IMG/VR virus record: IMGVR_UViG_3300008459_011050 | Location: 114,053 to 178,052 of that record | From: a virus | DNA length: 64,000 bases | Reading direction: 5' to 3' (one strand) | Part shown: positions 1 through 64,000 of the stretch, one piece after another | How the letters are laid out: every line of letters starts with the position of its first letter | Numbering within the stretch: position 1 is the first letter of the stretch | Program-made: the position numbers and the translations under genes | Notes under the pieces: model-generated | What the model saw: the letters and a program-made list of their open reading frames with translations, nothing else | Told to the model about the DNA's origin: nothing | Databases searched by the model: none

Positions 1-1625
1 GTAGCGAAAGAACGCACATAATAAGTTGAACCTGGTTCCAAATTTTTCATCATTATATTGAATGAACCCAATTGACCGTAGTCAGCTATTTCAAAATCTA
101 AACAATTTTCAATGGTTGGATCAAGTGTGGTCGACCAAATTAGACCTCTCACTAAAAATGGGGCGTTACCTGTATCAGATACAACACCTCCAGATCCTGC
201 GGTGGTTCTGGTAACATTAATTACAGTAGGATAAGTCGTCGTTGTAGGTTTTGTTGTGAAATCTACGAAAGGTAACTGATCACTCAGATACAAATTCGAT
301 CTTATAGCGTGTCTTGGATATTTCCAGAAACCTCTCACCAACATATTTTTAGTACTTCGATAGGTGAAGAATTGGCCTGGTCCATCATAAGAGTATTCCC
401 ATTTTGTAGGATCGACTGGTGGTAATGTGAATACAGATTTGACGAGGTGACAATAACTCATTATTGATGAATTCCAGGATCCATAAGGTATATTAATATT
501 ATCACAACTTTGATTAGCAATTGTCTCACCATTCGAACAACTATCCAAAACTCCTATGGGATTATTTTGATCGTCTTTCCATCCACACCAATGGGTATGA
601 CGGGAACCTAAATTATGTCCCAACTCATGAACAGCAGCAACTATAGGTAAATTATAGTTCGATGTTCCAACTGGATTTTGACTCAGTTGTAATAAATTTT
701 GAGTCGATCCAATATTTAAAACACTGTGACAAGTAGTTGGATAAATTTGGGGTGAAGTAGTTTCATATCCATTAGCTGAGTTGTTAGCACCTAGGTTTCC
801 GATACCACCTGCATTTTGATTGATGTCTAATAACATTTTGAAGTGACTTTCTGTATTGACTGGTGTGTTAGAGTTACTTCTTTGTCTGAATATCTCCAAT
901 GTATTTTGTATAGAAGTGATTGTATAAAGATCCTGATTGGTATTTATGTAAACTTTTCTGAGACGAAAATAAATTCCTTCTCTGGCATATAAATTCTTAA
1001 TCGATAAAAATAGATTTGAAACATAATTTATAGTTTCGGTTTCATTTGATCCAAATAACTGGTAAGATCTGTAACTTACCTCAATGTACAAATCGCAAAT
1101 TTTGTTGATTGGTTTTAATCTATTGTAAAAATCTGAATTACCAAATTGGATATCTTGTATTGTTCTACTTTTTTTTATTGTAATATTTTTTGTATCTTTT
1201 TTTGAGGTATCCAAAACCTCTACACATGTATTATCGACTGAAAATGTATCTAAATTAACCTTATTTGTCAAAGAATTGATAGAATAGTTTTTTCCATCTT
1301 TAGTTTTTGAGTACCCACTCCACCCACCCTTACCATTATGTGTGATAACACTCATTGTCTTTCTAGACACATAAGTTTGTGGTTTATAAATATATTGACC
1401 CTTGGATGTCACCACCAATATAGAGGGTAATTCTATTTTATCATAAATGTCAATAGTGCCATCTGGTAAAGTCGACTCAAACGACTTTGGTAGATTTGAC
1501 ACACTCAAATTTTGTTGAGTTGTTTTACCCGCCTTCGGTGATTTGTTCCAAACATCCATTCTAACCTGTGAGAATAAGTTGTTTATAATAAGTAGAGAAA
1601 TTACTAGTCCTATAAATCTTTTCAT
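1..1625 (-). CDS. Secreted metzincin-type zinc metalloprotease with Fn3-like C-terminal domain (3' end outside window)
   Basis: Open for 541 codons from ATG at 1625 to the window edge, with no stop, so the protein is C-terminally incomplete here. Residues 1-20 form a signal peptide (MKRF, hydrophobic core, then LFSQ). The zinc site HELGHNLGSRH is at residues 333-343, matching the metzincin HExxHxxGxxH pattern, and the Met-turn SIMSYCH follows near residue 389, so the catalytic core looks intact and closest to reprolysin-like/M12B peptidases. After about residue 460 a Bacteroidota-type Fn3-like module begins (TVINVTRTTAGSGG, later LEPGSTYYVRSFAT). This architecture is typical of secreted proteins of Bacteroidota, not of virions. 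It could act on host surface or extracellular protein; substrate unknown. A class II promoter lies just upstream. Confidence 0.85.
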   Translation of the reverse strand, partial: MKRFIGLVISLLIINNLFSQVRMDVWNKSPKAGKTTQQNLSVSNLPKSFESTLPDGTIDIYDKIELPSILVVTSKGQYIYKPQTYVSRKTMSVITHNGKGGWSGYSKTKDGKNYSINSLTNKVNLDTFSVDNTCVEVLDTSKKDTKNITIKKSRTIQDIQFGNSDFYNRLKPINKICDLYIEVSYRSYQLFGSNETETINYVSNLFLSIKNLYAREGIYFRLRKVYINTNQDLYTITSIQNTLEIFRQRSNSNTPVNTESHFKMLLDINQNAGGIGNLGANNSANGYETTSPQIYPTTCHSVLNIGSTQNLLQLSQNPVGTSNYNLPIVAAVHELGHNLGSRHTHWCGWKDDQNNPIGVLDSCSNGETIANQSCDNINIPYGSWNSSIMSYCHLVKSVFTLPPVDPTKWEYSYDGPGQFFTYRSTKNMLVRGFWKYPRHAIRSNLYLSDQLPFVDFTTKPTTTTYPTVINVTRTTAGSGGVVSDTGNAPFLVRGLIWSTTLDPTIENCLDFEIADYGQLGSFNIMMKNLEPGSTYYVRSFA

Positions 1626-1643
1626 ATAAAAATAGATTTTATT

Positions 1644-1654
1644 TTTATATATCA
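1644..1654 (-). promoter_or_regulatory. Class II promoter-like element for the metzincin gene
   Basis: On the minus strand it reads TGATATATAAA, 19 bases before the ATG at 1625. It matches the TTAATATATAA element seen before many genes of this window. Function inferred from recurrence and position. Confidence 0.45.
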
Positions 1655-1662
1655 GATAATAT

Positions 1663-1690
1663 AAAAAAAAATCCACCAATTGGTGGATTT
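1663..1690 (-). terminator. Rho-independent terminator of trxA
   Basis: On the minus strand, a perfect stem AAATCCACCA/TGGTGGATTT with a 2-base centre is followed by a run of eight T, directly after the thioredoxin stop at 1696. It separates trxA from the metalloprotease gene downstream on the same strand. Confidence 0.85.
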
Positions 1691-1695
1691 TAGAG

Positions 1696-2016
1696 TTAAG
1701 AATTCTTCTCTATCATTTCCAAGATATCTTTCTTGGATTTTAGACCCGTTGTTCTATCAACTAATTCCCCATTTTTGAATAATAAAAGAGTTGGGATGTT
1801 TCTAACATTATATTCTTTACAGAAGTTCATATTTTCATCAGCGTCAACAACACCAACGGATACTTTTCCATATGTTTCAGAACTAATCTCATCGATAATT
1901 GGGCTCAGTTGTTTACAAGGTCCACACCATTCTGCTTTGACGTCGATAAGAGATAGATCATTTTCTAAAAATGGTTTCAAATCCTCTTCTTTAAGTTTCT
2001 TTGTATAAATTACCAT
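1696..2016 (-). CDS. trxA: Thioredoxin
   Basis: A 106-residue single-domain thioredoxin, the usual family length. The redox motif WCGPC is at residues 30-34 and the conserved cis-proline (NIPT) at Pro75. It reduces protein disulfides in the cytoplasm; phage thioredoxins can support ribonucleotide reductase or modify polymerase, but no partner gene is visible here. ATG at 2016; a terminator follows immediately. It starts divergently from the outer-membrane-like gene at 2054, and an AATATATAT element lies in the 37-base gap. Recognition of the family is secure; the specific phage role is not known. Confidence 0.95.
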   Translation of the reverse strand: MVIYTKKLKEEDLKPFLENDLSLIDVKAEWCGPCKQLSPIIDEISSETYGKVSVGVVDADENMNFCKEYNVRNIPTLLLFKNGELVDRTTGLKSKKDILEMIEKNS

Positions 2017-2037
2017 AACTAACTATTAATTTTTAGA

Positions 2038-2047
2038 CAATATATAT
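2038..2047 (+). promoter_or_regulatory. Class II promoter-like element between trxA and the outer-membrane gene
   Basis: CAATATATAT lies 6 bases before the ATG at 2054. Because the core is nearly palindromic it could also serve trxA on the other strand. Confidence 0.4.
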
Positions 2048-2053
2048 CTTATC

Positions 2054-2806
2054 ATGAAATTAACCTTTAGTTTGTTTTTTATTTTTCTTGTTACTTTAGT
2101 TAGATCTCAGACCAATAACTTCTCAATTGGTGGAAATTTAACCACAGGTAATCTATTAAGTTATGGTATAAATATTAGAGCAAATCTGAACACTAATCCT
2201 GAAAAATTAAACCAAATTGTATTTTCGCCAAGTTTTGATTATGGTAAGATTTCGGATCAGTCTGGTGAATTTCAATTAAGGAGAAAAGAAATACTAACTG
2301 TTCTAAATTATGAGAGGACAAAAAATAGATTTAAGTTTTATGTCTATAATGAATTCGAAAAATCATTTCTGAGGAAGATAAGGATAAGAGGTGCATTTGG
2401 TACAGGACTTTCGTATAGGATAGTAGAAAATGAAACTACCAATTTTGATGTGTCTCAGCTTATTTTGCCAGAATTTTTTCAGTCAAGTTTCACAAATAAA
2501 AGAGATAACTGGGCTTTAAGACTATCGACAAGGATACGATTATCCAAAAAATTTCCCAAGTATAGATATTCCTCACAATTATTGTTTCAACCAGCTGTTT
2601 ATACAGAACTAAGTGATGGTACTGAAGTTGCACCAAAAAATAATACGACAGTCAGGATTAATAATTCCTACGAGTTTGTATTATCAAAAAATTTGTCTAT
2701 AGGGTTCATGGGTGAAATGATCGTTCAAACATATACGAGTTATATCAATCCAACCGTTAAACCCTACGATACAAATTTAAATTTATTTATAAAGGGTAAT
2801 TTCTAA
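2054..2806 (+). CDS. DUF481-like outer-membrane beta-barrel protein
   Basis: 250 residues with a clear signal peptide (residues 1-19, ending LVRSQ) followed by alternating hydrophobic/polar strands and a terminal aromatic residue (GNF), as expected for an outer-membrane barrel. The start of the mature part (NNFSIGGNLTTGN) and the overall length resemble the DUF481/YdiY-like family. It is flanked by minus-strand genes and its stop overlaps the sigma gene stop by 4 bases. A phage-encoded barrel could alter the host surface during infection, for example by masking a receptor; that is inference. Family assignment is from pattern recognition only. Confidence 0.65.
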   Translation: MKLTFSLFFIFLVTLVRSQTNNFSIGGNLTTGNLLSYGINIRANLNTNPEKLNQIVFSPSFDYGKISDQSGEFQLRRKEILTVLNYERTKNRFKFYVYNEFEKSFLRKIRIRGAFGTGLSYRIVENETTNFDVSQLILPEFFQSSFTNKRDNWALRLSTRIRLSKKFPKYRYSSQLLFQPAVYTELSDGTEVAPKNNTTVRINNSYEFVLSKNLSIGFMGEMIVQTYTSYINPTVKPYDTNLNLFIKGNF

Positions 2807-3417
2807 AGATACGTTTCATCTAAGAAATCAAATTCCTTTTTGGTTTCGGAAATAAGGATTAATCTACCGTTTCTAATTTGAGATTTGATGGTAGATAGAT
2901 TTTTACCCAATTCATCAGCAATGTCTTTATAAGCCATCTTTTTGATTTCTCTCATTTCGATAACCTTCCTATATGGTTCTTTGAGGTTTTGGATATGTTT
3001 CTTCATGATCTCGGCTTTTCGGTCCGAAACGTCATGTTTATTATTTTCCGAAACTTCTTCTTGTATAAAGTCCTTTAGGGTTGTACCCTCCTCGTCGATT
3101 TCAATGTCGATGGATACATTCTTTTTTGAGAGTTTTATGTCTTGGAGAAGAATATTCCTTGCGATGGTGAATAACCACGTTGAAAATTGTGCCTTTTCTT
3201 TTTCATACTTGTCAATTTTTTCGAACGCTGTGAGGAATGATTCTGTAGTTACGTCTTCAGCTTTTTGGTGGTCTCCACACATTTTAGCCGTATAGTAAAT
3301 TAACTTTGGATAATACTTTTTGTAAAAGAAAGTAAAGTCACTACCTGTTCTTTCTTTGAATAGAACTTCTTGTTCTGAGAATGATTTGACTGCCGTTGAA
3401 TTGTACATATATTTCAT
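2803..3417 (-). CDS. RNA polymerase sigma factor, ECF-like (sigma-70 family)
   Basis: 204 residues with the two domains of a minimal sigma factor. Region 2 spans about residues 29-95 (FYKKYYPKLI, AEDVTTESFLTAFEK, FSTWLFTIARN) and region 4 about 145-195 (LKEPYRKVIEMRE, then the helix-turn-helix YKDIADELGKNLSTIKSQ). The linker at 100-135 is acidic, and no region 1.1 or 3 is evident. It would direct host core RNA polymerase to phage promoters. The recurrent TTAATATATAA element upstream of many genes here is the obvious candidate target, but that link is inferred. Its own upstream region contains GATATAAATA, a T4-late-like variant. ATG at 3417; M4 is an alternative start. Confidence 0.9.
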   Translation of the reverse strand: MKYMYNSTAVKSFSEQEVLFKERTGSDFTFFYKKYYPKLIYYTAKMCGDHQKAEDVTTESFLTAFEKIDKYEKEKAQFSTWLFTIARNILLQDIKLSKKNVSIDIEIDEEGTTLKDFIQEEVSENNKHDVSDRKAEIMKKHIQNLKEPYRKVIEMREIKKMAYKDIADELGKNLSTIKSQIRNGRLILISETKKEFDFLDETYL

Positions 3418-3545
3418 TTAATTTTTTTTTAGATTGCCACGAATGTATAACAACAATTATACCATATTTATATCCTATTTATGAATAAAGTTTTGTCATC
3501 TCAGTAAATAAACCAAACAAATATTCATATAAAATTATAATTTTT

Positions 3546-5438
3546 ATGGTCACACTTAATATAATCACACGTTGTTCACGAACTACAAAGATAAGAGAAA
3601 TTTTTGAAAGTTTTGATAAAAAAAATAAAAAATTTTCAATCAAATGGTTTGTGTTATTTGATCTGACATCACTACTCGAAATACCAACTGACATATTGTC
3701 TTTTTTGAAAGACAGATCTGAAATTAGATTTTATGAATCCGATCCAAGTGATTATGGACATGACATGATTAACAAAACACTTGATGAAATACCTAATGGT
3801 TTAGTATATGTTTTAGATGACGATAATATTATACACCCAAACTTCATTGATCTGATAAATAATTGGATTGAAAATAATTTCTATTTTGATGGAATAATTT
3901 TCAGTCAAAAAATTGGAGGTATTGATTTTACCGGTCAAGACATAAGATTTGCTAACGAAGAAAATATCAAAGTTAGTAAAATTGATATGGCTCAATTTTG
4001 TTTAAAGCGGGAATTAATTGGTGATAATAGAATTCCACCCAATCAATATGTTGGTGATGGTATTTTCATTGAGAATTTATTTGAAGAAAACAAAGATAAA
4101 TTTTTAATCATAGATGAAATAGGATGTTATTATAATTACTTCAAACAAATTGAGAAAAAAGACTATTTTTTACCCAAAGTTTTAATTATCGGAGAAGAAA
4201 ATGATATTGAAATAAAATCTCATAAATATGCAAATTATGAAGATGATAGGTTGAAATCCATTTCCAACCTTACCGATGAAGGAATCCAAAAAATACTCCA
4301 TGAGTTCAATCCCGATGGAATATTGACTACAGGAGATGATTGGCAAAATTATAAGGAATTATCAAACATGAATTTAGATTTTAGAAGAAAATGGATACAT
4401 ATCAAAAGGATTGATGATAATTCGGGTGAACTTATTTTTAATTGTCTAATGCAATCAATGTTAGATCCAATTTATGATAAAAATCCACTTATCAGTGTAT
4501 TTACACCGACTTATAACACCAAAGAGGTTCTTTATAGGAGTTATGAATCTTTAAAAAATCAAACTTATAATAATTGGGAATGGGTGGTTGTTGATGATTC
4601 CACTGATGGTGGTAAAACTCTGAAAATAGCCCAAGAAATTTCGAAAAAAGATCCTAGGGTCAAAGTTTATGAATTCAGAGATAAATCAGGTGGGGTTGTT
4701 GGAGAATCGAAGTACCGAGCAGCTTCATTGTGTTCCGGTAAATACCTAATTGAATTTGATCACGACGATTTGTTATTACCAGATGCGTTACTTTACACAG
4801 TAGAGGCTTTTCAAAGGTATCCAGATGCTAAATTTGTTTACTCGGACTGTGCTGAAATAGATCAGAATCACAATTCCCTTACTTATGGAGATGATTTTGC
4901 CTTTGGATATGGTTCATACCGTGATGAAGAATATAATGGTAAAATTTATAAAGCTGTCAATACTCAGAATATAAATCCAAAAACTATAAGACACATAGTT
5001 GGTGTACCAAACCATTTAAGAGCATGGGATAGATTTTTCTATCATTCTATTGGTGGACATAATAGAAATTTATCCATAGCTGATGATTATGAATTATTGG
5101 TTAGAACTTTCTTGAAAACTCGATTTGTTAGGATACCAAAAATGTTGTATCTCCAATTTTTCCATAGTTCGAATACACAGAATGATTCTAGATCTGATAT
5201 ACAAAGAAGAGTGAGAGTAATCTCTTCTTTTTATAATGAAAAAATCAAAAATAGGTTTGAGGAGTTGGGTTGCACAGATTGGGCCTACGAAGGTAATCCT
5301 CAGTGGCCAACCAACACTCCGAGTAGGTTCGGTGTAGAAGAGTGTGCGGTCAACTACGTTATGGAAATAGATCCTGTTAAAAATTCGAACCTTGATTACA
5401 ACTTCGATACTATGACTGGATTTTCAATATTAAATTGA
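3546..5438 (+). CDS. Two-domain glycosyltransferase (GT-A, family 2-like)
   Basis: 630 residues. An N-terminal GT-A-like half contains VYVLDDDNII near residues 88-97. A middle part (about 215-300) contains LIIGEENDIEIKSH and looks like a separate domain. The C-terminal half from residue 315 is a standard GT2 domain: PLISVFTPTYNT, then VVVDDSTDGG, and a D-x-D-type metal site in EFDHDDLLLPDA near residue 404. It would transfer activated sugars to an acceptor not identifiable here, such as virion protein, modified DNA or host glycan. It is the first gene of the plus-strand run that continues into virion genes at 5482. Confidence 0.85.
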   Translation: MVTLNIITRCSRTTKIREIFESFDKKNKKFSIKWFVLFDLTSLLEIPTDILSFLKDRSEIRFYESDPSDYGHDMINKTLDEIPNGLVYVLDDDNIIHPNFIDLINNWIENNFYFDGIIFSQKIGGIDFTGQDIRFANEENIKVSKIDMAQFCLKRELIGDNRIPPNQYVGDGIFIENLFEENKDKFLIIDEIGCYYNYFKQIEKKDYFLPKVLIIGEENDIEIKSHKYANYEDDRLKSISNLTDEGIQKILHEFNPDGILTTGDDWQNYKELSNMNLDFRRKWIHIKRIDDNSGELIFNCLMQSMLDPIYDKNPLISVFTPTYNTKEVLYRSYESLKNQTYNNWEWVVVDDSTDGGKTLKIAQEISKKDPRVKVYEFRDKSGGVVGESKYRAASLCSGKYLIEFDHDDLLLPDALLYTVEAFQRYPDAKFVYSDCAEIDQNHNSLTYGDDFAFGYGSYRDEEYNGKIYKAVNTQNINPKTIRHIVGVPNHLRAWDRFFYHSIGGHNRNLSIADDYELLVRTFLKTRFVRIPKMLYLQFFHSSNTQNDSRSDIQRRVRVISSFYNEKIKNRFEELGCTDWAYEGNPQWPTNTPSRFGVEECAVNYVMEIDPVKNSNLDYNFDTMTGFSILN

Positions 5439-5451
5439 GATATTGATGTAT

Positions 5452-5462
5452 TTAATATATAA
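5452..5462 (+). promoter_or_regulatory. Class II promoter-like element, virion block 1
   Basis: Exact TTAATATATAA, 19 bases before the ATG at 5482. The leader that follows is A-rich with no Shine-Dalgarno sequence. It heads the run of virion genes 5482-13831. Confidence 0.55.
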
Positions 5463-5481
5463 ATAAAAAAAAATTGCACTT

Positions 5482-8400
5482 ATGGCAATACAAAGTTCCT
5501 TTCCAAAAGTAGCTGATCAAATCATATCATTCAATAAAAATGTAATAGATTCTTTATCCAAAATAAACACACTTGTCACATCTTCGGATCCATCTGTGAC
5601 TGTTAGTATTATAGATACATCGGGTGTTACCCGTCAATTCAATCTACCTACTGTTGGTTACTTGAAATCCGAAATTGATAGGTTGAATAACAACATCAAC
5701 TCAATTTATTCGATAAATGAAGCTGGTGCTTTGATCCAACCGGTCAACGGGACAAAATTTAAGAAAGTTGTTACTGTTGATTTAAATAAAGAACCAAATG
5801 ACCTTGGTGATCTAAATTTAGTTACATTTTTCAAAAGTGGTAAAAACTGGTTTTTTGATTCTATGTTGAATCCACAGATTTTTATTGAACTTGATTTATC
5901 TAATAAAGTCGAAAATAACGTCAGAAAAATTGTTTGTAGGAGATATATTCCAGAGTTTGAACGTGACGGGAATGGAAATTTGACAACAAATGGTCAAAAG
6001 GGATTGGATAGTTTCAATCTTTTATTCAGAAATAAAAATGATTTTTCCTTAGAAGCTTATCTCACTTGGCATGAAACAACATCAGGTGTTCTTAAACCAT
6101 TTAATCCAAATTATGATGAACAAATGTTTGATTTGGAACCAAACATAGTCGAATATGATGGTACTTTTACTGTTTTAAAAGTTGAGGAGGATACTTTAAA
6201 TAAAAAACTATTTTATCACTTAAATTCTTTGACATACGTCAAAAATCAGATGGGTCAAATGGGTGATATAATACAACAAGAAAAGGAATTAGTTGTTGGT
6301 GATGAAATGATAATCAATACACCAGCATCTTATACTAGATATAAAATCTTAGAAATTTCTAAGACAGCACAAAATCCAAGAGTGAGGTTTGAGAGAGTGG
6401 AGGGTAATCAACCCATCCCATCTGGTGTTGTAGGGGTTCTTAAGGTTTATTCTCCGGTTGTCTATAACAAAAGGGTTAGGGTAAGTGTCGGATTTGATGA
6501 GAGAAATACCATCTTCATTAAAGCTCTAAACATGGATAACTATATTCTATCTAAAAATTGGAGTAGTGGTATCGGATTTTATACAAACGATTTGTATGAA
6601 TTCGATACTAGACAGAGCTTACCCGACTATTATAATTCAACAATTAATGATTATGGTGAGGTCCTCAAAGATTTAGTTAAGAAAAAAACCCCTAACACCG
6701 CTGCTAGTAAGCCAAATTTTCCTGTTTTATCTGGTGGTGAATTCAAGGTGGTTCAGATCAATAAACATCAAACCGACTCACCGGATGCTTTGAGATTGAG
6801 AGATCTGAGTAATCAACAAAGGACACTCCAATCGGATATGCAACAATTATTAGCAGCAATCGATGATAAAAAGAAGCAAATAAGGTTGACAGCATTCGCG
6901 TCAGACGCTACGAGGTCACAGTTTGAGAACGAGATCCAACTTTTGAATGGTAAATATGAAAGTAAGCAAAAATTAGCGACATCAATCAATATTCAAATAT
7001 TAGCTTTGTCGAATTCACTCTCTACTAAAATTGATCCTGTATACAGAATTCGAGGATTTTTCCCCCTTCCTGAACCAGCGATTAGACCAGGTGGAAAAGT
7101 TCAAGAAGTGGTACAATTCAAAGTACAATATAGATATCTTTCTAAAAGTGGACAAGAGTCTCCTATAGAAACGTTCAGATTAGATAGTGGGAACAATAAT
7201 TCCGATTTAGCCGCCTTTTCAAACTGGAATGAGTATTTATCACCAGTTCGTAAAAGAACATTCAATAAATCAACAGGTGAATATACTTGGGACACTGAGG
7301 AGATTTCGAACCCAGATGTACCAAATATAAACCAAGTTGATATACCAATTAAGGTTAATGAAAAAGTTGAAATGAGAGTAAAGTCAATTTCTGAGGTTGG
7401 ATATCCAGAGTCCCCAGTTGAATCCGATTGGAGTCAGTCCGTCACTGTGGAATTTCCCGACGAACTTGCGACAGTAGCTACTCAAAATGATACCATTCGG
7501 TCGGAAGCTCAGAAGGAAGAACTTCAAGTTGCGGTCAGAGGTGACTTATCAGCTTTGGGTGTGATTCAACACGTATCCGAACAAGTTTCGATTGGAACTA
7601 CAACATATTATCATACTACAGAGGGTATACTTTCTGGATTTAGAGACACAAACAATATTCCTATGGATTTGTTCACTTTCATGCAAAAACTTTTGGATAG
7701 AATTAAAGTCCTCGAAGACAAAGTTAATAGAGTTGCGGGTGAACTTGAAGTTACTGTTATACGAAATAGTGAGATATTTATTGTTAAAAACGGATCTGAA
7801 TTATCTTTCAACGTCGAGTGTGAAGATTATTTAGATTTTTATCAATCACCTGGTGTACCAAGTGGTCGAGTTTATACAAACAGTATATACGTTATAAAAG
7901 ATTTCTTACTTAAAATACGCAATAAATCAGTTGAAAGTAGTTTGGGTCTTTTATCCAATAGGGCTTACAATTCTAGTACAAATGGTGCTGTATATAGTGC
8001 TGCTGCTCCTCAAGTATTTTGGGTTGATCAGCAAGATCAACTTTTAGTTTCCAATATCTCAGGTATTACTAAATCACAATTAGATAACCAATTTATTTGG
8101 ATGGTTAATTATGATGGATTGAACCAGAACACAGTCATGAAATTGGCACAAAGCGTACCAAGTGATCTACTTTTGCAACAGAATAATTCAATAACAAAGG
8201 CTTTATCTTCAAATGAATACAATATTGGTTTTTCGGGTGTCTCTATTTTGAATTTTGTCGGTAATAATTTGTCACTTTTCGACAGATCCAAATGGATTGA
8301 TGCATTCCCATCGAGCACTTCGACTACAAAGTTATTGTCTACAATTCACCCAAGGGTCACAAATCTAGAACAGATACAAGAAACCAATGCTGACAAAGTT

Positions 8401-8685
8401 TATTACCTTGATGGTGGTGCCGAGAATGATATAGACATTCCACTCAACATATATTTTAAAATGAACGCTATGGATAATAGTAAGCCTGGTTTAAATTTCG
8501 AATATATCAATTTGAATGGTGTTAAAAGTACAGTGAAACACATTAAAAAAATAAAATTTCTATTGGAAAATGAGAGTGATAATAAACCATTTATTTTCAC
8601 AATCAAATTTACATTAAATAGAGCGAAATTAGTTGTTAAGAAAACAATCGAATCAACTCCATTCGCAACAACTGCTAACAGATAA
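5482..8685 (+). CDS. Large virion protein with coiled coil and Fn3-like region (baseplate or fibre candidate)
   Basis: 1067 residues, not recognised as a named T4 homologue. Visible parts: an N-terminal segment with heptad-like spacing (IISFNKNVIDSLSKI), beta-rich sequence, a charged coiled coil at about 436-509 (LRDLSNQQRTLQSDMQQLL onward), and a fibronectin-III-like stretch at about 536-663 (VQFKVQYRYLSKSGQ, RVKSISEVGYPESP, SDWSQSV). Only a few cysteines. Length, lack of signal peptide and position at the head of a run of giant genes argue for a tail/baseplate structural protein. The stop overlaps the next start as TAATG, indicating translational coupling. Structural role is inferred. Confidence 0.7.
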   Translation: MAIQSSFPKVADQIISFNKNVIDSLSKINTLVTSSDPSVTVSIIDTSGVTRQFNLPTVGYLKSEIDRLNNNINSIYSINEAGALIQPVNGTKFKKVVTVDLNKEPNDLGDLNLVTFFKSGKNWFFDSMLNPQIFIELDLSNKVENNVRKIVCRRYIPEFERDGNGNLTTNGQKGLDSFNLLFRNKNDFSLEAYLTWHETTSGVLKPFNPNYDEQMFDLEPNIVEYDGTFTVLKVEEDTLNKKLFYHLNSLTYVKNQMGQMGDIIQQEKELVVGDEMIINTPASYTRYKILEISKTAQNPRVRFERVEGNQPIPSGVVGVLKVYSPVVYNKRVRVSVGFDERNTIFIKALNMDNYILSKNWSSGIGFYTNDLYEFDTRQSLPDYYNSTINDYGEVLKDLVKKKTPNTAASKPNFPVLSGGEFKVVQINKHQTDSPDALRLRDLSNQQRTLQSDMQQLLAAIDDKKKQIRLTAFASDATRSQFENEIQLLNGKYESKQKLATSINIQILALSNSLSTKIDPVYRIRGFFPLPEPAIRPGGKVQEVVQFKVQYRYLSKSGQESPIETFRLDSGNNNSDLAAFSNWNEYLSPVRKRTFNKSTGEYTWDTEEISNPDVPNINQVDIPIKVNEKVEMRVKSISEVGYPESPVESDWSQSVTVEFPDELATVATQNDTIRSEAQKEELQVAVRGDLSALGVIQHVSEQVSIGTTTYYHTTEGILSGFRDTNNIPMDLFTFMQKLLDRIKVLEDKVNRVAGELEVTVIRNSEIFIVKNGSELSFNVECEDYLDFYQSPGVPSGRVYTNSIYVIKDFLLKIRNKSVESSLGLLSNRAYNSSTNGAVYSAAAPQVFWVDQQDQLLVSNISGITKSQLDNQFIWMVNYDGLNQNTVMKLAQSVPSDLLLQQNNSITKALSSNEYNIGFSGVSILNFVGNNLSLFDRSKWIDAFPSSTSTTKLLSTIHPRVTNLEQIQETNADKVYYLDGGAENDIDIPLNIYFKMNAMDNSKPGLNFEYINLNGVKSTVKHIKKIKFLLENESDNKPFIFTIKFTLNRAKLVVKKTIESTPFATTANR

Positions 8686-11600
8686 TGAAAAGTAGTGCAA
8701 TATTAAGAACTAATGTGGGATTGACTACTAACGTGAAGTTAGTAGTTAGAAGTAACTATGGTCTTTATTTGGATTCTATTGTTTCTTCACCAGAATTATC
8801 CGAAAACAGATTCAAGAAATTCCAGATAGATAAGGACACATTTTGGGAGGATATAGTTCCAGTCTTTTTTCAAAAGACTCCTGTTGATTTAGCATACAAA
8901 ATAAAATATGATGGTGATGTAGATAAGATGTCTACCGATTTTACTAGCCAATTTGATGACTTATATCAATATGGGGCTAGAAATATTGTAGATAATAAAT
9001 TTTATAGTGAGGAATTCGAATATTTTGCTCCACTATACATAAGTAAAAATAGTCTACCTAAAAATTTCATCATATTCCGTGTTGATGGTCCTGGTATTAT
9101 AAACCTAACCAAGGATAATTTTAGATCAGAGATTCTGAATAAATTAAAAGTAGTAAAAAACTACGATTTAACACAAAAAAGTTATTTGGGTCAATGGATT
9201 AATAATAACATTACAAATAATAGATTTTATCCCAATAATAGTTTATACATTGATTTCAGAAGACTTGAGTTTTCTACTTGGCGTGGTATAGATTATGAAA
9301 AGGGTGGGTATACCGAAAAAAACTTTCTTCTTGATAGTACACTTGAGTTTGAACTACCATATTATGAAATGGAAAAATTAATTTTGGAGGGTTATAAAAA
9401 TAACAAAATTGTCTTTCCAAACATCATAAACTTCAGCTTTTTATTCGATGACACACCTGCTACACCCGATTCTCTTAGAAAGTGGTCGTTGAATAGATAT
9501 TTGGGTTTCTATCTCGATGAGATGAAATTGGTAGATTCTTTTTCACCGAATAAGTTACCAACTCTGAAATCGGATGTTAAAATAGATGATGAGAACATCC
9601 TTTCTAGTCCTAGTAGTCAATCCCCATTTCTAAATGAATGGGAAGTCAATGATTACCCATTCATAGAGGTAGATGGTGTTTACTATAGGTTGGAAAAATT
9701 CGAACAAGTCACATCGTCCGTAATTCAAAGAGTACAGAACACAAGAAATACCTACGAAGAACGCAGGGCTAGTAGTAATGTTATAAAATATAAAGTAATT
9801 TCAGACATATCACTATCGGGTAAATCATTTTCCGACATCAATAATAAATTGATAATCATAAATTCAGACAAGACCATAGGTCTCCAAAATGGAAACACAT
9901 TTATGATTAATGACTTTGGAAATGCTGATGTGTGGTTGATTGAAATTGATAATTTTTTACACCACTTGGTATTTGAAGATGGTAAATATAGAATATTGAC
10001 TGATTATGGGTTTAGACAATCCGCTGAAAGATTTGATTATTACATAAATGGTATAAATTCTGATACATCTAAGAGCGTAAATTTAGTGACTAGTAAAGAT
10101 TATGGTCCAGTGGAATTCAAAATCTACAAATGTAAATTTACTGACATCAAGGATTTTGATACAGATATTGTTGATACTACCTATTCCAAATATGAGTATA
10201 TAAAGTCGGAAACTCTAACTGATACCGATGAGCCAAAAATGTATGTACAGGATTTGGAATCAACTAATCAACCAAAAGATTACGTTCAGTTCAAATTACA
10301 AAATAAAGTTGTTACTATACCAACATCTTCCGAATATACTGCAAATTCTGAAACTTTTAGAATAGAAGACAATAACCTCACACAATTATGGAGAAAAAAT
10401 TCTCAAAGATTGAAATGGGGGTTTGGGGGTTCTATATCATCCAATGATTATCCTTATTTACTTAATAATAGTATAATCTCCGAAGATTATAATAAATCTC
10501 CAAATACAAAAGATGTTATACTACAACGAGAAAAAAGAAATCTAGACCACTTTTATACTATTAACTCTGATAGTAATCAATATTCTCATCACACCCTTCA
10601 CATTGAAGATTGGTCTAATGATAAATTGAATATTGATTTCAAATTTGAATTGGATAAATATCTAGGTATAGGATATAATTTGGATTACTTTTCCTACTTT
10701 TTTGGTAAAAAGACTTATTTTGAGGAAGGTAAAGTTTCAAAGAGGACTGAGAAGTTTTCTTATTTTCAGAGTGGGGATGGATCAACTCCAAATATTACCC
10801 TATTCAAAGGATTGAAATTCAGTATTTCTGAAATAGATAATATAAATATAGTTGATGGTAAAATTGAAAAGATCAATTTAAGAAATTCAAACAAATTCGA
10901 AAGTTGGAGGTTTTCTGTTTTGTTGTCAAACAATTCTCACTTGATAGTTGGATCTGATACTGATCCAACCAACCCGAACGTTATTAAATCTGAGACCGCA
11001 CTCAAGTGGAGAGTTATTGATGAGTGGAAACACGATAAAGATTACTTCACCAACAGTTTGGTGTTGTACGAACAGACTTTGTACAAAAATACTGTTCATT
11101 CTAGGATAGTCGATCCGATATACAATCCAAAGAATACCACAGATTGGCAACTCTATACAAATCCAACAATATTTTACAGCCCACTTTTTGACGGAACCTC
11201 AACAAAAAATAACATGGTAGGATTTGGAGCTACAATTCCACCACTGATTTACAATGATGGTCAATATTATTTTTCAAACCCTTTTAATAGTAATGATTTT
11301 TGGAATAGTTCTTTTACATATTCGGATTTTGATGTGGTGACTTACAAAAATAAAAATTGGGTATCCCTTACATCTAGCAATATAACTATTCCAAGTGAAA
11401 ACTCTGGTATCAATATTGGTGGTGAATTTTTTAGTACTTGGGAAGAGACAGGTGTGTCTGTGAGATGGAATCCAGTTAGTATTTGGAAATCTGATTTTGA
11501 ATATGATGTATCTTCTTGGCAACAGAATTCTTTTGGGTTTGGTAATTATGTAATACACGATGACGTAGTTTATGGCAGCACATCGTCTCCAGTTTACGGT

Positions 11601-12740
11601 GTTCCACCACCACTTGACAATAATTGGAGAAGAATTTATAGTCTTGAACCAGATACCTCGTATTTTTATGGACCATCAATATCCAATAATAATATTATTG
11701 AGATGAATGGTAAATATTATGAGTGTGTTGGGAATAATTTTAACGGTAGTTTATCTTCTGATACTTTAATAAATTATTCTATCGATAATGGTATTTACAT
11801 AGTAATCAATGAAAAATTCAAAAATGTTCTCATAAATATTTATGTGAATGACAATACTTATTCGGAAGTAAGTGAAATCTCACAAAGTGTGTGGGATGTG
11901 ACAAGTAACAATGTCAAAAACACCAATAGGGATGATATTTACACTACTATATTTTCTAAGTTGTCCACGAATAATTTCATGAACTGTCTGAATGATTTGT
12001 CTAATAAATTTGGATTTAGTGACAACGTGAAATATGTTGTCGTGGGAGAAAGTGGTACAAAGTTGTATGATTTCAATAATCTAAAATCAGTTGTAAATTT
12101 ACCATATCTATTGACATGCTCTGGACCAGATGAGTTATTAGTAAGAACTCGTTCCAACATATATCAACCAATTACACTAAAGGGATCTGAAATTAAATCT
12201 AAAAGAATATTAAATGATTCGAATATAGAAAATTTATCCGAATTGAATTATTTTAATGAAATGCACTTAGCTTCCAAAATTTCAAAAAATGTTGAAAGTC
12301 CAATAATATTACCCAATTATAGTGGATTGAAAAATCAAATTTATTACAGACTTTATAGATTTTCAGGATACTATGGTCCAATTTTGAGAAACATAGAACT
12401 CTTTGACTCACCTAGTCTGACTCAAAGCGAAACAAATTATAGATTTGACACAGAATTAACGAATTTTGGCATCGTCAAGGAAAGAATAGTTTCAAAGGTT
12501 AATAGGAAATCTAATTTATTGAGATTTGCTAATCAAACTAACTTAAAATCAATATATCCCATGATAGATGAATTTGGGTATCATACTGTTGATTATTTTA
12601 TGTTTAAGTCTACTTGGGACCTTAATTATCACATTGAAACACAAGATTATGTTCCTGAATTACAGACAACACAATTAAAGCCAAATAACCAAGATCTAAG
12701 TTCAAAGGAATTCAGAAATAATAACTCAAAATTACTATAA
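8685..12740 (+). CDS. Giant virion protein with CBM5/12-like modules (baseplate or fibre candidate)
   Basis: 1351 residues, unrecognised as a whole. About 775-985 holds three short modules of the W...Y..GDVVYY...Y pattern typical of CBM5/12 (chitin-binding type 3) folds found in phage tails: WKHDKDYFTNSLVLYEQTLY near 780, FTYSDFDVVTYKNKNWVSL near 875, and FGFGNYVIHDDVVYGS near 945, each followed by a Pro and a Trp. These may bind host glycans; that is inference. The rest is Asn/Ser/Tyr-rich beta sequence without signal peptide. The gene is coupled to 5482 by a TAATG overlap, and the 229-residue gene follows after 3 bases, so the block is one transcription unit. Confidence 0.7.
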   Translation: MKSSAILRTNVGLTTNVKLVVRSNYGLYLDSIVSSPELSENRFKKFQIDKDTFWEDIVPVFFQKTPVDLAYKIKYDGDVDKMSTDFTSQFDDLYQYGARNIVDNKFYSEEFEYFAPLYISKNSLPKNFIIFRVDGPGIINLTKDNFRSEILNKLKVVKNYDLTQKSYLGQWINNNITNNRFYPNNSLYIDFRRLEFSTWRGIDYEKGGYTEKNFLLDSTLEFELPYYEMEKLILEGYKNNKIVFPNIINFSFLFDDTPATPDSLRKWSLNRYLGFYLDEMKLVDSFSPNKLPTLKSDVKIDDENILSSPSSQSPFLNEWEVNDYPFIEVDGVYYRLEKFEQVTSSVIQRVQNTRNTYEERRASSNVIKYKVISDISLSGKSFSDINNKLIIINSDKTIGLQNGNTFMINDFGNADVWLIEIDNFLHHLVFEDGKYRILTDYGFRQSAERFDYYINGINSDTSKSVNLVTSKDYGPVEFKIYKCKFTDIKDFDTDIVDTTYSKYEYIKSETLTDTDEPKMYVQDLESTNQPKDYVQFKLQNKVVTIPTSSEYTANSETFRIEDNNLTQLWRKNSQRLKWGFGGSISSNDYPYLLNNSIISEDYNKSPNTKDVILQREKRNLDHFYTINSDSNQYSHHTLHIEDWSNDKLNIDFKFELDKYLGIGYNLDYFSYFFGKKTYFEEGKVSKRTEKFSYFQSGDGSTPNITLFKGLKFSISEIDNINIVDGKIEKINLRNSNKFESWRFSVLLSNNSHLIVGSDTDPTNPNVIKSETALKWRVIDEWKHDKDYFTNSLVLYEQTLYKNTVHSRIVDPIYNPKNTTDWQLYTNPTIFYSPLFDGTSTKNNMVGFGATIPPLIYNDGQYYFSNPFNSNDFWNSSFTYSDFDVVTYKNKNWVSLTSSNITIPSENSGINIGGEFFSTWEETGVSVRWNPVSIWKSDFEYDVSSWQQNSFGFGNYVIHDDVVYGSTSSPVYGVPPPLDNNWRRIYSLEPDTSYFYGPSISNNNIIEMNGKYYECVGNNFNGSLSSDTLINYSIDNGIYIVINEKFKNVLINIYVNDNTYSEVSEISQSVWDVTSNNVKNTNRDDIYTTIFSKLSTNNFMNCLNDLSNKFGFSDNVKYVVVGESGTKLYDFNNLKSVVNLPYLLTCSGPDELLVRTRSNIYQPITLKGSEIKSKRILNDSNIENLSELNYFNEMHLASKISKNVESPIILPNYSGLKNQIYYRLYRFSGYYGPILRNIELFDSPSLTQSETNYRFDTELTNFGIVKERIVSKVNRKSNLLRFANQTNLKSIYPMIDEFGYHTVDYFMFKSTWDLNYHIETQDYVPELQTTQLKPNNQDLSSKEFRNNNSKLL

Positions 12741-12743
12741 TAT

Positions 12744-13433
12744 ATGAGAAGAACTTTTATAAGTCCGGAATTCAAATATGTTTCTGTATACGGAACACTA
12801 AATATGGAGGAAGAAAGTTCTTTTTTTGGATCCAAAATGCTCGAAATAGAAGATTTAATTACCATCGGTAATGAAAGTATATTATTCTATCAAAATGAAA
12901 AGGGGGAACAAATAGACTTTGAAAAGGAATATGATGCACCACCTATCATATATAATTCCAATGCAGACAAACAAAAATTACATACTTTGGTATTGGATGA
13001 ATTTCAAACACAAATAGAAAAGAATAATTATACTAAATGGAAACTCACAATAAGTATACGGTCACTTTTGAAAAATTACCTATTCGCTACTTTAAAAAAA
13101 TATAGAACTTTTGAGGGAGTATCCAATGAAATGACCTATAACAGAAATGTTGATTTTTCAATAAATGAGTATATACAGAGGAATGTAATAAATAGGTACA
13201 AGTTTACAGGTGTGGATTTATATTTAGTACCCGTTGATTTATTGACTATAGGAAGCCTTAAATATCAGAATATTTGGGACCGAGAAATCTCACAGGATCA
13301 ATACAAATTTACAAAATTTTCTACAGTGACTGACTTCAAATTTGAAGACATACAAATTTTCTTTGCTCAAAATTTTTCAGCTAGTCAGTACGCGTTCAGA
13401 TATTATTTCAATCTTAAATTTGAAAAATTATGA
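12744..13433 (+). CDS. Unknown protein of virion operon 1
   Basis: 229 residues, no family recognised. Mixed alpha/beta composition, acidic N-terminal half, aromatic-rich C-terminus (QYAFRYYFNLKFEKL). It starts three bases after the stop of the 1351-residue virion protein and its TGA overlaps the ATG of the next gene, so it is translated with the tail block. A minor tail or baseplate component is the simplest reading, without direct evidence. Confidence 0.65.
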   Translation: MRRTFISPEFKYVSVYGTLNMEEESSFFGSKMLEIEDLITIGNESILFYQNEKGEQIDFEKEYDAPPIIYNSNADKQKLHTLVLDEFQTQIEKNNYTKWKLTISIRSLLKNYLFATLKKYRTFEGVSNEMTYNRNVDFSINEYIQRNVINRYKFTGVDLYLVPVDLLTIGSLKYQNIWDREISQDQYKFTKFSTVTDFKFEDIQIFFAQNFSASQYAFRYYFNLKFEKL

Positions 13434-13831
13434 TGGAGAAGAAGGATTTATCTAAATATGAAAAAAACTTGGTTTGTTTTCTGAGACTTTTTCAGAATAG
13501 ACCTTTTCACTTGGCTAAATATTTATCAGATAATGATTGTTTTAGAGATGATTTCATAAAAAATATTACTGAAAGTAAAAAGTTAGGTGATTTAAGTCAA
13601 AAATACGATTTGGGTGAATTGCCAAATGTTTATTTTATGAACTTCAAGGAGATGTTAAAATTTTTTGAAAATATTTCACAAGATTATAAGATAGAAGGTA
13701 TGGATAATGAGAAAGTCCAAGAAGAACTTAATTCAAAATTAAATGAATTTATTAAATTGGAGAAGTACGAAGATGCGATTAAGATAAGAGATTTCATGAT
13801 ACAAAATAATATCAAAAGAAAAGAGTTTTAA
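13430..13831 (+). CDS. Small protein with C-terminal UVR-like motif
   Basis: 133 residues. The last 40 (EELNSKLNEFIKLEKYEDAIKIRD...) match the UVR helical hairpin known from UvrB, UvrC and ClpC adaptors, with the hallmark kyEdAikiRD. The N-terminal part (LVCFLRLFQNRPFHLAKYL) is unrecognised. UVR motifs mediate protein-protein contacts, so this may be an adaptor. It is the last gene of virion operon 1, coupled to the preceding gene by an ATGA overlap. Two start codons occur in tandem (MM); the first is taken. Presence of a UVR motif in a tail operon is unusual. Confidence 0.7.
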   Translation: MMEKKDLSKYEKNLVCFLRLFQNRPFHLAKYLSDNDCFRDDFIKNITESKKLGDLSQKYDLGELPNVYFMNFKEMLKFFENISQDYKIEGMDNEKVQEELNSKLNEFIKLEKYEDAIKIRDFMIQNNIKRKEF

Positions 13832-13844
13832 TTATAAACTTGTT

Positions 13845-13873
13845 ACTATTTTTATAATAAAAAAATAGTTTTA
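13845..13873 (+). terminator. Weak A/T-only hairpin, possible terminator or attenuator
   Basis: ACTATTTTT pairs with AAAAATAGT across a short A/T loop and is followed by TTTT, between the UVR gene and the S1 gene. With no G/C stem base other than one pair it would be a poor terminator. Listed as possible only. Confidence 0.3.
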
Positions 13874-13885
13874 AACAAAAAAATT

Positions 13886-14971
13886 ATGGCAAAAAAAAAT
13901 TATGGTGATCTCCGAACCTTACACGGAGACCTTTTCCAAAACACATCAAATGACATACAAACTGATAATGGTTTATTATCAAATGATGAATTAAAAATGT
14001 TGTATGATCAATATGATGTAAATACCCCAACCATCGGAGAAGTTGTAAACGTGACTTATGTCGGATATTCCGCAGCTGGATATAATTTCGATGGTGGTTA
14101 TAAAGATTTCGTCCGGGTTGAAGATAGACCCAATGAATCGAAATATCTTCAAAACATCGAAATTGGTGATAGTATAGATATTTTCATAGTCAATATTGAT
14201 GAGGATAACTACCACATCAGGGGTAGTCTTGTTGAACTTTATGAAAACAGAGCTAGAGAAATCCTCACCCAATTAGAAGAAGGCACTTCAGTTTTAGCTT
14301 ATATTAAGGAAATGACACCAGCTGGATACAATGTCGACCTACATTTTGAGGGAGTGACTTTGGCTGGATTTATGCCAAACACACTAGCTGGTATAAATAA
14401 ATTATATAATCCCGAATCAATTGTCAATACATCCTTTGAAGTAATGATTGAATCATATTCTAATGAGGAAGGTACCTACATCGTTAGTAGAAGAAAATAC
14501 CTACAATCATTAATTCCAAATGCCATCAGGTCTTTGGAATCCGGTAAAATTTACCTCGGTAATGTCACTGGTACTACAGAATTTGGTGTTTTTGTAGAGT
14601 TTAACGAATGTTTGACTGGTATGATTCACAAAACAAATATGTCACCAGAGTGGTCAAATAAAATTAGTCAAATCACACCAGGATCGAGAATTGAATTTTA
14701 TATAAAAGAGATTATTCGTGATAAAATTATTCTAACCCAAATATTAAGGGAAACCCTTTGGGACACAATAAAAATTGGTCAAACATTTGATGGTAAAATA
14801 AAAGATATAAAACCATTTGGAGCACTTATCAGTTTGGATGATGAAACGAATGGTCTAATACATACTTCTGAAATTGAAAAATCCAATCAAAAGTTGACGG
14901 CTGGTAATACAGTAAAAGTAAAAGTGATTGCTGTCGATAGGATGAATAGAAAAATATTCCTTAGTCTATAA
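13886..14971 (+). CDS. Ribosomal protein S1-like RNA-binding protein with four S1 domains
   Basis: 361 residues. Four OB-fold S1 repeats can be laid out at about 49-115, 132-203, 220-285 and 298-361. The third and fourth are the most canonical: GKIYLGNVTGTTEFGVFVEF, TGMIHKTNMS, then GQTFDGKIKDIKPFGALISL, NGLIHTSEIE and VKVKVIAVDRMNRKIFLSL. Cellular S1 in Gram-negative bacteria has six domains and about 550-600 residues, so this is a shortened version. S1 brings mRNA to the 30S subunit, which matters where Shine-Dalgarno pairing is little used, as in Bacteroidota. It could favour phage messages or replace host S1; that is inference. A strong bidirectional terminator follows the stop. Confidence 0.9.
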   Translation: MAKKNYGDLRTLHGDLFQNTSNDIQTDNGLLSNDELKMLYDQYDVNTPTIGEVVNVTYVGYSAAGYNFDGGYKDFVRVEDRPNESKYLQNIEIGDSIDIFIVNIDEDNYHIRGSLVELYENRAREILTQLEEGTSVLAYIKEMTPAGYNVDLHFEGVTLAGFMPNTLAGINKLYNPESIVNTSFEVMIESYSNEEGTYIVSRRKYLQSLIPNAIRSLESGKIYLGNVTGTTEFGVFVEFNECLTGMIHKTNMSPEWSNKISQITPGSRIEFYIKEIIRDKIILTQILRETLWDTIKIGQTFDGKIKDIKPFGALISLDDETNGLIHTSEIEKSNQKLTAGNTVKVKVIAVDRMNRKIFLSL

Positions 14972-14973
14972 TA

Positions 14974-15003
14974 AAAAGGGGGGTCATTGACCCCCCTTTT
15001 TTA
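14974..15003. terminator. Bidirectional rho-independent terminator
   Basis: A perfect stem AAAAGGGGGGTC/GACCCCCCTTTT with loop ATT is flanked by A-run and T-run, so it works on both strands. It sits between the convergent S1 gene (stop at 14971) and the minus-strand gene ending at 15001. It is the most GC-rich terminator in the window. Confidence 0.95.
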
Positions 15004-15744
15004 TTTCAATATTTGTAAGAATTCTTCAATGGTCAGACCAATTACGGATTCAAAGTCCTCACGAACTAATTTATACTGTTTCGCTGATTTGGTGACTGCC
15101 CAATCTATAATATCCATTTGATTTCTGAATCTATCATTGGACGCGGATACAAGAAACTCAAGTAAGAGTTTTTTCTTATCATCATCTTCATAGTAGTCAA
15201 TCTTTCTTTTGTGTTTATTTACTTTCTCGGTATTCGTTGCCTCATCAAATATTTCTTTTAATCCAATATCTCTTGTTTCTTGATTAGTACATCTTCTAAA
15301 ATTCCAACTAGTGTACCAACGTTCAGATCCATCTAATTTTATTTTAATATCTGTCCAAGAAGTATAACCAGTTGAGGATTTGTGGTCATTGAACTTAACC
15401 TCCTTAACTTTGTAAGTACGGCCTCGGATTAGTGTTTTGAGAGAATCATATAGTGGTATGACATAATCACCACTTTTCAATGTCTTATCAATTTTAGTTT
15501 GCTCACGTTCATTGAGTAGAATTTGATAATCAGGACAGATCCAATTATTATTTGGGAAATCACCCCCATCCTCCATTGAAAAGTTTTGAAGTGGGAATGT
15601 TTGGATAGATCTATCGGTAAGATAAATTCTAATAATTGGTCTGAAGTATGGGGAACTTTTAGAATTTAAATTGTTGTAATTCGCAATTTTATAGTCACCC
15701 CCCTTGACTAATTTTGATGTTGGTTTTATACAGATTGCCTTCAT
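15001..15744 (-). CDS. Unknown protein with two SH3/KOW-like modules
   Basis: 247 residues, no family recognised. Two short beta-barrel-like segments resemble each other: SKLVKGGDYKIANY near residue 10 and KTLIRGRTYKVKEV near residue 110, each a hydrophobic-KGG/RGR-Y-K pattern like small SH3 or KOW folds. The C-terminal third is helical and very charged (KHKRKIDYYEDDDKKKLLLEFLV). ATG at 15744, with a TATATTTG element 15 bases upstream. It converges on the S1 gene with a shared terminator. Function unknown. Confidence 0.7.
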   Translation of the reverse strand: MKAICIKPTSKLVKGGDYKIANYNNLNSKSSPYFRPIIRIYLTDRSIQTFPLQNFSMEDGGDFPNNNWICPDYQILLNEREQTKIDKTLKSGDYVIPLYDSLKTLIRGRTYKVKEVKFNDHKSSTGYTSWTDIKIKLDGSERWYTSWNFRRCTNQETRDIGLKEIFDEATNTEKVNKHKRKIDYYEDDDKKKLLLEFLVSASNDRFRNQMDIIDWAVTKSAKQYKLVREDFESVIGLTIEEFLQILK

Positions 15745-15759
15745 ATCTTAAATTATATA

Positions 15760-15767
15760 CAAATATA
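15760..15767 (-). promoter_or_regulatory. Possible class I (host-type) -7 element
   Basis: Minus strand TATATTTG matches TAnnTTTG, 15 bases before the ATG at 15744. No TTTG lies 20 bases further upstream, so this is weaker than the other class I sites. Confidence 0.3.
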
Positions 15768-15782
15768 ACAAATAAAATGAAC

Positions 15783-15792
15783 AATATATATT
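15783..15792 (+). promoter_or_regulatory. Class II promoter-like element
   Basis: AATATATATT lies about 30 bases before the ATG at 15822, followed by an A-rich leader without Shine-Dalgarno sequence. Confidence 0.4.
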
Positions 15793-15821
15793 TTTATAAA
15801 TATAAATAAAAAAAAATTTTT

Positions 15822-16127
15822 ATGAAAACAGAAAAAATTTCTGCAGAGACAAAAGAAGAAACAGTGGGTTCAGTTTCCATGGAGCCAAACAATATACAAG
15901 TTGAACTCAGTGAAGAGGAGCAAGCAAGGATGGATGAGGTTAAGTCTCTAGTTGAGGCCGAGACCCTTGATCCTACCACATCCATGAATATTTTAATAAA
16001 TGCTGTTCAGTTAGCTTTTGATTCTGAAGTTTATAACGACTTAGACCGTTACTTAATTGCTAAGTCTCTGAATTGCTTCAAATCCCACGTGGATAAGGGT
16101 GAGGATATTTTACTAAAAGTGGCTTAA
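15822..16127 (+). CDS. Small acidic protein of unknown function
   Basis: 101 residues. The N-terminal 45 residues are acidic and probably disordered (EKISAETKEETV, ELSEEEQARMDE); residues 55-100 look helical (SMNILINAVQLAFDSEVYNDLDRYLIAKSL). No family recognised. Its stop overlaps the stop of the convergent CoaE-like gene by 4 bases, and its likely terminator lies 26 bases further on, inside that opposing gene. Confidence 0.7.
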   Translation: MKTEKISAETKEETVGSVSMEPNNIQVELSEEEQARMDEVKSLVEAETLDPTTSMNILINAVQLAFDSEVYNDLDRYLIAKSLNCFKSHVDKGEDILLKVA

Positions 16128-16780
16128 TCCCATTCGATTTTATCGATGTCCGATGGATAGTGTGATTTTAAAACACTATCCATTTTTTTTGCCATAATTT
16201 TCTTATGTAGATTAAATACTTGGCTCTCGAGACCGACCACAACATCTGATTTGTGGTCCCCATTTTTATTATAATTGTTGATAACAAAGTCCGAATTACT
16301 ATTTTTTACACTTTCATCCATTTCATTTGAAAGGATTTTTTCTATTAAACTTTTACTAAAAGATGTCAAATAACCCATATCGTACTTTCTTTGATATCTT
16401 GGTCTGTAACAAGATACATTGAAATTCATCAGATTATTCATACGGCGTTCAAAAATAAAGTCAAAATAAAATATTGTATAGAAATCATTTTTGTGTTTAA
16501 TTCTAAAAAGTTCATAGGATTTTAATATATCAAGTTCTATGATGTCAAATAGTTTATCGACTTTATCATTCGAATTCAACTTATTGAAATTAAGTAATCC
16601 AAGATTATAAATATCATCGCCGAATTCTGATTTAATTTTTCTAACGTGGTTTGGTGAGAAATTCAAAAGGAATTTTGTAACTAAATTTGCGTCAAAAACT
16701 GGTACATCAAAACCTTTTAAAATTTCAGAGACTTCGACTTGACCAGAATAATAATTTCCTGTGAGACCTACTTTGTACAT
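16124..16780 (-). CDS. Dephospho-CoA kinase-like protein with degenerate P-loop
   Basis: 218 residues. The N-terminus MYKVGLTGNYYSG and the following VPVFDANLVTKFLL align with dephospho-CoA kinase (CoaE), whose start is usually IGLTGGIGSGKS and whose next motif is DAD. Here the P-loop Lys and Ser/Thr are replaced (Gln14, Val15), so phosphate binding and kinase activity are unlikely. Length is close to CoaE (about 200). The C-terminal half is divergent. It is therefore a pseudo-enzyme or a protein given a new role. A host-type promoter reads into it, with only 6 bases between TACTTTTG and the ATG. Its 3' end contains a terminator that acts on the opposite strand. Confidence 0.65.
   Translation of the reverse strand: MYKVGLTGNYYSGQVEVSEILKGFDVPVFDANLVTKFLLNFSPNHVRKIKSEFGDDIYNLGLLNFNKLNSNDKVDKLFDIIELDILKSYELFRIKHKNDFYTIFYFDFIFERRMNNLMNFNVSCYRPRYQRKYDMGYLTSFSKSLIEKILSNEMDESVKNSNSDFVINNYNKNGDHKSDVVVGLESQVFNLHKKIMAKKMDSVLKSHYPSDIDKIEWD
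16153..16190 (+). terminator. Strong rho-independent terminator embedded in the opposing CoaE-like gene
   Basis: An 11-bp perfect stem ATGGATAGTGT/ACACTATCCAT with a 9-base loop is followed by eight T on the plus strand. It ends transcripts of the gene stopping at 16127, yet lies within the coding sequence of the minus-strand CoaE-like protein. Confidence 0.85.
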
Positions 16781-16786
16781 ATATTA

Positions 16787-16818
16787 CAAAAGTAAGTGAT
16801 TTAGGTTTCATTTACAAA
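16787..16818 (-). promoter_or_regulatory. Class I host-type promoter of the CoaE-like gene
   Basis: Minus strand TTTG, 20 bases, TACTTTTG; this matches the Bacteroidota -33/-7 consensus TTTG and TAnnTTTG. The ATG follows after 6 bases, predicting a leader of about 2-3 bases. Confidence 0.75.
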
Positions 16819-16826
16819 CTTTAAAA

Positions 16827-16836
16827 AATATATATA
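16827..16836 (+). promoter_or_regulatory. Class II promoter-like element
   Basis: AATATATATA lies 20 bases before the ATG at 16857, divergent from the class I promoter of the CoaE-like gene. Confidence 0.4.
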
Positions 16837-16856
16837 CTTTAAATCGAAAAATTTCC

Positions 16857-17330
16857 ATGAAAAGTAGTAAAATATTAGAATCTTATAGGAACGGTTATTT
16901 ATTGAACGCGGAAGAACTTGATAAAGTACCCAGAGAATTTAAAATCGTTTTGATCGATTTTTTAAAAGAAAAGTATTTGGATAACAATCTTAAGAATAAA
17001 AAAAGTATTGAAAAACTCTCCGACATTTTTGGAAAAAAGATCATAAATGAACACAACACTATGAAGGTTCCTTACTTTGACGTTCTCGAAAACATAAACC
17101 TGTGTATCGAAGTTGAAATGTCTGATCAGATTGTTGAAGAGGAGGGTTCACAAAAATTTGGAGAAACTAAATTTTCACAAATTTTAGAAAGTGGTATTTC
17201 AACTTCTAATCCGATAAATAGATTTGCAATATCTGAAAAAAGTTTCAAATCTTCGTTGGAAGATTTTATTTCTATTTACACTAATGAATTTGAAGTTGTG
17301 GGAGATTCTATTAAAATAGAATTCAATTAA
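16857..17330 (+). CDS. Unknown protein upstream of the M16 peptidase
   Basis: 157 residues, no family recognised. The N-terminal half is helical and basic (FLKEKYLDNNLKNKKSIEKL), the C-terminal half mixed. The next gene, an M16-type peptidase, begins one base after the stop, so the two are co-transcribed and probably coupled. It could be a partner or substrate of that peptidase; nothing in the sequence proves it. Confidence 0.65.
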   Translation: MKSSKILESYRNGYLLNAEELDKVPREFKIVLIDFLKEKYLDNNLKNKKSIEKLSDIFGKKIINEHNTMKVPYFDVLENINLCIEVEMSDQIVEEEGSQKFGETKFSQILESGISTSNPINRFAISEKSFKSSLEDFISIYTNEFEVVGDSIKIEFN

Positions 17331-17331
17331 C

Positions 17332-18438
17332 ATGATAATAAATCTCAAAAGTCAAACCGATTTATCTGGTTTTTATGTGGTTTTTTATGGTTCAACGAAC
17401 TTTGAAGAAAGGGGTATTTATGGTATTTCACATTTGATGGAACACCTTATTTGTAAAAATTTTGAACATTTGAGGGATGATTTTGAAAAAGAGGGTATTG
17501 AATGGAATGCCTACACAACTCAAAATGAAATTGTTTTTTATTTCACCGGATTGGATGAATACTTAATGAAACAAAAATATGAATTAGTTGAGTTGATTAC
17601 TGATTTCAAAGTTTCGAAAGAACAATTTGAGAATGAGAGAAAGATTATACTACAAGAATATAAAAACCATTTTTCGGATCAATCAAACTGCCATTTATCA
17701 AATCTGAGTAGAAAGTTATATAAAGATTATGACGCAATCGGTCTCAAAGAAGATCTCGAAACAATTAGATATATGGATTGTCTTAATTTCTTTGAAAAAC
17801 AATTCAAAAATCCATCGAAAATAATAAATGTTTCGAAAGGCCAACCCTTCAAAATTGATGTTGAGTTTTCTAATTCAGAGATCGATAAAAAATTTGAATT
17901 TGGTCCGTATAAAGATGTTATTTTGGAACCCACTCGAAATTATGGAGATAAGGTATCAATATGTTTAACATCCAAAACAATTGAGGATGATTTCAGTTAT
18001 GTAATTTTCATCAACAATATGTTGACACTTGGTCTATCTTCACCTTTTTACTCGGAGATAAGAGAAAAGAGGGGTTTGGTCTATCATATAGGGTGTCATC
18101 AATCAAGGATGAACGATCAAGGTGTGAATATTATAAGTACTGAAACATCTAATAAGAATGTTGAATTACTTATCGACAGTTTCAAGGATGTGATGAAAAA
18201 TCCTGATAAATTTATTTCAAAGAAACGTTTTGATTTAGTTAGAAGGTCTTATCTTATTAAATTCCAAAAAGATAAAATTAATAGATTTCAGAATATAAAT
18301 AATTGGATTAATCCCACAGACTGGTCAGTCAAAGAAATAATCAAGACCATCAACTATGATAAAGTTATGGATGTCTATGATAAGTATTTTAAATTTGATG
18401 ATTTTTATATATCTAACGATAGAACAGAATTTAATTAG
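17332..18438 (+). CDS. M16 family (insulinase/pitrilysin-like) zinc peptidase
   Basis: 368 residues. The inverted zinc motif HLMEH is at residues 34-38, and the third-ligand region with conserved Glu follows at ERKIILQE (102-109). The C-terminal M16 half shows the usual SPFYSEIREKRGLVYHIG segment near 235-252. One full M16 repeat pair of about 400 residues is the normal size of small bacterial members. Such enzymes act as clamshells on unfolded peptides. It sits directly before the largest virion gene, so processing of virion or internal head proteins is one possibility; degradation of host peptides is another. A prohead protease of the T4 gp21 fold is not seen in the window. Confidence 0.85.
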   Translation: MIINLKSQTDLSGFYVVFYGSTNFEERGIYGISHLMEHLICKNFEHLRDDFEKEGIEWNAYTTQNEIVFYFTGLDEYLMKQKYELVELITDFKVSKEQFENERKIILQEYKNHFSDQSNCHLSNLSRKLYKDYDAIGLKEDLETIRYMDCLNFFEKQFKNPSKIINVSKGQPFKIDVEFSNSEIDKKFEFGPYKDVILEPTRNYGDKVSICLTSKTIEDDFSYVIFINNMLTLGLSSPFYSEIREKRGLVYHIGCHQSRMNDQGVNIISTETSNKNVELLIDSFKDVMKNPDKFISKKRFDLVRRSYLIKFQKDKINRFQNINNWINPTDWSVKEIIKTINYDKVMDVYDKYFKFDDFYISNDRTEFN

Positions 18439-18451
18439 AATGATTGGTTAA

Positions 18452-18462
18452 TTAATATATAA
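18452..18462 (+). promoter_or_regulatory. Class II promoter-like element, virion block 2
   Basis: Exact TTAATATATAA, 24 bases before the ATG at 18487. It heads the two giant virion genes 18487-26503. Confidence 0.55.
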
Positions 18463-18486
18463 GTCAATAATTGTTTTTAATAATTA

Positions 18487-21400
18487 ATGGCTGTATTACA
18501 AAGATCTGTTTCTAATATTTCTTCTTCAAATCCACAACCGGTAGTTGGTCAGGTTTTGGTATCTTCTCAAATTCCTAACACGACTTTCTACTCATCTAGA
18601 TTGGTAAATTATGTCGAGTCTATTGAGGTTGATGGTGTAATGAAGACTGCTTTTTTTTCTGAAGTTAATACCAATCTTAATGTTGGGGACAGAGTTTTTA
18701 TTGTTAATGGGAATTATGATTCAGGATCCCTTATTAAAGATAACAAATACAAAAAATTTTCCGATGGGTACAGAGTACTTGCAATTAACGGTTGTCGAGT
18801 AGTGCTCGACGTTGATTATACTGGTCTTTTACCATCCGTTGATTACACAAGTAAAAATTTTATTTATGTTCATGTGGTTACAAGTCAAAAAGATTTTGAT
18901 TATGTGAATTCATTGTCAACGTCTTTGGATGGGACTCCCTTTATCAAAAGTGTGTTCAGTGGGAATATAGTTGATGGGGATTTGGTACTGGAGTGTCAAA
19001 ACATACTTTACACAAATGGTTCATTCCAAGGTAATCAAACAATCTCAGGCAATTATGGTAAAGTTAGTTCTGAGGGATTTTGGGTAAGAGTTGATGATGG
19101 TGTAAATAATGATTGGATTGATATTTCATATTATGTCCTGTCGAATAGGATTATTCAAAATCCAATATTTTCTGGTTCTGGTAAATTGAATATACTTGGT
19201 GCGGATTTCTCGTATGATGGTTCAATTTTCGAAAAGGGTGGTATCTATAAATATGATAACTATGAGTGGATTATAAGTAATGAAGATTATCCATCTTATA
19301 TTTCAAAACTCAATTTTAGGTCTGGTAAATTTAGAGGTGTTCATAATGATGGGATTTATGGTTCTTATAAGAATAAGTTAGATTGGAGTAAATCCGTTTG
19401 GAATTCTGGCGTTCTATTGAATGCAAACTGGAAGGATGGATACATGAATTCAAAACATACAGTAGAAGAAACATCCTTCCTGTGTGGTCTTCAAAAAGTC
19501 GGTAGTGTTGAGACGATTGTTCAATCCTTTGATAATACCGATAATCGTGGGTTTGGTTATAATTTTATAGAAAATTCTAATTTTTTCACATATTCTATTG
19601 GTAATGGTAATTTTTTCAATTGTACATTTCTTACTCAGAGTCAAATGAAGTCAGCTTTGGATATTTACTACGGACTGGACACACCTTACCTGAGTGTATC
19701 CAATGGTGGTAGATATGAATTCTGTGATATTTATGATTTGAGAGGTAATAACAGTGTTTTTGTAAACAGTTCGATTAGAAACTCAAACTTATTAAGATCG
19801 AAAATCGTTAGCTCCGAAACAATAAACACATCGATAGAAAAGAGTAATTGGTCTTCTGATGGTGGAATAAAAATTATTGGGGCTGATTTATGGGGATATG
19901 ACCATGGGCAAAATGCTGTTTTATCTGGTACACAGGCTAGTATTTTTGGTACAATAAAACTTTATATCTCAGAGGAGGACTACTTTAAATTAAGCAAGGG
20001 AGATACTTTTTATATTTCGAAATTAAATAAAGAATTCATAAATAATATAATCGACGATGAAAACAAAATATTAAATATACTAGAAAATAGATATTTGATA
20101 GAAAACTACGACGACCATGATATATCCTCGGGTAACCTATCCAAAATGTTTGTCTCATTGAAGAGTACGCAAGAAAATCTTTATAGGAGTTATATCAAAA
20201 CTTCAAATACTACTGTAAATTATTACAAATATTCAATAAATGACACCGATACTTCAGCTTGGTATAAAATTCCAGCAGCGTTTGCTTTTTCTTCTACATA
20301 CGCTCAAAATATCGGTTATATCCTAGGTGACTTTGTTTTTGTTGGTGACCCGATGGATATAAATAAAACTCTTTTTTTCCAATATTGGCCAGTTAATAAA
20401 GGTGATGTAGCCGACGGTAGAGTGGGGTCAAGAGCATTTCTAGGTGATTTTTCAAAAGCGGAACAGTATGGTGAAAATTGGAAGCAATATGGTCCTTTGG
20501 ATTCTAATGTTCCGTATTCTGGTGATTGGTTACAGGTTGGTATTTATAATGGTTATATTTTATCTGCCACCATGGCGATATGGGATCCAAGTACGTCTTA
20601 TTTTGGTTTTACCAATCAAGAGATACTACTAACTCCTAATAGTAATTATTCACCTGCATATCCATACGGAGATATAATAAGAGATAATGATATTGATAAT
20701 AACTATTATATATTTGTCGGATATGATATCGGATTGACGAATTCATCTAAACAAATACTCACTTCTGTAGATTACTTAAGTCAAAATACGGTAACCTATT
20801 CAAACTTCAATTATCCATCAATCGACATATCATCAAACATATTTGGTTGGTATGAAAATATTGATGGTGAATTGGTTGGTACTTCTCGAAATAGAATATC
20901 TCCAATAGACGTTACAAATATTAATAATCTTTTTAAGGATACAATTCTAGTAAATGGTGATTTCAAAAGTGGTGTGATGTCAGATTCAAGTTGGGTAAGT
21001 GGTGACCATACAAACAACTATAGTAATGTAATTCAAAAAATAGCAAACCAACCACTCGATATAAAATTAGATACCTATTTATCCAAAAAGATTTTGGTAT
21101 TGACACTTATAAATAAAAATTTATCATCTTTTGATCTTGAAGGGTATGATTATCGAGTTGGTGATTATGTCTGGTTGAAATCAATTAATTACACAGAATT
21201 TACAGGAGCTACTGTGAGTTCAGTTTCTGGTCGATATAAAATAGTTAGATTTTTTCCCCTCAACTCAGAAGTGTGGTTAGAAAACTTAGACACTGTGAAT
21301 AAAATTTCAAATTTAAATAGTGGTGGTACATTTTTTATCAATTCCGGTGATACTAATAATTACTTGTCTATACACAAAACAAATTTTGTTGACAGTAAAA

Positions 21401-23607
21401 TAGTTTCAGGTAAATTTAAAAGGTCGGGTATAGAAAACTGTAAAATCGAAAATGAAAATTTCAAAAAGTATGTTTATCCAGCTAGTGATTTGAAAAATAC
21501 AGAACTTCTTAGATTAGTAAATATTATGTTCCAAGATACAAAAAATACCATAAAAAGTGGTTTAGTATACAAATCTCATTTTGTTAATGATATTTTTGAT
21601 GGGGGTAATTTTTATAATTCAATTTGGTTAGGTGGAACATTTTCAGATGGTCTCTTCAAATCAAGTGTTTGGACTGGTGGTAATTTCAATGGTGGAAAAT
21701 TTGTCGACAGTAGAGAATCAACAGTTTTTACATTTGATTTCGATGTAACATCAAATATTAAACTTTGGCAAGGTGGTAATTTCAACGGTGGTGAATTTTA
21801 TAATTCATTGTGGGTGCGGGGTAATTTCAATGGTGGTAGATTTTATTTTTCGGATTGGACAGGTGGAACTTGGAACAATGGTGTTTTGGGCAGTAAAAAC
21901 ATAAGAACTAGGGATACTACTATGGCTTATTTTGGACCAACCACATCATTTGGAGCGACCCACACAGTTTGGTATAATGGACTAGTTGAGAATGCTACTG
22001 TTGGGGGGTTTGGTTCAATAGATTGGTACGGCGGTAAAATGAGTGGTGGTGAATTTACAAGTGAGGGTAGGAATAGTTCCAATTATTCTATATGGCATGG
22101 TGGTGATTTCTACAGTAGTGCATTTACCAAACAAGCTTGGTGGTTGACAGGAAACTTTTACAGTGGTAAATTTCTAAGCGAGATCGGATGGGATCAAGTT
22201 TCTTTATTATCACATCCAAGTGCGACTTTCAGTTATGGGTGGGTTAGTGGTAATTTATACGGAGGAGAGTTTGGTAATGGTTCAACAGGAACAAATTCAG
22301 TATGGTATGATGGTATAATGCATGGTGGTGTTTTTCAGGGTAAATTTTGGAGAGATGGTCTAGCGATCAATGGTAAATTTTATGGAAGTTTGGTAACACA
22401 GAGTGACATAAGTCAGTCTCTCCTATCTTATACTCAGAGTTTTTACGGAATTTGGAATAATGGGTACGTTGATAATATTATTTACAATGTTAAAAAGGAT
22501 AGATTAGTGACGACTGAAGACTTAGAAGTCAGTTCCAAAAAAATTAAACCCACCCTCAAGATGTTTGATATGTATAATGTGGTTTGGATAAAGGGAACAT
22601 TCTCGCATGAGCTTTCAACTTTCAACAATTCAGTTTGGTTGAGTGGAGAATTCAATTCTGGAAATTTTAATGATTCATACTTTAATCCTTACGTCGATCT
22701 CACGCTTGCCGGAGCTAATATAGAAGACTATGTCAGGTTTGAATACACGAAGATGATCTATGATTACGTAGATACTTTATTAAATGATCAAGATTTTGTA
22801 TTCGAAACAACGACATTCTTTTTACAAAGAATTATTGATTTCAAAAATACGTTGAATAACGATCCTATTATTAAGGGAGAATTTATTGTTGAATTTGCAT
22901 TTTTCGATGGTCAAGTATCACCATATCCTCCCAATTACGGTGATATAGACTTTCCAGAATCTGATTATAATAATTTTTCAGCAAATGATTTGAATAGTAC
23001 AGTGGTTGTTCGAATTTATGAACCAAAAATATTTGTTAGATTTCCTAATGAATATGTCGGCATAACTCTTTTCAGACCACAGTCACCGGCACCGCCGGGT
23101 CCTGGTACGCCAATACCATCACTGATCTATACATATTTATATCCGAATTTACAGAATTCTGGTACTTTACCCTATTCATTCAACACTAATGAAGTTTGTA
23201 TTTGGAAAGGTGGTAATTTTAACGGAGGTGAATTCAATTATTCAAAATGGTTGGGTGGAAACTTCAATAATGGTGTTATTAACGGATCAATTTGGTTAGA
23301 TGGTGTTTTCAACTATGGTGAAATGAACAACTGCTATTGGGAAAATGGAACTTGGAGAAATGGTAATTGGAACGGTAGTCCCTTCGATTATACAAAATTA
23401 AAATTTGACACCAGTTCGAGCCTTTGGATCGTAGATGATAAAAAAACTGATCAGATCTTGAAAAATATTTATAATTATACCTCGAATACAAATTTACATT
23501 TGTCAAACGTAATCACAAAAGAACCGACTACTACAGAAGTAGTTCATACTTTTGATGCGTCTGACTTTGTTAGATGGAAAGTGGATACAGAAAACTCAAC
23601 ACAATAA
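18487..23607 (+). CDS. Giant virion protein with aromatic xWxxG/xFxxG pentapeptide repeats
   Basis: 1706 residues, no signal peptide. Long beta-rich segments alternate with arrays of five-residue units of the form x-[W/F]-x-x-[G/S], for example LWQGG NFNGG EFYNS LWVRG. Arrays lie at about residues 270-325, 1031-1318, 1371-1401 and 1571-1638. Regular pentads with a central bulky residue recall pentapeptide-repeat beta-helices, where Leu or Phe is central; here Trp is frequent. Similar arrays occur in the genes at 23609 and 47476. The simplest reading is a tail-fibre or baseplate protein with right-handed helix segments. A Pro-rich stretch (SPAPPGPGTPIP) near residue 1535 may be a linker. Confidence 0.75.
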   Translation: MAVLQRSVSNISSSNPQPVVGQVLVSSQIPNTTFYSSRLVNYVESIEVDGVMKTAFFSEVNTNLNVGDRVFIVNGNYDSGSLIKDNKYKKFSDGYRVLAINGCRVVLDVDYTGLLPSVDYTSKNFIYVHVVTSQKDFDYVNSLSTSLDGTPFIKSVFSGNIVDGDLVLECQNILYTNGSFQGNQTISGNYGKVSSEGFWVRVDDGVNNDWIDISYYVLSNRIIQNPIFSGSGKLNILGADFSYDGSIFEKGGIYKYDNYEWIISNEDYPSYISKLNFRSGKFRGVHNDGIYGSYKNKLDWSKSVWNSGVLLNANWKDGYMNSKHTVEETSFLCGLQKVGSVETIVQSFDNTDNRGFGYNFIENSNFFTYSIGNGNFFNCTFLTQSQMKSALDIYYGLDTPYLSVSNGGRYEFCDIYDLRGNNSVFVNSSIRNSNLLRSKIVSSETINTSIEKSNWSSDGGIKIIGADLWGYDHGQNAVLSGTQASIFGTIKLYISEEDYFKLSKGDTFYISKLNKEFINNIIDDENKILNILENRYLIENYDDHDISSGNLSKMFVSLKSTQENLYRSYIKTSNTTVNYYKYSINDTDTSAWYKIPAAFAFSSTYAQNIGYILGDFVFVGDPMDINKTLFFQYWPVNKGDVADGRVGSRAFLGDFSKAEQYGENWKQYGPLDSNVPYSGDWLQVGIYNGYILSATMAIWDPSTSYFGFTNQEILLTPNSNYSPAYPYGDIIRDNDIDNNYYIFVGYDIGLTNSSKQILTSVDYLSQNTVTYSNFNYPSIDISSNIFGWYENIDGELVGTSRNRISPIDVTNINNLFKDTILVNGDFKSGVMSDSSWVSGDHTNNYSNVIQKIANQPLDIKLDTYLSKKILVLTLINKNLSSFDLEGYDYRVGDYVWLKSINYTEFTGATVSSVSGRYKIVRFFPLNSEVWLENLDTVNKISNLNSGGTFFINSGDTNNYLSIHKTNFVDSKIVSGKFKRSGIENCKIENENFKKYVYPASDLKNTELLRLVNIMFQDTKNTIKSGLVYKSHFVNDIFDGGNFYNSIWLGGTFSDGLFKSSVWTGGNFNGGKFVDSRESTVFTFDFDVTSNIKLWQGGNFNGGEFYNSLWVRGNFNGGRFYFSDWTGGTWNNGVLGSKNIRTRDTTMAYFGPTTSFGATHTVWYNGLVENATVGGFGSIDWYGGKMSGGEFTSEGRNSSNYSIWHGGDFYSSAFTKQAWWLTGNFYSGKFLSEIGWDQVSLLSHPSATFSYGWVSGNLYGGEFGNGSTGTNSVWYDGIMHGGVFQGKFWRDGLAINGKFYGSLVTQSDISQSLLSYTQSFYGIWNNGYVDNIIYNVKKDRLVTTEDLEVSSKKIKPTLKMFDMYNVVWIKGTFSHELSTFNNSVWLSGEFNSGNFNDSYFNPYVDLTLAGANIEDYVRFEYTKMIYDYVDTLLNDQDFVFETTTFFLQRIIDFKNTLNNDPIIKGEFIVEFAFFDGQVSPYPPNYGDIDFPESDYNNFSANDLNSTVVVRIYEPKIFVRFPNEYVGITLFRPQSPAPPGPGTPIPSLIYTYLYPNLQNSGTLPYSFNTNEVCIWKGGNFNGGEFNYSKWLGGNFNNGVINGSIWLDGVFNYGEMNNCYWENGTWRNGNWNGSPFDYTKLKFDTSSSLWIVDDKKTDQILKNIYNYTSNTNLHLSNVITKEPTTTEVVHTFDASDFVRWKVDTENSTQ

Positions 23608-23608
23608 C

Positions 23609-26503
23609 ATGGCAGAAATGGAATCATCATCGAACACATCAAATCAACCAACTGAGAGTTTGATAAGTACATTCAAAGCTTCTCCAGGTGGACCAGGACA
23701 AGGAGCTCAAGGTTCACCCGATTGGGTTTTGGGTGAAGAAGATCTGCTAGACTCAGACCTGAATAATTTCAGTAGACCACACTTTTATAATTATGGTGTA
23801 TTTGGTTCATATAAAATATTTCTATGTAATAACTTTGGGTCCAAAGATATATTTACCAATTTTCAGAAAGGATATAAGATAGACATAACTTTAACCGCTA
23901 GGGAGTTCTTTAATGGGGTTTCAAACACATCTTATGGGGGATTCATCGACGTTGAATTCAATATGGGACATCTACCCCCTATCATTAAAAAGTTAAAGGT
24001 AACCGGATATGATAAATTTGTCAAATTTACATTTTTTCATCAACCGACAGATTTTGACCTAAGAAAAACCAATGGTAAAAATTTTTGGATCAGGAAGCTC
24101 ACTCCTGGTAAACTGAAGATAATAGATTCTAGAGTTGAATTGACTGTTGTGTCATATGATAATATTTTAAATAATACATTATATAATAGTTATGATACAA
24201 ATTATGGATATTTCACAATACCATTTTATAGTGACAGTAGAGAAATAATTACCAATTTGGGAAATAAAATAGGTGGTGAAACCTCTATAAAATTTGGAAA
24301 TGGTCAATTTAAACAGGGTATTTGGAAAACTGGAGTTTGGAACGATGGGTGGAGGGCTCCTTGGGGTATCGAAGATATATTTTATTTTGAAAAAATAAAT
24401 AGTAATACTTTTCAACTATCACCAAATATGTGGATGTTGAAGCTCGATTGCAATACGAATATAGAAAATGTAATTAACATTAGTGACAATTTAAAAGTTA
24501 ATGACTTTATTTCTATGGGTAATGTTGTTGGTATAGATATAAATGAGGAGAGGTATCTATTGAAAGATTATTATAGAATTTCTTCAATTGAAACTTCTGG
24601 TGCTGTTATCACTCTCACAGTCGAGATACCCATCGCTAAATTTCCCCTTCGAAGATTTGAAATTGATTCCAACTCACATTTGATATATGTTACAAAAAAT
24701 ATTTGGTTAGGTGGAACGTTTTTGAACGGATTATTCAGAGGTGTTTGGAATTATGGTTTATTTAAGGGGTTTCCTTTTACTACTGTAATGAAAGATTCAC
24801 ATTTTGTTGACGGTATATTCGATGGTGGTCGATTCATATCATCTGTTGGTAGTATAACATCAAGTACCTCGGACGTGAAGACATACCAAACTGGACTAGT
24901 ACAATTTTTTGAATTTTATGACAATAATATTTCGGAAACAGAGGGTTTCAGTGATTACATAGACAACACCTACCAATCTTGGATCGATGTAAACTATTCG
25001 ACACAATCATTTGTAAATTTGAATAGTTTGACTAGTATCTATGATGACAACTTTGGTAAAAAGGTACCGATACCAAATTTATATGGATATCCAACAAATG
25101 ATATTTTATCGAGTTACTCGAAATTCAAAAATACAAATGATACGGATGTTGATTTTTATAACCTCGGAACAAAGTATAAAGTGTTTACAGATTACTTAGG
25201 TGATAATGGATATTTTAGAAAAGCTTTCAATAGTGAGGGCAGACCAGGAATTGATGAATTTAGAGGTGCTGGGTGGACTGCAAACACTGGTAATTTTTAT
25301 GGTACACCTACTGTGAGTTTCATATACAATTCAAATCTTACAAGAAGAAATGTAAATAGGTTTTCCATAATTCTAGCAACGTTTGGATATAATGTACTTA
25401 ATAATGATAATATCAGAGCTGAGGACAAAAAATATTCTATAGTAGAATATGATATGGAATACTTTCAAAGGGGATGGAATGAAGATGCACAGCAGTTCAC
25501 AAATACCTTCTCAAAACCTCTCAATCTTTTGGGTAGTAATTATCCATCTACTACGAACATTTTCAAGAGTGGTCTTCTCAAAACCGAATACTTCTTCAAT
25601 AAAAATGCGCTGGATTTGATTCTCAGATATAATTCTGAATTTATTCCACCTTCTGATAGTATTGCAATGTACGGATTCAATTATACACATTCTTTAAGCT
25701 CACCAACAGGTGAAGTAAGTGGTAGTTATTCCACAACCTACTCTTTCTTGATGCCACAGACGGCTGATGCATTCATAGGAACCGATGTTGTACCAGAGTT
25801 TTTCCTAGAAGATGTTCTCGCTGGTAATGTGACGTATAATAAGTATGATATTGTAAGAAGAGCTACAGGAGATGCATTTGGTCCATATTTTATTTCACTA
25901 GTTGATAATAATCAATCTCCGTTAGCTGACACCACTGCTTGGGCTAAGACAGTAGTTGGATTTAACAATCCAGTCAAGGAAAATACAATTTTCGAACAAT
26001 CTGAAGTATTTGATTACTTCACATCGGTCAGAATTAATTATTTTAAGTTTCTCGAAGTTGACTCGATTCCATTTTTCAAGTATTGGGATTATGAAATAAA
26101 CTTTTCATCCACGTTCAAAGATGGTAATAGTAATAAATTGTCACTCGAATTCGCTAAACCACATGGATTGAAAACTGGTGACTTCATAAGTATAAAACTA
26201 GATGAGACTAAATTCAATCCAGATTATGAACAAAGTAATATAAGAGTTGGTCTTGTCCAAGATGGTCCTGTTCGAATTAGGGGTCGAGCTGGGGATGTTG
26301 CTTACACTGTGAAACTAGACTTTCCTTATGGGAACACTGTTTCCTATTTGTCTGAGTCAGGTACGGTGACGAAAGATGGAAATAGAATCGATAAAAGAAT
26401 ACAAACAAATTATTACGCTAGTGCTCCGAAAGTGGACGGACTAGATGAGAATTTCATTTATTTAGGAAATAATCAGATATTTGTAGATAGAGACGCTTTT
26501 TGA
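23609..26503 (+). CDS. Large virion protein with scattered pentapeptide repeats
   Basis: 964 residues from ATG at 23609, two bases after the stop of the previous gene (TAACATG). The reading frame is open further upstream to 23552, but that would overlap the preceding gene by 56 bases, so the internal ATG is preferred. The N-terminus is Ser/Gly/Pro-rich. Short x-[W/F]-x-x-G arrays occur at about 227-254 (GIWKTGVWNDG) and 364-414 (IWLGGTFLNGLFRG, GIFDGGRF), linking it to the 1706-residue protein. The rest is beta-rich and unrecognised. Probably part of the same fibre or baseplate assembly. It ends one base before the convergent DnaJ-like gene. Confidence 0.7.
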   Translation: MAEMESSSNTSNQPTESLISTFKASPGGPGQGAQGSPDWVLGEEDLLDSDLNNFSRPHFYNYGVFGSYKIFLCNNFGSKDIFTNFQKGYKIDITLTAREFFNGVSNTSYGGFIDVEFNMGHLPPIIKKLKVTGYDKFVKFTFFHQPTDFDLRKTNGKNFWIRKLTPGKLKIIDSRVELTVVSYDNILNNTLYNSYDTNYGYFTIPFYSDSREIITNLGNKIGGETSIKFGNGQFKQGIWKTGVWNDGWRAPWGIEDIFYFEKINSNTFQLSPNMWMLKLDCNTNIENVINISDNLKVNDFISMGNVVGIDINEERYLLKDYYRISSIETSGAVITLTVEIPIAKFPLRRFEIDSNSHLIYVTKNIWLGGTFLNGLFRGVWNYGLFKGFPFTTVMKDSHFVDGIFDGGRFISSVGSITSSTSDVKTYQTGLVQFFEFYDNNISETEGFSDYIDNTYQSWIDVNYSTQSFVNLNSLTSIYDDNFGKKVPIPNLYGYPTNDILSSYSKFKNTNDTDVDFYNLGTKYKVFTDYLGDNGYFRKAFNSEGRPGIDEFRGAGWTANTGNFYGTPTVSFIYNSNLTRRNVNRFSIILATFGYNVLNNDNIRAEDKKYSIVEYDMEYFQRGWNEDAQQFTNTFSKPLNLLGSNYPSTTNIFKSGLLKTEYFFNKNALDLILRYNSEFIPPSDSIAMYGFNYTHSLSSPTGEVSGSYSTTYSFLMPQTADAFIGTDVVPEFFLEDVLAGNVTYNKYDIVRRATGDAFGPYFISLVDNNQSPLADTTAWAKTVVGFNNPVKENTIFEQSEVFDYFTSVRINYFKFLEVDSIPFFKYWDYEINFSSTFKDGNSNKLSLEFAKPHGLKTGDFISIKLDETKFNPDYEQSNIRVGLVQDGPVRIRGRAGDVAYTVKLDFPYGNTVSYLSESGTVTKDGNRIDKRIQTNYYASAPKVDGLDENFIYLGNNQIFVDRDAF

Positions 26504-26504
26504 T

Positions 26505-27224
26505 TTATTTTTTTACTAACCACAAGTGACCAACCATTCCCATTTGGAATTTGTCAAAGTGTCCCATGGATTCAACTTTGTGGGATTTCTCATTTTTTGG
26601 AAATTTGATACCGGTTAATTTTTGTTTTCCGTAAATTCTTTTATCTCCATTACAGGTTTTACAAGGTGACCATCCAACCTGACCCTCTCCGTTACAGATC
26701 GTACAAGTTTTTCCAAATGGGTCTTTACCACTACCCTCACAAAAATCACATCCATCAGAACCATCAAATAGTTTCAATATATTTCCGAATTCATCTTTGA
26801 TTTCTATTTTTGATTTTGTGTCCTTACCATTCCCCTTACAATCTTTACAGACAACCCATCTATCATATTCTATACTTCCATCAAAGCGATCATCGATTTT
26901 CAACAAAATATTCAAATCATTCTGATTCCATTGGCTTTCGAATTTCTCATTGTCGTAAGCAACATTTAGATTTTCATACTCATTACTCAATAGTTCTTTA
27001 GTTTCGTCATATGAGTTTCCAAACCTACTTCTGACATCATATTGTTTTCTAGTTTCATCAACTAATACATCATACGATTCGGTAATTTCGGCAAATAATA
27101 TGGGGTCACCTCCTTTATCCGGATGGTGTGTGAATGAAAGCTTGTAATAGGCTTTCTTAATTTCTTTTTCTGATGATGTATTTGGAACACCTAAAATTCC
27201 GTAATAATTCTTATTGAAGTTCAT
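26505..27224 (-). CDS. dnaJ: DnaJ-like co-chaperone (J domain plus zinc-finger region)
   Basis: 239 residues. An N-terminal J domain (about 5-65) has the HPD motif in FTHHPDKGGDP. A cysteine-rich region follows with four CxxCxGxG-type elements: CKDCKGNG, CDFCEGSG, CTICNGEG and CKTCNGD. The C-terminal substrate-binding domains of full DnaJ (about 375 residues) are mostly missing, so it is a short form. The HPD loop implies stimulation of host DnaK, perhaps for virion folding. It is the last gene of the operon orf106-rpsU-dnaJ; its start overlaps the end of rpsU by 14 bases. Confidence 0.92.
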   Translation of the reverse strand: MNFNKNYYGILGVPNTSSEKEIKKAYYKLSFTHHPDKGGDPILFAEITESYDVLVDETRKQYDVRSRFGNSYDETKELLSNEYENLNVAYDNEKFESQWNQNDLNILLKIDDRFDGSIEYDRWVVCKDCKGNGKDTKSKIEIKDEFGNILKLFDGSDGCDFCEGSGKDPFGKTCTICNGEGQVGWSPCKTCNGDKRIYGKQKLTGIKFPKNEKSHKVESMGHFDKFQMGMVGHLWLVKK

Positions 27225-27405
27225 CTAGTTTACTTTGTCGCCACTTAGCTTTTTTAATTTCATTTCTCCTTTCAACAGATGGTTTTGTGAACTCCTTTCT
27301 GCGTCTCAGTTCCTTAGTAATTCCAATTTTATCAAACTTACGTTTGAACTTTTTCAAAGCTTTTTCAAGTCCATCTTTACCGCCTTGTACTTCAATTATA
27401 ATCAT
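27211..27405 (-). CDS. rpsU: Ribosomal protein bS21
   Basis: 64 residues, the normal S21 length, very basic. The conserved core is present: ALKKFKRKFDKIGITKELRRR followed by EFTKPSVERR. S21 binds the 30S platform next to the 3' end of 16S rRNA. In Bacteroidota ribosomes S21 takes part in hiding the anti-Shine-Dalgarno sequence, so a phage copy could change which mRNAs are translated. Phage S21 genes are known from large metagenomic phages. ATG at 27405 overlaps the TGA of the upstream small gene (ATGA), and the end overlaps dnaJ, so the three are translated together. Confidence 0.95.
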   Translation of the reverse strand: MIIIEVQGGKDGLEKALKKFKRKFDKIGITKELRRRKEFTKPSVERRNEIKKAKWRQSKLDELQ

Positions 27406-27722
27406 TTGTCTTCAATTAATTTTTTTAGTTTCAAGTCTCTGATAAAACCTTTCTTTTCTTCTTTGGTCATTTCAGTAAACCTTTTATAATCCATATCAAT
27501 TCCCATAAATTGATAGAATATATCTATATATTCGATAATATCTGAATTCATAAAAACCCCATCACTCCAAGATATCGTATTATTCCCAGTAGTGAGGGTG
27601 GTTCCGCTAGTTACTGATGGATAAACATATCCTCCACTACCTGTAGTTGTCCCCCAATAATGTCCAATATTACTATTCAGTGAAACTGCGGGTAAGGTTG
27701 TTTTTAATTTTTTGATAGCCAC
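27402..27722 (-). CDS. Small unknown protein upstream of rpsU
   Basis: 106 residues if the GTG at 27722 is the start; no in-frame ATG lies upstream before a stop, and the only ATG nearby is out of frame. The N-terminal half is Gly/Ser/Thr-rich (GHYWGTTTGSGGYVYPSV) and beta-like, the C-terminal half helical and charged (EMTKEEKKGFIRDLKLKKL). No family recognised. It is coupled to rpsU by an ATGA overlap. Confidence 0.6.
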   Translation of the reverse strand: MAIKKLKTTLPAVSLNSNIGHYWGTTTGSGGYVYPSVTSGTTLTTGNNTISWSDGVFMNSDIIEYIDIFYQFMGIDMDYKRFTEMTKEEKKGFIRDLKLKKLIEDK

Positions 27723-27731
27723 ATAATTACA

Positions 27732-27983
27732 TTATTTTTTATCATGACAATACTCATGTTCACAAGATTTGTGTCTACATTTATATCCAGCCCAAATTGT
27801 TGGAACTAAACAACAAATGATGTGGTATTTGAATCCATAGAGTATCATGAGACCAAACCAACCCCAAGTCATCATTTTGAAATCAAACCAAAAATATTGA
27901 TTAAGAATGTATTCTAAAATTTCTGTCAGTATAAAACTGATTACAAATATCAGTATAAATTTTAGAATTATTTTTGATTTCAT
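27732..27983 (-). CDS. Small inner-membrane protein with Cys/His tail
   Basis: 83 residues with two hydrophobic segments at about 4-22 and 39-65. The C-terminal 20 residues form a Cys/His cluster (C69, H71, C74, H76, C79, H80) that could bind a metal. No family recognised. It precedes the orf106-rpsU-dnaJ operon by 9 bases on the same strand. A membrane role, such as host envelope modification, is possible but unsupported. Confidence 0.65.
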   Translation of the reverse strand: MKSKIILKFILIFVISFILTEILEYILNQYFWFDFKMMTWGWFGLMILYGFKYHIICCLVPTIWAGYKCRHKSCEHEYCHDKK

Positions 27984-28012
27984 AATCTTTATATCGAATA
28001 AAGGATTATAGT

Positions 28013-28570
28013 TTAAATCTTATCAATACAAGCCTTAACAGCCTCTGGTGTTAATCCCATAATCCCATACTCAGAATGAAATGCACCTTCCTCAATTAAC
28101 ATCATAAAATCTTGACTAGACCATTCATCAGTAACACCGCTATCAGTAAAAGTTATCTTATACCTGTCCTCTAACTCATAATCAAACCCACGACGCAGAT
28201 GTGTAAATTGTTGGAAAACATGAGTATATTTATATTCAATACTTATGGGTATCTGATCTATCTCTAACTCGTCAATCTCTGGACCTTCTCCTAAATCATC
28301 CATCTTAGAAACCCAAAAGGTAGGAAAATCACAATGCCAAATTTTTCCCTTTCTATTAATTTGGTTGATAAAATTATTTATATTGATCAAATTATCCTCC
28401 GAAAACTTATTGTAATCCTTGAAGTTTATATCTTTTATTTCAACAAAAATGTCGTGTTCATTTTTATATTCTTCGATTGTATCGAAGATTTTATCCATCC
28501 TTATTTGTAATAATCTATCATACTCCTGTGATGAAGAGTACTCATTGATAGTAGTATAAATTCTTTTCAT
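28013..28570 (-). CDS. Unknown protein
   Basis: 185 residues, acidic, no family recognised. Contains ISIEYKYTHVFQQFTHLRRGF and a C-terminal FMMLIEEGAFHSEYGIMGL segment. The N-terminus MKRIYTTINEYSSSQEYD has the short Lys-then-aromatic pattern shared by several unknown proteins in this window. It has its own class II element and follows the endolysin gene by 19 bases. Confidence 0.65.
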   Translation of the reverse strand: MKRIYTTINEYSSSQEYDRLLQIRMDKIFDTIEEYKNEHDIFVEIKDINFKDYNKFSEDNLININNFINQINRKGKIWHCDFPTFWVSKMDDLGEGPEIDELEIDQIPISIEYKYTHVFQQFTHLRRGFDYELEDRYKITFTDSGVTDEWSSQDFMMLIEEGAFHSEYGIMGLTPEAVKACIDKI

Positions 28571-28574
28571 TCGT

Positions 28575-28586
28575 GATATATATTAA
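28575..28586 (-). promoter_or_regulatory. Class II promoter-like element
   Basis: Minus strand TTAATATATATC, 4 bases before the ATG at 28570. A very short leader is implied whichever base starts the transcript. Confidence 0.45.
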
Positions 28587-28589
28587 TAA

Positions 28590-29045
28590 TTAACTGAAAT
28601 ATAAATCAGCCTCAGCATTTCTTCTTGTTACCAAACCCTTTAACACTCTACCACCGGCTTTAGTCCATTTACAAAATTCATTTCTTATGGTTGGATCGTT
28701 CGGATTAGCGTTAACCTTTTTCAATAAGGTAGAATTTTTTAGATTATATGGTCCTAAGTTGAAAGCAAATGATACCAAAGCATCAAATTGATTTTGATTG
28801 ATATCATCACGACAATAAGTATCAACGTGCTTCTCAAATGTTTTCAATGTGTGTAGAAGTAGTTCTGTAGCTCTCTCTTCTGTTATAGGTTTATCTATCA
28901 TCTGAACTTTTTTACCATCCTCATAAAAAGTGTTTCCATATCCTATTGTGGGGACTGCAGCAGGGCATAAGTATGGTTTTAATTTTAGACCTTCAAATCG
29001 TTTGATTAGATCAAGACCCTTCTGGCTTACTTTTGTGATTTTCAT
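28590..29045 (-). CDS. Endolysin, T4-type lysozyme (GH24 muramidase)
   Basis: 151 residues. The catalytic glutamate is Glu18 in IKRFEGLKLKPY. The family triad E-8-D/C-5-T is seen as Glu18, Cys27 and Thr33 (YLCPAAVPTIGYG), the Cys version known from some SAR-type endolysins. The remaining fold motifs are present (NQNQFDALVSFAFNLG, GLVTRRNAEADLY). There is no N-terminal signal or anchor, so a holin is needed for release; none is evident nearby, although small membrane proteins at 27732 and 53674 exist. It cleaves peptidoglycan at lysis. It is divergent from the gene at 29090, sharing a 44-base gap with a class II element. Confidence 0.95.
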   Translation of the reverse strand: MKITKVSQKGLDLIKRFEGLKLKPYLCPAAVPTIGYGNTFYEDGKKVQMIDKPITEERATELLLHTLKTFEKHVDTYCRDDINQNQFDALVSFAFNLGPYNLKNSTLLKKVNANPNDPTIRNEFCKWTKAGGRVLKGLVTRRNAEADLYFS

Positions 29046-29074
29046 AGTATCAATTATTTTATAAGTATTTATTA

Positions 29075-29085
29075 TTAATATATAT
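29075..29085. promoter_or_regulatory. Class II element between divergent genes
   Basis: TTAATATATAT lies 4 bases before the ATG at 29090 and 29 bases before the endolysin ATG on the other strand. It could drive either or both. Confidence 0.45.
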
Positions 29086-29089
29086 CATT

Positions 29090-29629
29090 ATGAAAAAGTT
29101 AATGACTTTCGAACTGTATAAATCAACTTATATGTCAGCAGCCAGTGAGTTGGAGAAGGGACATAAAAAAAGAGCTGAGCAACTCAGACAACATGCCGCT
29201 GAAAAAGGTATAAGCGCATTTATGGGCAAAGAAGGATTTGATAGAATATATCACCACCCATTTGTTTTTGAAAACTATGGAGGTCTTGAAAACATGGAAA
29301 GGGCAAAGGGTAAGTTTTTTATTACAGATTTCAGATATCTTGGTACTGGTAGTTATCAAAGAGGTTATAATGGCGTTAATGTTATTATGAAATCTGACTA
29401 CGGTAATACAATTACACTTGAACTTGTTGTTGGTCCAAATAATTTTGTAAGATTGGATTTAGAATTTGAAGGTGGATATACAAATAGAAATTTCCTTTTC
29501 AATAATAGAAAAGATGCAATTGAATTTAGAAAGTTTGTATTGGAAATTGTAGAAGATGAAATTACAAATGGTGAATTGTATTTCAATTTGGATACATTAC
29601 CAATTAACAAACTTTACACAACAGAGTAA
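29090..29629 (+). CDS. Unknown protein with capsid-targeting-like N-terminus
   Basis: 179 residues, no family recognised. The N-terminus MKKLMTFELYKSTYMSAASELEKG resembles short N-terminal targeting peptides of internal head proteins in T4-like phages (Lys, then Phe-Glu, then helix); several unknown genes here share it. Residues 20-45 are a charged helix, and the rest beta-rich (LELVVGPNNFVRLDLEFEGG). Its 3' end overlaps the gp46-like gene on the other strand by 16 bases. Confidence 0.65.
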   Translation: MKKLMTFELYKSTYMSAASELEKGHKKRAEQLRQHAAEKGISAFMGKEGFDRIYHHPFVFENYGGLENMERAKGKFFITDFRYLGTGSYQRGYNGVNVIMKSDYGNTITLELVVGPNNFVRLDLEFEGGYTNRNFLFNNRKDAIEFRKFVLEIVEDEITNGELYFNLDTLPINKLYTTE

Positions 29630-31359
29630 TGTCCAACTCGGACCGATTTAGTGTCGACACTATCGTCCATCGATACTTCATTAATACTTGTAAATACATC
29701 CTTATTGATCGATAATATCCTATCAAAGATTTCTTGATTTAATATTGCGTGGTGTACTACAAAAATGTTAATCTTATAATCATTTGCGAATGATTTCAAA
29801 AGATTTAGAATTGATTCACAGGATTCGATGTCCATACTTGAAAATACTTCATCCAAAAAAAGAATGTTGATGTGTTTTTTTGTTCTTATGAGTTTCAGAT
29901 AAGCAATTAGTATACATAGATTGACTTTTTTAGTTTCACCAGTACTCAAACTATCGTGGTCAATTGTGTTACCAAATTGTTTAATTTCAGCAGTGAATGT
30001 TTCATCCAACTTAACTTGAAATGGTAATAACATCTTTTTGATATTCTCTTGAATGAAGTGGTTTATTGGTTTAATTATACCAGCAATGATTGATTTCTTC
30101 ACACCATCCTCACCGAATATTTTGGATAACTCCTTATAATACAATTCCTTTTCTTTACAAACAGTTTGGTTGTCAACGCTTGATGATTTCTTTTCTTCTA
30201 ACTCTGATATAGCTTGTTCAAACTCTTGAATGTTTACATTTGATTTACCAGTATCATTATCTTTCTGTTGTTGTAACTTGTCTATTTGTGATTTGTAATT
30301 TCTAAGAAGATACGTAATATCATCAAAAGATTTTTTAGTTTTATCAGATATTGTTTGAAGTTTTGACTGTTTTTCTCTTATCGACTTGATATTTGTTTCC
30401 AAAACCAATTTGATATCATCCAGAGACTTCTTTTTATCAATCAATGATTGTTTCAGACCAATAAAATGGTCATTAAGAAAATCAGTTCCACAAGTTGGAC
30501 ATTTACCGGATTCGTATAAATCAATGTCCTTCTGAGCTGATTTGATATCATGTCCAATTTTAATATATTGTTCTTTCTCCGTTTCAAGTTCTGATTTGAG
30601 TTCATCATCTTTTTGTTTAATCTTATCGACTTTTTCTTTTAACTGTTGATACTCACCTTTTCTTGATTCCATATCATTTTTGATTTCATCAATTTCGGAT
30701 TGTATATTTAACTTTTCCTTTTCGATGGCTTTTTCAATAGATTGTTTTATTCTTTCTATTGAAGAATTGAGTGTTGATATTTCTGAATCAAATTTAGCAT
30801 TTTGTAATTTATTTGTTTTAACCAAATCCTTCAAAATGCCATTCAATAAGTTGATGACTTCAAGATTGAATAACTTATCAAGTAAAAGTTGTTTTTCTTC
30901 ATTTGATAGACTAATAAAATTTTTGAAATCATTGATTGACATTGATATGAATGATTTGAATGTCTCAATATCCATACCAATATAGTTTTCGATCTTTTCA
31001 TCTATATTAGCTTTTCCAGCTCTATCATTTTCCAAACCATTTTCAATCAATTTCAAAACACTTGGACCAATACCTCTGATTACTTCTACTTCAGTACCAT
31101 TAGATAAAAATTTAATTCTATTTTGAAGTTCACCATTAATTCTATTTGGTAGGGTTCCAAGTGTAGCCCACTTTTTCTTTTTCATAGATTTGACCTTTCC
31201 ATAGAGAACATATTCAAAACTTTCAATGAAACTACTTTTACCGTTACCATTCGATCCAGTCAAAAGAATTAACTCTCCTTTATCAGAGTTTAGTTTTAAC
31301 GTTTGTTCGTTGTTTCCAAAACTTTTAAATCCACGGATCCCAATTTCTGATATTATCAT
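29614..31359 (-). CDS. gp46/Rad50/SbcC-like recombination endonuclease ATPase subunit
   Basis: 581 residues from ATG at 31359; the frame extends to a TTG at 31374 but the ATG starts exactly at the conserved core (MIISEIGIRGFKSFG). Walker A GSNGNGKSS lies at about 35-43, long coiled coils flank a zinc hook CPTC near 288, then the ABC signature SLSTGETKKVN and Walker B ILFLDEVFSSMD. This is the SMC-like ATPase that, with a gp47/Mre11 nuclease, resects DNA ends for recombination-dependent replication. The size matches T4 gp46 (560). No gp47 lies next to it; the metallophosphoesterase at 35717 is of a different type. Confidence 0.92.
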   Translation of the reverse strand: MIISEIGIRGFKSFGNNEQTLKLNSDKGELILLTGSNGNGKSSFIESFEYVLYGKVKSMKKKKWATLGTLPNRINGELQNRIKFLSNGTEVEVIRGIGPSVLKLIENGLENDRAGKANIDEKIENYIGMDIETFKSFISMSINDFKNFISLSNEEKQLLLDKLFNLEVINLLNGILKDLVKTNKLQNAKFDSEISTLNSSIERIKQSIEKAIEKEKLNIQSEIDEIKNDMESRKGEYQQLKEKVDKIKQKDDELKSELETEKEQYIKIGHDIKSAQKDIDLYESGKCPTCGTDFLNDHFIGLKQSLIDKKKSLDDIKLVLETNIKSIREKQSKLQTISDKTKKSFDDITYLLRNYKSQIDKLQQQKDNDTGKSNVNIQEFEQAISELEEKKSSSVDNQTVCKEKELYYKELSKIFGEDGVKKSIIAGIIKPINHFIQENIKKMLLPFQVKLDETFTAEIKQFGNTIDHDSLSTGETKKVNLCILIAYLKLIRTKKHINILFLDEVFSSMDIESCESILNLLKSFANDYKINIFVVHHAILNQEIFDRILSINKDVFTSINEVSMDDSVDTKSVRVGHYSVV

Positions 31360-31407
31360 ATTAAGTATACTCAAAATTAATCAAATGTTTGGGGGGATAA
31401 GTCTAAT

Positions 31408-31418
31408 TGATATATAAG
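31408..31418 (+). promoter_or_regulatory. Class II promoter-like element of the RuvC-like gene
   Basis: TGATATATAAG lies 17 bases before the GTG start at 31436. Confidence 0.4.
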
Positions 31419-31435
31419 AAAATCCTTAAAATTTT

Positions 31436-32125
31436 GTGAATTTCGTTGGTTTAGACCCTTCTCTGATTTCTACTGGTTTAGTTGTTAATGGTAAGTTATT
31501 TAACTATTGTAGAGAAAAAGATGCTATGAATAAAAGTGGATATAGTAAGTGGTTCAAATATTGTGAAGATAAAGTTACGTTTAGATTTATTGATTATAGA
31601 CAAACAGAAAGTTACTCAGAAGGTGAATTAATCAAATTGAAAGACTATGATAAAATCACCGACCAGATTATCAAAGATATAGAGGAGAACATTGATAAAT
31701 CAAAACCCACCAAGGTTGGTATTGAAGGATATTCATATTCTTCCGATGCGGGTGCTATTATTGACTTAGTAACTTTTTCTACCCTATTGAGAAAAAAACT
31801 TTATGATTACATTTCCAAAGATATTACTGTCTTCTCTCCATCAACTCTGAAACTTGAGTCTTGTAAATTGACTTATCCACCAATTAATGAGGGTAAGAAA
31901 AAAGAAAAATGGGTTTACAAAAATGCATATGGTATTAGTGGTGGTAACTTGACTAAACACGGTATGTTTATGTGTATAGTCGATAATAATGAAATCAAAG
32001 ATGATTGGTTGAACTTGTGTAGAACATTAAAAGATGATATAATGAATGCTAGTAAAGTCCCCAAGCCTTTTGAAGATCTTAACGATTCATTTTTATTGTA
32101 CCATATTTTAAAGAAAAATTTGTAA
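31436..32125 (+). CDS. RuvC/RNase H-fold nuclease-like protein, possible Holliday-junction resolvase
   Basis: 229 residues from a GTG start. The first ATG in frame is about 30 codons later and would delete the first motif, so GTG is chosen. FVGLDPSLISTGL at residues 3-15 carries the first acidic residue of an RNase H-like core; VGIEGYSYSSDAG near 100 gives the Glu; DLNDSFLLYHIL near the C-terminus gives a late Asp. That order fits RuvC-like resolvases, also proposed for large phages lacking endonuclease VII. The proximity of gp46-like and UvsX genes supports a role in recombination or packaging-related junction cleavage. The resolvase activity itself is inferred. Confidence 0.7.
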   Translation: MNFVGLDPSLISTGLVVNGKLFNYCREKDAMNKSGYSKWFKYCEDKVTFRFIDYRQTESYSEGELIKLKDYDKITDQIIKDIEENIDKSKPTKVGIEGYSYSSDAGAIIDLVTFSTLLRKKLYDYISKDITVFSPSTLKLESCKLTYPPINEGKKKEKWVYKNAYGISGGNLTKHGMFMCIVDNNEIKDDWLNLCRTLKDDIMNASKVPKPFEDLNDSFLLYHILKKNL

Positions 32126-32150
32126 AGTCACCTAAACTTTCATATCTTTG
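32119..32150 (+). promoter_or_regulatory. Class I host-type promoter, leaderless configuration
   Basis: TTTG, 20 bases, TATCTTTG, then TATT and ATG at 32155. Four bases separate the -7 element from the start codon, placing the expected transcription start at or next to the A of ATG. Confidence 0.8.
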
Positions 32151-32154
32151 TATT

Positions 32155-32559
32155 ATGAAAGTAGGACAGATATCACACAACGTAGCCCCCGATTATATTC
32201 TTGGTGGAAAGGCTTTTGTAACCTTTCAAAACTCACAGACTGGTAATCGTTTCACCTACAAAGTGGTAAAACACAAAGTTGACGATATTTATTTTGTTCA
32301 CGTATTGACTAACCCAGATGTGTATATGTTTTTGGGTACCATTATCAATTATGGTTTCAGGCACTCTAAAAAATCAAAAATTGATCGTGATGCTAGGTCG
32401 GTTATAGTTTTTGATTATGTATTCCACCATTTAGGTATGGGAACACTCAACACATCTATTGAAATTTTTCACGATGGTCGGTGTGGAAAGTGTGGTCGTC
32501 AGCTAACAGATCCAATTTCAGTAGAAACCGGCCTTGGACCTTATTGTAGAAAAAAATAA
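32155..32559 (+). CDS. DUF6011-like zinc-ribbon protein
   Basis: 134 residues. The C-terminal 30 residues (GRCGKCGRQLTDPISVETGLGPYC) match the DUF6011 motif, with Cys pairs likely binding zinc. The N-terminal 100 residues are beta-rich (VTFQNSQTGNRFTYKVVKHK). The function of the family is not established; members are common in phages and may bind nucleic acid. It carries a host-type promoter predicted to give a leaderless mRNA, so it is probably expressed early. The peptidase gene at 32561 starts one base after its stop. Confidence 0.8.
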   Translation: MKVGQISHNVAPDYILGGKAFVTFQNSQTGNRFTYKVVKHKVDDIYFVHVLTNPDVYMFLGTIINYGFRHSKKSKIDRDARSVIVFDYVFHHLGMGTLNTSIEIFHDGRCGKCGRQLTDPISVETGLGPYCRKK

Positions 32560-32560
32560 T

Positions 32561-33325
32561 ATGTATAATAAAATTTATGATTTTTGTAAAGTAAGAAATT
32601 ACGGCAACATTTATAAAAATGATACTAACCAACCTCCACCCAGAGTTGAGTTTCTTTTGAATCTTCTCGAAGAAGAGGGTGTTGATTATGAACTTGACAG
32701 ATTTGATTCAAACAATGGGTGGTCTGGTAAAGATTGTATTGGATATAATATCATTTTAAAGGGCAATTCCTCAAAAATGGTGGTTGCTCATCATGATGTA
32801 AATAATCATAAAATTGACAATGCGAATGATAACTCAGCATCTGTCATAAACGCCATAATGGTAAAGAAACTAAAACCACAAATCAATGTAGTTTTACTTG
32901 ATGGTGAGGAAGTTGGTGGCATTGGATCGAAAAGAGTTTCTGAACAAATAAATAGGGGACAGTTTGGACAGATAGATTGGGTTCTAAACTTGGAACTCAC
33001 AGGCCGTGGGGGAAAGTATTTCTTTATTGGGGATTACCCAGGTAAACTCACAGACCATATCAAATCAATCTTTGATTGTCCTGTCTATCAAACACCATAT
33101 AATGATTCAGTAACATTTAGAGTTCATGGTATTGATTCTGTTGTTATCAATCCCATCCCTCCATTGAATGAGGGTAGAACATCGACTGTGAAATGGGACG
33201 AGAATACATATCTAGATAATAGTATGTTGAGAAACTGTCATTCTGAAAGAGATTCTATTGACACAATTGATGTAGATGATATGAAGGAATTCGTTGAGGG
33301 GGTTGTACTCAGGATATTAGAATAA
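32561..33325 (+). CDS. M28-like zinc aminopeptidase-family protein
   Basis: 254 residues from ATG at 32561; an upstream TTG in frame would overlap the preceding gene. Co-catalytic zinc-site motifs are in order: VAHHDVN near 75-81, DNANDNSAS near 86-94, DGEEVGGIGS near 114-123 with the catalytic Glu, LELTGRGG near 150, and a late His in NCHSERDS near 232. This order matches M28/M42-type aminopeptidases and deacylases. It could recycle peptides or trim a modified amino group; the substrate is unknown. It shares the host-type promoter at 32119. Its end overlaps the lipoprotein gene on the other strand by 9 bases. Confidence 0.8.
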   Translation: MYNKIYDFCKVRNYGNIYKNDTNQPPPRVEFLLNLLEEEGVDYELDRFDSNNGWSGKDCIGYNIILKGNSSKMVVAHHDVNNHKIDNANDNSASVINAIMVKKLKPQINVVLLDGEEVGGIGSKRVSEQINRGQFGQIDWVLNLELTGRGGKYFFIGDYPGKLTDHIKSIFDCPVYQTPYNDSVTFRVHGIDSVVINPIPPLNEGRTSTVKWDENTYLDNSMLRNCHSERDSIDTIDVDDMKEFVEGVVLRILE

Positions 33326-33580
33326 CTTCTGTTCAAAACAATCAGTGTCTTTCCAGTAATTCCAAATAGTATCACCAATAGTATCTGTGATTATTATTGG
33401 TGATGGATTATCAATTATAGGATTTTCTCCACAAGAGACAATTTTGATCTTACTTTTCAAAGGATATCCGGGTATATCCTTATTAGTTGTTATCTCTATC
33501 TTTTGATAACAATCATAACATTTTTCCTTTTTACAGGCAATACATACCCACAAAACAAATAACACCATAAGAACCCTCAT
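33317..33580 (-). CDS. Small lipoprotein
   Basis: 87 residues. Residues 1-15 are hydrophobic and end in a lipobox-like CIA before Cys16, followed by KKEK, the typical start of Bacteroidota lipoproteins. The mature part holds further Cys (CYDCYQK, VSCGEN, TDCFEQK) that may form disulfides outside the cytoplasm. A phage lipoprotein of this size could block superinfection, as T5 Llp does; that is analogy only. The start codon lies in a 10-bp hairpin and a class II element is just upstream. Confidence 0.75.
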   Translation of the reverse strand: MRVLMVLFVLWVCIACKKEKCYDCYQKIEITTNKDIPGYPLKSKIKIVSCGENPIIDNPSPIIITDTIGDTIWNYWKDTDCFEQKLF

Positions 33581-33588
33581 GGTGTTAT
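33559..33588. repeat. Inverted repeat enclosing the lipoprotein start codon
   Basis: ATAACACCAT and ATGGTGTTAT form a 10-bp perfect stem with a 10-base loop. On the minus strand the initiating ATG is at the end of the first arm and a second in-frame ATG (Met5) lies in the other arm. It could regulate translation, or act as a plus-strand terminator because a T-rich stretch follows. Confidence 0.55.
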
Positions 33589-33594
33589 ATATTT
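33585..33594 (-). promoter_or_regulatory. Class II promoter-like element of the lipoprotein gene
   Basis: Minus strand AAATATATAA, 4 bases before the ATG at 33580; it overlaps the hairpin. Confidence 0.4.
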
Positions 33595-33987
33595 TTATTT
33601 ATTTTGAAATTTTATCACATTATCTAAATAACCTTGGATATTCATTTTGCCAACAGGATTTTGTGAATGGACTACATAGTCAGGTAATTTTTTATTATTA
33701 TCGATACAAAAATTACCCAACCATTTAGCACAATCATATCCAGTTTTTTCCATTGGGATAGCATCTAGAATCCTAGAGAAGTCCATAATATAATGTTCAT
33801 CAGCTAAGTCGTGATCGAATGAAATGAAATCTGGTAATCCATTTTCAGAAATCCAATTAATAAACTCATTATAAGTCCTTACGATAATCCAATCGTTTTC
33901 CCAATAAAATTTATTTAAGTGTGAGGGGACCAGACCATTCGCACAATCTTTTGGATTTCTTATATCGTCCAAGAATAACTTTTTCAT
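33595..33987 (-). CDS. cREC-type receiver-like domain protein (cyclic-phosphate processing receiver)
   Basis: 130 residues. The pattern LFLDDIRNP at the start, DFISFDHDLAD in the middle, GYDCAKWL and VVHSQNPVGKMNIQGYL at the end is that of the cREC receiver-like family, which is predicted to work with RNA-end-processing enzymes. It is usually a stand-alone phage or plasmid protein of about this length. A host-type promoter lies immediately upstream with 4 bases to the ATG, overlapping the end of uvsX. A ligase and a metallophosphoesterase under the same promoter class suggest an RNA-repair context; that link is inferred. Confidence 0.8.
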   Translation of the reverse strand: MKKLFLDDIRNPKDCANGLVPSHLNKFYWENDWIIVRTYNEFINWISENGLPDFISFDHDLADEHYIMDFSRILDAIPMEKTGYDCAKWLGNFCIDNNKKLPDYVVHSQNPVGKMNIQGYLDNVIKFQNK

Positions 33988-33991
33988 TCTA

Positions 33992-34023
33992 CAAAGATAA
34001 TTAAAAATTATTAATTAAACAAA
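33992..34023 (-). promoter_or_regulatory. Class I host-type promoter, leaderless configuration, overlapping the uvsX 3' end
   Basis: Minus strand TTTG, 20 bases, TATCTTTG, then TAGA and ATG at 33987. The -33 element lies inside the last codons of uvsX. Confidence 0.8.
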
Positions 34024-35234
34024 TCATCTGCTGATAGATCTTCTCTGAATTCATCATCAGAATTACCCATCAGATCATTGAGGTCCTTTTCAACTTCTTC
34101 AATTTCATCTAAAGATTTATATCTGAAGTAATCATTGACTATTGGTTCCATCTTCTTAAGAACCTCAGGTGTGAATACTTCCGGTGTGAATAGATTTTTC
34201 GTTGTTACGGATTTATCTAAGTGACTGATGTACCAACGAATACCGCCGGGATTAAAAGTCATTTCACCAGTTTTTTTATCTACTTCAACCTTACCTTGTG
34301 CGATGCCGATTTGGTTGAAATATTCTGGTCTACAAAAAGCATCAAGACCTGTGTATGGATTCATACCATGATTGAATGAAATATCAAATCTGATTTTCTT
34401 TGGTTTAGCGAGACGATTTTTTGCGGTTTTAAATAGTACTGTAATACCTGACTGTCCTAGATCCATATCATCTTCTTCACCAGTTTTTAGTTTTGACTTT
34501 GACATCATACCAATTACTGAAGCAGAGTAAACAAGGGATCTACCACCTTTGAGTACCTCTTGTGGAAACATATCTTGTGTCAGATAGGTATGATTACAAA
34601 CAATCATAGGGATATCCAAAAATCCAAGGTCAGTATTGATTGAACGGAATAGTGAACCAATAGCTTTAGCTTTAGTCATATCTTGTTTGATATCGCCTTT
34701 TAACAAATCAGCTTTTTCTTTATTAGAAGCCATCTGTCCAATTGAATCCAAAACAATCATAAGTGGTTGGATTTCATTCCCTTTGAGTTTCTCTTCTTTT
34801 AGAGAATCAAGTAATTGTGTAAGTGTGATATTTATATCTTCTACTTTATTTGATCTCACTAGAATGAATTTCTGTGGGTCTGAATCAATTCCATATTTTG
34901 AAATCTCATCCAATTCAACTGAATACTCAGTATCAATGTAAACAACACCATAACCTTCTTTTTGAGCATTTTTAGCTACAGAGTAAGCCAAAAATGATTT
35001 ACCAGTTCCGGATTCACCTGCAAAACACGTAATTCGGTTTGTTTGTACTCCACCTCCTAAAAGTCTTGAGGAAAGTGCTGCATCAAGTAGATACACACCT
35101 GTTGAAATGAATTTTTTTTCTTTCACTTTATCATCGATGATGATGGGCACAGTCTTAGCAATACTAGACATAAGTGCACCTACTTTACTGAATTCAAACT
35201 TTTTAGAGCCATTATCTTTCTTTTCTTTTGCCAT
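34011..35234 (-). CDS. uvsX: UvsX/RecA-like recombinase
   Basis: 407 residues, near T4 UvsX (391). Walker A GESGTGKS is at residues 73-80, Walker B-like PLMIVLDSIGQM near 156-167, and the core continues as VCNHTYLTQDMF and GGRSLVYSASVIG. The C-terminus is acidic (DDEFREDLSADDLFN), as in UvsX/RecA, where it modulates DNA binding. It forms filaments on single-stranded DNA and drives strand exchange in recombination-dependent replication, together with the gp46-like ATPase. The upstream region holds GATATAAATA, a variant of the class II element. Confidence 0.93.
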   Translation of the reverse strand: MAKEKKDNGSKKFEFSKVGALMSSIAKTVPIIIDDKVKEKKFISTGVYLLDAALSSRLLGGGVQTNRITCFAGESGTGKSFLAYSVAKNAQKEGYGVVYIDTEYSVELDEISKYGIDSDPQKFILVRSNKVEDINITLTQLLDSLKEEKLKGNEIQPLMIVLDSIGQMASNKEKADLLKGDIKQDMTKAKAIGSLFRSINTDLGFLDIPMIVCNHTYLTQDMFPQEVLKGGRSLVYSASVIGMMSKSKLKTGEEDDMDLGQSGITVLFKTAKNRLAKPKKIRFDISFNHGMNPYTGLDAFCRPEYFNQIGIAQGKVEVDKKTGEMTFNPGGIRWYISHLDKSVTTKNLFTPEVFTPEVLKKMEPIVNDYFRYKSLDEIEEVEKDLNDLMGNSDDEFREDLSADDLFN

Positions 35235-35288
35235 ATAAATAAAAATTAATTTAATATTTATATCAAAATCAAAAGTAAAAGATTTAAA

Positions 35289-35663
35289 TTATTGACCGAT
35301 TCTAAATGAATTTGTTTGACTTGTTCCCCCTATTTTATTTGTTCTTGTAATACCATCGCCACCAGGTACTTTATAAGTCATGTAGTCTATTTCACCACCA
35401 ATCAATTCGGGATTTCTTTTGAAATATTTGATAGCTTTATTTCTTAATTCTTCACCATATGCGTCCATGTCATCCGAAGATAAGTCTTTTGGGAATTTTT
35501 GACCTATTTTTTTAGCCAAATCTTCATATCTACCTTTAGTGCATAAACCATCGACATAATCTTGGATTTTAAGATCTAGCACTGGATTGAAATCTGGTAT
35601 CACTTCCCCACCATCGTCCACACCAGTTTGGTGAAACATTTCAAATTTTTTAATAAATTTCAT
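35289..35663 (-). CDS. Unknown protein with capsid-targeting-like N-terminus
   Basis: 124 residues, no family recognised. Starts MKFIKKFEMFHQTG, the clearest example of the Lys/Phe-Glu N-terminal pattern shared by several unknown proteins in this window. The middle is helical and charged; the C-terminus is Gly/Thr-rich (GGDGITRTNKIGGTSQTN). A class II element lies 5 bases upstream of the ATG. Confidence 0.65.
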   Translation of the reverse strand: MKFIKKFEMFHQTGVDDGGEVIPDFNPVLDLKIQDYVDGLCTKGRYEDLAKKIGQKFPKDLSSDDMDAYGEELRNKAIKYFKRNPELIGGEIDYMTYKVPGGDGITRTNKIGGTSQTNSFRIGQ

Positions 35664-35668
35664 ATTAA

Positions 35669-35679
35669 TTATATATTAA
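35669..35679 (-). promoter_or_regulatory. Class II promoter-like element
   Basis: Minus strand TTAATATATAA, an exact match, 5 bases before the ATG at 35663. Confidence 0.5.
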
Positions 35680-35681
35680 AC

Positions 35682-35712
35682 TTTGTTTTTGTAAAAGGTA
35701 GTATTACCTTTG
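35682..35712 (+). promoter_or_regulatory. Class I host-type promoter, leaderless configuration
   Basis: TTTG, 19 bases, TACCTTTG, then TACT and ATG at 35717. Confidence 0.8.
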
Positions 35713-35716
35713 TACT

Positions 35717-36319
35717 ATGAACATATGGTTTACATCAGATACGCACTTCGGACACACCAACATTGCTGGTCCAAGTATATCTGTTTGGAAAGATGGATTT
35801 AGAAACTTCAATTCTGTTCAAGAAATGAACGATGCTCTTATCCACAATATAAATAAGATAGTTGGTGAAGATGATATCCTTTACCACCTTGGTGATTGGA
35901 GCTTTGGTGGAGTTCATAATATCTACTATTTTAGGAAATCACTTATCTGTAAAAATATTCACCTAATTCTTGGTAACCACGACCAACATATCACAAATAA
36001 AGAAATCAAATTTCTTGATAGTTCATTCAACCCAATAGATTTGTTTAGTTCTGTTCAAGATGTTTTCACGGGAAAGATAGGTAAAAACTATTTTCACCTC
36101 TCACATTATTCCCACCAAGTTTGGCCAGGAAGTCATAAAAATTTTATACACCTATTTGGACATAGCCACGGAAGTCTAAAAGGTCTTGGTAAGTCTATGG
36201 ATGTTGGCGTTGATACTCACCCAGAATTCAGACCTTATCATATAAATGAAATTATCAAAATTATGGATAAGATACCTGTAAAATTTATTGATCACCACGA
36301 TGAAAGCACAAATGTTTGA
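35717..36319 (+). CDS. Calcineurin-like metallophosphoesterase
   Basis: 200 residues with all motifs of the metallophosphoesterase fold in order: SDTHFGH (residues 7-13), LGDWSFGG near 58-65, LGNHDQH near 85-91, LSHYSH near 120-125, and FGHSHG near 141-146. These place two metal ions for phosphodiester or phosphomonoester hydrolysis. The size and motif spacing fit the stand-alone phage type and not gp47/Mre11. The substrate is unknown; nucleotide or RNA 2',3'-cyclic phosphate ends are plausible. It is transcribed from a host-type promoter with 4 bases to the ATG. Confidence 0.9.
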   Translation: MNIWFTSDTHFGHTNIAGPSISVWKDGFRNFNSVQEMNDALIHNINKIVGEDDILYHLGDWSFGGVHNIYYFRKSLICKNIHLILGNHDQHITNKEIKFLDSSFNPIDLFSSVQDVFTGKIGKNYFHLSHYSHQVWPGSHKNFIHLFGHSHGSLKGLGKSMDVGVDTHPEFRPYHINEIIKIMDKIPVKFIDHHDESTNV

Positions 36320-36379
36320 AAATAAGCCAACTTTTATAAACTGATAAATATAACTGAAATTCAAAATAACTTAAATTAT

Positions 36380-36850
36380 ATGGCAAAAATACCTATGACC
36401 CGAGAAGGGTTTCAAAAATTAGAGCAAGAATTAAAGGATATGCGTGGTCCACAGTTGAGGGAACATATCCAAAATTTGGCAGAAGCAAAAGATAAAGGTG
36501 ACCTTTCAGAAAATGCTGAATATGATGTCGCTAAAACAGCTATTGATGATTTAAATAGAAAAATCAATAAACTTTCACAGAAGTTAGCAGATGCTGAAAT
36601 TATTGAAGGTATTATCGATGATGGTACAGTTCAACTACTTACTTGGGTTAAATTCAAAAATACTAAGAGTGGGGTTACGATCGAATATCGAATTGTGCCA
36701 GAAAATGAAATTGATATTAAATCTGGTAAAATCTCGCACCTAAGTCCTATTGGAAGTGCTCTAATGGGTAATCGAGTTGGAGATAAAGTAATTGCAGAAG
36801 TACCTATTGGTAAAATGGAACTTGAGATTTTGGAAATCAGAGTTAAGTAA
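36380..36850 (+). CDS. greA: Transcription elongation/cleavage factor GreA
   Basis: 156 residues, full length for GreA (about 158). The N-terminal coiled coil has the tip motif DLSENAEYD near 38-46, whose acidic residues enter the RNA polymerase secondary channel, and the C-terminal FKBP-like domain follows (VKFKNTKSGVTIEYRIV, ISHLSPIGSALMG). It rescues backtracked RNA polymerase. A phage copy could help transcription of very long late operons or alter initiation; that is inference. The next gene starts within its stop (TAATG), so it heads an operon ending before tRNA-Arg. Confidence 0.95.
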   Translation: MAKIPMTREGFQKLEQELKDMRGPQLREHIQNLAEAKDKGDLSENAEYDVAKTAIDDLNRKINKLSQKLADAEIIEGIIDDGTVQLLTWVKFKNTKSGVTIEYRIVPENEIDIKSGKISHLSPIGSALMGNRVGDKVIAEVPIGKMELEILEIRVK

Positions 36851-37122
36851 TGATTGGTCTTTACAAGGGTCATGTATTTCAAGGATCTAATAAGATGTGG
36901 CAAGAGTATAGAATTGTTCATCTTGGTAAGTGGGATGGGAGTGATGAAGTTTTTTTTACAACCTACCACCACGAATTTCCAAATGAGAGATTACAAATCT
37001 ATCTTCATAAATACAAACCTTTGTCAAGAACATTCAAAGCTAATATTGACCAGTATATGAAAAAAGATCCTTATTTTATTGAATTAAACAGAGAAGAAAA
37101 ATTAAACGATTTACTATCATGA
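36850..37122 (+). CDS. Unknown small protein downstream of greA
   Basis: 90 residues, beta-rich N-terminus (MIGLYKGHVFQGSNKMWQEY), helical C-terminus. No family recognised. Coupled to greA by a TAATG overlap and to the next gene by an ATGA overlap. An ORF in another frame over the same bases is taken as a shadow. Confidence 0.65.
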   Translation: MIGLYKGHVFQGSNKMWQEYRIVHLGKWDGSDEVFFTTYHHEFPNERLQIYLHKYKPLSRTFKANIDQYMKKDPYFIELNREEKLNDLLS

Positions 37123-37496
37123 TAAAAATAGAAGTTGACTGTATAGACGAAAAAATTGAACTCCTTGATAGGATTAAAATCCTACATAAGAAAATGAAAA
37201 AATCCCTAAATAAAGATGGGGATAAAATGTTTGATGAAGATGAACTTATAGATTTCCCATTCTATATTGATCCCTTTCATATTAAAGTAACAACAGAAGA
37301 ATCTATTCAAAAAATGATTAATAAGTTAATTGATGAATATTGGGAAAATGTTGACTTCGATCTTGGATATGAAAATGAAAAGTATTATGTTTGTCATAAG
37401 AAATCAAAACACGTAGTTGAACTGGACAAGGGTAGTACCTGGGACGACTATAGGGATGAAAGAATTAAATTGAAGAACTTTTTTGAAAGTATTTGA
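37119..37496 (+). CDS. Unknown small protein
   Basis: 125 residues, strongly charged (KILHKKMKKSLNKDGDKMFDEDELID), no family recognised. Third gene of the greA operon by ATGA overlap; tRNA-Arg begins 15 bases after its stop, so both may share a transcript ending at the terminator at 37589. Confidence 0.65.
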   Translation: MIKIEVDCIDEKIELLDRIKILHKKMKKSLNKDGDKMFDEDELIDFPFYIDPFHIKVTTEESIQKMINKLIDEYWENVDFDLGYENEKYYVCHKKSKHVVELDKGSTWDDYRDERIKLKNFFESI

Positions 37497-37511
37497 TATA
37501 AGAAAACTAAT

Positions 37512-37587
37512 GGTTCCGTAGCTCAGCCCGGATAGCAGCAACTCACTTCTAATGAGTAGGTCATAGGTTCGAATCCTATCGGAACTA
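37512..37587 (+). tRNA. tRNA-Arg (anticodon UCU)
   Basis: Cloverleaf by eye: acceptor GGTTCCG with CGGAACT (one G-U pair) and discriminator A; anticodon stem ACTCA/TGAGT with loop CTTCTAA, anticodon TCT after T33; T-arm ATAGG-TTCGAAT-CCTAT. The D-stem is short (GCT/AGC). CCA is not encoded. It reads AGA and AGG, the common Arg codons of this AT-rich genome. A terminator follows directly. Confidence 0.93.
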
Positions 37588-37588
37588 C

Positions 37589-37620
37589 AAAGGAACTCTA
37601 AATGAGTTCCTTTTTCTTTT
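37589..37620 (+). terminator. Rho-independent terminator after tRNA-Arg
   Basis: AAAGGAACTC pairs with GAGTTCCTTT around loop TAAAT, followed by T-rich TTCTTTT. It ends the greA-tRNA-Arg transcript. Confidence 0.88.
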
Positions 37621-37642
37621 CATTTATTTAATCCATAAATCT

Positions 37643-37753
37643 TGGGATTTTTGGTATGATTATCAAAATGATTTACATAGAATAAGAGAAGAAAAGATAA
37701 ATGAGATATTTGGTATAGGTAAGGAAACTTTAAAAGATATTTGGCCAGAGTAA
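37643..37753 (+). pseudogene. Possible remnant of a small ORF
   Basis: An open stretch without start codon ends at TAA 37751-37753. Its translation contains YQNDLHRIREEKINEI, which resembles YLQLQRDEKIDEIL at the end of the adjacent 54-residue gene. This may be a decayed duplicate. The stretch between tRNA-Arg and that gene otherwise holds only the terminator and a class I promoter. Confidence 0.3.
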
Positions 37754-37771
37754 AACTTTATATTACCTTTG
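37740..37771 (+). promoter_or_regulatory. Class I host-type promoter, leaderless configuration
   Basis: TTTG, 20 bases, TACCTTTG, then TATT and ATG at 37776. The transcript should also carry tRNA-Cys. Confidence 0.82.
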
Positions 37772-37775
37772 TATT

Positions 37776-37940
37776 ATGAATTCTGAACAATACCTCAACT
37801 ATCTACAAGAATCTCAACATATTGCACTTGAGTCCTATAATTACATAGGTGAAATGTATAATTCTTACATGACTAGTCAACTCTATGACGAATATCTTCA
37901 ACTTCAGAGGGATGAAAAGATTGATGAAATACTAAACTAA
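37776..37940 (+). CDS. Small 54-residue protein adjoining tRNA-Cys
   Basis: ATG at 37776 to TAA at 37938-37940, 54 residues (MNSEQYLNYLQESQ..., ending RDEKIDEILN), Tyr/Glu-rich and helical. It was called because it sits exactly behind a well-formed host-type promoter at the same 4-base distance as four longer genes. No family recognised. The first base of tRNA-Cys directly follows its stop, so the tRNA must be cut from the mRNA 3' end. Confidence 0.7.
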   Translation: MNSEQYLNYLQESQHIALESYNYIGEMYNSYMTSQLYDEYLQLQRDEKIDEILN

Positions 37941-38011
37941 GGTCCGTTGTCAGAGCGGTTATGTCGAGGACTGCAAATCCTTTTAGCCTGGTTCGACTCC
38001 AGGACGGACCT
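37941..38011 (+). tRNA. tRNA-Cys (anticodon GCA)
   Basis: Acceptor GGTCCGT/ACGGACC with discriminator T; anticodon stem AGGA/TCCT with loop CTGCAAA, anticodon GCA after T33; T-arm CCTGG-TTCGACT-CCAGG. CCA is not encoded. It decodes TGT and TGC. It may matter for the extremely Cys-rich gene at 62490. It converges on the glycosyltransferase gene ending at 38013 with a one-base gap. Confidence 0.92.
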
Positions 38012-38012
38012 C

Positions 38013-39122
38013 TTAATTTAATCTATCTACTGCAAACTGCAGATTTCCTCTAACCCTATCATAATAATGATGTGGTATTTTATTCTCTGTAAGTAATTGT
38101 TCACACGCTTTTTTGGATTCCTCGAAATAACCTGAGTAATAAGATATGATTGAAAATTCGTCGAGTATACCGTAATCATAAATCCAATCTTCGGAAAATA
38201 AACTATTTGATGGTTTAGTGATATTCAGAGCTTGTTTTCCGAAAATATATCCCATTTGATGTAGACCATGTATCCTACAATAATGTAATAAATGATAAAG
38301 ACACTCTGCTCTATTCGGGCAAGATTCGTGCCCCTTCAAATAATTAAAAATGATCTTTTCTGGTGGGTAATTCAACTCATTCATCAAATTTCCTACGTTA
38401 ACATAACTTATAAAAACTTCTTCATTCCAAAAACCCATTTCACCGCGCTTCAAATAGAATTCTAAAGATTCCTCACGTCTTTGAAGATCTCTTAGTGATT
38501 GTGCAAGATAAAATGTATATCTCGATTTGAACCACAAATCCTCTGTTTCATCTATGGCTTGTTTCAAAAGTATAACATCTTGTTCGAATTTATTACCACT
38601 CCTATTTCTATTGCTGTCTTGTATTGGTTGATTGTAAAAACCGTTAGCAGTTTTTCTTGTCTCAACTTCACCTGTTAGAAACTCATGAATAACACCCTCA
38701 TACCGATAATTTTTTTTATTAGAACTAATTTGTGGTCTCACATAGGTTATACCACCCATTTTTGTGGTGATATCATATAAATCAACATCCATAGTATTTT
38801 TAAATTCTGATACATCAAAATCCTCATCAAATATTAAAATTTCGTCAGCATCAATCATCAAAGCATAGTCTACATTTTGATGATCTCTCAATTTTTCCAA
38901 TGCTAAACTTCTGTTGTGTGCAAAATTTTTCCAAGGTTCTGAATATACAAATCCAGGTATTTGATTTTTGGTTAGCCAGTTATTTATAACTTCGGTTGTT
39001 TCATCTGTAGAACCAGTGTCTTGAATTATTACTGCGTCTATCAATGGCTTCACTGAATTCAAACATCGTTCCATGACGTGTGATTCATTTTTTACAATCA
39101 TGCATAAAGCTATTGTTTTCAT
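38013..39122 (-). CDS. Family 2 glycosyltransferase with C-terminal TPR-like region
   Basis: 369 residues. Standard GT2 start TIALCMIVKNESHVMERCLNS (broken here after conserved KNE), then IIQDTGSTDET near 33-43 and the metal-binding MIDADEI with Asp91/Asp93. The C-terminal half (about 190-360) has repeated helical pairs like TPRs (FYLAQSLRDLQRREESLEFYLKR). It would use a nucleotide sugar; the acceptor is unknown. It differs in architecture from the two-domain glycosyltransferase at 3546, so the window encodes two separate sugar-transfer enzymes. ATG at 39122, divergent from the ligase. Confidence 0.88.
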   Translation of the reverse strand: MKTIALCMIVKNESHVMERCLNSVKPLIDAVIIQDTGSTDETTEVINNWLTKNQIPGFVYSEPWKNFAHNRSLALEKLRDHQNVDYALMIDADEILIFDEDFDVSEFKNTMDVDLYDITTKMGGITYVRPQISSNKKNYRYEGVIHEFLTGEVETRKTANGFYNQPIQDSNRNRSGNKFEQDVILLKQAIDETEDLWFKSRYTFYLAQSLRDLQRREESLEFYLKRGEMGFWNEEVFISYVNVGNLMNELNYPPEKIIFNYLKGHESCPNRAECLYHLLHYCRIHGLHQMGYIFGKQALNITKPSNSLFSEDWIYDYGILDEFSIISYYSGYFEESKKACEQLLTENKIPHHYYDRVRGNLQFAVDRLN

Positions 39123-39143
39123 TCAGATATTTTTTTATATTTG
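39112..39143 (+). promoter_or_regulatory. Class I host-type promoter, leaderless configuration
   Basis: ATTG (one mismatch), 20 bases, TATATTTG, then TAGT and ATG at 39148. It overlaps the start of the divergent glycosyltransferase gene. Confidence 0.7.
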
Positions 39144-39147
39144 TAGT

Positions 39148-39774
39148 ATGATTAAATATCAAAGTTTCCAATATATTTATCCACCTAGACCCAAAAACCC
39201 CATACCTTCTACTGATTTGAATATTTGGGATAATGGTATGATGTTGGCTCAACCTAAAATCAATGGATCAAATTGTACCATCTATACAAATGGTAAAGAT
39301 ATTTATGTTTATAATCGTCATGGACAAAGACTTACTGGTTTTGATATTCCCAAAGAAGAAATATTGAATTTATATCGCGGTAACGGGTGGTGGGTTTTGA
39401 ATGGTGAGTATACAAATAAATCTAAACAAAATGAAAATGGAAGTGTTTTTTCACACAAATTCTGTTTGTTTGATATTCTTGTTAAAAATGGTGAGTATTT
39501 AATTGGTACAACATTTCAACAAAGAGTGGATATGATGTTAGAACTTTATGGTAGTCCCAAAGATTACATTAGTCAAATAACTGAAAATACTTTCGTTATC
39601 AAATCTTTCTATAATGATTTCACCACAATATTCAATGACTTATCAAAAATTGATATGATTGAGGGTTTAGTTCTAAAAAGAAAGTCAGCTAAACTTGAAA
39701 CTGGGACGAGTGAAAACAATAATTCAAAAAGTCAGATCAAATCTAGGAAAGCTACAAAAAATTATAAGTATTAA
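39148..39774 (+). CDS. Minimal ATP-dependent nucleic-acid ligase (nucleotidyltransferase superfamily)
   Basis: 208 residues from ATG at 39148; the frame is open upstream to 39073 but the promoter is 4 bases before 39148. Motif I is KING with the adenylated Lys37, then VYNRHGQR, motif III-like LNGEYTNKS, FDILV, and motif IV EGLVLKRK near 172-179; Lys residues in SQIKSRKATKNY may be motif V. Only the nucleotidyltransferase core is present, as in small RNA ligases. It would seal nicks in RNA or DNA; the RNA side is favoured by the size and by neighbouring tRNAs, but not proven. Its stop overlaps the convergent gene by 4 bases. Confidence 0.83.
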   Translation: MIKYQSFQYIYPPRPKNPIPSTDLNIWDNGMMLAQPKINGSNCTIYTNGKDIYVYNRHGQRLTGFDIPKEEILNLYRGNGWWVLNGEYTNKSKQNENGSVFSHKFCLFDILVKNGEYLIGTTFQQRVDMMLELYGSPKDYISQITENTFVIKSFYNDFTTIFNDLSKIDMIEGLVLKRKSAKLETGTSENNNSKSQIKSRKATKNYKY

Positions 39775-40346
39775 TTGAATTTAGCTCTGGTTTCCCAAAA
39801 ATCAAATGGTATGATTTTATCAAGTATTTCATCAGAAAATCCATAAAATTTATATACGTTATCCCCAAGATCTTCAAGGAATATATCCAAAACCTCTGGT
39901 TGTCCTGGAGTCAAAAAGAAAACTCTTTCTTCCCTATCATAATACATAAATAGTGGATAGGTTTCATCAAGATAAGTCACATCTAAATCTAAAACCACAT
40001 AGTCTTGTTGAAAATGTTTCGACCTGACTAGGACTGTGAACGGTCCTTTCATAAAATTTTTATTCAGATCCATGTCACTAAAGAAATAGTCTGTATCATC
40101 TTGTTTGGTTGATAATTTATCTAAGTCCAAGGCAAAATAATCATCGATGTCTACTAATTCTTCGTATAATAGTATTTTACTTTCGTCGATTTTAAAATCT
40201 TTTATCTTACCCTTTGAAGATAAAAATTTCAATATATCTAATACTTTGTCTAACTCTATACCAGTTTCTTGTGATATAAATTCCGGGTCTTGAGAAGTAT
40301 CCATCCACAGAGAATGTATTGTGTCTATTTCGTCATTCTTAAACAT
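39771..40346 (-). CDS. Unknown acidic protein
   Basis: 191 residues, no family recognised. The first 65 residues look like a winged-helix fragment (FISQETGIELDKVLDILKFLSSKGKI); the rest is acidic and beta-rich. A class II element lies 4 bases before the ATG. Function unknown; the N-terminal helix-turn-helix impression is weak. Confidence 0.65.
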   Translation of the reverse strand: MFKNDEIDTIHSLWMDTSQDPEFISQETGIELDKVLDILKFLSSKGKIKDFKIDESKILLYEELVDIDDYFALDLDKLSTKQDDTDYFFSDMDLNKNFMKGPFTVLVRSKHFQQDYVVLDLDVTYLDETYPLFMYYDREERVFFLTPGQPEVLDIFLEDLGDNVYKFYGFSDEILDKIIPFDFWETRAKFN

Positions 40347-40349
40347 AGA

Positions 40350-40359
40350 TTATATATTA
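40350..40359 (-). promoter_or_regulatory. Class II promoter-like element
   Basis: Minus strand TAATATATAA, 3 bases before the ATG at 40346. Confidence 0.45.
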
Positions 40360-40377
40360 TTTTCAGCAGACTAAAAA

Positions 40378-40388
40378 TAATATATAAA
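40378..40388 (+). promoter_or_regulatory. Class II promoter-like element and rare Shine-Dalgarno-like leader
   Basis: TAATATATAAA lies 16 bases before the ATG at 40405. The leader between holds CGGAGT about 7 bases before the ATG, one of very few purine-rich ribosome-binding sites in the window. Confidence 0.45.
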
Positions 40389-40404
40389 TAAATCGGAGTA
40401 AAAA

Positions 40405-40965
40405 ATGGAAAAGTTTTCTAAGATAAAACCAAAAGAAAAATTACAAAAAGAAGAAGTCTTATTTAAGGGAGATGATTTCAAGGTCGTTCAGTTTGAAGAG
40501 TGGCCTATTATTGAAAAAAGAGATTTTGTGATTTGTATTCCGTATTTATTAGAAGAAAATAAATTTATAATACGTGAAGAATATATCCCATCATATAAAT
40601 ATAAGGAGGGCCAACAAATGCATTTAGCTTGTGTTGGGGGTCGTATCGAAAAGGGTGAAACACCAGAAGAGGCTTTAATAAGAGAATTGCAAGAAGAAGC
40701 TGGTATTGTTTTAAGAGACGATATCAAAATTGAATTTGACAAACCCCTTTTTGTTGGCAAAGACTCAACTCAGAAATTCTACCCTTGTGTTCTACCCTTA
40801 ATGTCAAAAGACTATGATGAAATCACAATCCATGGTGATGGTAGTTTACTTGAGAAAATGAGTAATACCGCAAAAGTCGATAAAAGATATGTTCAATCTA
40901 TGATACCATCAGATGTTGTAACTGAGTTTATGATGATGAAACTCAAGTCTTTCCTAAACCTGTAA
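40405..40965 (+). CDS. Nudix hydrolase
   Basis: 186 residues. The Nudix box is complete: Gly79, Glu85, then RELQEEAGI at 93-101. The preceding VICIPYLLEENKFIIREEYIP (read as beta strands) and the total length fit the ADP-ribose/nucleoside-diphosphate-sugar pyrophosphatase group. It would clear ADP-ribose, oxidised nucleotides or NAD derivatives; the substrate cannot be told from the sequence. It converges on the 461-residue gene with a 23-base overlap. Confidence 0.9.
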   Translation: MEKFSKIKPKEKLQKEEVLFKGDDFKVVQFEEWPIIEKRDFVICIPYLLEENKFIIREEYIPSYKYKEGQQMHLACVGGRIEKGETPEEALIRELQEEAGIVLRDDIKIEFDKPLFVGKDSTQKFYPCVLPLMSKDYDEITIHGDGSLLEKMSNTAKVDKRYVQSMIPSDVVTEFMMMKLKSFLNL

Positions 40966-42328
40966 TTGGTTCTCTACCCTTTTTTTCAATACCATTGATT
41001 GCCATTGACTTAACGTCGTTATTAAATTGATTATGGTCCGCATCTTCCATATAATCTATATGAACTCGCAATCTATTATCATCAAGGTAATTATTTGAAA
41101 TGTATTCGTGAATGATATATCCCATCCACTCATCTTCACCTTCATATCTTTCTAACCAATCTATATTAAATTTCATAGTCAAATAAGGCGTTCCATCTTT
41201 CCATTCAGTTTTGGTGACTTTGGTTTGTAGTTGTTCTTTTATAACATCTTCAAGTGATGACACAATTTCATCTTGGAGTATATCAACTGTTGCACTTACT
41301 CCCATATCAGTCCACATAGACCTGATATCGCTAATATAATCGGAGTCAATCTCATCTAATAGTTTTCCAATATTGACTAATCCCACTTTTTGAACTCTTT
41401 CTATTAGTTGTTCTTTTGTGGTAATACCAACACCTTTTAGTGTTTCATATTCATCCTCATCTACCTCTTTAATTTGTTCAAAATCATCAACTAATAAATC
41501 AACTAATAATTTTACTGTATCTACATTAAGATGGTATTGGAATAATGTCTCTACGCTTACTTGATCTGAATAATCCCAATATCTTTCCCAGAGAGCATCA
41601 AAACCATTTTTATCTGTTAGTATGTTATAATACTCATCTTTATGAGAAATTAACCACTCAGCGTATTTTTCTGCAGGATAAGTTAAATAAGCTTGTTCTT
41701 TATCATCATAAGTTATATCCACTTTATCGTCCAAATTATGATATTCGATAATCATTTTATCTGTGAGGTAAACTGGCTTGTACCAAATCAGATTAATGTT
41801 CAATTCTGAAATTGTCATGATATCATCTGGTTCTAATTCATAATCAAGACCACCTTTTATTGTAATGTCCTTTAGATTTAAAGAACCTTCATCATCATAA
41901 AATTCTATATTTTTGAATTTAGGTTTAACCCTTTTCACAAATGAAGTAAGCACATAAGTTAAATCCTCATCAGATACTTGGTTTGGTTCAGATCCCCTTG
42001 ATATTTTTGGGAAAATTTCCACCCTTATACAAGGTGTCAATTCCCTTTTGTTTCCTGGAACTGCCAAATTTTTAGGACCTTCATCTTTATTTGACTCATC
42101 TATGAATGAATAGAATATGTTGATATCATATCCACCTTCTTCTAACTCGAATAATAAATCCTCAATTTCTTCTAAGGATATTGGCCAAAATTTTTGATCA
42201 CTTTCTGGTCCACCTCCCACTCTCCTTCCATATTTCAATTCTGGTCGTTCCCATCTAGTACCAGTGAAAAGGTCTAGTTGTTTTTCTTGTAACAAAAAAG
42301 TTTTCCAATCTTTGAGATGATTTGACAT
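40943..42328 (-). CDS. Large acidic protein of unknown function
   Basis: 461 residues, very acidic, no family recognised. N-terminus MSNHLKDWKTFLLQEKQLDLF is again of the short basic/aromatic type shared by other unknowns here. A central region is rich in Asp/Glu (DDFEQIKEVDEDEYETLKGVG), and a segment near 290-330 could be helix-hairpin-helix-like (KGVGITTKEQLIERVQKVGL). Near the C-terminus MKFNIDWLERYEGEDEW. It follows the 210-residue gene by 14 bases. Possibly an internal virion protein; inference only. Confidence 0.65.
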   Translation of the reverse strand: MSNHLKDWKTFLLQEKQLDLFTGTRWERPELKYGRRVGGGPESDQKFWPISLEEIEDLLFELEEGGYDINIFYSFIDESNKDEGPKNLAVPGNKRELTPCIRVEIFPKISRGSEPNQVSDEDLTYVLTSFVKRVKPKFKNIEFYDDEGSLNLKDITIKGGLDYELEPDDIMTISELNINLIWYKPVYLTDKMIIEYHNLDDKVDITYDDKEQAYLTYPAEKYAEWLISHKDEYYNILTDKNGFDALWERYWDYSDQVSVETLFQYHLNVDTVKLLVDLLVDDFEQIKEVDEDEYETLKGVGITTKEQLIERVQKVGLVNIGKLLDEIDSDYISDIRSMWTDMGVSATVDILQDEIVSSLEDVIKEQLQTKVTKTEWKDGTPYLTMKFNIDWLERYEGEDEWMGYIIHEYISNNYLDDNRLRVHIDYMEDADHNQFNNDVKSMAINGIEKKGREPITGLGKT

Positions 42329-42342
42329 AGAAGAATTTTTTT

Positions 42343-42975
42343 TTATTCAGGACTCCAAGAACCATCCCTACCACTTTTTTGGAAACCGGTTCTTCTTATT
42401 ATCACTTCAAATTCATTCACTTCATATCTGTCTTTCCCTGCTTCTAATTTATTATAAAATCCATTTAACCTTTCTGCTTTGGATAGTGTGGATTTTAGTG
42501 GGCTAACATTTAATCTTTTTACTCTTTCACCCAGTGATTTTGTGTATTTTACAAAACTATCAAGGGTATCATCGTATTTATAGATTTTTATTTTATATTC
42601 GTACTGACTACTATAAACTATAAATGAATAATCATCATCAATAATATCTAAAAAAATATCTTCTATTTCAGCAACTGTGGGGAAAGCACTTCTTTCCTCT
42701 CTTATCATAGTATAAACTTGGAACATATTGTCTCTGAATTCGAGACTACCTTTATTGACCTCTCCATAAAGTTTCTGTGTGGCTTCCTTATACTCATCAT
42801 ATCCACTTTCATAAAAGTTAAATAAATTATGAGTTTCTGGATTATTAAAAAAAAGATTTGATATTGATTTTGTTGGTTTGGAATCTTCAGAGAAATAATA
42901 AACAATTTCCATTGCCATTTCCTCTGTGAACCTACCACCAGTGTTTTCATTAAATTTTTTCCACCCCTTTATCAT
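42343..42975 (-). CDS. Unknown protein
   Basis: 210 residues, no family recognised. Starts MIKGWKKFNENTGGRF, again the basic/aromatic/acidic N-terminal pattern. Helical middle, basic C-terminus (RRTGFQKSGRDGSWSPE). Upstream partner of the 461-residue gene on the same strand. A class II element lies 5 bases before the ATG. Confidence 0.65.
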   Translation of the reverse strand: MIKGWKKFNENTGGRFTEEMAMEIVYYFSEDSKPTKSISNLFFNNPETHNLFNFYESGYDEYKEATQKLYGEVNKGSLEFRDNMFQVYTMIREERSAFPTVAEIEDIFLDIIDDDYSFIVYSSQYEYKIKIYKYDDTLDSFVKYTKSLGERVKRLNVSPLKSTLSKAERLNGFYNKLEAGKDRYEVNEFEVIIRRTGFQKSGRDGSWSPE

Positions 42976-42980
42976 AAGGG

Positions 42981-42990
42981 TATATATTAA
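42981..42990 (-). promoter_or_regulatory. Class II promoter-like element
   Basis: Minus strand TTAATATATA, 5 bases before the ATG at 42975. Confidence 0.48.
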
Positions 42991-43001
42991 GATGGATAAT
43001 T

Positions 43002-43430
43002 TTAATTTCTGCCGTCAAAAATAACCACCATTGAATCGTGCATTCCTGGTTTATCACTTACCCACTCACCCTTAGTATTTACACCAGAAAATTTAACCCT
43101 ACCTTTAATAAATCTAATGTCTGTCTGATTTGGTAATATCCATTCATGAAATAATTTAGTTGATGTAGAAACTGGTAGTAACATTACACAAAGTTTACCT
43201 TTCTTAGATTCCTCAATTGCTTTTACCACAAATGATTCTTTCAATTTCTGTGAATATGGTGGGTTAATAAAATTTCTTTGACCCCAATCAATTTTCAACC
43301 CATCCCACTTATTTATATCATGTTGGAATGGACAAGGATCAAAATCAAAATTAAATTCTTTATCAAGTTCAGTATAAAAAGATGTGGGTGTTGCCCAATC
43401 GTCTTTATGATCAAGATTTCGGTTCTTCAT
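43002..43430 (-). CDS. Phage-type DNA N6-adenine methyltransferase
   Basis: 142 residues, the length of the short phage Dam family. Motifs: DDWATPTSFY at 10-19, FDFDPCPFQ at 28-36 and catalytic FINPPYSQK at 54-62. It transfers methyl from S-adenosylmethionine to adenine N6, commonly to protect phage DNA from restriction. The target site is not predictable. Lies 5 bases downstream of speD on the same strand, so two S-adenosylmethionine-using enzymes share a transcript. Confidence 0.9.
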   Translation of the reverse strand: MKNRNLDHKDDWATPTSFYTELDKEFNFDFDPCPFQHDINKWDGLKIDWGQRNFINPPYSQKLKESFVVKAIEESKKGKLCVMLLPVSTSTKLFHEWILPNQTDIRFIKGRVKFSGVNTKGEWVSDKPGMHDSMVVIFDGRN

Positions 43431-43435
43431 TTAAT

Positions 43436-43849
43436 TTATATGTAAGAAGCATCAAAAGTTACTTCACTTGAAACTCTCGGAAATTCCTTACCTCTCTGAA
43501 TTAAATTTCTTTCAAATTTAGTAGGTTTAAATAAGTCAATAATAAACTTTTCAGCTTTTTCAACATCAAATGGTTTACAAGAAAACATATCAATGAATGT
43601 ATAACCTTTATCTTCGAAGGAATGTATTGATAGATGACTTTCCGCGATAATTACAATGCCTGTAATCCCTTTATCTTCGGGTACTAAACCGGAATATGGA
43701 AAAACGTATGGTTGTGTAATTGGTGTCATACCAATCATTTCAGGCAATTCTTTTAATAAATTAAAATGTAAATTATAATCTTGTAATACTTCTTTTGGAC
43801 ATCCAATTAAATCAAGTGTAAGGTGTGGTCCAAATGGTTCGTTTGTCAT
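43436..43849 (-). CDS. speD: S-adenosylmethionine decarboxylase proenzyme
   Basis: 137 residues, close to the short prokaryotic SpeD class (about 130). The self-cleavage site is AESHLSIH with predicted cleavage between Glu70 and Ser71, which becomes the pyruvoyl group; His76 and Cys91 (FSCKPFD) match the processing and catalytic residues. It makes decarboxylated S-adenosylmethionine for spermidine synthesis; polyamines can neutralise packaged DNA. It also drains S-adenosylmethionine, which might counter S-adenosylmethionine-dependent defences. No spermidine synthase lies in this window. Confidence 0.93.
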   Translation of the reverse strand: MTNEPFGPHLTLDLIGCPKEVLQDYNLHFNLLKELPEMIGMTPITQPYVFPYSGLVPEDKGITGIVIIAESHLSIHSFEDKGYTFIDMFSCKPFDVEKAEKFIIDLFKPTKFERNLIQRGKEFPRVSSEVTFDASYI

Positions 43850-43874
43850 CTATTTATGAATTATTTTTAAAAAA

Positions 43875-43885
43875 GTATATATTCA
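43875..43885 (-). promoter_or_regulatory. Class II promoter-like element of the speD-methylase operon
   Basis: Minus strand TGAATATATAC, 25 bases before the ATG at 43849. Confidence 0.38.
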
Positions 43886-43948
43886 TGTGAGGTTCTTTGT
43901 TTGTAAAATTTTTCCAAATTAACATTTTTTCAAAAAAACGAAACTTTA

Positions 43949-43980
43949 TTTGGCATTTCATTAATAAAGTATTATCTTTG
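43949..43980 (+). promoter_or_regulatory. Class I host-type promoter with leader
   Basis: TTTG, 20 bases, TATCTTTG. Unlike the other class I sites it is followed by a leader of about 33 bases before the ATG at 44017, containing AAGGAACG. Confidence 0.8.
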
Positions 43981-44016
43981 TATTAAGAAAAGGAACGCAC
44001 ATTTTAAAACCAAAAT

Positions 44017-45195
44017 ATGATGGATATAAAAAGAAAATTTTTGAAACTAACTAAACGAACCTACCCTTATGGAACAGAGGGACAATTGGCCTCACATCTG
44101 CCACAAGGATATTTTAAGGATACTCATGGAAACTACTATTATAAAATAGGTAATTCGAGGACCGCTTTCACTTGTCACTTGGATACTGCTTGTAAAACTC
44201 AAGTTACTGTTAACCACAAGTTTGATAAAAACATCATTTCAACTGATGGGAAATCTATTCTTGGTGCTGATGATAAAGCCGGTATGACAGTTATTCTTTA
44301 TATGATTGAAAAAAGAATTCCTGGTTTATATTGTTTCTTCATAGGTGAAGAAGTTGGTTGTATTGGTTCGGGTAAGGCTTGTGATGATGATGTATTTAAA
44401 AACTATGATAGGATGGTGTCCTTCGATAGAAGGGGTACAAAATCAATAATCACATACCAATCTTCAAAAAGGTGTTGTTCTGACGAATTCGCTACTGAAC
44501 TTTCAAATCAATTGAACAGACACGGAATGAGTATGGAACCAGATGATACTGGTGTGTATACAGATTCGGCTGAGTTTGTTCACGTAATTCCTGAATGTAC
44601 TAACATATCGGTTGGATATTATAAAGAACATACCTACTTTGAACATCAAGATATTGACCATTTGGTCAAACTGTGTGTCGCAGTAACCAAAATCGATTGG
44701 GAAATTCTTCCGACCAAAAGGGATCCAAATAAAATTGATTATAAATCTTACTCATATAAATCCTATGGATATTCCACATATGATAAGGAGTATAAGAAAT
44801 CCGAAAGTGGATATAGTACTTATGATTCTTGGTCAGGTTGGGATAAGTCACCAGCTAGATCTAGAAGAAAAAAGTATCAAAAGACCTATGGATACTATGA
44901 TGATTTTTATTTGGAAAATGACGACCACTTTGTTCCATCAGTTGATGTGACAAAACCAGGTAAAGTTTATGTGAATGATTTGGATAATGACTTTAGTGAA
45001 GAATACTATCATAGAAATTATGATCATTATTCAAAAGAATGTGGTAATAAATATGAATCTTTAAAACAAGAATTGTTCAAAGATAATTTTACTCAGCAAG
45101 AAAAAAACATAATCAAAGAACAATACTTGGATACTTCGACAGATTATGACGAAGCTTTCGTATATGAATTTATGAAGGATGATTTTCCTTTCTGA
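44017..45195 (+). CDS. M42/M20-like metallo-aminopeptidase with Tyr/Ser-rich extension
   Basis: 392 residues. Co-catalytic metal motifs: TCHLDTA (52-58), GADDKAG (83-89), GEEVGCIGSG (110-119, catalytic Glu), FDRRG (136-140), and a late His in YKEHTYFEHQDI near 207. This fits the M20/M28/M42 clan and is a second member besides the gene at 32561. Residues 240-320 are a low-complexity Tyr/Ser/Lys/Asp stretch (repeated SYKSYGYSTYD-like units), followed by an acidic helical tail. Start ATG at 44017; a second ATG follows at once. Substrate unknown. Confidence 0.82.
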   Translation: MMDIKRKFLKLTKRTYPYGTEGQLASHLPQGYFKDTHGNYYYKIGNSRTAFTCHLDTACKTQVTVNHKFDKNIISTDGKSILGADDKAGMTVILYMIEKRIPGLYCFFIGEEVGCIGSGKACDDDVFKNYDRMVSFDRRGTKSIITYQSSKRCCSDEFATELSNQLNRHGMSMEPDDTGVYTDSAEFVHVIPECTNISVGYYKEHTYFEHQDIDHLVKLCVAVTKIDWEILPTKRDPNKIDYKSYSYKSYGYSTYDKEYKKSESGYSTYDSWSGWDKSPARSRRKKYQKTYGYYDDFYLENDDHFVPSVDVTKPGKVYVNDLDNDFSEEYYHRNYDHYSKECGNKYESLKQELFKDNFTQQEKNIIKEQYLDTSTDYDEAFVYEFMKDDFPF

Positions 45196-45397
45196 AAATA
45201 GATATTATGTCAGATTTTTTTAATAACTCGTCTGGGGCATTTTGTATTTTTGAACCCGCAACCTTATGTGTTATTAAATATTTTCTACCCTTTTTCTCTA
45301 ATATCTTTACTGGTGTGACCATATTGTTATACCAGTATTCAATCAGAACAACATCACCTTCCTGAAAAAAAAGTTTGTACTCTAAAATGAATTTCAT
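45170..45397 (-). CDS. Small beta-rich protein of unknown function
   Basis: 75 residues from ATG at 45397. The frame continues to 45427, but that start would lie inside the divergent gene at 45421 and upstream of the shared promoter, so the inner ATG is chosen. Sequence (FFQEGDVVLIEYW, GRKYLITHKV) suggests a small SH3-like barrel. No family recognised. The 3' end overlaps the aminopeptidase gene by 26 bases. Confidence 0.65.
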   Translation of the reverse strand: MKFILEYKLFFQEGDVVLIEYWYNNMVTPVKILEKKGRKYLITHKVAGSKIQNAPDELLKKSDIISIFRKENHPS

Positions 45398-45401
45398 ACC
45401 T

Positions 45402-45412
45402 TTATATATTAA
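45402..45412. promoter_or_regulatory. Single class II element in a 23-base divergent gap
   Basis: TTATATATTAA on plus, TTAATATATAA on minus. It is the only recognisable element between the ATGs at 45397 (minus) and 45421 (plus). Confidence 0.5.
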
Positions 45413-45420
45413 TTTAGAAT

Positions 45421-46401
45421 ATGTCACAGAAATCCATCAAAGTATCAAAAAATCTGTATGTCGATCAAGAATTTTTTCAATTTTTATTGAATAATGAAAG
45501 TATTATATCTACTTTACTTATCAATCTTGATCTTGGTCAACAAATGAATTATTTATCACCAACAGGAGTGTCTGATAAAGTATCATATTTACCTATGGAT
45601 AAATTCTCTGATAACTATGATTTTGACCCCTATGCTAAGGGTGTTGGTAGAGTCACACTCAAAATAGGTAGATTTATCAATAAATTTTTATCTGATGAAA
45701 TTATTAAAAGATTTAGTATTACCAAATCCCATGTTGAGAAATTTGTTAATTTATATAAATCTTGGTTTGATAACACTAAGTATGTATTGAAAGTTGTTGA
45801 TGGGGAAGAAATAAAAAAATGGTATAATCAAATATACTATTTTACTGTAAATGGTAATCAACTTGGTACCTTGTGGAACTCATGTATGAGATATGAAAAT
45901 CGAATTAAGTTTTTAGATTTGTATTGTAAAAATCCAAACATAAAGATGTTGGTCATGTTACAACAAGTAGATGATGAGTGGTATGTTAGAAGTAGAGCAC
46001 TTCTTTGGGAAGATGTTGATGTGACAAAGGATTTTTCAAATACATTACCAGAAAAAATTAAAGTTATGGATAGAATTTACTCGGTCTTTGACTCTGATGT
46101 TAATACATTCAAAAAGTGGGCGAATGAAAATGGTTACATACCCAAGTTTGAACAAAATGCTAAATCACATCAATTTTTCGACATCAAGGGGGAAGTCGTT
46201 AGATTAAGGTGTGTGGTTAAATTAGATAATTCTAACTTGAATTACTATCCATATTTGGATACATTTCCATTTTTCAATTGGGTTGATAAACAAATCTCAA
46301 ATGATGAATTTGGATTTAGTTGGGATTATAAATTGGTTCAAGCCGATGGAACTTTGGAAAGACAAACACATGAAGAGGAGAATGACGAAGATACTTGGTA
46401 A
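45421..46401 (+). CDS. Unknown protein with SCMR motif
   Basis: 326 residues. The middle part reads QLGTLWNSCMRYENRIKFL, then MLVMLQQVDDEWYVRSRALLW, a conserved-looking block that I associate with unnamed large-phage proteins but cannot assign to a function. The Cys and flanking Trp/Asn/Arg would be candidates for an active or binding site. Acidic C-terminus (HEEENDEDTW). It ends 2 bases before the convergent phoH. Confidence 0.65.
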   Translation: MSQKSIKVSKNLYVDQEFFQFLLNNESIISTLLINLDLGQQMNYLSPTGVSDKVSYLPMDKFSDNYDFDPYAKGVGRVTLKIGRFINKFLSDEIIKRFSITKSHVEKFVNLYKSWFDNTKYVLKVVDGEEIKKWYNQIYYFTVNGNQLGTLWNSCMRYENRIKFLDLYCKNPNIKMLVMLQQVDDEWYVRSRALLWEDVDVTKDFSNTLPEKIKVMDRIYSVFDSDVNTFKKWANENGYIPKFEQNAKSHQFFDIKGEVVRLRCVVKLDNSNLNYYPYLDTFPFFNWVDKQISNDEFGFSWDYKLVQADGTLERQTHEEENDEDTW

Positions 46402-46403
46402 GA

Positions 46404-47183
46404 TTAGCTTGTCTTATATCTCTTCATGATCTCAATCAAAAATGGATCCCTAACAATTTCATCTTCGGTGAATTCTATAAATCCTATACCAGGTACACCT
46501 TCTAGTCTATTGATTGCATCTTCCAATCCACACTTTTCACCTTTATTGAGTTTTAGATCTATCTGATCAATATCGCCCAATATCACCAATTTAGAATTTT
46601 CCCCCATCCTCGATATGAATGTTTTCATTTCAGTGATGGTACAATTTTGACTTTCGTCAAATATACAAAATGAACCAACAGATTGTCCATCGGACGTATA
46701 TTGTCCGAAAGTGGAACCACGTAAAAAATTCAAAATAGTTTCTTTTATAAAACCATTATCTTTTAAATATTTGGTTTGATAACTCCCTATCAATTTTATT
46801 AAATTATCGTAGAAGTGTGTATAGTAAGCAAGAGTTTTTTCATTTATATCACCAGGTAATGCACCCAATCCTCTTTGTGATGTAATTTCTACTATTGGTT
46901 TAGTTAAAATAATCTGACCAATATTCATATCCTTGTCTTTAAGACATTCAAGACCAGCCATCAAAGAAATTAAAGTTTTTCCTGTACCAGCCGAACCTCT
47001 GACAAAAGTAATTCGGTTTGATAGAATCGTATCGAATAATTGTTTTTGTTTTTTGTTCTTGAATTTGCAGTTGATTTTATACTGAAATGTGCGTAATTGA
47101 TCTTTGAGATAGTTATCCATCTCTTGCATTTCCTGCAATTCTTGCTCGATAGTTTTTTTGGATTTCAATCTAGGTTTTGACAT
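46404..47183 (-). CDS. phoH: PhoH-like ATPase
   Basis: 259 residues, the normal PhoH core size. Walker A GSAGTGKT at 63-70, Walker B FCIFDESQN near 172-180, then VILGDIDQIDL near 203. PhoH proteins are P-loop ATPases frequent in phages, proposed to act in RNA metabolism or phosphate stress; the biochemical role is uncertain. The first 45 residues are a charged helix (IEQELQEMQEMDNYL). A class II element is just upstream, divergent from the small gene at 47258. Confidence 0.93.
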   Translation of the reverse strand: MSKPRLKSKKTIEQELQEMQEMDNYLKDQLRTFQYKINCKFKNKKQKQLFDTILSNRITFVRGSAGTGKTLISLMAGLECLKDKDMNIGQIILTKPIVEITSQRGLGALPGDINEKTLAYYTHFYDNLIKLIGSYQTKYLKDNGFIKETILNFLRGSTFGQYTSDGQSVGSFCIFDESQNCTITEMKTFISRMGENSKLVILGDIDQIDLKLNKGEKCGLEDAINRLEGVPGIGFIEFTEDEIVRDPFLIEIMKRYKTS

Positions 47184-47197
47184 ATTCGATAGATGAG

Positions 47198-47208
47198 TTA
47201 TATATATG
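47198..47208 (-). promoter_or_regulatory. Class II-like promoter element of phoH
   Basis: Minus strand CATATATATAA, 14 bases before the ATG at 47183. Confidence 0.4.
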
Positions 47209-47230
47209 GTCGTAGGTCGCCCCTCATTTA

Positions 47231-47241
47231 TTAATATATAA
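47231..47241 (+). promoter_or_regulatory. Class II promoter-like element, virion block 3
   Basis: Exact TTAATATATAA, 16 bases before the ATG at 47258. Confidence 0.52.
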
Positions 47242-47257
47242 TCAAAATGTTTTCAAG

Positions 47258-47473
47258 ATGAAAGATAGGGACGATTTAATTTATGATCTTATATTTTCTG
47301 AAAAGAGTGAATTTGATATAAATGTTTCAGATTATATTGAGAACATTTACAAATATGAGACGTTCATCAAAGACATCAAGGAGATTTTGAAAAAGTCTAA
47401 AGTCTCTATAGTCAAAGAGGGAATTGAGCTTAGTCCTAGCTCGGCTTTATGGATTTTAAAAGTTAAAAAATAA
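47258..47473 (+). CDS. Small unknown protein heading virion block 3
   Basis: 71 residues, charged and helical (YETFIKDIKEILKKSKVSIVK), no family recognised. The 1852-residue virion gene starts 2 bases after its stop, so the two are co-expressed; a chaperone or small tail component is conceivable. Confidence 0.65.
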   Translation: MKDRDDLIYDLIFSEKSEFDINVSDYIENIYKYETFIKDIKEILKKSKVSIVKEGIELSPSSALWILKVKK

Positions 47474-47475
47474 AT

Positions 47476-50400
47476 ATGTGGATCAGAAATTTAGACACTG
47501 GTAAATGGGGATTACAGGTGGATCAACTACCCAAGGATTATTATGATGGTTTAAAACAAGATATTGAAGCTGTAAAACTCTATTCCAAGTGTTTGAGTGG
47601 TGCTGTTTATATAAGTATAGATAATTTTGACAATATCTATAACACACTTCAAATTGATAAGTTAGGGTACTATATAGATGATAATTATGCCAACATCAAT
47701 TTACCAACAATTGATCCGAAATTGAGTTTAAATTCGAGTAATTATGAGGAATTCTATCAAAAATATTTGAAAGAAAACGCATTTACAATTAAAAATCTTT
47801 TTACCCCCACAAAGTTAATTAACACTGAAATTTCTAATTTTTCTATTGTTGATGTGTGTACCACCGAATATATCAAAGGACTTACTCTTTCAAAACCTGT
47901 TTTATCTATCGATGGGGTTCGATTGATAGATGGTCATCGTGTATTGGTGAAAGACCAGATGACAGAAGTGACTATTCCCATAACACAAAATGCAAATACC
48001 TACTTTACACAAGTGGAATTAGTAAGTGAATATTTTTTTGTAGAGACAAATGTCACTGATGTGACATATAAATTCTACAATGAGGAAAATGGTGTTTACC
48101 TATACACCAACGGTAGGTTGATAAAACAAGATGATTTAAGTACTTATGAAAAATCCTATAAGCTCAAAGTCAATGTAAAATACGGAAATACAAATAACGA
48201 TAAAGAGTTTCACCTAAAAAGATTGAATAATAATTATTATCCTGTCAATGGACAGAATGTATCATTTGTAGAAAATCAAAATTGGATTTTAAGACACAGA
48301 TTAGATTACAACAATGTTCTAGATTTGAATCATTATGATTTAATCAAAAGTAATCCAACTTCAGTGTATTCTAAAATTGAAGATTTTACTTATTCAATAC
48401 CCGAGAGACTTATAGCTGTTGGTGAATTTGGGGTTATCATAAACAATCAAGATAAATTGGATGTAAACGCGACGTATAGTAACTCAACAATTATAGACAC
48501 CAAATACAAACTTAATCTCAGAAGTGTTTCCGAAACTAACGACTATTATTGGATTTGTGGTGATGAAGGAACACTCCTAAAAGTTTACAAACCAGATTTT
48601 TCAATTGAGAGAATTGAATTAAATATTTTTTCTCAATTAACATCAGTTTCATTTTTTGACAATTTGAATGGATTTGTTGTTGGGAAATTTAATCAAATAT
48701 TCCACACAACCGACGGTGGTATTAAGTGGAATCGGTTGAATTATCCTGAATATGAATCGTTTTCATATACTAAAGTCGTTTATAGAGATTTTAATAAAGT
48801 TTATATTTCTGGATCCACGGGATTATTTTTGGAACTCACAAGAGATGTTGAAACTTGGATCTCATATAAAAGACAAATTTTTAAATTATCTCAAGGAGAT
48901 AATTATGTTCTTGTAGATGATATCTATGATTTATTACCATTAAAATGGACAACTGTCAAAGATTTTACTTATGTGAATGATCAAGAAAGTAGTGATTTTG
49001 CTAAATCATTAAATTTTAATTTCGCTATAGACCCCTTAAGGTATGATACCCTTATAATTGATGTTGAGACCAAATACACAGGAAACCCTATTTTTGATTA
49101 TAGTGAGTTTTATGTAGATGTGAGTTTATCGGGTAAATTCAGTGGTGTTGTTTATGAAGATAATATAAATACACCGGGTGTTTTTATTCCAAATGAATAT
49201 ACATTCTACAGGGGTATAACTCCGTCTAATATAAAATTTTCACAGGCCGTCAAACTTCCATTGGATACGAATGGAAATCTACTGGCAGATTCTTTTAGTT
49301 TATCAGCAAGTGTTTTTTATAATTATGATGGGGATAGTGACACAAAAGTTCAAAACTTTTTTTACCGAGATTTAAAAATTGACTTTCAAATTCAAGAATC
49401 GGAGATAGTATTGATAAGTACCGATGACACAATAATTGTATATGATGTTGAAAATAAATTGTATGAATATAATAATGATTTTATTTATATAGAATTCAAT
49501 AAAAAAATTGGTGACATACGGACAATAACTAAACCAAAAATATCCTCTGATGATAGAGTTTATATAGGAGCGGACAAAGTTTATTATTTCAAACTAGGGG
49601 ATTTAAAAAATTACAAGACTATCGGAGAAAATCTTTCAACATCTAAATTAATCAATGGTCCAGATCTATATGTGAATAAATTGATATCTGATGATAAACT
49701 ATATCTCGCTGGTAACGAAGCTCTGTTAAGACAAATCGATATACCCAATATTGGAATTAATAATCAAACCCAACTTTGGGATCCAACTTTTATTAACAAA
49801 TATAAATCCAAATTTTTATTTTTGGATTATGATATTGCCTCGAAGGTAAATTTCTTTACAGATCTTGGTCAATATAGAATGCCAGAAACTGTATCAATCC
49901 CACATTTTGATTTGACTGGATCGAATGCTTTTTTTGAAATGATCAGCATTACTGATCAAACAAGTTGGATTGACTATTATAAAGATGGTGAGAAAACCTT
50001 TGAATACTACACTTTTATTGGGGATGATAAAAAAGTAGAATTTTCCACTAAATTTAATTTTGCATTTAACACTTCTGACTTCAATCTGATAAATAATCAG
50101 TTCTCAAGTAATCTTGTTGATATTTCTAAATTTGCACCATCTCTACTCAGCGCAACAACTTCTGAATTTTTGGAAGGGCCTGTGTCAATAATTCAAGATA
50201 TTACTGGATTGACAATTCCTGATGTGATGGTATACAAAAATATAATAATTTTTAAAAGACCATTTGGAGATGAGACCGAAGTTGGTGATACTTTGAGAAT
50301 TGAAAGTGATATTTTGGATTGTAACTTATTGGTAAATAAAATTGTTTATTATTATCAAATATCTGGTGGTACATTTGGTTTGACCAATTCCCCACCTCAA

Positions 50401-53034
50401 TCACTAGCTCAGGGATCACGATTTGAAAAATATGTTTATTGTTACAATAGTTTTAATCAGAATATAGTAAATAACCTATTAACAACAGTGTCATCAATAG
50501 CGGTTAAAAATCTTAACAGATACACAGATGTATCGGACTTGGTCAATAAATTGGACGTTCATTCTGTTGGGATGGGTTACAAATTTACAGATGATGGTCA
50601 AAGTCTTATAGTATCTCCTAGATTCAATAATAAAACGGCATATTATAATCTCGCAATCGAAGTCAAGACTATAACAGGTGATTCAAAAATGGATTATGCT
50701 AAATCCTTTTTAACATTTGGTTTTAGTCCTAATTACAATGTACTTGATGTCTTGAATAGAATTGACAATGTTATTTTCGATGGGACAAAAAAATTCTCAA
50801 TACTGCCGGAATACTTCAATCTACCAGCCGCCACATTTTCAACAAGCACTACCGTACAAGTTGTAGAAGATAACTTTAGTAATAAATTAGTATTTGGGGA
50901 ACAATTCAAGTTTCAGTGGGAAAGTTTATTGGTCTGGACTTTTGTCGATTTTAATTGTTTTAATATAAACGGAGATTCCTTTTATAATAACAGATTATTG
51001 ATAATAGACAAATATTATGAAGCGACATCAAATGGATATGTTATAGAGTTTCACAAAAGTATTAAATACCCTGATATTAGTATCGGTGTTCAAACCATAG
51101 ATATAATTTCCAGGAATACCCTATCTCAAATAAGTAGTGATTTGCAGATGTTGAATAATATCCAAAGATCATCATCTGAAAAAACAATTAACTCAACTTA
51201 TAGCTTTACACAATATGAGAATGAAGTTAAATTCAAATTTCCAACAGATTCTTATTTGAAAGTTTTGGTATCAGATTTTGATATTCAACAAAAGGTCACA
51301 TCAATTGTGTATACCGATTATGATTATCAACTCGCAATGAACATACTAAACGTGGAAAAAGAATTGACCTATGAGTTTGATTCAATCACACAAGTTACAG
51401 GGCTGACCTTTAGTAATAAAGTCAGATACTCCCTTACGACCATACCACAAGGAGAGTTTCAGGTTGGTGATTTGATCAATATTGAGTTGACTGGAAATAC
51501 ACAAAGTTCAAGAGTAATCAACCCACAATATCAAGGATTACAAACTATATTGGATATACAGAAACAATTTATCATAACATCGATGGATTTTGGTACTGTT
51601 TCCAATTCGTTGGATACGGGTAAATTTACATTTATTAAAAGAGATAAATTTTTAAATTATCTACCAATTGATTTATATAGTGTGGGTGGTGATCGAAAAC
51701 CAAAAAGAGGAGTTGAGATTTTACCAGAGATGGTTAATTTAAATAAAACCATTTTTAGTCTCAATAATGTAAATGTAAATAAATACAAAATCCAATTTGT
51801 TGACGGACTATTTCTTCAAGATATCGAACAAAATTTTTCTTGGTTCTTACAAGCGGAAACTTCTAATGCAATTGTTGGAAAAAACGACAACGGTATTGTC
51901 TGGTACTCGGGTGTTTGGAAGTGTGGTAGATGGTTTGGTGGGACTTGGATATCCGGTGAGTGGTTAAGTGGGGATTGGTATGGTGGAGATTGGTATTCAT
52001 CACCAGTCAAGAGTAATATTTTATCCGTACAAGTGAGTGCAAATAACACCGATAACAGTTTGTCAAAATGGCAAGATGGTAGATGGTTTGGGGGGAATTG
52101 GTATGGGGGTACTTGGTACAATGGTAGGAGATATGGGGGGAATTGGTTTGGTGGTATTTGGTTCAATGGAGTTTGGAATGATGGTGATTGGTACGGTGGA
52201 AATTTCCAAGGTGGTATTTGGGTTCTTGGTAAATGGTATGGTGGTGTATTCAACTGTGACTCTAGACTATCTTATTGGTTAGATGGTGTTTTTGAATCAG
52301 GAGATTTTGAAAATGGTATCTGGTATAATGGACAATTTGGAAACGATCGTAATCTTTTAGTGAGATTTGGTACAAGATCAATTAATACTAGAATTTCAAT
52401 TTGGCATGGTGGTAAATGGTTAGGTGGTGAGTTTCATTCCAATCTTAATATTGATCCTAACACTCAATTACCAATAGTTTCGGATATACATAGTTTGAGT
52501 GTTTGGAAAACTGGTATTTGGCTTAATGGTGGTTTTTATGGAGGTGTAGCTTATAATATCGATTTTAGAGGGGGTATCTGGTATGGGGGTATATTAGAGG
52601 AGATTCAGGTTGTTGGTGTTGATGCTATCTATCCCGGTACTACCTCAAATAATAAAATTTATGTAAATGGTGTGTTCAAATTCAATCCTGGTGATGTAAT
52701 CTATATTATAGATGACTCCAAGGGTGGTTCATTTTCAGCAATTGGTTCTAATGACCTCATACGAAATTATAGAATTAATAAAATTGATGAAGATGAAATA
52801 AATGAAAGAACTTCTCTTTATCTTAATTATAACCTTTCAGGACTTCAACCACCAGTTGGTACACAAAGTGGTAGTATTGATTGGTATGATTTAGAAACAA
52901 ATTTGAGAGTTGTAAGTCATTTTTCAGAATCGATTTGGAAATCTGGTCATTGGACTAACGGATATTTTGAAAATGGTAATTTTGAATCTGGCGTTTGGTA
53001 TAATGGTGTTTTTGAAGGAAATTGGGGTTCATAA
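47476..53034 (+). CDS. Giant virion protein with Ycf48-like propeller and xWxxG pentapeptide arrays
   Basis: 1852 residues, the longest gene here. Residues about 348-465 contain a Ycf48/BNR-like propeller portion (YYWICGDEGTLLKVY, VSFFDNLNGFVVGKFNQIF, HTTDGGIKWNRL). Most of the rest is beta-rich and unrecognised. The C-terminus has regular pentads x-[W/F]-x-x-G at about 1475-1628 (RWFGG TWISG EWLSG DWYGG), 1641-1708 and 1818-1851, the same repeat as in the 1706-residue protein at 18487. A tail-fibre or baseplate arm with Trp-rich beta-helix is the best reading. No signal peptide. Confidence 0.75.
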   Translation: MWIRNLDTGKWGLQVDQLPKDYYDGLKQDIEAVKLYSKCLSGAVYISIDNFDNIYNTLQIDKLGYYIDDNYANINLPTIDPKLSLNSSNYEEFYQKYLKENAFTIKNLFTPTKLINTEISNFSIVDVCTTEYIKGLTLSKPVLSIDGVRLIDGHRVLVKDQMTEVTIPITQNANTYFTQVELVSEYFFVETNVTDVTYKFYNEENGVYLYTNGRLIKQDDLSTYEKSYKLKVNVKYGNTNNDKEFHLKRLNNNYYPVNGQNVSFVENQNWILRHRLDYNNVLDLNHYDLIKSNPTSVYSKIEDFTYSIPERLIAVGEFGVIINNQDKLDVNATYSNSTIIDTKYKLNLRSVSETNDYYWICGDEGTLLKVYKPDFSIERIELNIFSQLTSVSFFDNLNGFVVGKFNQIFHTTDGGIKWNRLNYPEYESFSYTKVVYRDFNKVYISGSTGLFLELTRDVETWISYKRQIFKLSQGDNYVLVDDIYDLLPLKWTTVKDFTYVNDQESSDFAKSLNFNFAIDPLRYDTLIIDVETKYTGNPIFDYSEFYVDVSLSGKFSGVVYEDNINTPGVFIPNEYTFYRGITPSNIKFSQAVKLPLDTNGNLLADSFSLSASVFYNYDGDSDTKVQNFFYRDLKIDFQIQESEIVLISTDDTIIVYDVENKLYEYNNDFIYIEFNKKIGDIRTITKPKISSDDRVYIGADKVYYFKLGDLKNYKTIGENLSTSKLINGPDLYVNKLISDDKLYLAGNEALLRQIDIPNIGINNQTQLWDPTFINKYKSKFLFLDYDIASKVNFFTDLGQYRMPETVSIPHFDLTGSNAFFEMISITDQTSWIDYYKDGEKTFEYYTFIGDDKKVEFSTKFNFAFNTSDFNLINNQFSSNLVDISKFAPSLLSATTSEFLEGPVSIIQDITGLTIPDVMVYKNIIIFKRPFGDETEVGDTLRIESDILDCNLLVNKIVYYYQISGGTFGLTNSPPQSLAQGSRFEKYVYCYNSFNQNIVNNLLTTVSSIAVKNLNRYTDVSDLVNKLDVHSVGMGYKFTDDGQSLIVSPRFNNKTAYYNLAIEVKTITGDSKMDYAKSFLTFGFSPNYNVLDVLNRIDNVIFDGTKKFSILPEYFNLPAATFSTSTTVQVVEDNFSNKLVFGEQFKFQWESLLVWTFVDFNCFNINGDSFYNNRLLIIDKYYEATSNGYVIEFHKSIKYPDISIGVQTIDIISRNTLSQISSDLQMLNNIQRSSSEKTINSTYSFTQYENEVKFKFPTDSYLKVLVSDFDIQQKVTSIVYTDYDYQLAMNILNVEKELTYEFDSITQVTGLTFSNKVRYSLTTIPQGEFQVGDLINIELTGNTQSSRVINPQYQGLQTILDIQKQFIITSMDFGTVSNSLDTGKFTFIKRDKFLNYLPIDLYSVGGDRKPKRGVEILPEMVNLNKTIFSLNNVNVNKYKIQFVDGLFLQDIEQNFSWFLQAETSNAIVGKNDNGIVWYSGVWKCGRWFGGTWISGEWLSGDWYGGDWYSSPVKSNILSVQVSANNTDNSLSKWQDGRWFGGNWYGGTWYNGRRYGGNWFGGIWFNGVWNDGDWYGGNFQGGIWVLGKWYGGVFNCDSRLSYWLDGVFESGDFENGIWYNGQFGNDRNLLVRFGTRSINTRISIWHGGKWLGGEFHSNLNIDPNTQLPIVSDIHSLSVWKTGIWLNGGFYGGVAYNIDFRGGIWYGGILEEIQVVGVDAIYPGTTSNNKIYVNGVFKFNPGDVIYIIDDSKGGSFSAIGSNDLIRNYRINKIDEDEINERTSLYLNYNLSGLQPPVGTQSGSIDWYDLETNLRVVSHFSESIWKSGHWTNGYFENGNFESGVWYNGVFEGNWGS
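51900..52360 (+). repeat. Array of Trp-centred pentapeptide units (coding repeat)
   Basis: The densest stretch of xWxxG units in the window. At DNA level it is visible as repeated TGG-TAT-GGT-GGT-like strings every 15 bases. Other arrays lie at 21580-22440 and 23200-23400. Antisense translation gives false Pro-rich ORFs. Confidence 0.8.
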
Positions 53035-53035
53035 G

Positions 53036-53046
53036 TTAATATATAA
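53036..53046 (+). promoter_or_regulatory. Class II promoter-like element
   Basis: Exact TTAATATATAA, 3 bases before the ATG at 53050 and 2 bases after the stop of the giant gene. Confidence 0.5.
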
Positions 53047-53049
53047 CTT

Positions 53050-53250
53050 ATGAAACATCTGTCTAGTTTTCTTGAAAAAAATACAGAAAAAGTCGATAAT
53101 TTAAAAGATTGTCCATCGTTTGGTGATTTTGATATCAAAATCCAAGAGTTAAAATCTATCGTAAAAAAAATAAAATCAGAGATGAAAGGGGGCACTTACG
53201 ATGAGATTGATGATTATATTGAATACAAAATTTTCGGCAGAGATATATAA
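53050..53250 (+). CDS. Small unknown protein with capsid-targeting-like N-terminus
   Basis: 66 residues, helical and Lys/Asp/Glu-rich, starting MKHLSSFLEKNTEKV. No family recognised. Own class II element immediately upstream; followed after 9 bases by the 147-residue gene. Confidence 0.65.
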   Translation: MKHLSSFLEKNTEKVDNLKDCPSFGDFDIKIQELKSIVKKIKSEMKGGTYDEIDDYIEYKIFGRDI

Positions 53251-53259
53251 TTTTATAAT

Positions 53260-53703
53260 ATGAAAAAAATATTTAGATATAAAGACTATTCAAGGGGTAT
53301 AAATGAGGATTTAATATCTGATCTTACATCAAAAATTTCCGAAACAAATAAAGATATCAAGGAAGACTTGATAAAAATGATTCAAAAAACAATAAACTCT
53401 GATGATGAGGATACATTTATAGAAACTTTAAGTTCAGTTGTGAGAAATCCTAAAGAAATGTCTATAGTTGGATTGATGCAAGATGCCGATCTTTATGAGT
53501 TTTATCTTAAATATAGAAATGAGATTGATGAGAAATTGAACGAAGATGGTTTCTTTGAAAAATTACAAGATTTTCAAAAAGAAAATAATTCAATAAGTCT
53601 TTATGATTTCATAGTTAAAGGTACTCTGGTAAGTGTTGTGAGTATTCTTAAAGAAATGGATGAAGAACTGTCATCACAAAAGACTCAACAACAACCTGAA
53701 TAG
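53260..53703 (+). CDS. Unknown helical protein with capsid-targeting-like N-terminus
   Basis: 147 residues starting MKKIFRYKDYSRGINEDL, then almost entirely acidic helix (ISETNKDIKEDLIKMIQKT, IDEKLNEDGFFEKLQDFQ), ending QQQPE. No family recognised. It overlaps the convergent membrane-protein gene by 30 bases. Composition would fit an internal head or scaffold-like protein; inference only. Confidence 0.65.
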   Translation: MKKIFRYKDYSRGINEDLISDLTSKISETNKDIKEDLIKMIQKTINSDDEDTFIETLSSVVRNPKEMSIVGLMQDADLYEFYLKYRNEIDEKLNEDGFFEKLQDFQKENNSISLYDFIVKGTLVSVVSILKEMDEELSSQKTQQQPE

Positions 53704-54114
53704 ATCTAGGTGTAAATGAAAATGATTTATTGCTAGTATAAAAATTAAAATTGTAATAGTCACAATTTTAAGTAGGAAAATTAATTTGGATAAATTTTTG
53801 AATTGTCCAATCATGTAGATTAGAAAGTCTAACAGGTAAGAAAAAAGAAGAATAATCATAAAAATTTTCCAACTAGCTGATAACAATCCGAAAAATAACC
53901 AAAGTAAATTAAGGTTTACCACCCCACCTAATTTTTTATATTTTTGTAAATCACCCTTTCTAAAATCCTTATCAGATGGGTTTCTATTGGTGATTTTTTG
54001 ATAAGAAATTAACCACTCCCTTATTCTAAGAAAATTGAAGATTTCATATATGAAGTTTATGTTTGTTAAAAATATCAACAAACCTATGAAGTAATAAAAA
54101 TGGCCAATAATCAT
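53674..54114 (-). CDS. Multi-pass membrane protein
   Basis: 146 residues with hydrophobic segments at about 5-25, 68-80, 84-103 and 110-130 and a basic cytoplasmic loop at 30-65 (RKGDLQKYKKLGG). No family recognised. It is the only minus-strand gene within virion block 3. A holin or superinfection-immunity role could be considered, but four segments is more than most holins. Confidence 0.65.
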   Translation of the reverse strand: MIIGHFYYFIGLLIFLTNINFIYEIFNFLRIREWLISYQKITNRNPSDKDFRKGDLQKYKKLGGVVNLNLLWLFFGLLSASWKIFMIILLFSYLLDFLIYMIGQFKNLSKLIFLLKIVTITILIFILAINHFHLHLDLFRLLLSLL

Positions 54115-54177
54115 GTTGAACTTATAAAGTATAAGTCAGTATTTGTTTAAGTTGTATCAATTGAGATTGGATTTTGT

Positions 54178-54186
54178 AATATATAC
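54178..54186 (+). promoter_or_regulatory. Class II-like promoter element
   Basis: AATATATAC about 27 bases before the ATG at 54214. Confidence 0.4.
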
Positions 54187-54213
54187 AAAAAACTATGAAT
54201 TCGATTTCATCTC

Positions 54214-56895
54214 ATGACACCGTTATATAAATTTCTCAAACCCAACGGAACTTCTTTTTATGCATTTCCAGGAGCAGCTGAAGATATCTCAGCTGCTTAT
54301 CAAAATCAAAACTATAAGATGTATTTTTCCAAGTACATTTTATTGAACTTTCCAAAACAAAACTTTGAACCAGGTATTGGAATCAATTCAAAACAAGTTT
54401 ATTGGGATTTTGAAGCTGCTTTTGAAAGATCAAATCAGTCCACTCCAGCAACATCATATAAGGATCAGATGGTTGAATCTCTGCGAAATTATGTAGCAAA
54501 CTTCGAAGTCACTTTAAAGGAATCGAGAATGAATATGACCGAATATTATTATGATAATAATGTGTTGGACACACCCACTGAAAAAATATTTTGGAAATGG
54601 TGCAAATCTTTGAATTTGATAGATTTTGAAACCGCTTTGGATGGTGACCAATATTTTGGTAATTTGACTGAATTTGAAAGTAATAATGTTAATGATCCAA
54701 CTTACTTTCCTGAAATTTTATGGAGAGAAAGAACATCTGAAGTTTATGATATTTTGAGATTTTACCAAACTGGATTTTCATCATTGTTGGTGATGGAGAT
54801 TGAATTTGTTGGAACAACCAATTTCAAAGTTGGTGATGTGATCAAAATTAGTGATTTCACAAAAGATGATGCTTCTTTTTTATTTGGTACTCAATCAACT
54901 GTTAGAATATTAGAAATGATTGAGGCTGATAGTAATAACGGACAAAGAGCTGTAACGGATTACGATTACACTGCTGGTCAGATAGATGATTCTGGTGTTC
55001 CTATTGGTAAGGCTCAATTAATTTATCACAGATTAGTACAATACGTTGGAGAGGTAAATGGTATAAATAATGTTCAAGATAAGACAAGGTCTTACACAGA
55101 AGTGTATGCTCATATACCTGATCACACGGGACAAACACCAGATGTTCTATTCAGAACAAAATCAGATAAGAACTATAAACCAAATTTAGTTTTTCCTATA
55201 CTAGCTGCTCAATATCAACCCGAAATAGTTGGTGCGGAACTATTTAATAGTCCGATAGTAAGTTCTCCTCAAAATTATCCAGGTAGTCATTATGGTCAGT
55301 TTGATACTGAAGATTTTACATATGAATTATCAAGTGGTGATAGTATAAGACGTAGTGGAGATTATTATGGTGTTACTGGAGATATTAATAGCCGCATAAT
55401 AAATTCTGCGTTGATTGATGGTATATCCGTGGATTTTGATACAGCTCACTATGCTAAGATGAATATTAGAAATAGAGTATTGACAAACTTCGAACAGTTT
55501 AATGCCTTGATAATAAATAATCAACCACCAAAAGATTTTGAATTCAATGCTATACTTTGGTATTACACAGTTGAGGATTTGAATGGTAACCAAACTAATA
55601 ATCTATATGGGATTTCAATTTTGGATAATCCAGACAACAATACAAATAGTGATGAAATTTTTGATGGGAATGGATTGAGAATACCACTTTATAAGAAATT
55701 GGCAGCAAATGATGACCAAGATGGTACATCTTACGCATTTTCTTTAAATTTGAATTTTGCTATAATCAATGAAAATCCACAAGATACTTTTAATCCTGAA
55801 GCCATAAATTCCTTATTTAGTTTCAATTTGTTTAATCAGGCGATGACAAATCTTGCTAGAGTAAACGAATCTTTCAATACAATTCTATCTAATCAAAGTA
55901 AAGTTGAGGAAGATGTTATGAATTTAAAAAAATTATTTTATTCACAAACAGATTTACAATTAATCAATAATAAAATAGCGAATCTAGAATCTTTGCTCAA
56001 ATTATACTCTACAAATCAACTATACAATTCTGAAAGTATCACCGTGACTACAGATGTTACCAAAAGTCCCCCACAAATTACACTTAACACTAGGGATACG
56101 GACTATGATACAATATATCCGGTTCTTACTAGAAATTTATACAGTCCAACAGGTAATGTGCCTTATACTATCAACGTACCAGAAAACAAAAATTTCTTGG
56201 TCCACATTATAAATAATGATTTGACAAATTTGACATTACCAAATAATCAAAAACTGGAGATAATTTTCAATTCCGATTTAAATTATAAACAAAGTGTTGA
56301 TATTATTATTGATGCAAATGACACCGCAACACAGAATAAACAATTAGATATCTACATAAATTATAAATTCGGTGAATCTACACCTATAGAGACAAAATTA
56401 CTTGAGACTATAGATTTACCAATTTATTATAATACTGTAACACAGTTATCGAATAGTGCGAGAAATTGGAAAGATATGGGTTTCGATATAGATCTCAACA
56501 GACCTATAAGATTGAACACTGGTTCTATTCTTGAGATTCCAATCTCTTCATCAAATGATTTAGTTTTCAATTCATTCAAAAGAGGAGATACTTACTTGAT
56601 TAATGACTTTCTAATAGGCACCGTGAGTAGGGTTGACTTTTCTGGACAGTATCCTGTGAGTTTTGTCGGAAATGATGGTTATATTTATTTCAACGTTTCT
56701 AATAATACCACACTAATAACATATGGTGCATCTCAAAGTTTACCTCTTCAATTTAATGCCACCCAATCATATTTGTTATCGAATGTTCCAAAATTAAGAT
56801 TGAACAAGGGAATCAAATTCAAAATTACAAGAATTTCTAATTCTGCTACTTCAGAGTTGAAAGAGAGATATTTTATACAAAGGCAGATGTATTAA
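54214..56895 (+). CDS. Large virion protein (baseplate candidate)
   Basis: 893 residues starting MTPLYKFLKPNGTSFYAFPGA, no signal peptide, no family recognised. A helical stretch near 545-610 (FNLFNQAMTNLARVNESF, VEEDVMNLKKLF, NKIANLESLLKLY) suggests a trimeric coiled coil; the C-terminal 280 residues are beta-rich. It starts the run of fibre genes to the window end and is likely the proximal component that attaches them to the baseplate; inferred from order and composition. Confidence 0.7.
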   Translation: MTPLYKFLKPNGTSFYAFPGAAEDISAAYQNQNYKMYFSKYILLNFPKQNFEPGIGINSKQVYWDFEAAFERSNQSTPATSYKDQMVESLRNYVANFEVTLKESRMNMTEYYYDNNVLDTPTEKIFWKWCKSLNLIDFETALDGDQYFGNLTEFESNNVNDPTYFPEILWRERTSEVYDILRFYQTGFSSLLVMEIEFVGTTNFKVGDVIKISDFTKDDASFLFGTQSTVRILEMIEADSNNGQRAVTDYDYTAGQIDDSGVPIGKAQLIYHRLVQYVGEVNGINNVQDKTRSYTEVYAHIPDHTGQTPDVLFRTKSDKNYKPNLVFPILAAQYQPEIVGAELFNSPIVSSPQNYPGSHYGQFDTEDFTYELSSGDSIRRSGDYYGVTGDINSRIINSALIDGISVDFDTAHYAKMNIRNRVLTNFEQFNALIINNQPPKDFEFNAILWYYTVEDLNGNQTNNLYGISILDNPDNNTNSDEIFDGNGLRIPLYKKLAANDDQDGTSYAFSLNLNFAIINENPQDTFNPEAINSLFSFNLFNQAMTNLARVNESFNTILSNQSKVEEDVMNLKKLFYSQTDLQLINNKIANLESLLKLYSTNQLYNSESITVTTDVTKSPPQITLNTRDTDYDTIYPVLTRNLYSPTGNVPYTINVPENKNFLVHIINNDLTNLTLPNNQKLEIIFNSDLNYKQSVDIIIDANDTATQNKQLDIYINYKFGESTPIETKLLETIDLPIYYNTVTQLSNSARNWKDMGFDIDLNRPIRLNTGSILEIPISSSNDLVFNSFKRGDTYLINDFLIGTVSRVDFSGQYPVSFVGNDGYIYFNVSNNTTLITYGASQSLPLQFNATQSYLLSNVPKLRLNKGIKFKITRISNSATSELKERYFIQRQMY

Positions 56896-56899
56896 GTTA

Positions 56900-56949
56900 C
56901 TATTTAAGTTTTATATTTTAATATATAAATTTAAAATAAACTTAAATAG
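56900..56949. repeat. 12-bp inverted repeat flanking a class II promoter
   Basis: CTATTTAAGTTT at 56900-56911 and its complement AAACTTAAATAG at 56938-56949 enclose TTAATATATAA; the ATG at 56950 follows the right arm directly. Possible operator or leader hairpin. Confidence 0.6.
56918..56928 (+). promoter_or_regulatory. Class II promoter-like element
   Basis: Exact TTAATATATAA, 21 bases before the ATG at 56950, inside the inverted repeat. Confidence 0.52.
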
Positions 56950-58896
56950 ATGGGTTGTGCTATTGGACAAAATTCTCTATTCGGAGGCACCAATAATTAT
57001 ATAAAGTTTCATGGAGGTGATTTAATTGCTGTAGAAGGACCAAACACCGTCGAAAGACAGATGTTGTCCGATTTGAGATTTAACTATAAACAATTATTGA
57101 GAGGTAGAGTAATCCTCAAACCAGGTCAGGTTAATTACTTGATGAACCACTTAGGTTTGGGAGACAACGCAACTTTTGTATCTTTAGCCGCTAGATATGA
57201 CACAAAATCGAAGATTGAAGAGGATAACTATATAAATTGGTCTTTTTACGATGATTTGACAAAAATTTACCCGATGTCAAACTATATGTGTTTGACGGGA
57301 AATTCTACAAATCGTGTTAAGCAACTATATTTAACAAATCCAAATGTTGATTATTCTGTGACCATCGATGTTATGGTGGCTGTCCTAGACGATTCTTATA
57401 ATTTCTTCACGGATGTTGTTAATCAATCTGGTACTTCTTTTGTGAACTTGAAGTATACAGATCTAAAAACTTATGTGATTGGTGAATCAATTAAGTTCTT
57501 GGACTCACAGGGTAGAGAATTAATTTATATCATACTTAATAATATTAATGCCATAGAAATCTCTGGAAAAATTCTAACCATAGATGATAACGCTTTAGGT
57601 AGATTATTTTTTCAGTTCGTTTCCGAATATGATGCTAGACAAGTAAATTCAATATTGAATTTGATTTTAGATAATCCATTTATCAATATTGATGATCTAT
57701 CGCCAGATAATAGTTCACCGATCATATATTGGTATAGCAATGTAAATAATTCTTCCACGGCTTCGATTATTTCTCTCAATGGTCAGACAGAGGGTCGTCC
57801 ATATGATACAACAGATGGGCTAACTTTCTCTACTACAATAAATTTACTCGAATTTGGTGGTCAAAATAATATTATTTCTAAATTGGGCTTGATTGATTTA
57901 TTAATTGATAAAATAGTAGATAATAGAGATGGTACGATGTCTATCATAGGAAATAATATATTATTGACTGGTACACAAGGGTCTGTGAATGAATTAACTT
58001 CAGGTGGAAATTATAAAATGAAGTTTCAGTTAAATGATTTCGCTGGTAATGACTTGTCCAACGTTGAAATGTCACTGAACGTAATAGACTATGACACAAG
58101 ACCTCCTGTTGTATATTGGTATAGTAATGTTGACGATGACGTGACACAACCTCACATTGAATTCAATGGAGATTCAACTGGTGCTCCTTATAACAGTGAA
58201 ATAGGTAAAACTTTCTCAACATTTGTATTGTTCTCACAATTTTCTGAGGGTGGTGAAATCACAAAGCAAAAACTTGTTGATATACTAGTAGACAAGGTTA
58301 TTGACTATAATGATGGACAAATTCCAATTTTTGACTTCAATTTAGTAATATTTGATCAAAATGGTGGTGATGTCTTTACTATTTTTGAGACAGGTGACTA
58401 TACAATCACATTTAATATTTCTGATCAATCTGAAAATTCTCTTTATAATAAAGTAATTTTACAATTACACGTCGTTGATCAGTTGCCTGATGGTAATCCA
58501 CCAACAATATATTTCTTCAGTACAGTAGGAGAATTGTCAGATACTAGTTTGATTACGTTGTATGGTGGACTAAATCCATATGGATTTCCTCTGAATACAT
58601 TACAGGCTGACGTATTTGAGACTTACATGACATTTTCAAATTTTGCACAAGATTCGATAATTGATAAAACTAATTTGATTAATAATTTAGTTGATTATGT
58701 CTTAGATGATACCGATGGTCCTATTCAGTTGACTGATAATAACATCAAATTAACAGTCAATAATATAGATATACCACACATTTCTGGTCCGGGCTTATAT
58801 ACACTAACATTCATATTGTCCGATACAATAGGTAATGAATTACAAAATAAAATAATTTATTTGTTTATAGAGAGTGATGCGGCTGTTTTTGATTAA
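56950..58896 (+). CDS. Virion protein with three tandem Ig-like domains
   Basis: 648 residues. The first 250 form an unrecognised domain (GGTNNYIKFHGGDLIAVEGPN, LLRGRVILKPGQ). Three copies of a domain of about 125 residues follow at about 257-383, 384-515 and 516-642, each starting PPxIYWYSNV-like (third: PPTIYFFSTV) and ending with YxITFxISDQSxNxL-like sequence, the pattern of bacterial Ig-like domains. Ig-like domains are common decorations of phage tails and capsids and bind carbohydrate weakly. An adhesin or tail decoration role is inferred. Located between the baseplate candidate and the long fibre. Confidence 0.78.
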   Translation: MGCAIGQNSLFGGTNNYIKFHGGDLIAVEGPNTVERQMLSDLRFNYKQLLRGRVILKPGQVNYLMNHLGLGDNATFVSLAARYDTKSKIEEDNYINWSFYDDLTKIYPMSNYMCLTGNSTNRVKQLYLTNPNVDYSVTIDVMVAVLDDSYNFFTDVVNQSGTSFVNLKYTDLKTYVIGESIKFLDSQGRELIYIILNNINAIEISGKILTIDDNALGRLFFQFVSEYDARQVNSILNLILDNPFINIDDLSPDNSSPIIYWYSNVNNSSTASIISLNGQTEGRPYDTTDGLTFSTTINLLEFGGQNNIISKLGLIDLLIDKIVDNRDGTMSIIGNNILLTGTQGSVNELTSGGNYKMKFQLNDFAGNDLSNVEMSLNVIDYDTRPPVVYWYSNVDDDVTQPHIEFNGDSTGAPYNSEIGKTFSTFVLFSQFSEGGEITKQKLVDILVDKVIDYNDGQIPIFDFNLVIFDQNGGDVFTIFETGDYTITFNISDQSENSLYNKVILQLHVVDQLPDGNPPTIYFFSTVGELSDTSLITLYGGLNPYGFPLNTLQADVFETYMTFSNFAQDSIIDKTNLINNLVDYVLDDTDGPIQLTDNNIKLTVNNIDIPHISGPGLYTLTFILSDTIGNELQNKIIYLFIESDAAVFD

Positions 58897-58912
58897 AAAA
58901 TATTTATAAAAG

Positions 58913-61900
58913 ATGACATTTACCTATGATAGTTTTTTGAGGCCTTCTACTACAAATGATAAGAATATTATCATACAGGATCCCAATGGTAAAATTATTC
59001 ATACTATTAATCCTTATGCGGTCATCAACACATTTGTAAATAATAATTTATTGAAGATAAGTTTGTCTAGTGATAGAGTAATCACTTTGAATTTTTTACA
59101 ACCTGATTTTGCAAAACAAGCTTTAAATGTTCTACAAAATAGAATCACTTCTTTAAAAGTTGATACACCAAAGTTTATCGATAAGCAGGTTGAAAATTAT
59201 GTTGAATCTAAAATATCTGAAAATACCGCACTAAAGGTACTCAATCTTATAAATTCTGATGGTACAATTAATTATATTCCGAAATGGATTACAGCTACTG
59301 CAATTTCAGCAACTAGTTCGATTTATGATAATATAGGTAGAGTTTCCATTGGTAGTACATCGAGTGTAGCAACTTTGGGTGTATTTGGGAGACCAAAATA
59401 TTTCGATTACAATATTGATTGGGATCCATATACAAATGAAAAATTTTCGGATATTCCTTGGAGACAGGGGGGGTATGGTATGTCATCATCAGCTTTGTTT
59501 GTTGAAGGTGTTGTAGATGGTTCATCAGAAAAAAATTCTATATTAGAATTTGGTATCGGTGGTGAGATAATTAATTACCCATTCATTCCAGATCCAAGAC
59601 CACTTGTTCATATATCTGCATCTGGATACGGAACTCCACTTTTTGTTGAAAACCCAACACCTAGAGTAAATTCTAAACAGGGAACAATTCAAATAAGTGG
59701 TTCGGATACTGTTGTCACCCACTTCAAAGGTCCGAATCCTACATTTATATGGGAGGATAGTAATAATACACCTAATGATTTTTTCTCACGTCAACTTCGG
59801 TTATTCAGGACAGGTCTTGGTTGGGAAATCTCATCAATACCCCAAGGTAAACAAGCAACTCCATATTCCCACATCTCATTCCAAAGGTCCGGATTTCAAA
59901 AGACTTATGTCATTTCGGCGACAGTAAACGCTGGCAATACATTTTTACCAGTATTTGGTGGTGAATTTTATTTTGCATCACAAAATATAATCAATGCTCC
60001 ACTTTCTGTCAATAACACTTCTTTATATCCATCAGAAAATCAAACTGAATTATCAAGACAAATAAGGTTTTCGAATATATCGGGAACCCAAAGTGTTGTG
60101 TCTGGTATGATAGTGCCATTACCTGGTGAATTTTCAGAGGTCAATAGGAGATACTTTCCAAACTTTGTAGCTCCTCCTAGAACTGGTGGAACCGGACCCA
60201 AATTTGATAATTTGTTCAGATCAAATACAATCGTTCAGGATGTAATTGGTGACACTGTGATTCTATCCGCAACACCATCTTATCCGATACTAACTTCAGA
60301 TTTGATTACCTTTGGTGGTATATCCGCACCCGACACAAGAGCTATTGGTAGATGGTTTATTAGATTGGATGGAAATGGTAATGTTACAGGAGATAGTCAA
60401 AATGGGAATATTGGTGCTGGTATAAAGATTGTCGCTTTGAAAATAAATAAGCCACTGTTAAGGGCGGTTTATCCTGGTGATACTTTTACAGTAAATTTTC
60501 CATCTGGAGGTGTTGGTATAGGTGCTGCTGGAATACAATCTTATAAATTGAATGTACAAGGAGGTGCAATATTCGATAGTAATATAATTTTACAAGGTAC
60601 AAAATTAACTACACCGCTCTTTAAAATGTCTTTTGGTACACCACTTCAATCAAATTTTAATTTGATGGTTGGTGACCAATATGGTGATAGTAGATGGGTA
60701 CCAGCGGGTCAAGTAGTTGGTTCTGGATTTACTGGTACGTCAAGTACGGAATTGACAATAGGAACAGTTGGTAGTTATTTCAAAATAAAGACACAACCAT
60801 TTTTATCATTCACACCAGGTCAAGTTGTAGTTTTATATGATAATCTAGATGCTCTTTACCCAGATGCTGAATATCAAGAGGGGTTTAATAAAAATAGGAT
60901 TATTGCTGAAATTGATTCATATAGTTTTAGTGGAGGTACTATGTCACTTGTTACGTTATCTGCGAGAAACGTAGGAAGTGTATCAAGTAATTGGAATATT
61001 AATCTTACTGGTGCTGTTGGTCCACAAGGTCCAGCTGGTTTCAATCAAGGTACATTTTCAGTCACTGGGGATATCATACCAGCTGATGACTATACTTATA
61101 ATCTCGGAAGTACAAATTCAAGATGGAATAATATTTATGTAAAAGACGCGATAGTAGCTTCGCAGTCACTCTATCTTGGAGATGTGAAGATTTCCACTGA
61201 GGAAAAGGTCGTGAAGGTCGATGATAGAGCAATAAACAAATACGATGGTACATCAAGAACTGATTTTGCAATTGGTCCTGTTGGTAGTATAGTAGCTCTA
61301 AAAACAGATTTATATCTATCCTACATAAGAGGAGATTCTGTTAAAATACAAAATATCTTTAAGAACTATTATGAAGAGGTAGGATATTCAGAAGAAAGTA
61401 TACACGGGTATTTCATAGGTGTGGTTGATATTTATGAGCCAACCAATGGATATATGGAAGTTATAGTGACATTCACTGAGAATGTAGGATTTTACTCTGA
61501 TAGTTGGGTACTTAAATTAAATAGTGATACTTTAGGATTTGAGAATATTTCTTCAATTAGTTTGGATGGATTGAGAATTACTGGTACATCAAGTGATGTG
61601 ATTTCTATCCCAATGGTTGGTCATTTTCGCCAGATAAATACTCAAGCTAAACTTGGATTTAAAGCTGGACAGGAGGTCATAGTCTATTCTGAATTACCGA
61701 ATAATTATGAAGACGACGATTACTTGGATGATGGAAATTCATATTTTATTGGGAGGATAGATTACTATGATTATGACACAGGACATATGTCTGTTGTATG
61801 TGATTATTCTGTTGGTACTTACAGTCAATCGGATTGGATAATTACTTTAACAAGTTTGAGTAGTCCAAATAATGTGAATATAAACCCTCTAGAAAATAAT

Positions 61901-62449
61901 TTATTATTGAATGGAAGTGGATATGACTTGATAGCAGTAAACTTTGAAAATATTTCGATAACGTCATCAATTTTTGACGTGGCATCCCAAATTATAAGTC
62001 TAGATAGTAATGAGAACATTCAAATATTAGCAAATCAAGATATCAACATTTTAGCTGGAGGTGTATTGAATTTGGTAGGCCACTTGAACTTGCAATCTTT
62101 TTCTCAAAAAGTTCAAGACAATATTACAATTACCAGTTCCACAGTTAATTACGATTTTTATTACAGTCAGATTTGGAATCATGATAATTTGACTTCTGAT
62201 TACACTGCCAATTTCATAAATTTACCAACCTATAATAATACATCAATTCAAGCTCGAATTATAATAAATCAAGGTCCGATAGCTTATATGCCACTTTCAT
62301 TGACTATTGGTGGTAATAGTCAAACAATTTATTGGAAAGATGGTTTGAGCGCAGGAACTATCAATAGCACCGATATTATTGAGTTTGAATTTTTAAGGAC
62401 AGGTGGTACTTGGTCCAAGGTTTTTGGAAAGATTGATAATTATGTTTGA
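58913..62449 (+). CDS. Long tail-fibre protein
   Basis: 1178 residues. Features typical of trimeric tail fibres: GRVSIGSTSSVATLGVFG near 141-158, LNVQGGAIFDSNIILQG near 545, a collagen-like GPQGPAG at 704-710, and YNLGSTNSRWNNIYVKDA near 727-744. Three copies of a domain of about 95 residues at about 606-700, 781-875 and 889-980 share the layout TELTIG..GS.F..KT...F..GQ.V..Y, then a G-Y/T-M-x-V strand and SSNWNI.L; similar domains occur in many phage fibres next to collagen-like stretches. Likely receptor-contacting or shaft protein. No C-terminal S74 chaperone motif is seen. Confidence 0.82.
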   Translation: MTFTYDSFLRPSTTNDKNIIIQDPNGKIIHTINPYAVINTFVNNNLLKISLSSDRVITLNFLQPDFAKQALNVLQNRITSLKVDTPKFIDKQVENYVESKISENTALKVLNLINSDGTINYIPKWITATAISATSSIYDNIGRVSIGSTSSVATLGVFGRPKYFDYNIDWDPYTNEKFSDIPWRQGGYGMSSSALFVEGVVDGSSEKNSILEFGIGGEIINYPFIPDPRPLVHISASGYGTPLFVENPTPRVNSKQGTIQISGSDTVVTHFKGPNPTFIWEDSNNTPNDFFSRQLRLFRTGLGWEISSIPQGKQATPYSHISFQRSGFQKTYVISATVNAGNTFLPVFGGEFYFASQNIINAPLSVNNTSLYPSENQTELSRQIRFSNISGTQSVVSGMIVPLPGEFSEVNRRYFPNFVAPPRTGGTGPKFDNLFRSNTIVQDVIGDTVILSATPSYPILTSDLITFGGISAPDTRAIGRWFIRLDGNGNVTGDSQNGNIGAGIKIVALKINKPLLRAVYPGDTFTVNFPSGGVGIGAAGIQSYKLNVQGGAIFDSNIILQGTKLTTPLFKMSFGTPLQSNFNLMVGDQYGDSRWVPAGQVVGSGFTGTSSTELTIGTVGSYFKIKTQPFLSFTPGQVVVLYDNLDALYPDAEYQEGFNKNRIIAEIDSYSFSGGTMSLVTLSARNVGSVSSNWNINLTGAVGPQGPAGFNQGTFSVTGDIIPADDYTYNLGSTNSRWNNIYVKDAIVASQSLYLGDVKISTEEKVVKVDDRAINKYDGTSRTDFAIGPVGSIVALKTDLYLSYIRGDSVKIQNIFKNYYEEVGYSEESIHGYFIGVVDIYEPTNGYMEVIVTFTENVGFYSDSWVLKLNSDTLGFENISSISLDGLRITGTSSDVISIPMVGHFRQINTQAKLGFKAGQEVIVYSELPNNYEDDDYLDDGNSYFIGRIDYYDYDTGHMSVVCDYSVGTYSQSDWIITLTSLSSPNNVNINPLENNLLLNGSGYDLIAVNFENISITSSIFDVASQIISLDSNENIQILANQDINILAGGVLNLVGHLNLQSFSQKVQDNITITSSTVNYDFYYSQIWNHDNLTSDYTANFINLPTYNNTSIQARIIINQGPIAYMPLSLTIGGNSQTIYWKDGLSAGTINSTDIIEFEFLRTGGTWSKVFGKIDNYV

Positions 62450-62454
62450 TTAGT

Positions 62455-62477
62455 ATTTTATATATATGATATAAAAT
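62455..62477 (+). promoter_or_regulatory. A/T inverted repeat with class II-like core before the last gene
   Basis: ATTTTATAT and ATATAAAAT enclose ATATG; the stretch lies 13 bases before the ATG at 62490. It may be a class II promoter variant (GATATAAAAT) or weak hairpin. Confidence 0.35.
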
Positions 62478-62489
62478 ATAATTCCAAAC

Positions 62490-64000
62490 ATGAAGAGAAT
62501 TCTTTTTCAAGAAACAGATTTCAACAATTTACCTACACCACCAGAGGGATTTAGATATATTGGATTTGATGGTCCCAAATTTAGTGAAAAGGGTGATGAT
62601 GGTGTAACTAGTCAAGCTAGTGGAGGTGGTGTTAGTCTACCAGATACCTTCGTAGCAATCGGAGGTGGTTTGACCGGTTCAGCAACTGGTTCACAATTAT
62701 TCACATTCGATAGTACTTGTAAAAATCTTATTGTAGGAAATGGTCACACCAAAAATGACACTGATAATGGTGTTATTATAGGTGGTTATACAAACACCCT
62801 AGATGGTGGTGGTGAGGGTTTATTTAATTCATCAATTATTGGTGGACATTATAATAAAATCTGTTATAGATCTGACGAATCTTCAATCATAGGTGGATAT
62901 GAAAACCGTATTGAATACTATAGTTGTCGTTCATCTATATTGGGTGGACGTTATAACTGTGTTATAGACAATTCTCGTGAAAGTACTATTATAGGGGGTG
63001 CGTATAATACAATTTGTAATGATAGTTGTTGTTCTTCTATAATGGGTGGATGTTATAACTGCATTGAAAATAGTTGCCGTTCTTCTGTAATAGGTGGTAG
63101 ATGTAGTGAAATTTACAATGATTCAAATGATTCATCAATAATGGGTGGATGTTGTAACTGCATCGAGGATAGTTGCCGTTCTTCTGTAATAGGTGGTAGA
63201 TGTAATGAAATTTGTACTGGTACAAATGATTCATCTATATTGGGTGGTTATGGTAACCGTATGAACGATTCATCAAGTTGTTCTTCTTTAATAGGTGGTT
63301 ATTATAACTGTGTGTGTGATAATTCAAAAAACTCTTCAATAGTTGGTGGGGAATATAATGTAATTTGTGGATACTCTTGTCATTCATCAATAATGGGTGG
63401 GTGTTGTAATAGTATTTGTGGCAAATATGGAATTACCCAATCTAATGGTTACTGTTTTGGTTCTTGTCATTCATCAGTTATTGGTGGATGTTACAATAGT
63501 ATTTGTGATGAATCTAGGAGGTCATCTATCTTGGGCGGTTCTTGTAACAAAATTGTTTGTCAAAGTTGCGATTCATCTATAATAGGTGGTTATAGAAGTA
63601 TTATAGATTTATCATCTTGTAACTCATCTATTATTGGTGGATATTGTAATCAAATTTGTGGTTCTACCGCTGGTGGTTATTATGGTGGAACTGGCTCAAA
63701 TAACTCATCTATTATTGGTGGATGTTGTAATCAAATAGTATATAATTCTCGTAACTCATCAATTATTGGTGGAGTTTGTAATAAAGTTTTTGGAGATTAT
63801 GGTTCTGGAGTTAACTCGATTATAGCTGGGTGTGATAACATAATTTGTTGTTCAGATCACTCGACAATTATTGGGGGTGAATGTAACAAAATTTATGGAG
63901 AATCTGATTATTCTGTTATAATTGGTGGTTCTGATGGTTTGATTTGTGAAACACAATACTCTGCTATAATTGCTGGATGTTGTAATAGAATATGTATTGG
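62490..64000 (+). CDS. Cysteine-rich SSIIGG-repeat solenoid protein, probable fibre tip or adhesin (3' end outside window)
   Basis: Open for 503 codons from ATG at 62490 to the window edge. After about 110 residues an array of about 20 repeats follows, each built on [S/N]SSI[I/M/L]GG then a variable pair, N/S, variable, I, often Cys; unit lengths vary from about 17 to 33 residues. This pattern is that of beta-solenoid stems like those of trimeric adhesins (YadA head-like). I count 46 Cys among the 503 residues, mostly at two stacked positions (GGCCN and IC), against a handful in the much longer neighbouring virion proteins. The Cys ladder could form stacked thiols, disulfides or metal sites. 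Not preceded by a signal peptide, so a phage structural protein. Confidence 0.78.
   Translation, partial: MKRILFQETDFNNLPTPPEGFRYIGFDGPKFSEKGDDGVTSQASGGGVSLPDTFVAIGGGLTGSATGSQLFTFDSTCKNLIVGNGHTKNDTDNGVIIGGYTNTLDGGGEGLFNSSIIGGHYNKICYRSDESSIIGGYENRIEYYSCRSSILGGRYNCVIDNSRESTIIGGAYNTICNDSCCSSIMGGCYNCIENSCRSSVIGGRCSEIYNDSNDSSIMGGCCNCIEDSCRSSVIGGRCNEICTGTNDSSILGGYGNRMNDSSSCSSLIGGYYNCVCDNSKNSSIVGGEYNVICGYSCHSSIMGGCCNSICGKYGITQSNGYCFGSCHSSVIGGCYNSICDESRRSSILGGSCNKIVCQSCDSSIIGGYRSIIDLSSCNSSIIGGYCNQICGSTAGGYYGGTGSNNSSIIGGCCNQIVYNSRNSSIIGGVCNKVFGDYGSGVNSIIAGCDNIICCSDHSTIIGGECNKIYGESDYSVIIGGSDGLICETQYSAIIAGCCNRICI
63036..63234 (+). repeat. 99-bp tandem duplication inside the Cys-rich gene
   Basis: Strings such as AGTTGCCGTTCTTCTGTAAT recur with an offset of exactly 99 bases (63072 and 63171), as does ATGGGTGGATGTT with its flanks (about 63040 and 63139). 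The copies differ at scattered sites. It adds 33 residues in frame. Confidence 0.8.

Follow-up and report, generated by a model that had tools for sequence, protein, structure and literature searches.

Predicted leaderless genes and two promoter families in huge phages with predicted Bacteroidota hosts

Genes and promoters at the locus

The window analysed here is a 64,000-base stretch of virus DNA, corresponding to bases 114053-178052 of a 178,052-base record, and it contains, among other features (Table 1), five genes with a promoter of the Bacteroidota type immediately upstream of the start codon. We term these host-type promoters (TTTG/TAHHTTTG) class A and those with the box TTAATATATA class B, and define the gap as the number of bases between the end of a box and the ATG. 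A sequence-only reading of this DNA had listed the five sites, each with a -33 element, a spacing of 19-20 bases, TAnnTTTG, four bases and ATG; all of them lie where it had placed them, with TATT, TAGA, TACT, TATT and TAGT as the four-base stretches and ATTG as the -33 element of the fifth. It was equally accurate regarding a related site with six bases (minus strand, ATG at 16780) and one at 43949 with a normal leader, 36 bases from the box to the ATG at 44017. Gene starts were assigned by a simple longest-ORF rule. At the ligase gene the longest ORF opens at 39073 and the promoter sits between the ATGs at 39073 and 39148; most of its best orthologs begin at the 39148 codon.

The predicted leaderless forms in the window belong to smaller auxiliary genes, e.g. 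those for nucleic-acid repair, a phosphoesterase and small unknown proteins, and leadered class B boxes precede several of the largest ORFs (5482, 18487, 54214 and 56950). Very long ORFs (648-1852 aa) without a match in PHROGs occupy 18487-26503, 47476-53034 and 54214-62449. Among the predicted leaderless genes of the window (33595-39774) and of phage record G000 (30926-32020) are some for RNA/DNA ligase-like proteins, one for a cREC_REC domain and one for a ligase resembling T4 Rnl1. This content, together with the location of the window genes near tRNA genes, suggests an RNA-repair set under class A control.

The UvsX protein of the window phage is 57-77% identical to those of LR756502, LR745206 and LR756504 (phages of 634-642 kb) and up to 88% identical to those of IMG/VR records of up to 476 kb. 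Given the size of these relatives, the 178,052-base record is probably a piece of a much larger genome. Judged by size, the three named phages are the largest Mahaphage genomes (PMC7162821), and the window phage would be Mahaphage-like, a placement made through UvsX identity only. The Mahaphage clade is predicted to replicate in Bacteroidetes (PMC7162821), and searches with the bS21 of the window phage recovered bacterial matches almost exclusively from Bacteroidota genomes. A Bacteroidota host for this phage and its relatives is a prediction only.

Table 1. Positions of promoters, boxes and genes in the window, and of the repeats in LR756504.1
Feature	Positions	Strand	Remarks
Phage sigma factor, sigma region 2 and region 4 only	2803..3417	-	candidate reader of class B
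Class A promoter, gap 6	16781..16818	-	ATG at 16780 (CoaE-like gene)
Phage-encoded ribosomal protein bS21	27211..27405	-	
Class B box TTAATATATA	28571..28587	-	gap 6, ATG 28570
Class B box TTAATATATA	29073..29089	+	gap 5 (last TATATA read), ATG 29090
Class A promoter TTTG-N20-TATCTTTG-TATT	32119..32154	+	ATG at 32155
Predicted leaderless gene, 134 aa	32155..32559	+	DUF6011/phrog_20259
Class B box AATATATA	33581..33593	-	gap 5, ATG 33580
Predicted leaderless gene, 130 aa	33595..33987	-	cREC_REC (cyclic-phosphate processing receiver domain)
Class A promoter TTTG-N20-TATCTTTG-TAGA	33988..34023	-	overlaps 3' end of UvsX gene
Class B box TTTAATATA	35664..35678	-	gap 6, ATG 35663
Class A promoter TTTG-N19-TACCTTTG-TACT	35682..35716	+	
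Predicted leaderless gene, 200 aa	35717..36319	+	phosphoesterase (phrog_547)
Class A promoter TTTG-N20-TACCTTTG-TATT	37740..37775	+	
Predicted leaderless gene, 54 aa	37776..37940	+	unknown; flanked by two tRNA genes
Class A promoter ATTG-N20-TATATTTG-TAGT	39112..39147	+	
Predicted leaderless gene, 208 aa	39148..39774	+	ATP-dependent RNA/DNA ligase family
Class B box AATATATA	40347..40358	-	gap 4, ATG 40346
Class B box TTAATATATA	42976..42990	-	gap 5, ATG 42975
Class A promoter with leader, gap 36	43949..44016	+	ATG at 44017
Class B box TTAATATATA	45398..45412	-	gap 5, ATG 45397
Class B box TTAATATATA	53036..53049	+	gap 4, ATG 53050
Inverted-repeat sites of LR756504.1	near 2406, 13595, 15520, 16920, 19032, 19575, 34060, 49820, 71811, 396921		

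Class A promoters at a fixed distance from the ATG

With a loose gap the pattern is matched five times in the window, against 0.40 matches in dinucleotide shuffles, none of 100 of which reached five. The search of the rest of the record that had been proposed earlier recovered the strict pattern, TTTG-N18-21-TAHHTTTG-N4-ATG, seven times in the whole 178,052 bases where 0.15 matches are expected (third-order Markov null; maximum of 1 in 40 simulations), and the reversed pattern gave no strict match. All seven ATGs start an ORF of at least 40 codons. The histogram of distances over the record has a single-base peak at 4 (7 sites, with 0-2 at other distances), and when three of the four -33 bases are allowed to suffice, distance 4 is represented by 14 sites and the others mostly by 0-4 in the 178-kb record. 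The inference that such uniform spacing reflects selection rather than chance is supported by the shuffles, the Markov null and the single-base peak.

The same placement recurs in a pooled set of 2209 genes from eight related, Mahaphage-like huge phages, in which the TAHHTTTG box lies exactly four bases from the ATG in 71 genes and at neighboring gaps in 1-11 (6 genes at gap 3 and 9 at gap 5). Those class A sites with gap 4 and a long ORF have 66 ATG, two GTG and no TTG start codons, and the logo of the class displays the -33 TTTG, an A+T stretch, TAtcTTTGTAtt and a T at -1. The sites thereby possess the TAHHTTTG -7 box and the -33 TTTG at a spacing of 19-21 bases that mark Bacteroidota sigma-ABfr promoters, with ATTG in one of the five sites of the window. 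G000, G001, G002 and LR756504 have a strong peak at gap 4; in G003 and G010 it is weak, and G016 and LR756502, where TAHHTTTG occurs mostly with leaders, have almost none. A single promoter cassette copied around the genome is disfavored, as the boxes alone are conserved and the spacers differ. Nor does the arrangement appear to be common to Bacteroidota phages at large, since gap-4 sites are only sporadic in Lak-A1 and in seven other phages.

The promoter of the Bacteroidota primary sigma factor (sigma-ABfr) consists of TTTG at -33 and TAnnTTTG at -7 (PMC6847099, PMC9723704, PMC7366714), refined in Flavobacterium johnsoniae to an H at both variable places of the box (PMC6847099). Median leaders in such hosts are 24-32 bases long (PMC6847099, PMC9723704, PMC7366714); 87% of F. 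johnsoniae leaders exceed 10 bases (PMC6847099), and 4-6% of the mRNAs of Bacteroides thetaiotaomicron and Flavobacterium psychrophilum are leaderless or have very short leaders of <10 bases (PMC7366714, PMC9723704). We compared the phages with host sites drawn from 800 kb of four Bacteroidota genomes (G017, G018, G020 and G022). Among sites with a fair -33 element, gap 4 accounts for 52 of 155 in phages and 0 of 56 in hosts (p ~1e-8); without any demand on the -33 element the figures are 57 of 271 and 8 of 218 (p 5.5e-9). The strict pattern has a density of ~0.8 per million bases in 15 whole host genomes and of 25-82 in the four strongest phage records, a ratio that is indicative only because base composition differs between the sets. 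In these four records two thirds of the full-consensus sites near an ORF have gaps of 0-9. The hosts use the box mostly with leaders and show a small gap-4 excess (5/821 genes), in line with their few leaderless mRNAs; with so few genes at gap 4, a mere carry-over of host practice is disfavored. A full -33 TTTG combined with TAHHTTTG is itself rare in hosts (23 sites in 800 kb) and frequent in phages (139 in ~850 kb).

A second promoter class

A blind search for words at a fixed distance from start codons recovered class A together with a second motif, TTAATATATA. The sequence-only reading is supported in its prediction of host-type leaderless promoters, but it had missed this second, apparently phage-specific class with the same placement. 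The pooled phage DNA contains the ten-base TTAATATATA 279 times, with 257 copies within 60 bases of an ORF start; 1.5 Mb of host DNA contains it only seven times. Its gaps are bimodal, with 121 genes at 4-8, four at 9-15 and 123 at 16-28; in a hold-out set of 23 relatives outside the discovery set the corresponding numbers are 47, 2 and 40. No -35 element was found at the TTAATATATA sites of the pooled phages. The class peaks at gaps 4, 5 and 6, and a part of it would therefore have a leader of one or two bases. Only the leadered hump is present in a 50-kb piece of Lak-A1.

A small protein with sigma regions 2 and 4 is encoded by all 11 clade records searched, Lak-A1 included. It may be a factor of the T4 gp55 type, although the nearest solved relatives of the window protein in the PDB are ECF sigma factors. 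Class B is probably read by this phage sigma factor, a link that is inferred.

Position of the predicted transcription start

Placement of a promoter at gap 4 leaves no room for a leader. RNA-seq in F. johnsoniae revealed four or five bases between the box and the start of transcription (PMC6847099), from which we predict a start at the A of the ATG or one base downstream. Of the earlier proposal of a start at or one base before the A, the A itself is therefore retained, and the alternative position is possibly one base downstream instead of one before. Independent, if indirect, evidence comes from leadered class B genes, where the A-rich leader sets in sharply five bases past the box (79% A, against 50% one base earlier). 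This points to the fifth base as +1, a position taken by the A of the ATG when the gap is 4. Agreement is weaker in leadered class A promoters (67% A at the same place). The start of transcription may vary by one or two bases, and the AUG would be lost if it fell a single base too late. There is a strong preference for ATG over GTG and TTG at gap 4, with weak start codons almost absent.

The intrinsic terminators of upstream genes provide a further constraint. Of 270 leaderless-type genes, 16 have a terminator that ends 11-20 bases upstream of the ATG; among 440 leadered genes there is none (p 1.4e-7 for this contrast), and among 1492 others there are 5. One such terminator has a T-run that passes directly into TACCTTTG-TATT-ATG. 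With a terminator in that position, transcription from the gene's own promoter can begin only at about the ATG.

Orthologs retain the arrangement. Gap 4 is preserved at the phosphoesterase gene (35717) in 10 relatives, which have 56-87% protein identity and spacers without evident similarity, and at the ligase gene (39148) in five; the promoter of the 33987 gene has a gap of 4-5 in two close relatives. Gene 32155 has the same gap in two close relatives and is leadered in distant ones. Among reciprocal best hits with <75% identity, leaderless class A stays leaderless class A in 45% (base 6%) and leaderless class B remains so in 57% (base 13%), with a change from leaderless to leadered class B in 11% (base 19%). 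As judged from these alignments, the leaderless arrangement is inherited gene by gene. It is not indispensable, since the distant orthologs of 32155, and G016 and W01, use leadered class A promoters.

Proposed model and alternative explanations

We put a probability of roughly 85% on the reading that the five sites are Bacteroidota primary-sigma promoters, placed by selection such that the A of the ATG is the first base transcribed and the mRNAs are leaderless, as part of a design with two promoter families. All the evidence that sequence can provide, i.e. spacing, null models, hosts, orthologs and ORF starts, agrees with the leaderless phage mRNAs proposed earlier. Leaderless transcription nevertheless remains a strong prediction, as mapped 5' ends are lacking and the host is itself a prediction. 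Under this model class A would be read by the host polymerase with its primary sigma factor, probably early (the timing is inferred), and class B, without a -35 element, by the polymerase with the phage sigma factor, an assignment that is likewise inferred. Each family would come in two arrangements, leaderless (0 to ~3 bases) or leadered (~12-24 bases, A-rich in class B). In class B there would be almost nothing between the two and leaders of 5-11 bases would be avoided, suggesting that the ribosome starts at a 5'-terminal AUG or behind an A-rich leader of normal length, and poorly in between. A 5'-terminal AUG is most likely translated through direct ribosome binding, as inferred from other leaderless mRNAs.

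Coincidence or base composition would be an alternative in a genome of 68% A+T, as both boxes are A+T-rich, yet the shuffle and Markov nulls, the reversed-sequence, host and other-phage controls, the orthologs and the hold-out set refute it, and we give it practically no credence. It is also conceivable, if improbable, that the boxes serve translation, as an AT-rich or Kozak-like context for initiation, with transcription beginning further upstream: initiation in Bacteroidota prefers A at -3 and -6 (PMC6847099), and class A genes have A at -3 in 70% of cases. Such a context would not account for a -33 TTTG at promoter spacing, and class A places T at -8 to -6 and G at -5; moreover, TA after TTTG is also frequent in the leadered promoters of the same phages. 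Boxes are nearly absent within tight operons (an upstream gap of <10 bases is seen in 3-4% of genes with boxes against 52% of other genes), terminators finish 11-20 bases ahead of the ATG, and a translation signal would not be expected to leave a zone empty and then to produce a second hump at 16-28.

A transcription start inside the ATG or a few bases beyond it, with a later in-frame ATG as the true start codon or an untranslated RNA as the product, is a very improbable reading. The uncertainty of one to two bases in start sites, and the five-base spacing that is also common in F. johnsoniae, leave some space for it; against it, orthologs align from the gap-4 methionine, 7/7 strict sites of the record begin long ORFs, and ATG is strongly preferred over TTG and GTG at gap 4.

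All eight records tested encode a bS21 protein, and others have proposed that phage bS21 redirects the ribosomes of Bacteroidetes towards phage messages (PMC9723584). A doubtful extension of the leaderless reading, offered as a speculation, is that the phage bS21 enters the ribosome and favors a 5'-terminal AUG, such that membership of the two leaderless classes gives phage genes priority in translation, in a host that rarely uses leaderless mRNA. If this were true, these phages would shift the preference of the host ribosome to messages with a short leader or none. The leaderless classes offer a concrete partner question for the phage-encoded bS21.

Relation to known systems

Late promoters of the T4 type have the box TATAAATA, no -35 element and the gp55 sigma factor, with gp33 and the sliding clamp, and T4 late mRNAs have Shine-Dalgarno leaders. 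Class B is similar in its A+T-only box at about -13 to -5, in its lack of a -35 element and in its occurrence in phages that have their own sigma factor and a UvsX like that of T4. It differs in that its box is TTAATATATA, which does not conform to TATAAATA, and in the resemblance of the phage sigma factor to ECF sigma factors. The cI message of lambda is a single leaderless phage mRNA; the genes described here similarly have the start codon at the predicted 5' end, but they form a conserved genome-wide class of tens of genes rather than one. Class A shares its boxes and spacing, and the H at the variable places, with the sigma-ABfr promoters of Bacteroidota, and departs from those of hosts in its frequent leaderless placement and much stronger -33 element. 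Zheng et al. 2011 reported leaderless genes with a -10 box ~12 bases upstream, in 1 of 37 Bacteroidetes/Chlorobi genomes with TANNNT (PMC3160421). The phage boxes likewise start ~12 bases before the start codon, but they are TAHHTTTG and TTAATATATA and belong to two promoter systems of phages.

No report of leaderless genes in Bacteroidota phages was found in the open-access literature searched, with subscription papers and preprints outside the scope. Neither leaderless mRNAs nor the TAnnTTTG promoter are novel in themselves; what appears new is that a phage clade combines them systematically, with a second class and an avoided zone. Bacteroidota ribosomes do without Shine-Dalgarno pairing, their choice of start site is an open question, and most mRNAs of these bacteria have leaders. 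In a whole clade of the largest known phages, leaderless starts appear to be a standard option, with two unrelated promoter systems and a near-forbidden leader length of ~5-11 bases. The tens of leaderless and leadered genes per phage are natural test sets for initiation by such ribosomes, and they yield accurate promoter and start-codon rules for the annotation of huge phages.

In LR756504.1 (W03) the leaderless class A promoters have a common inverted repeat, TTTGTAT-N4-ATACAAA, overlapping the -33 element (Table 1), which looks like an operator common to a regulon.
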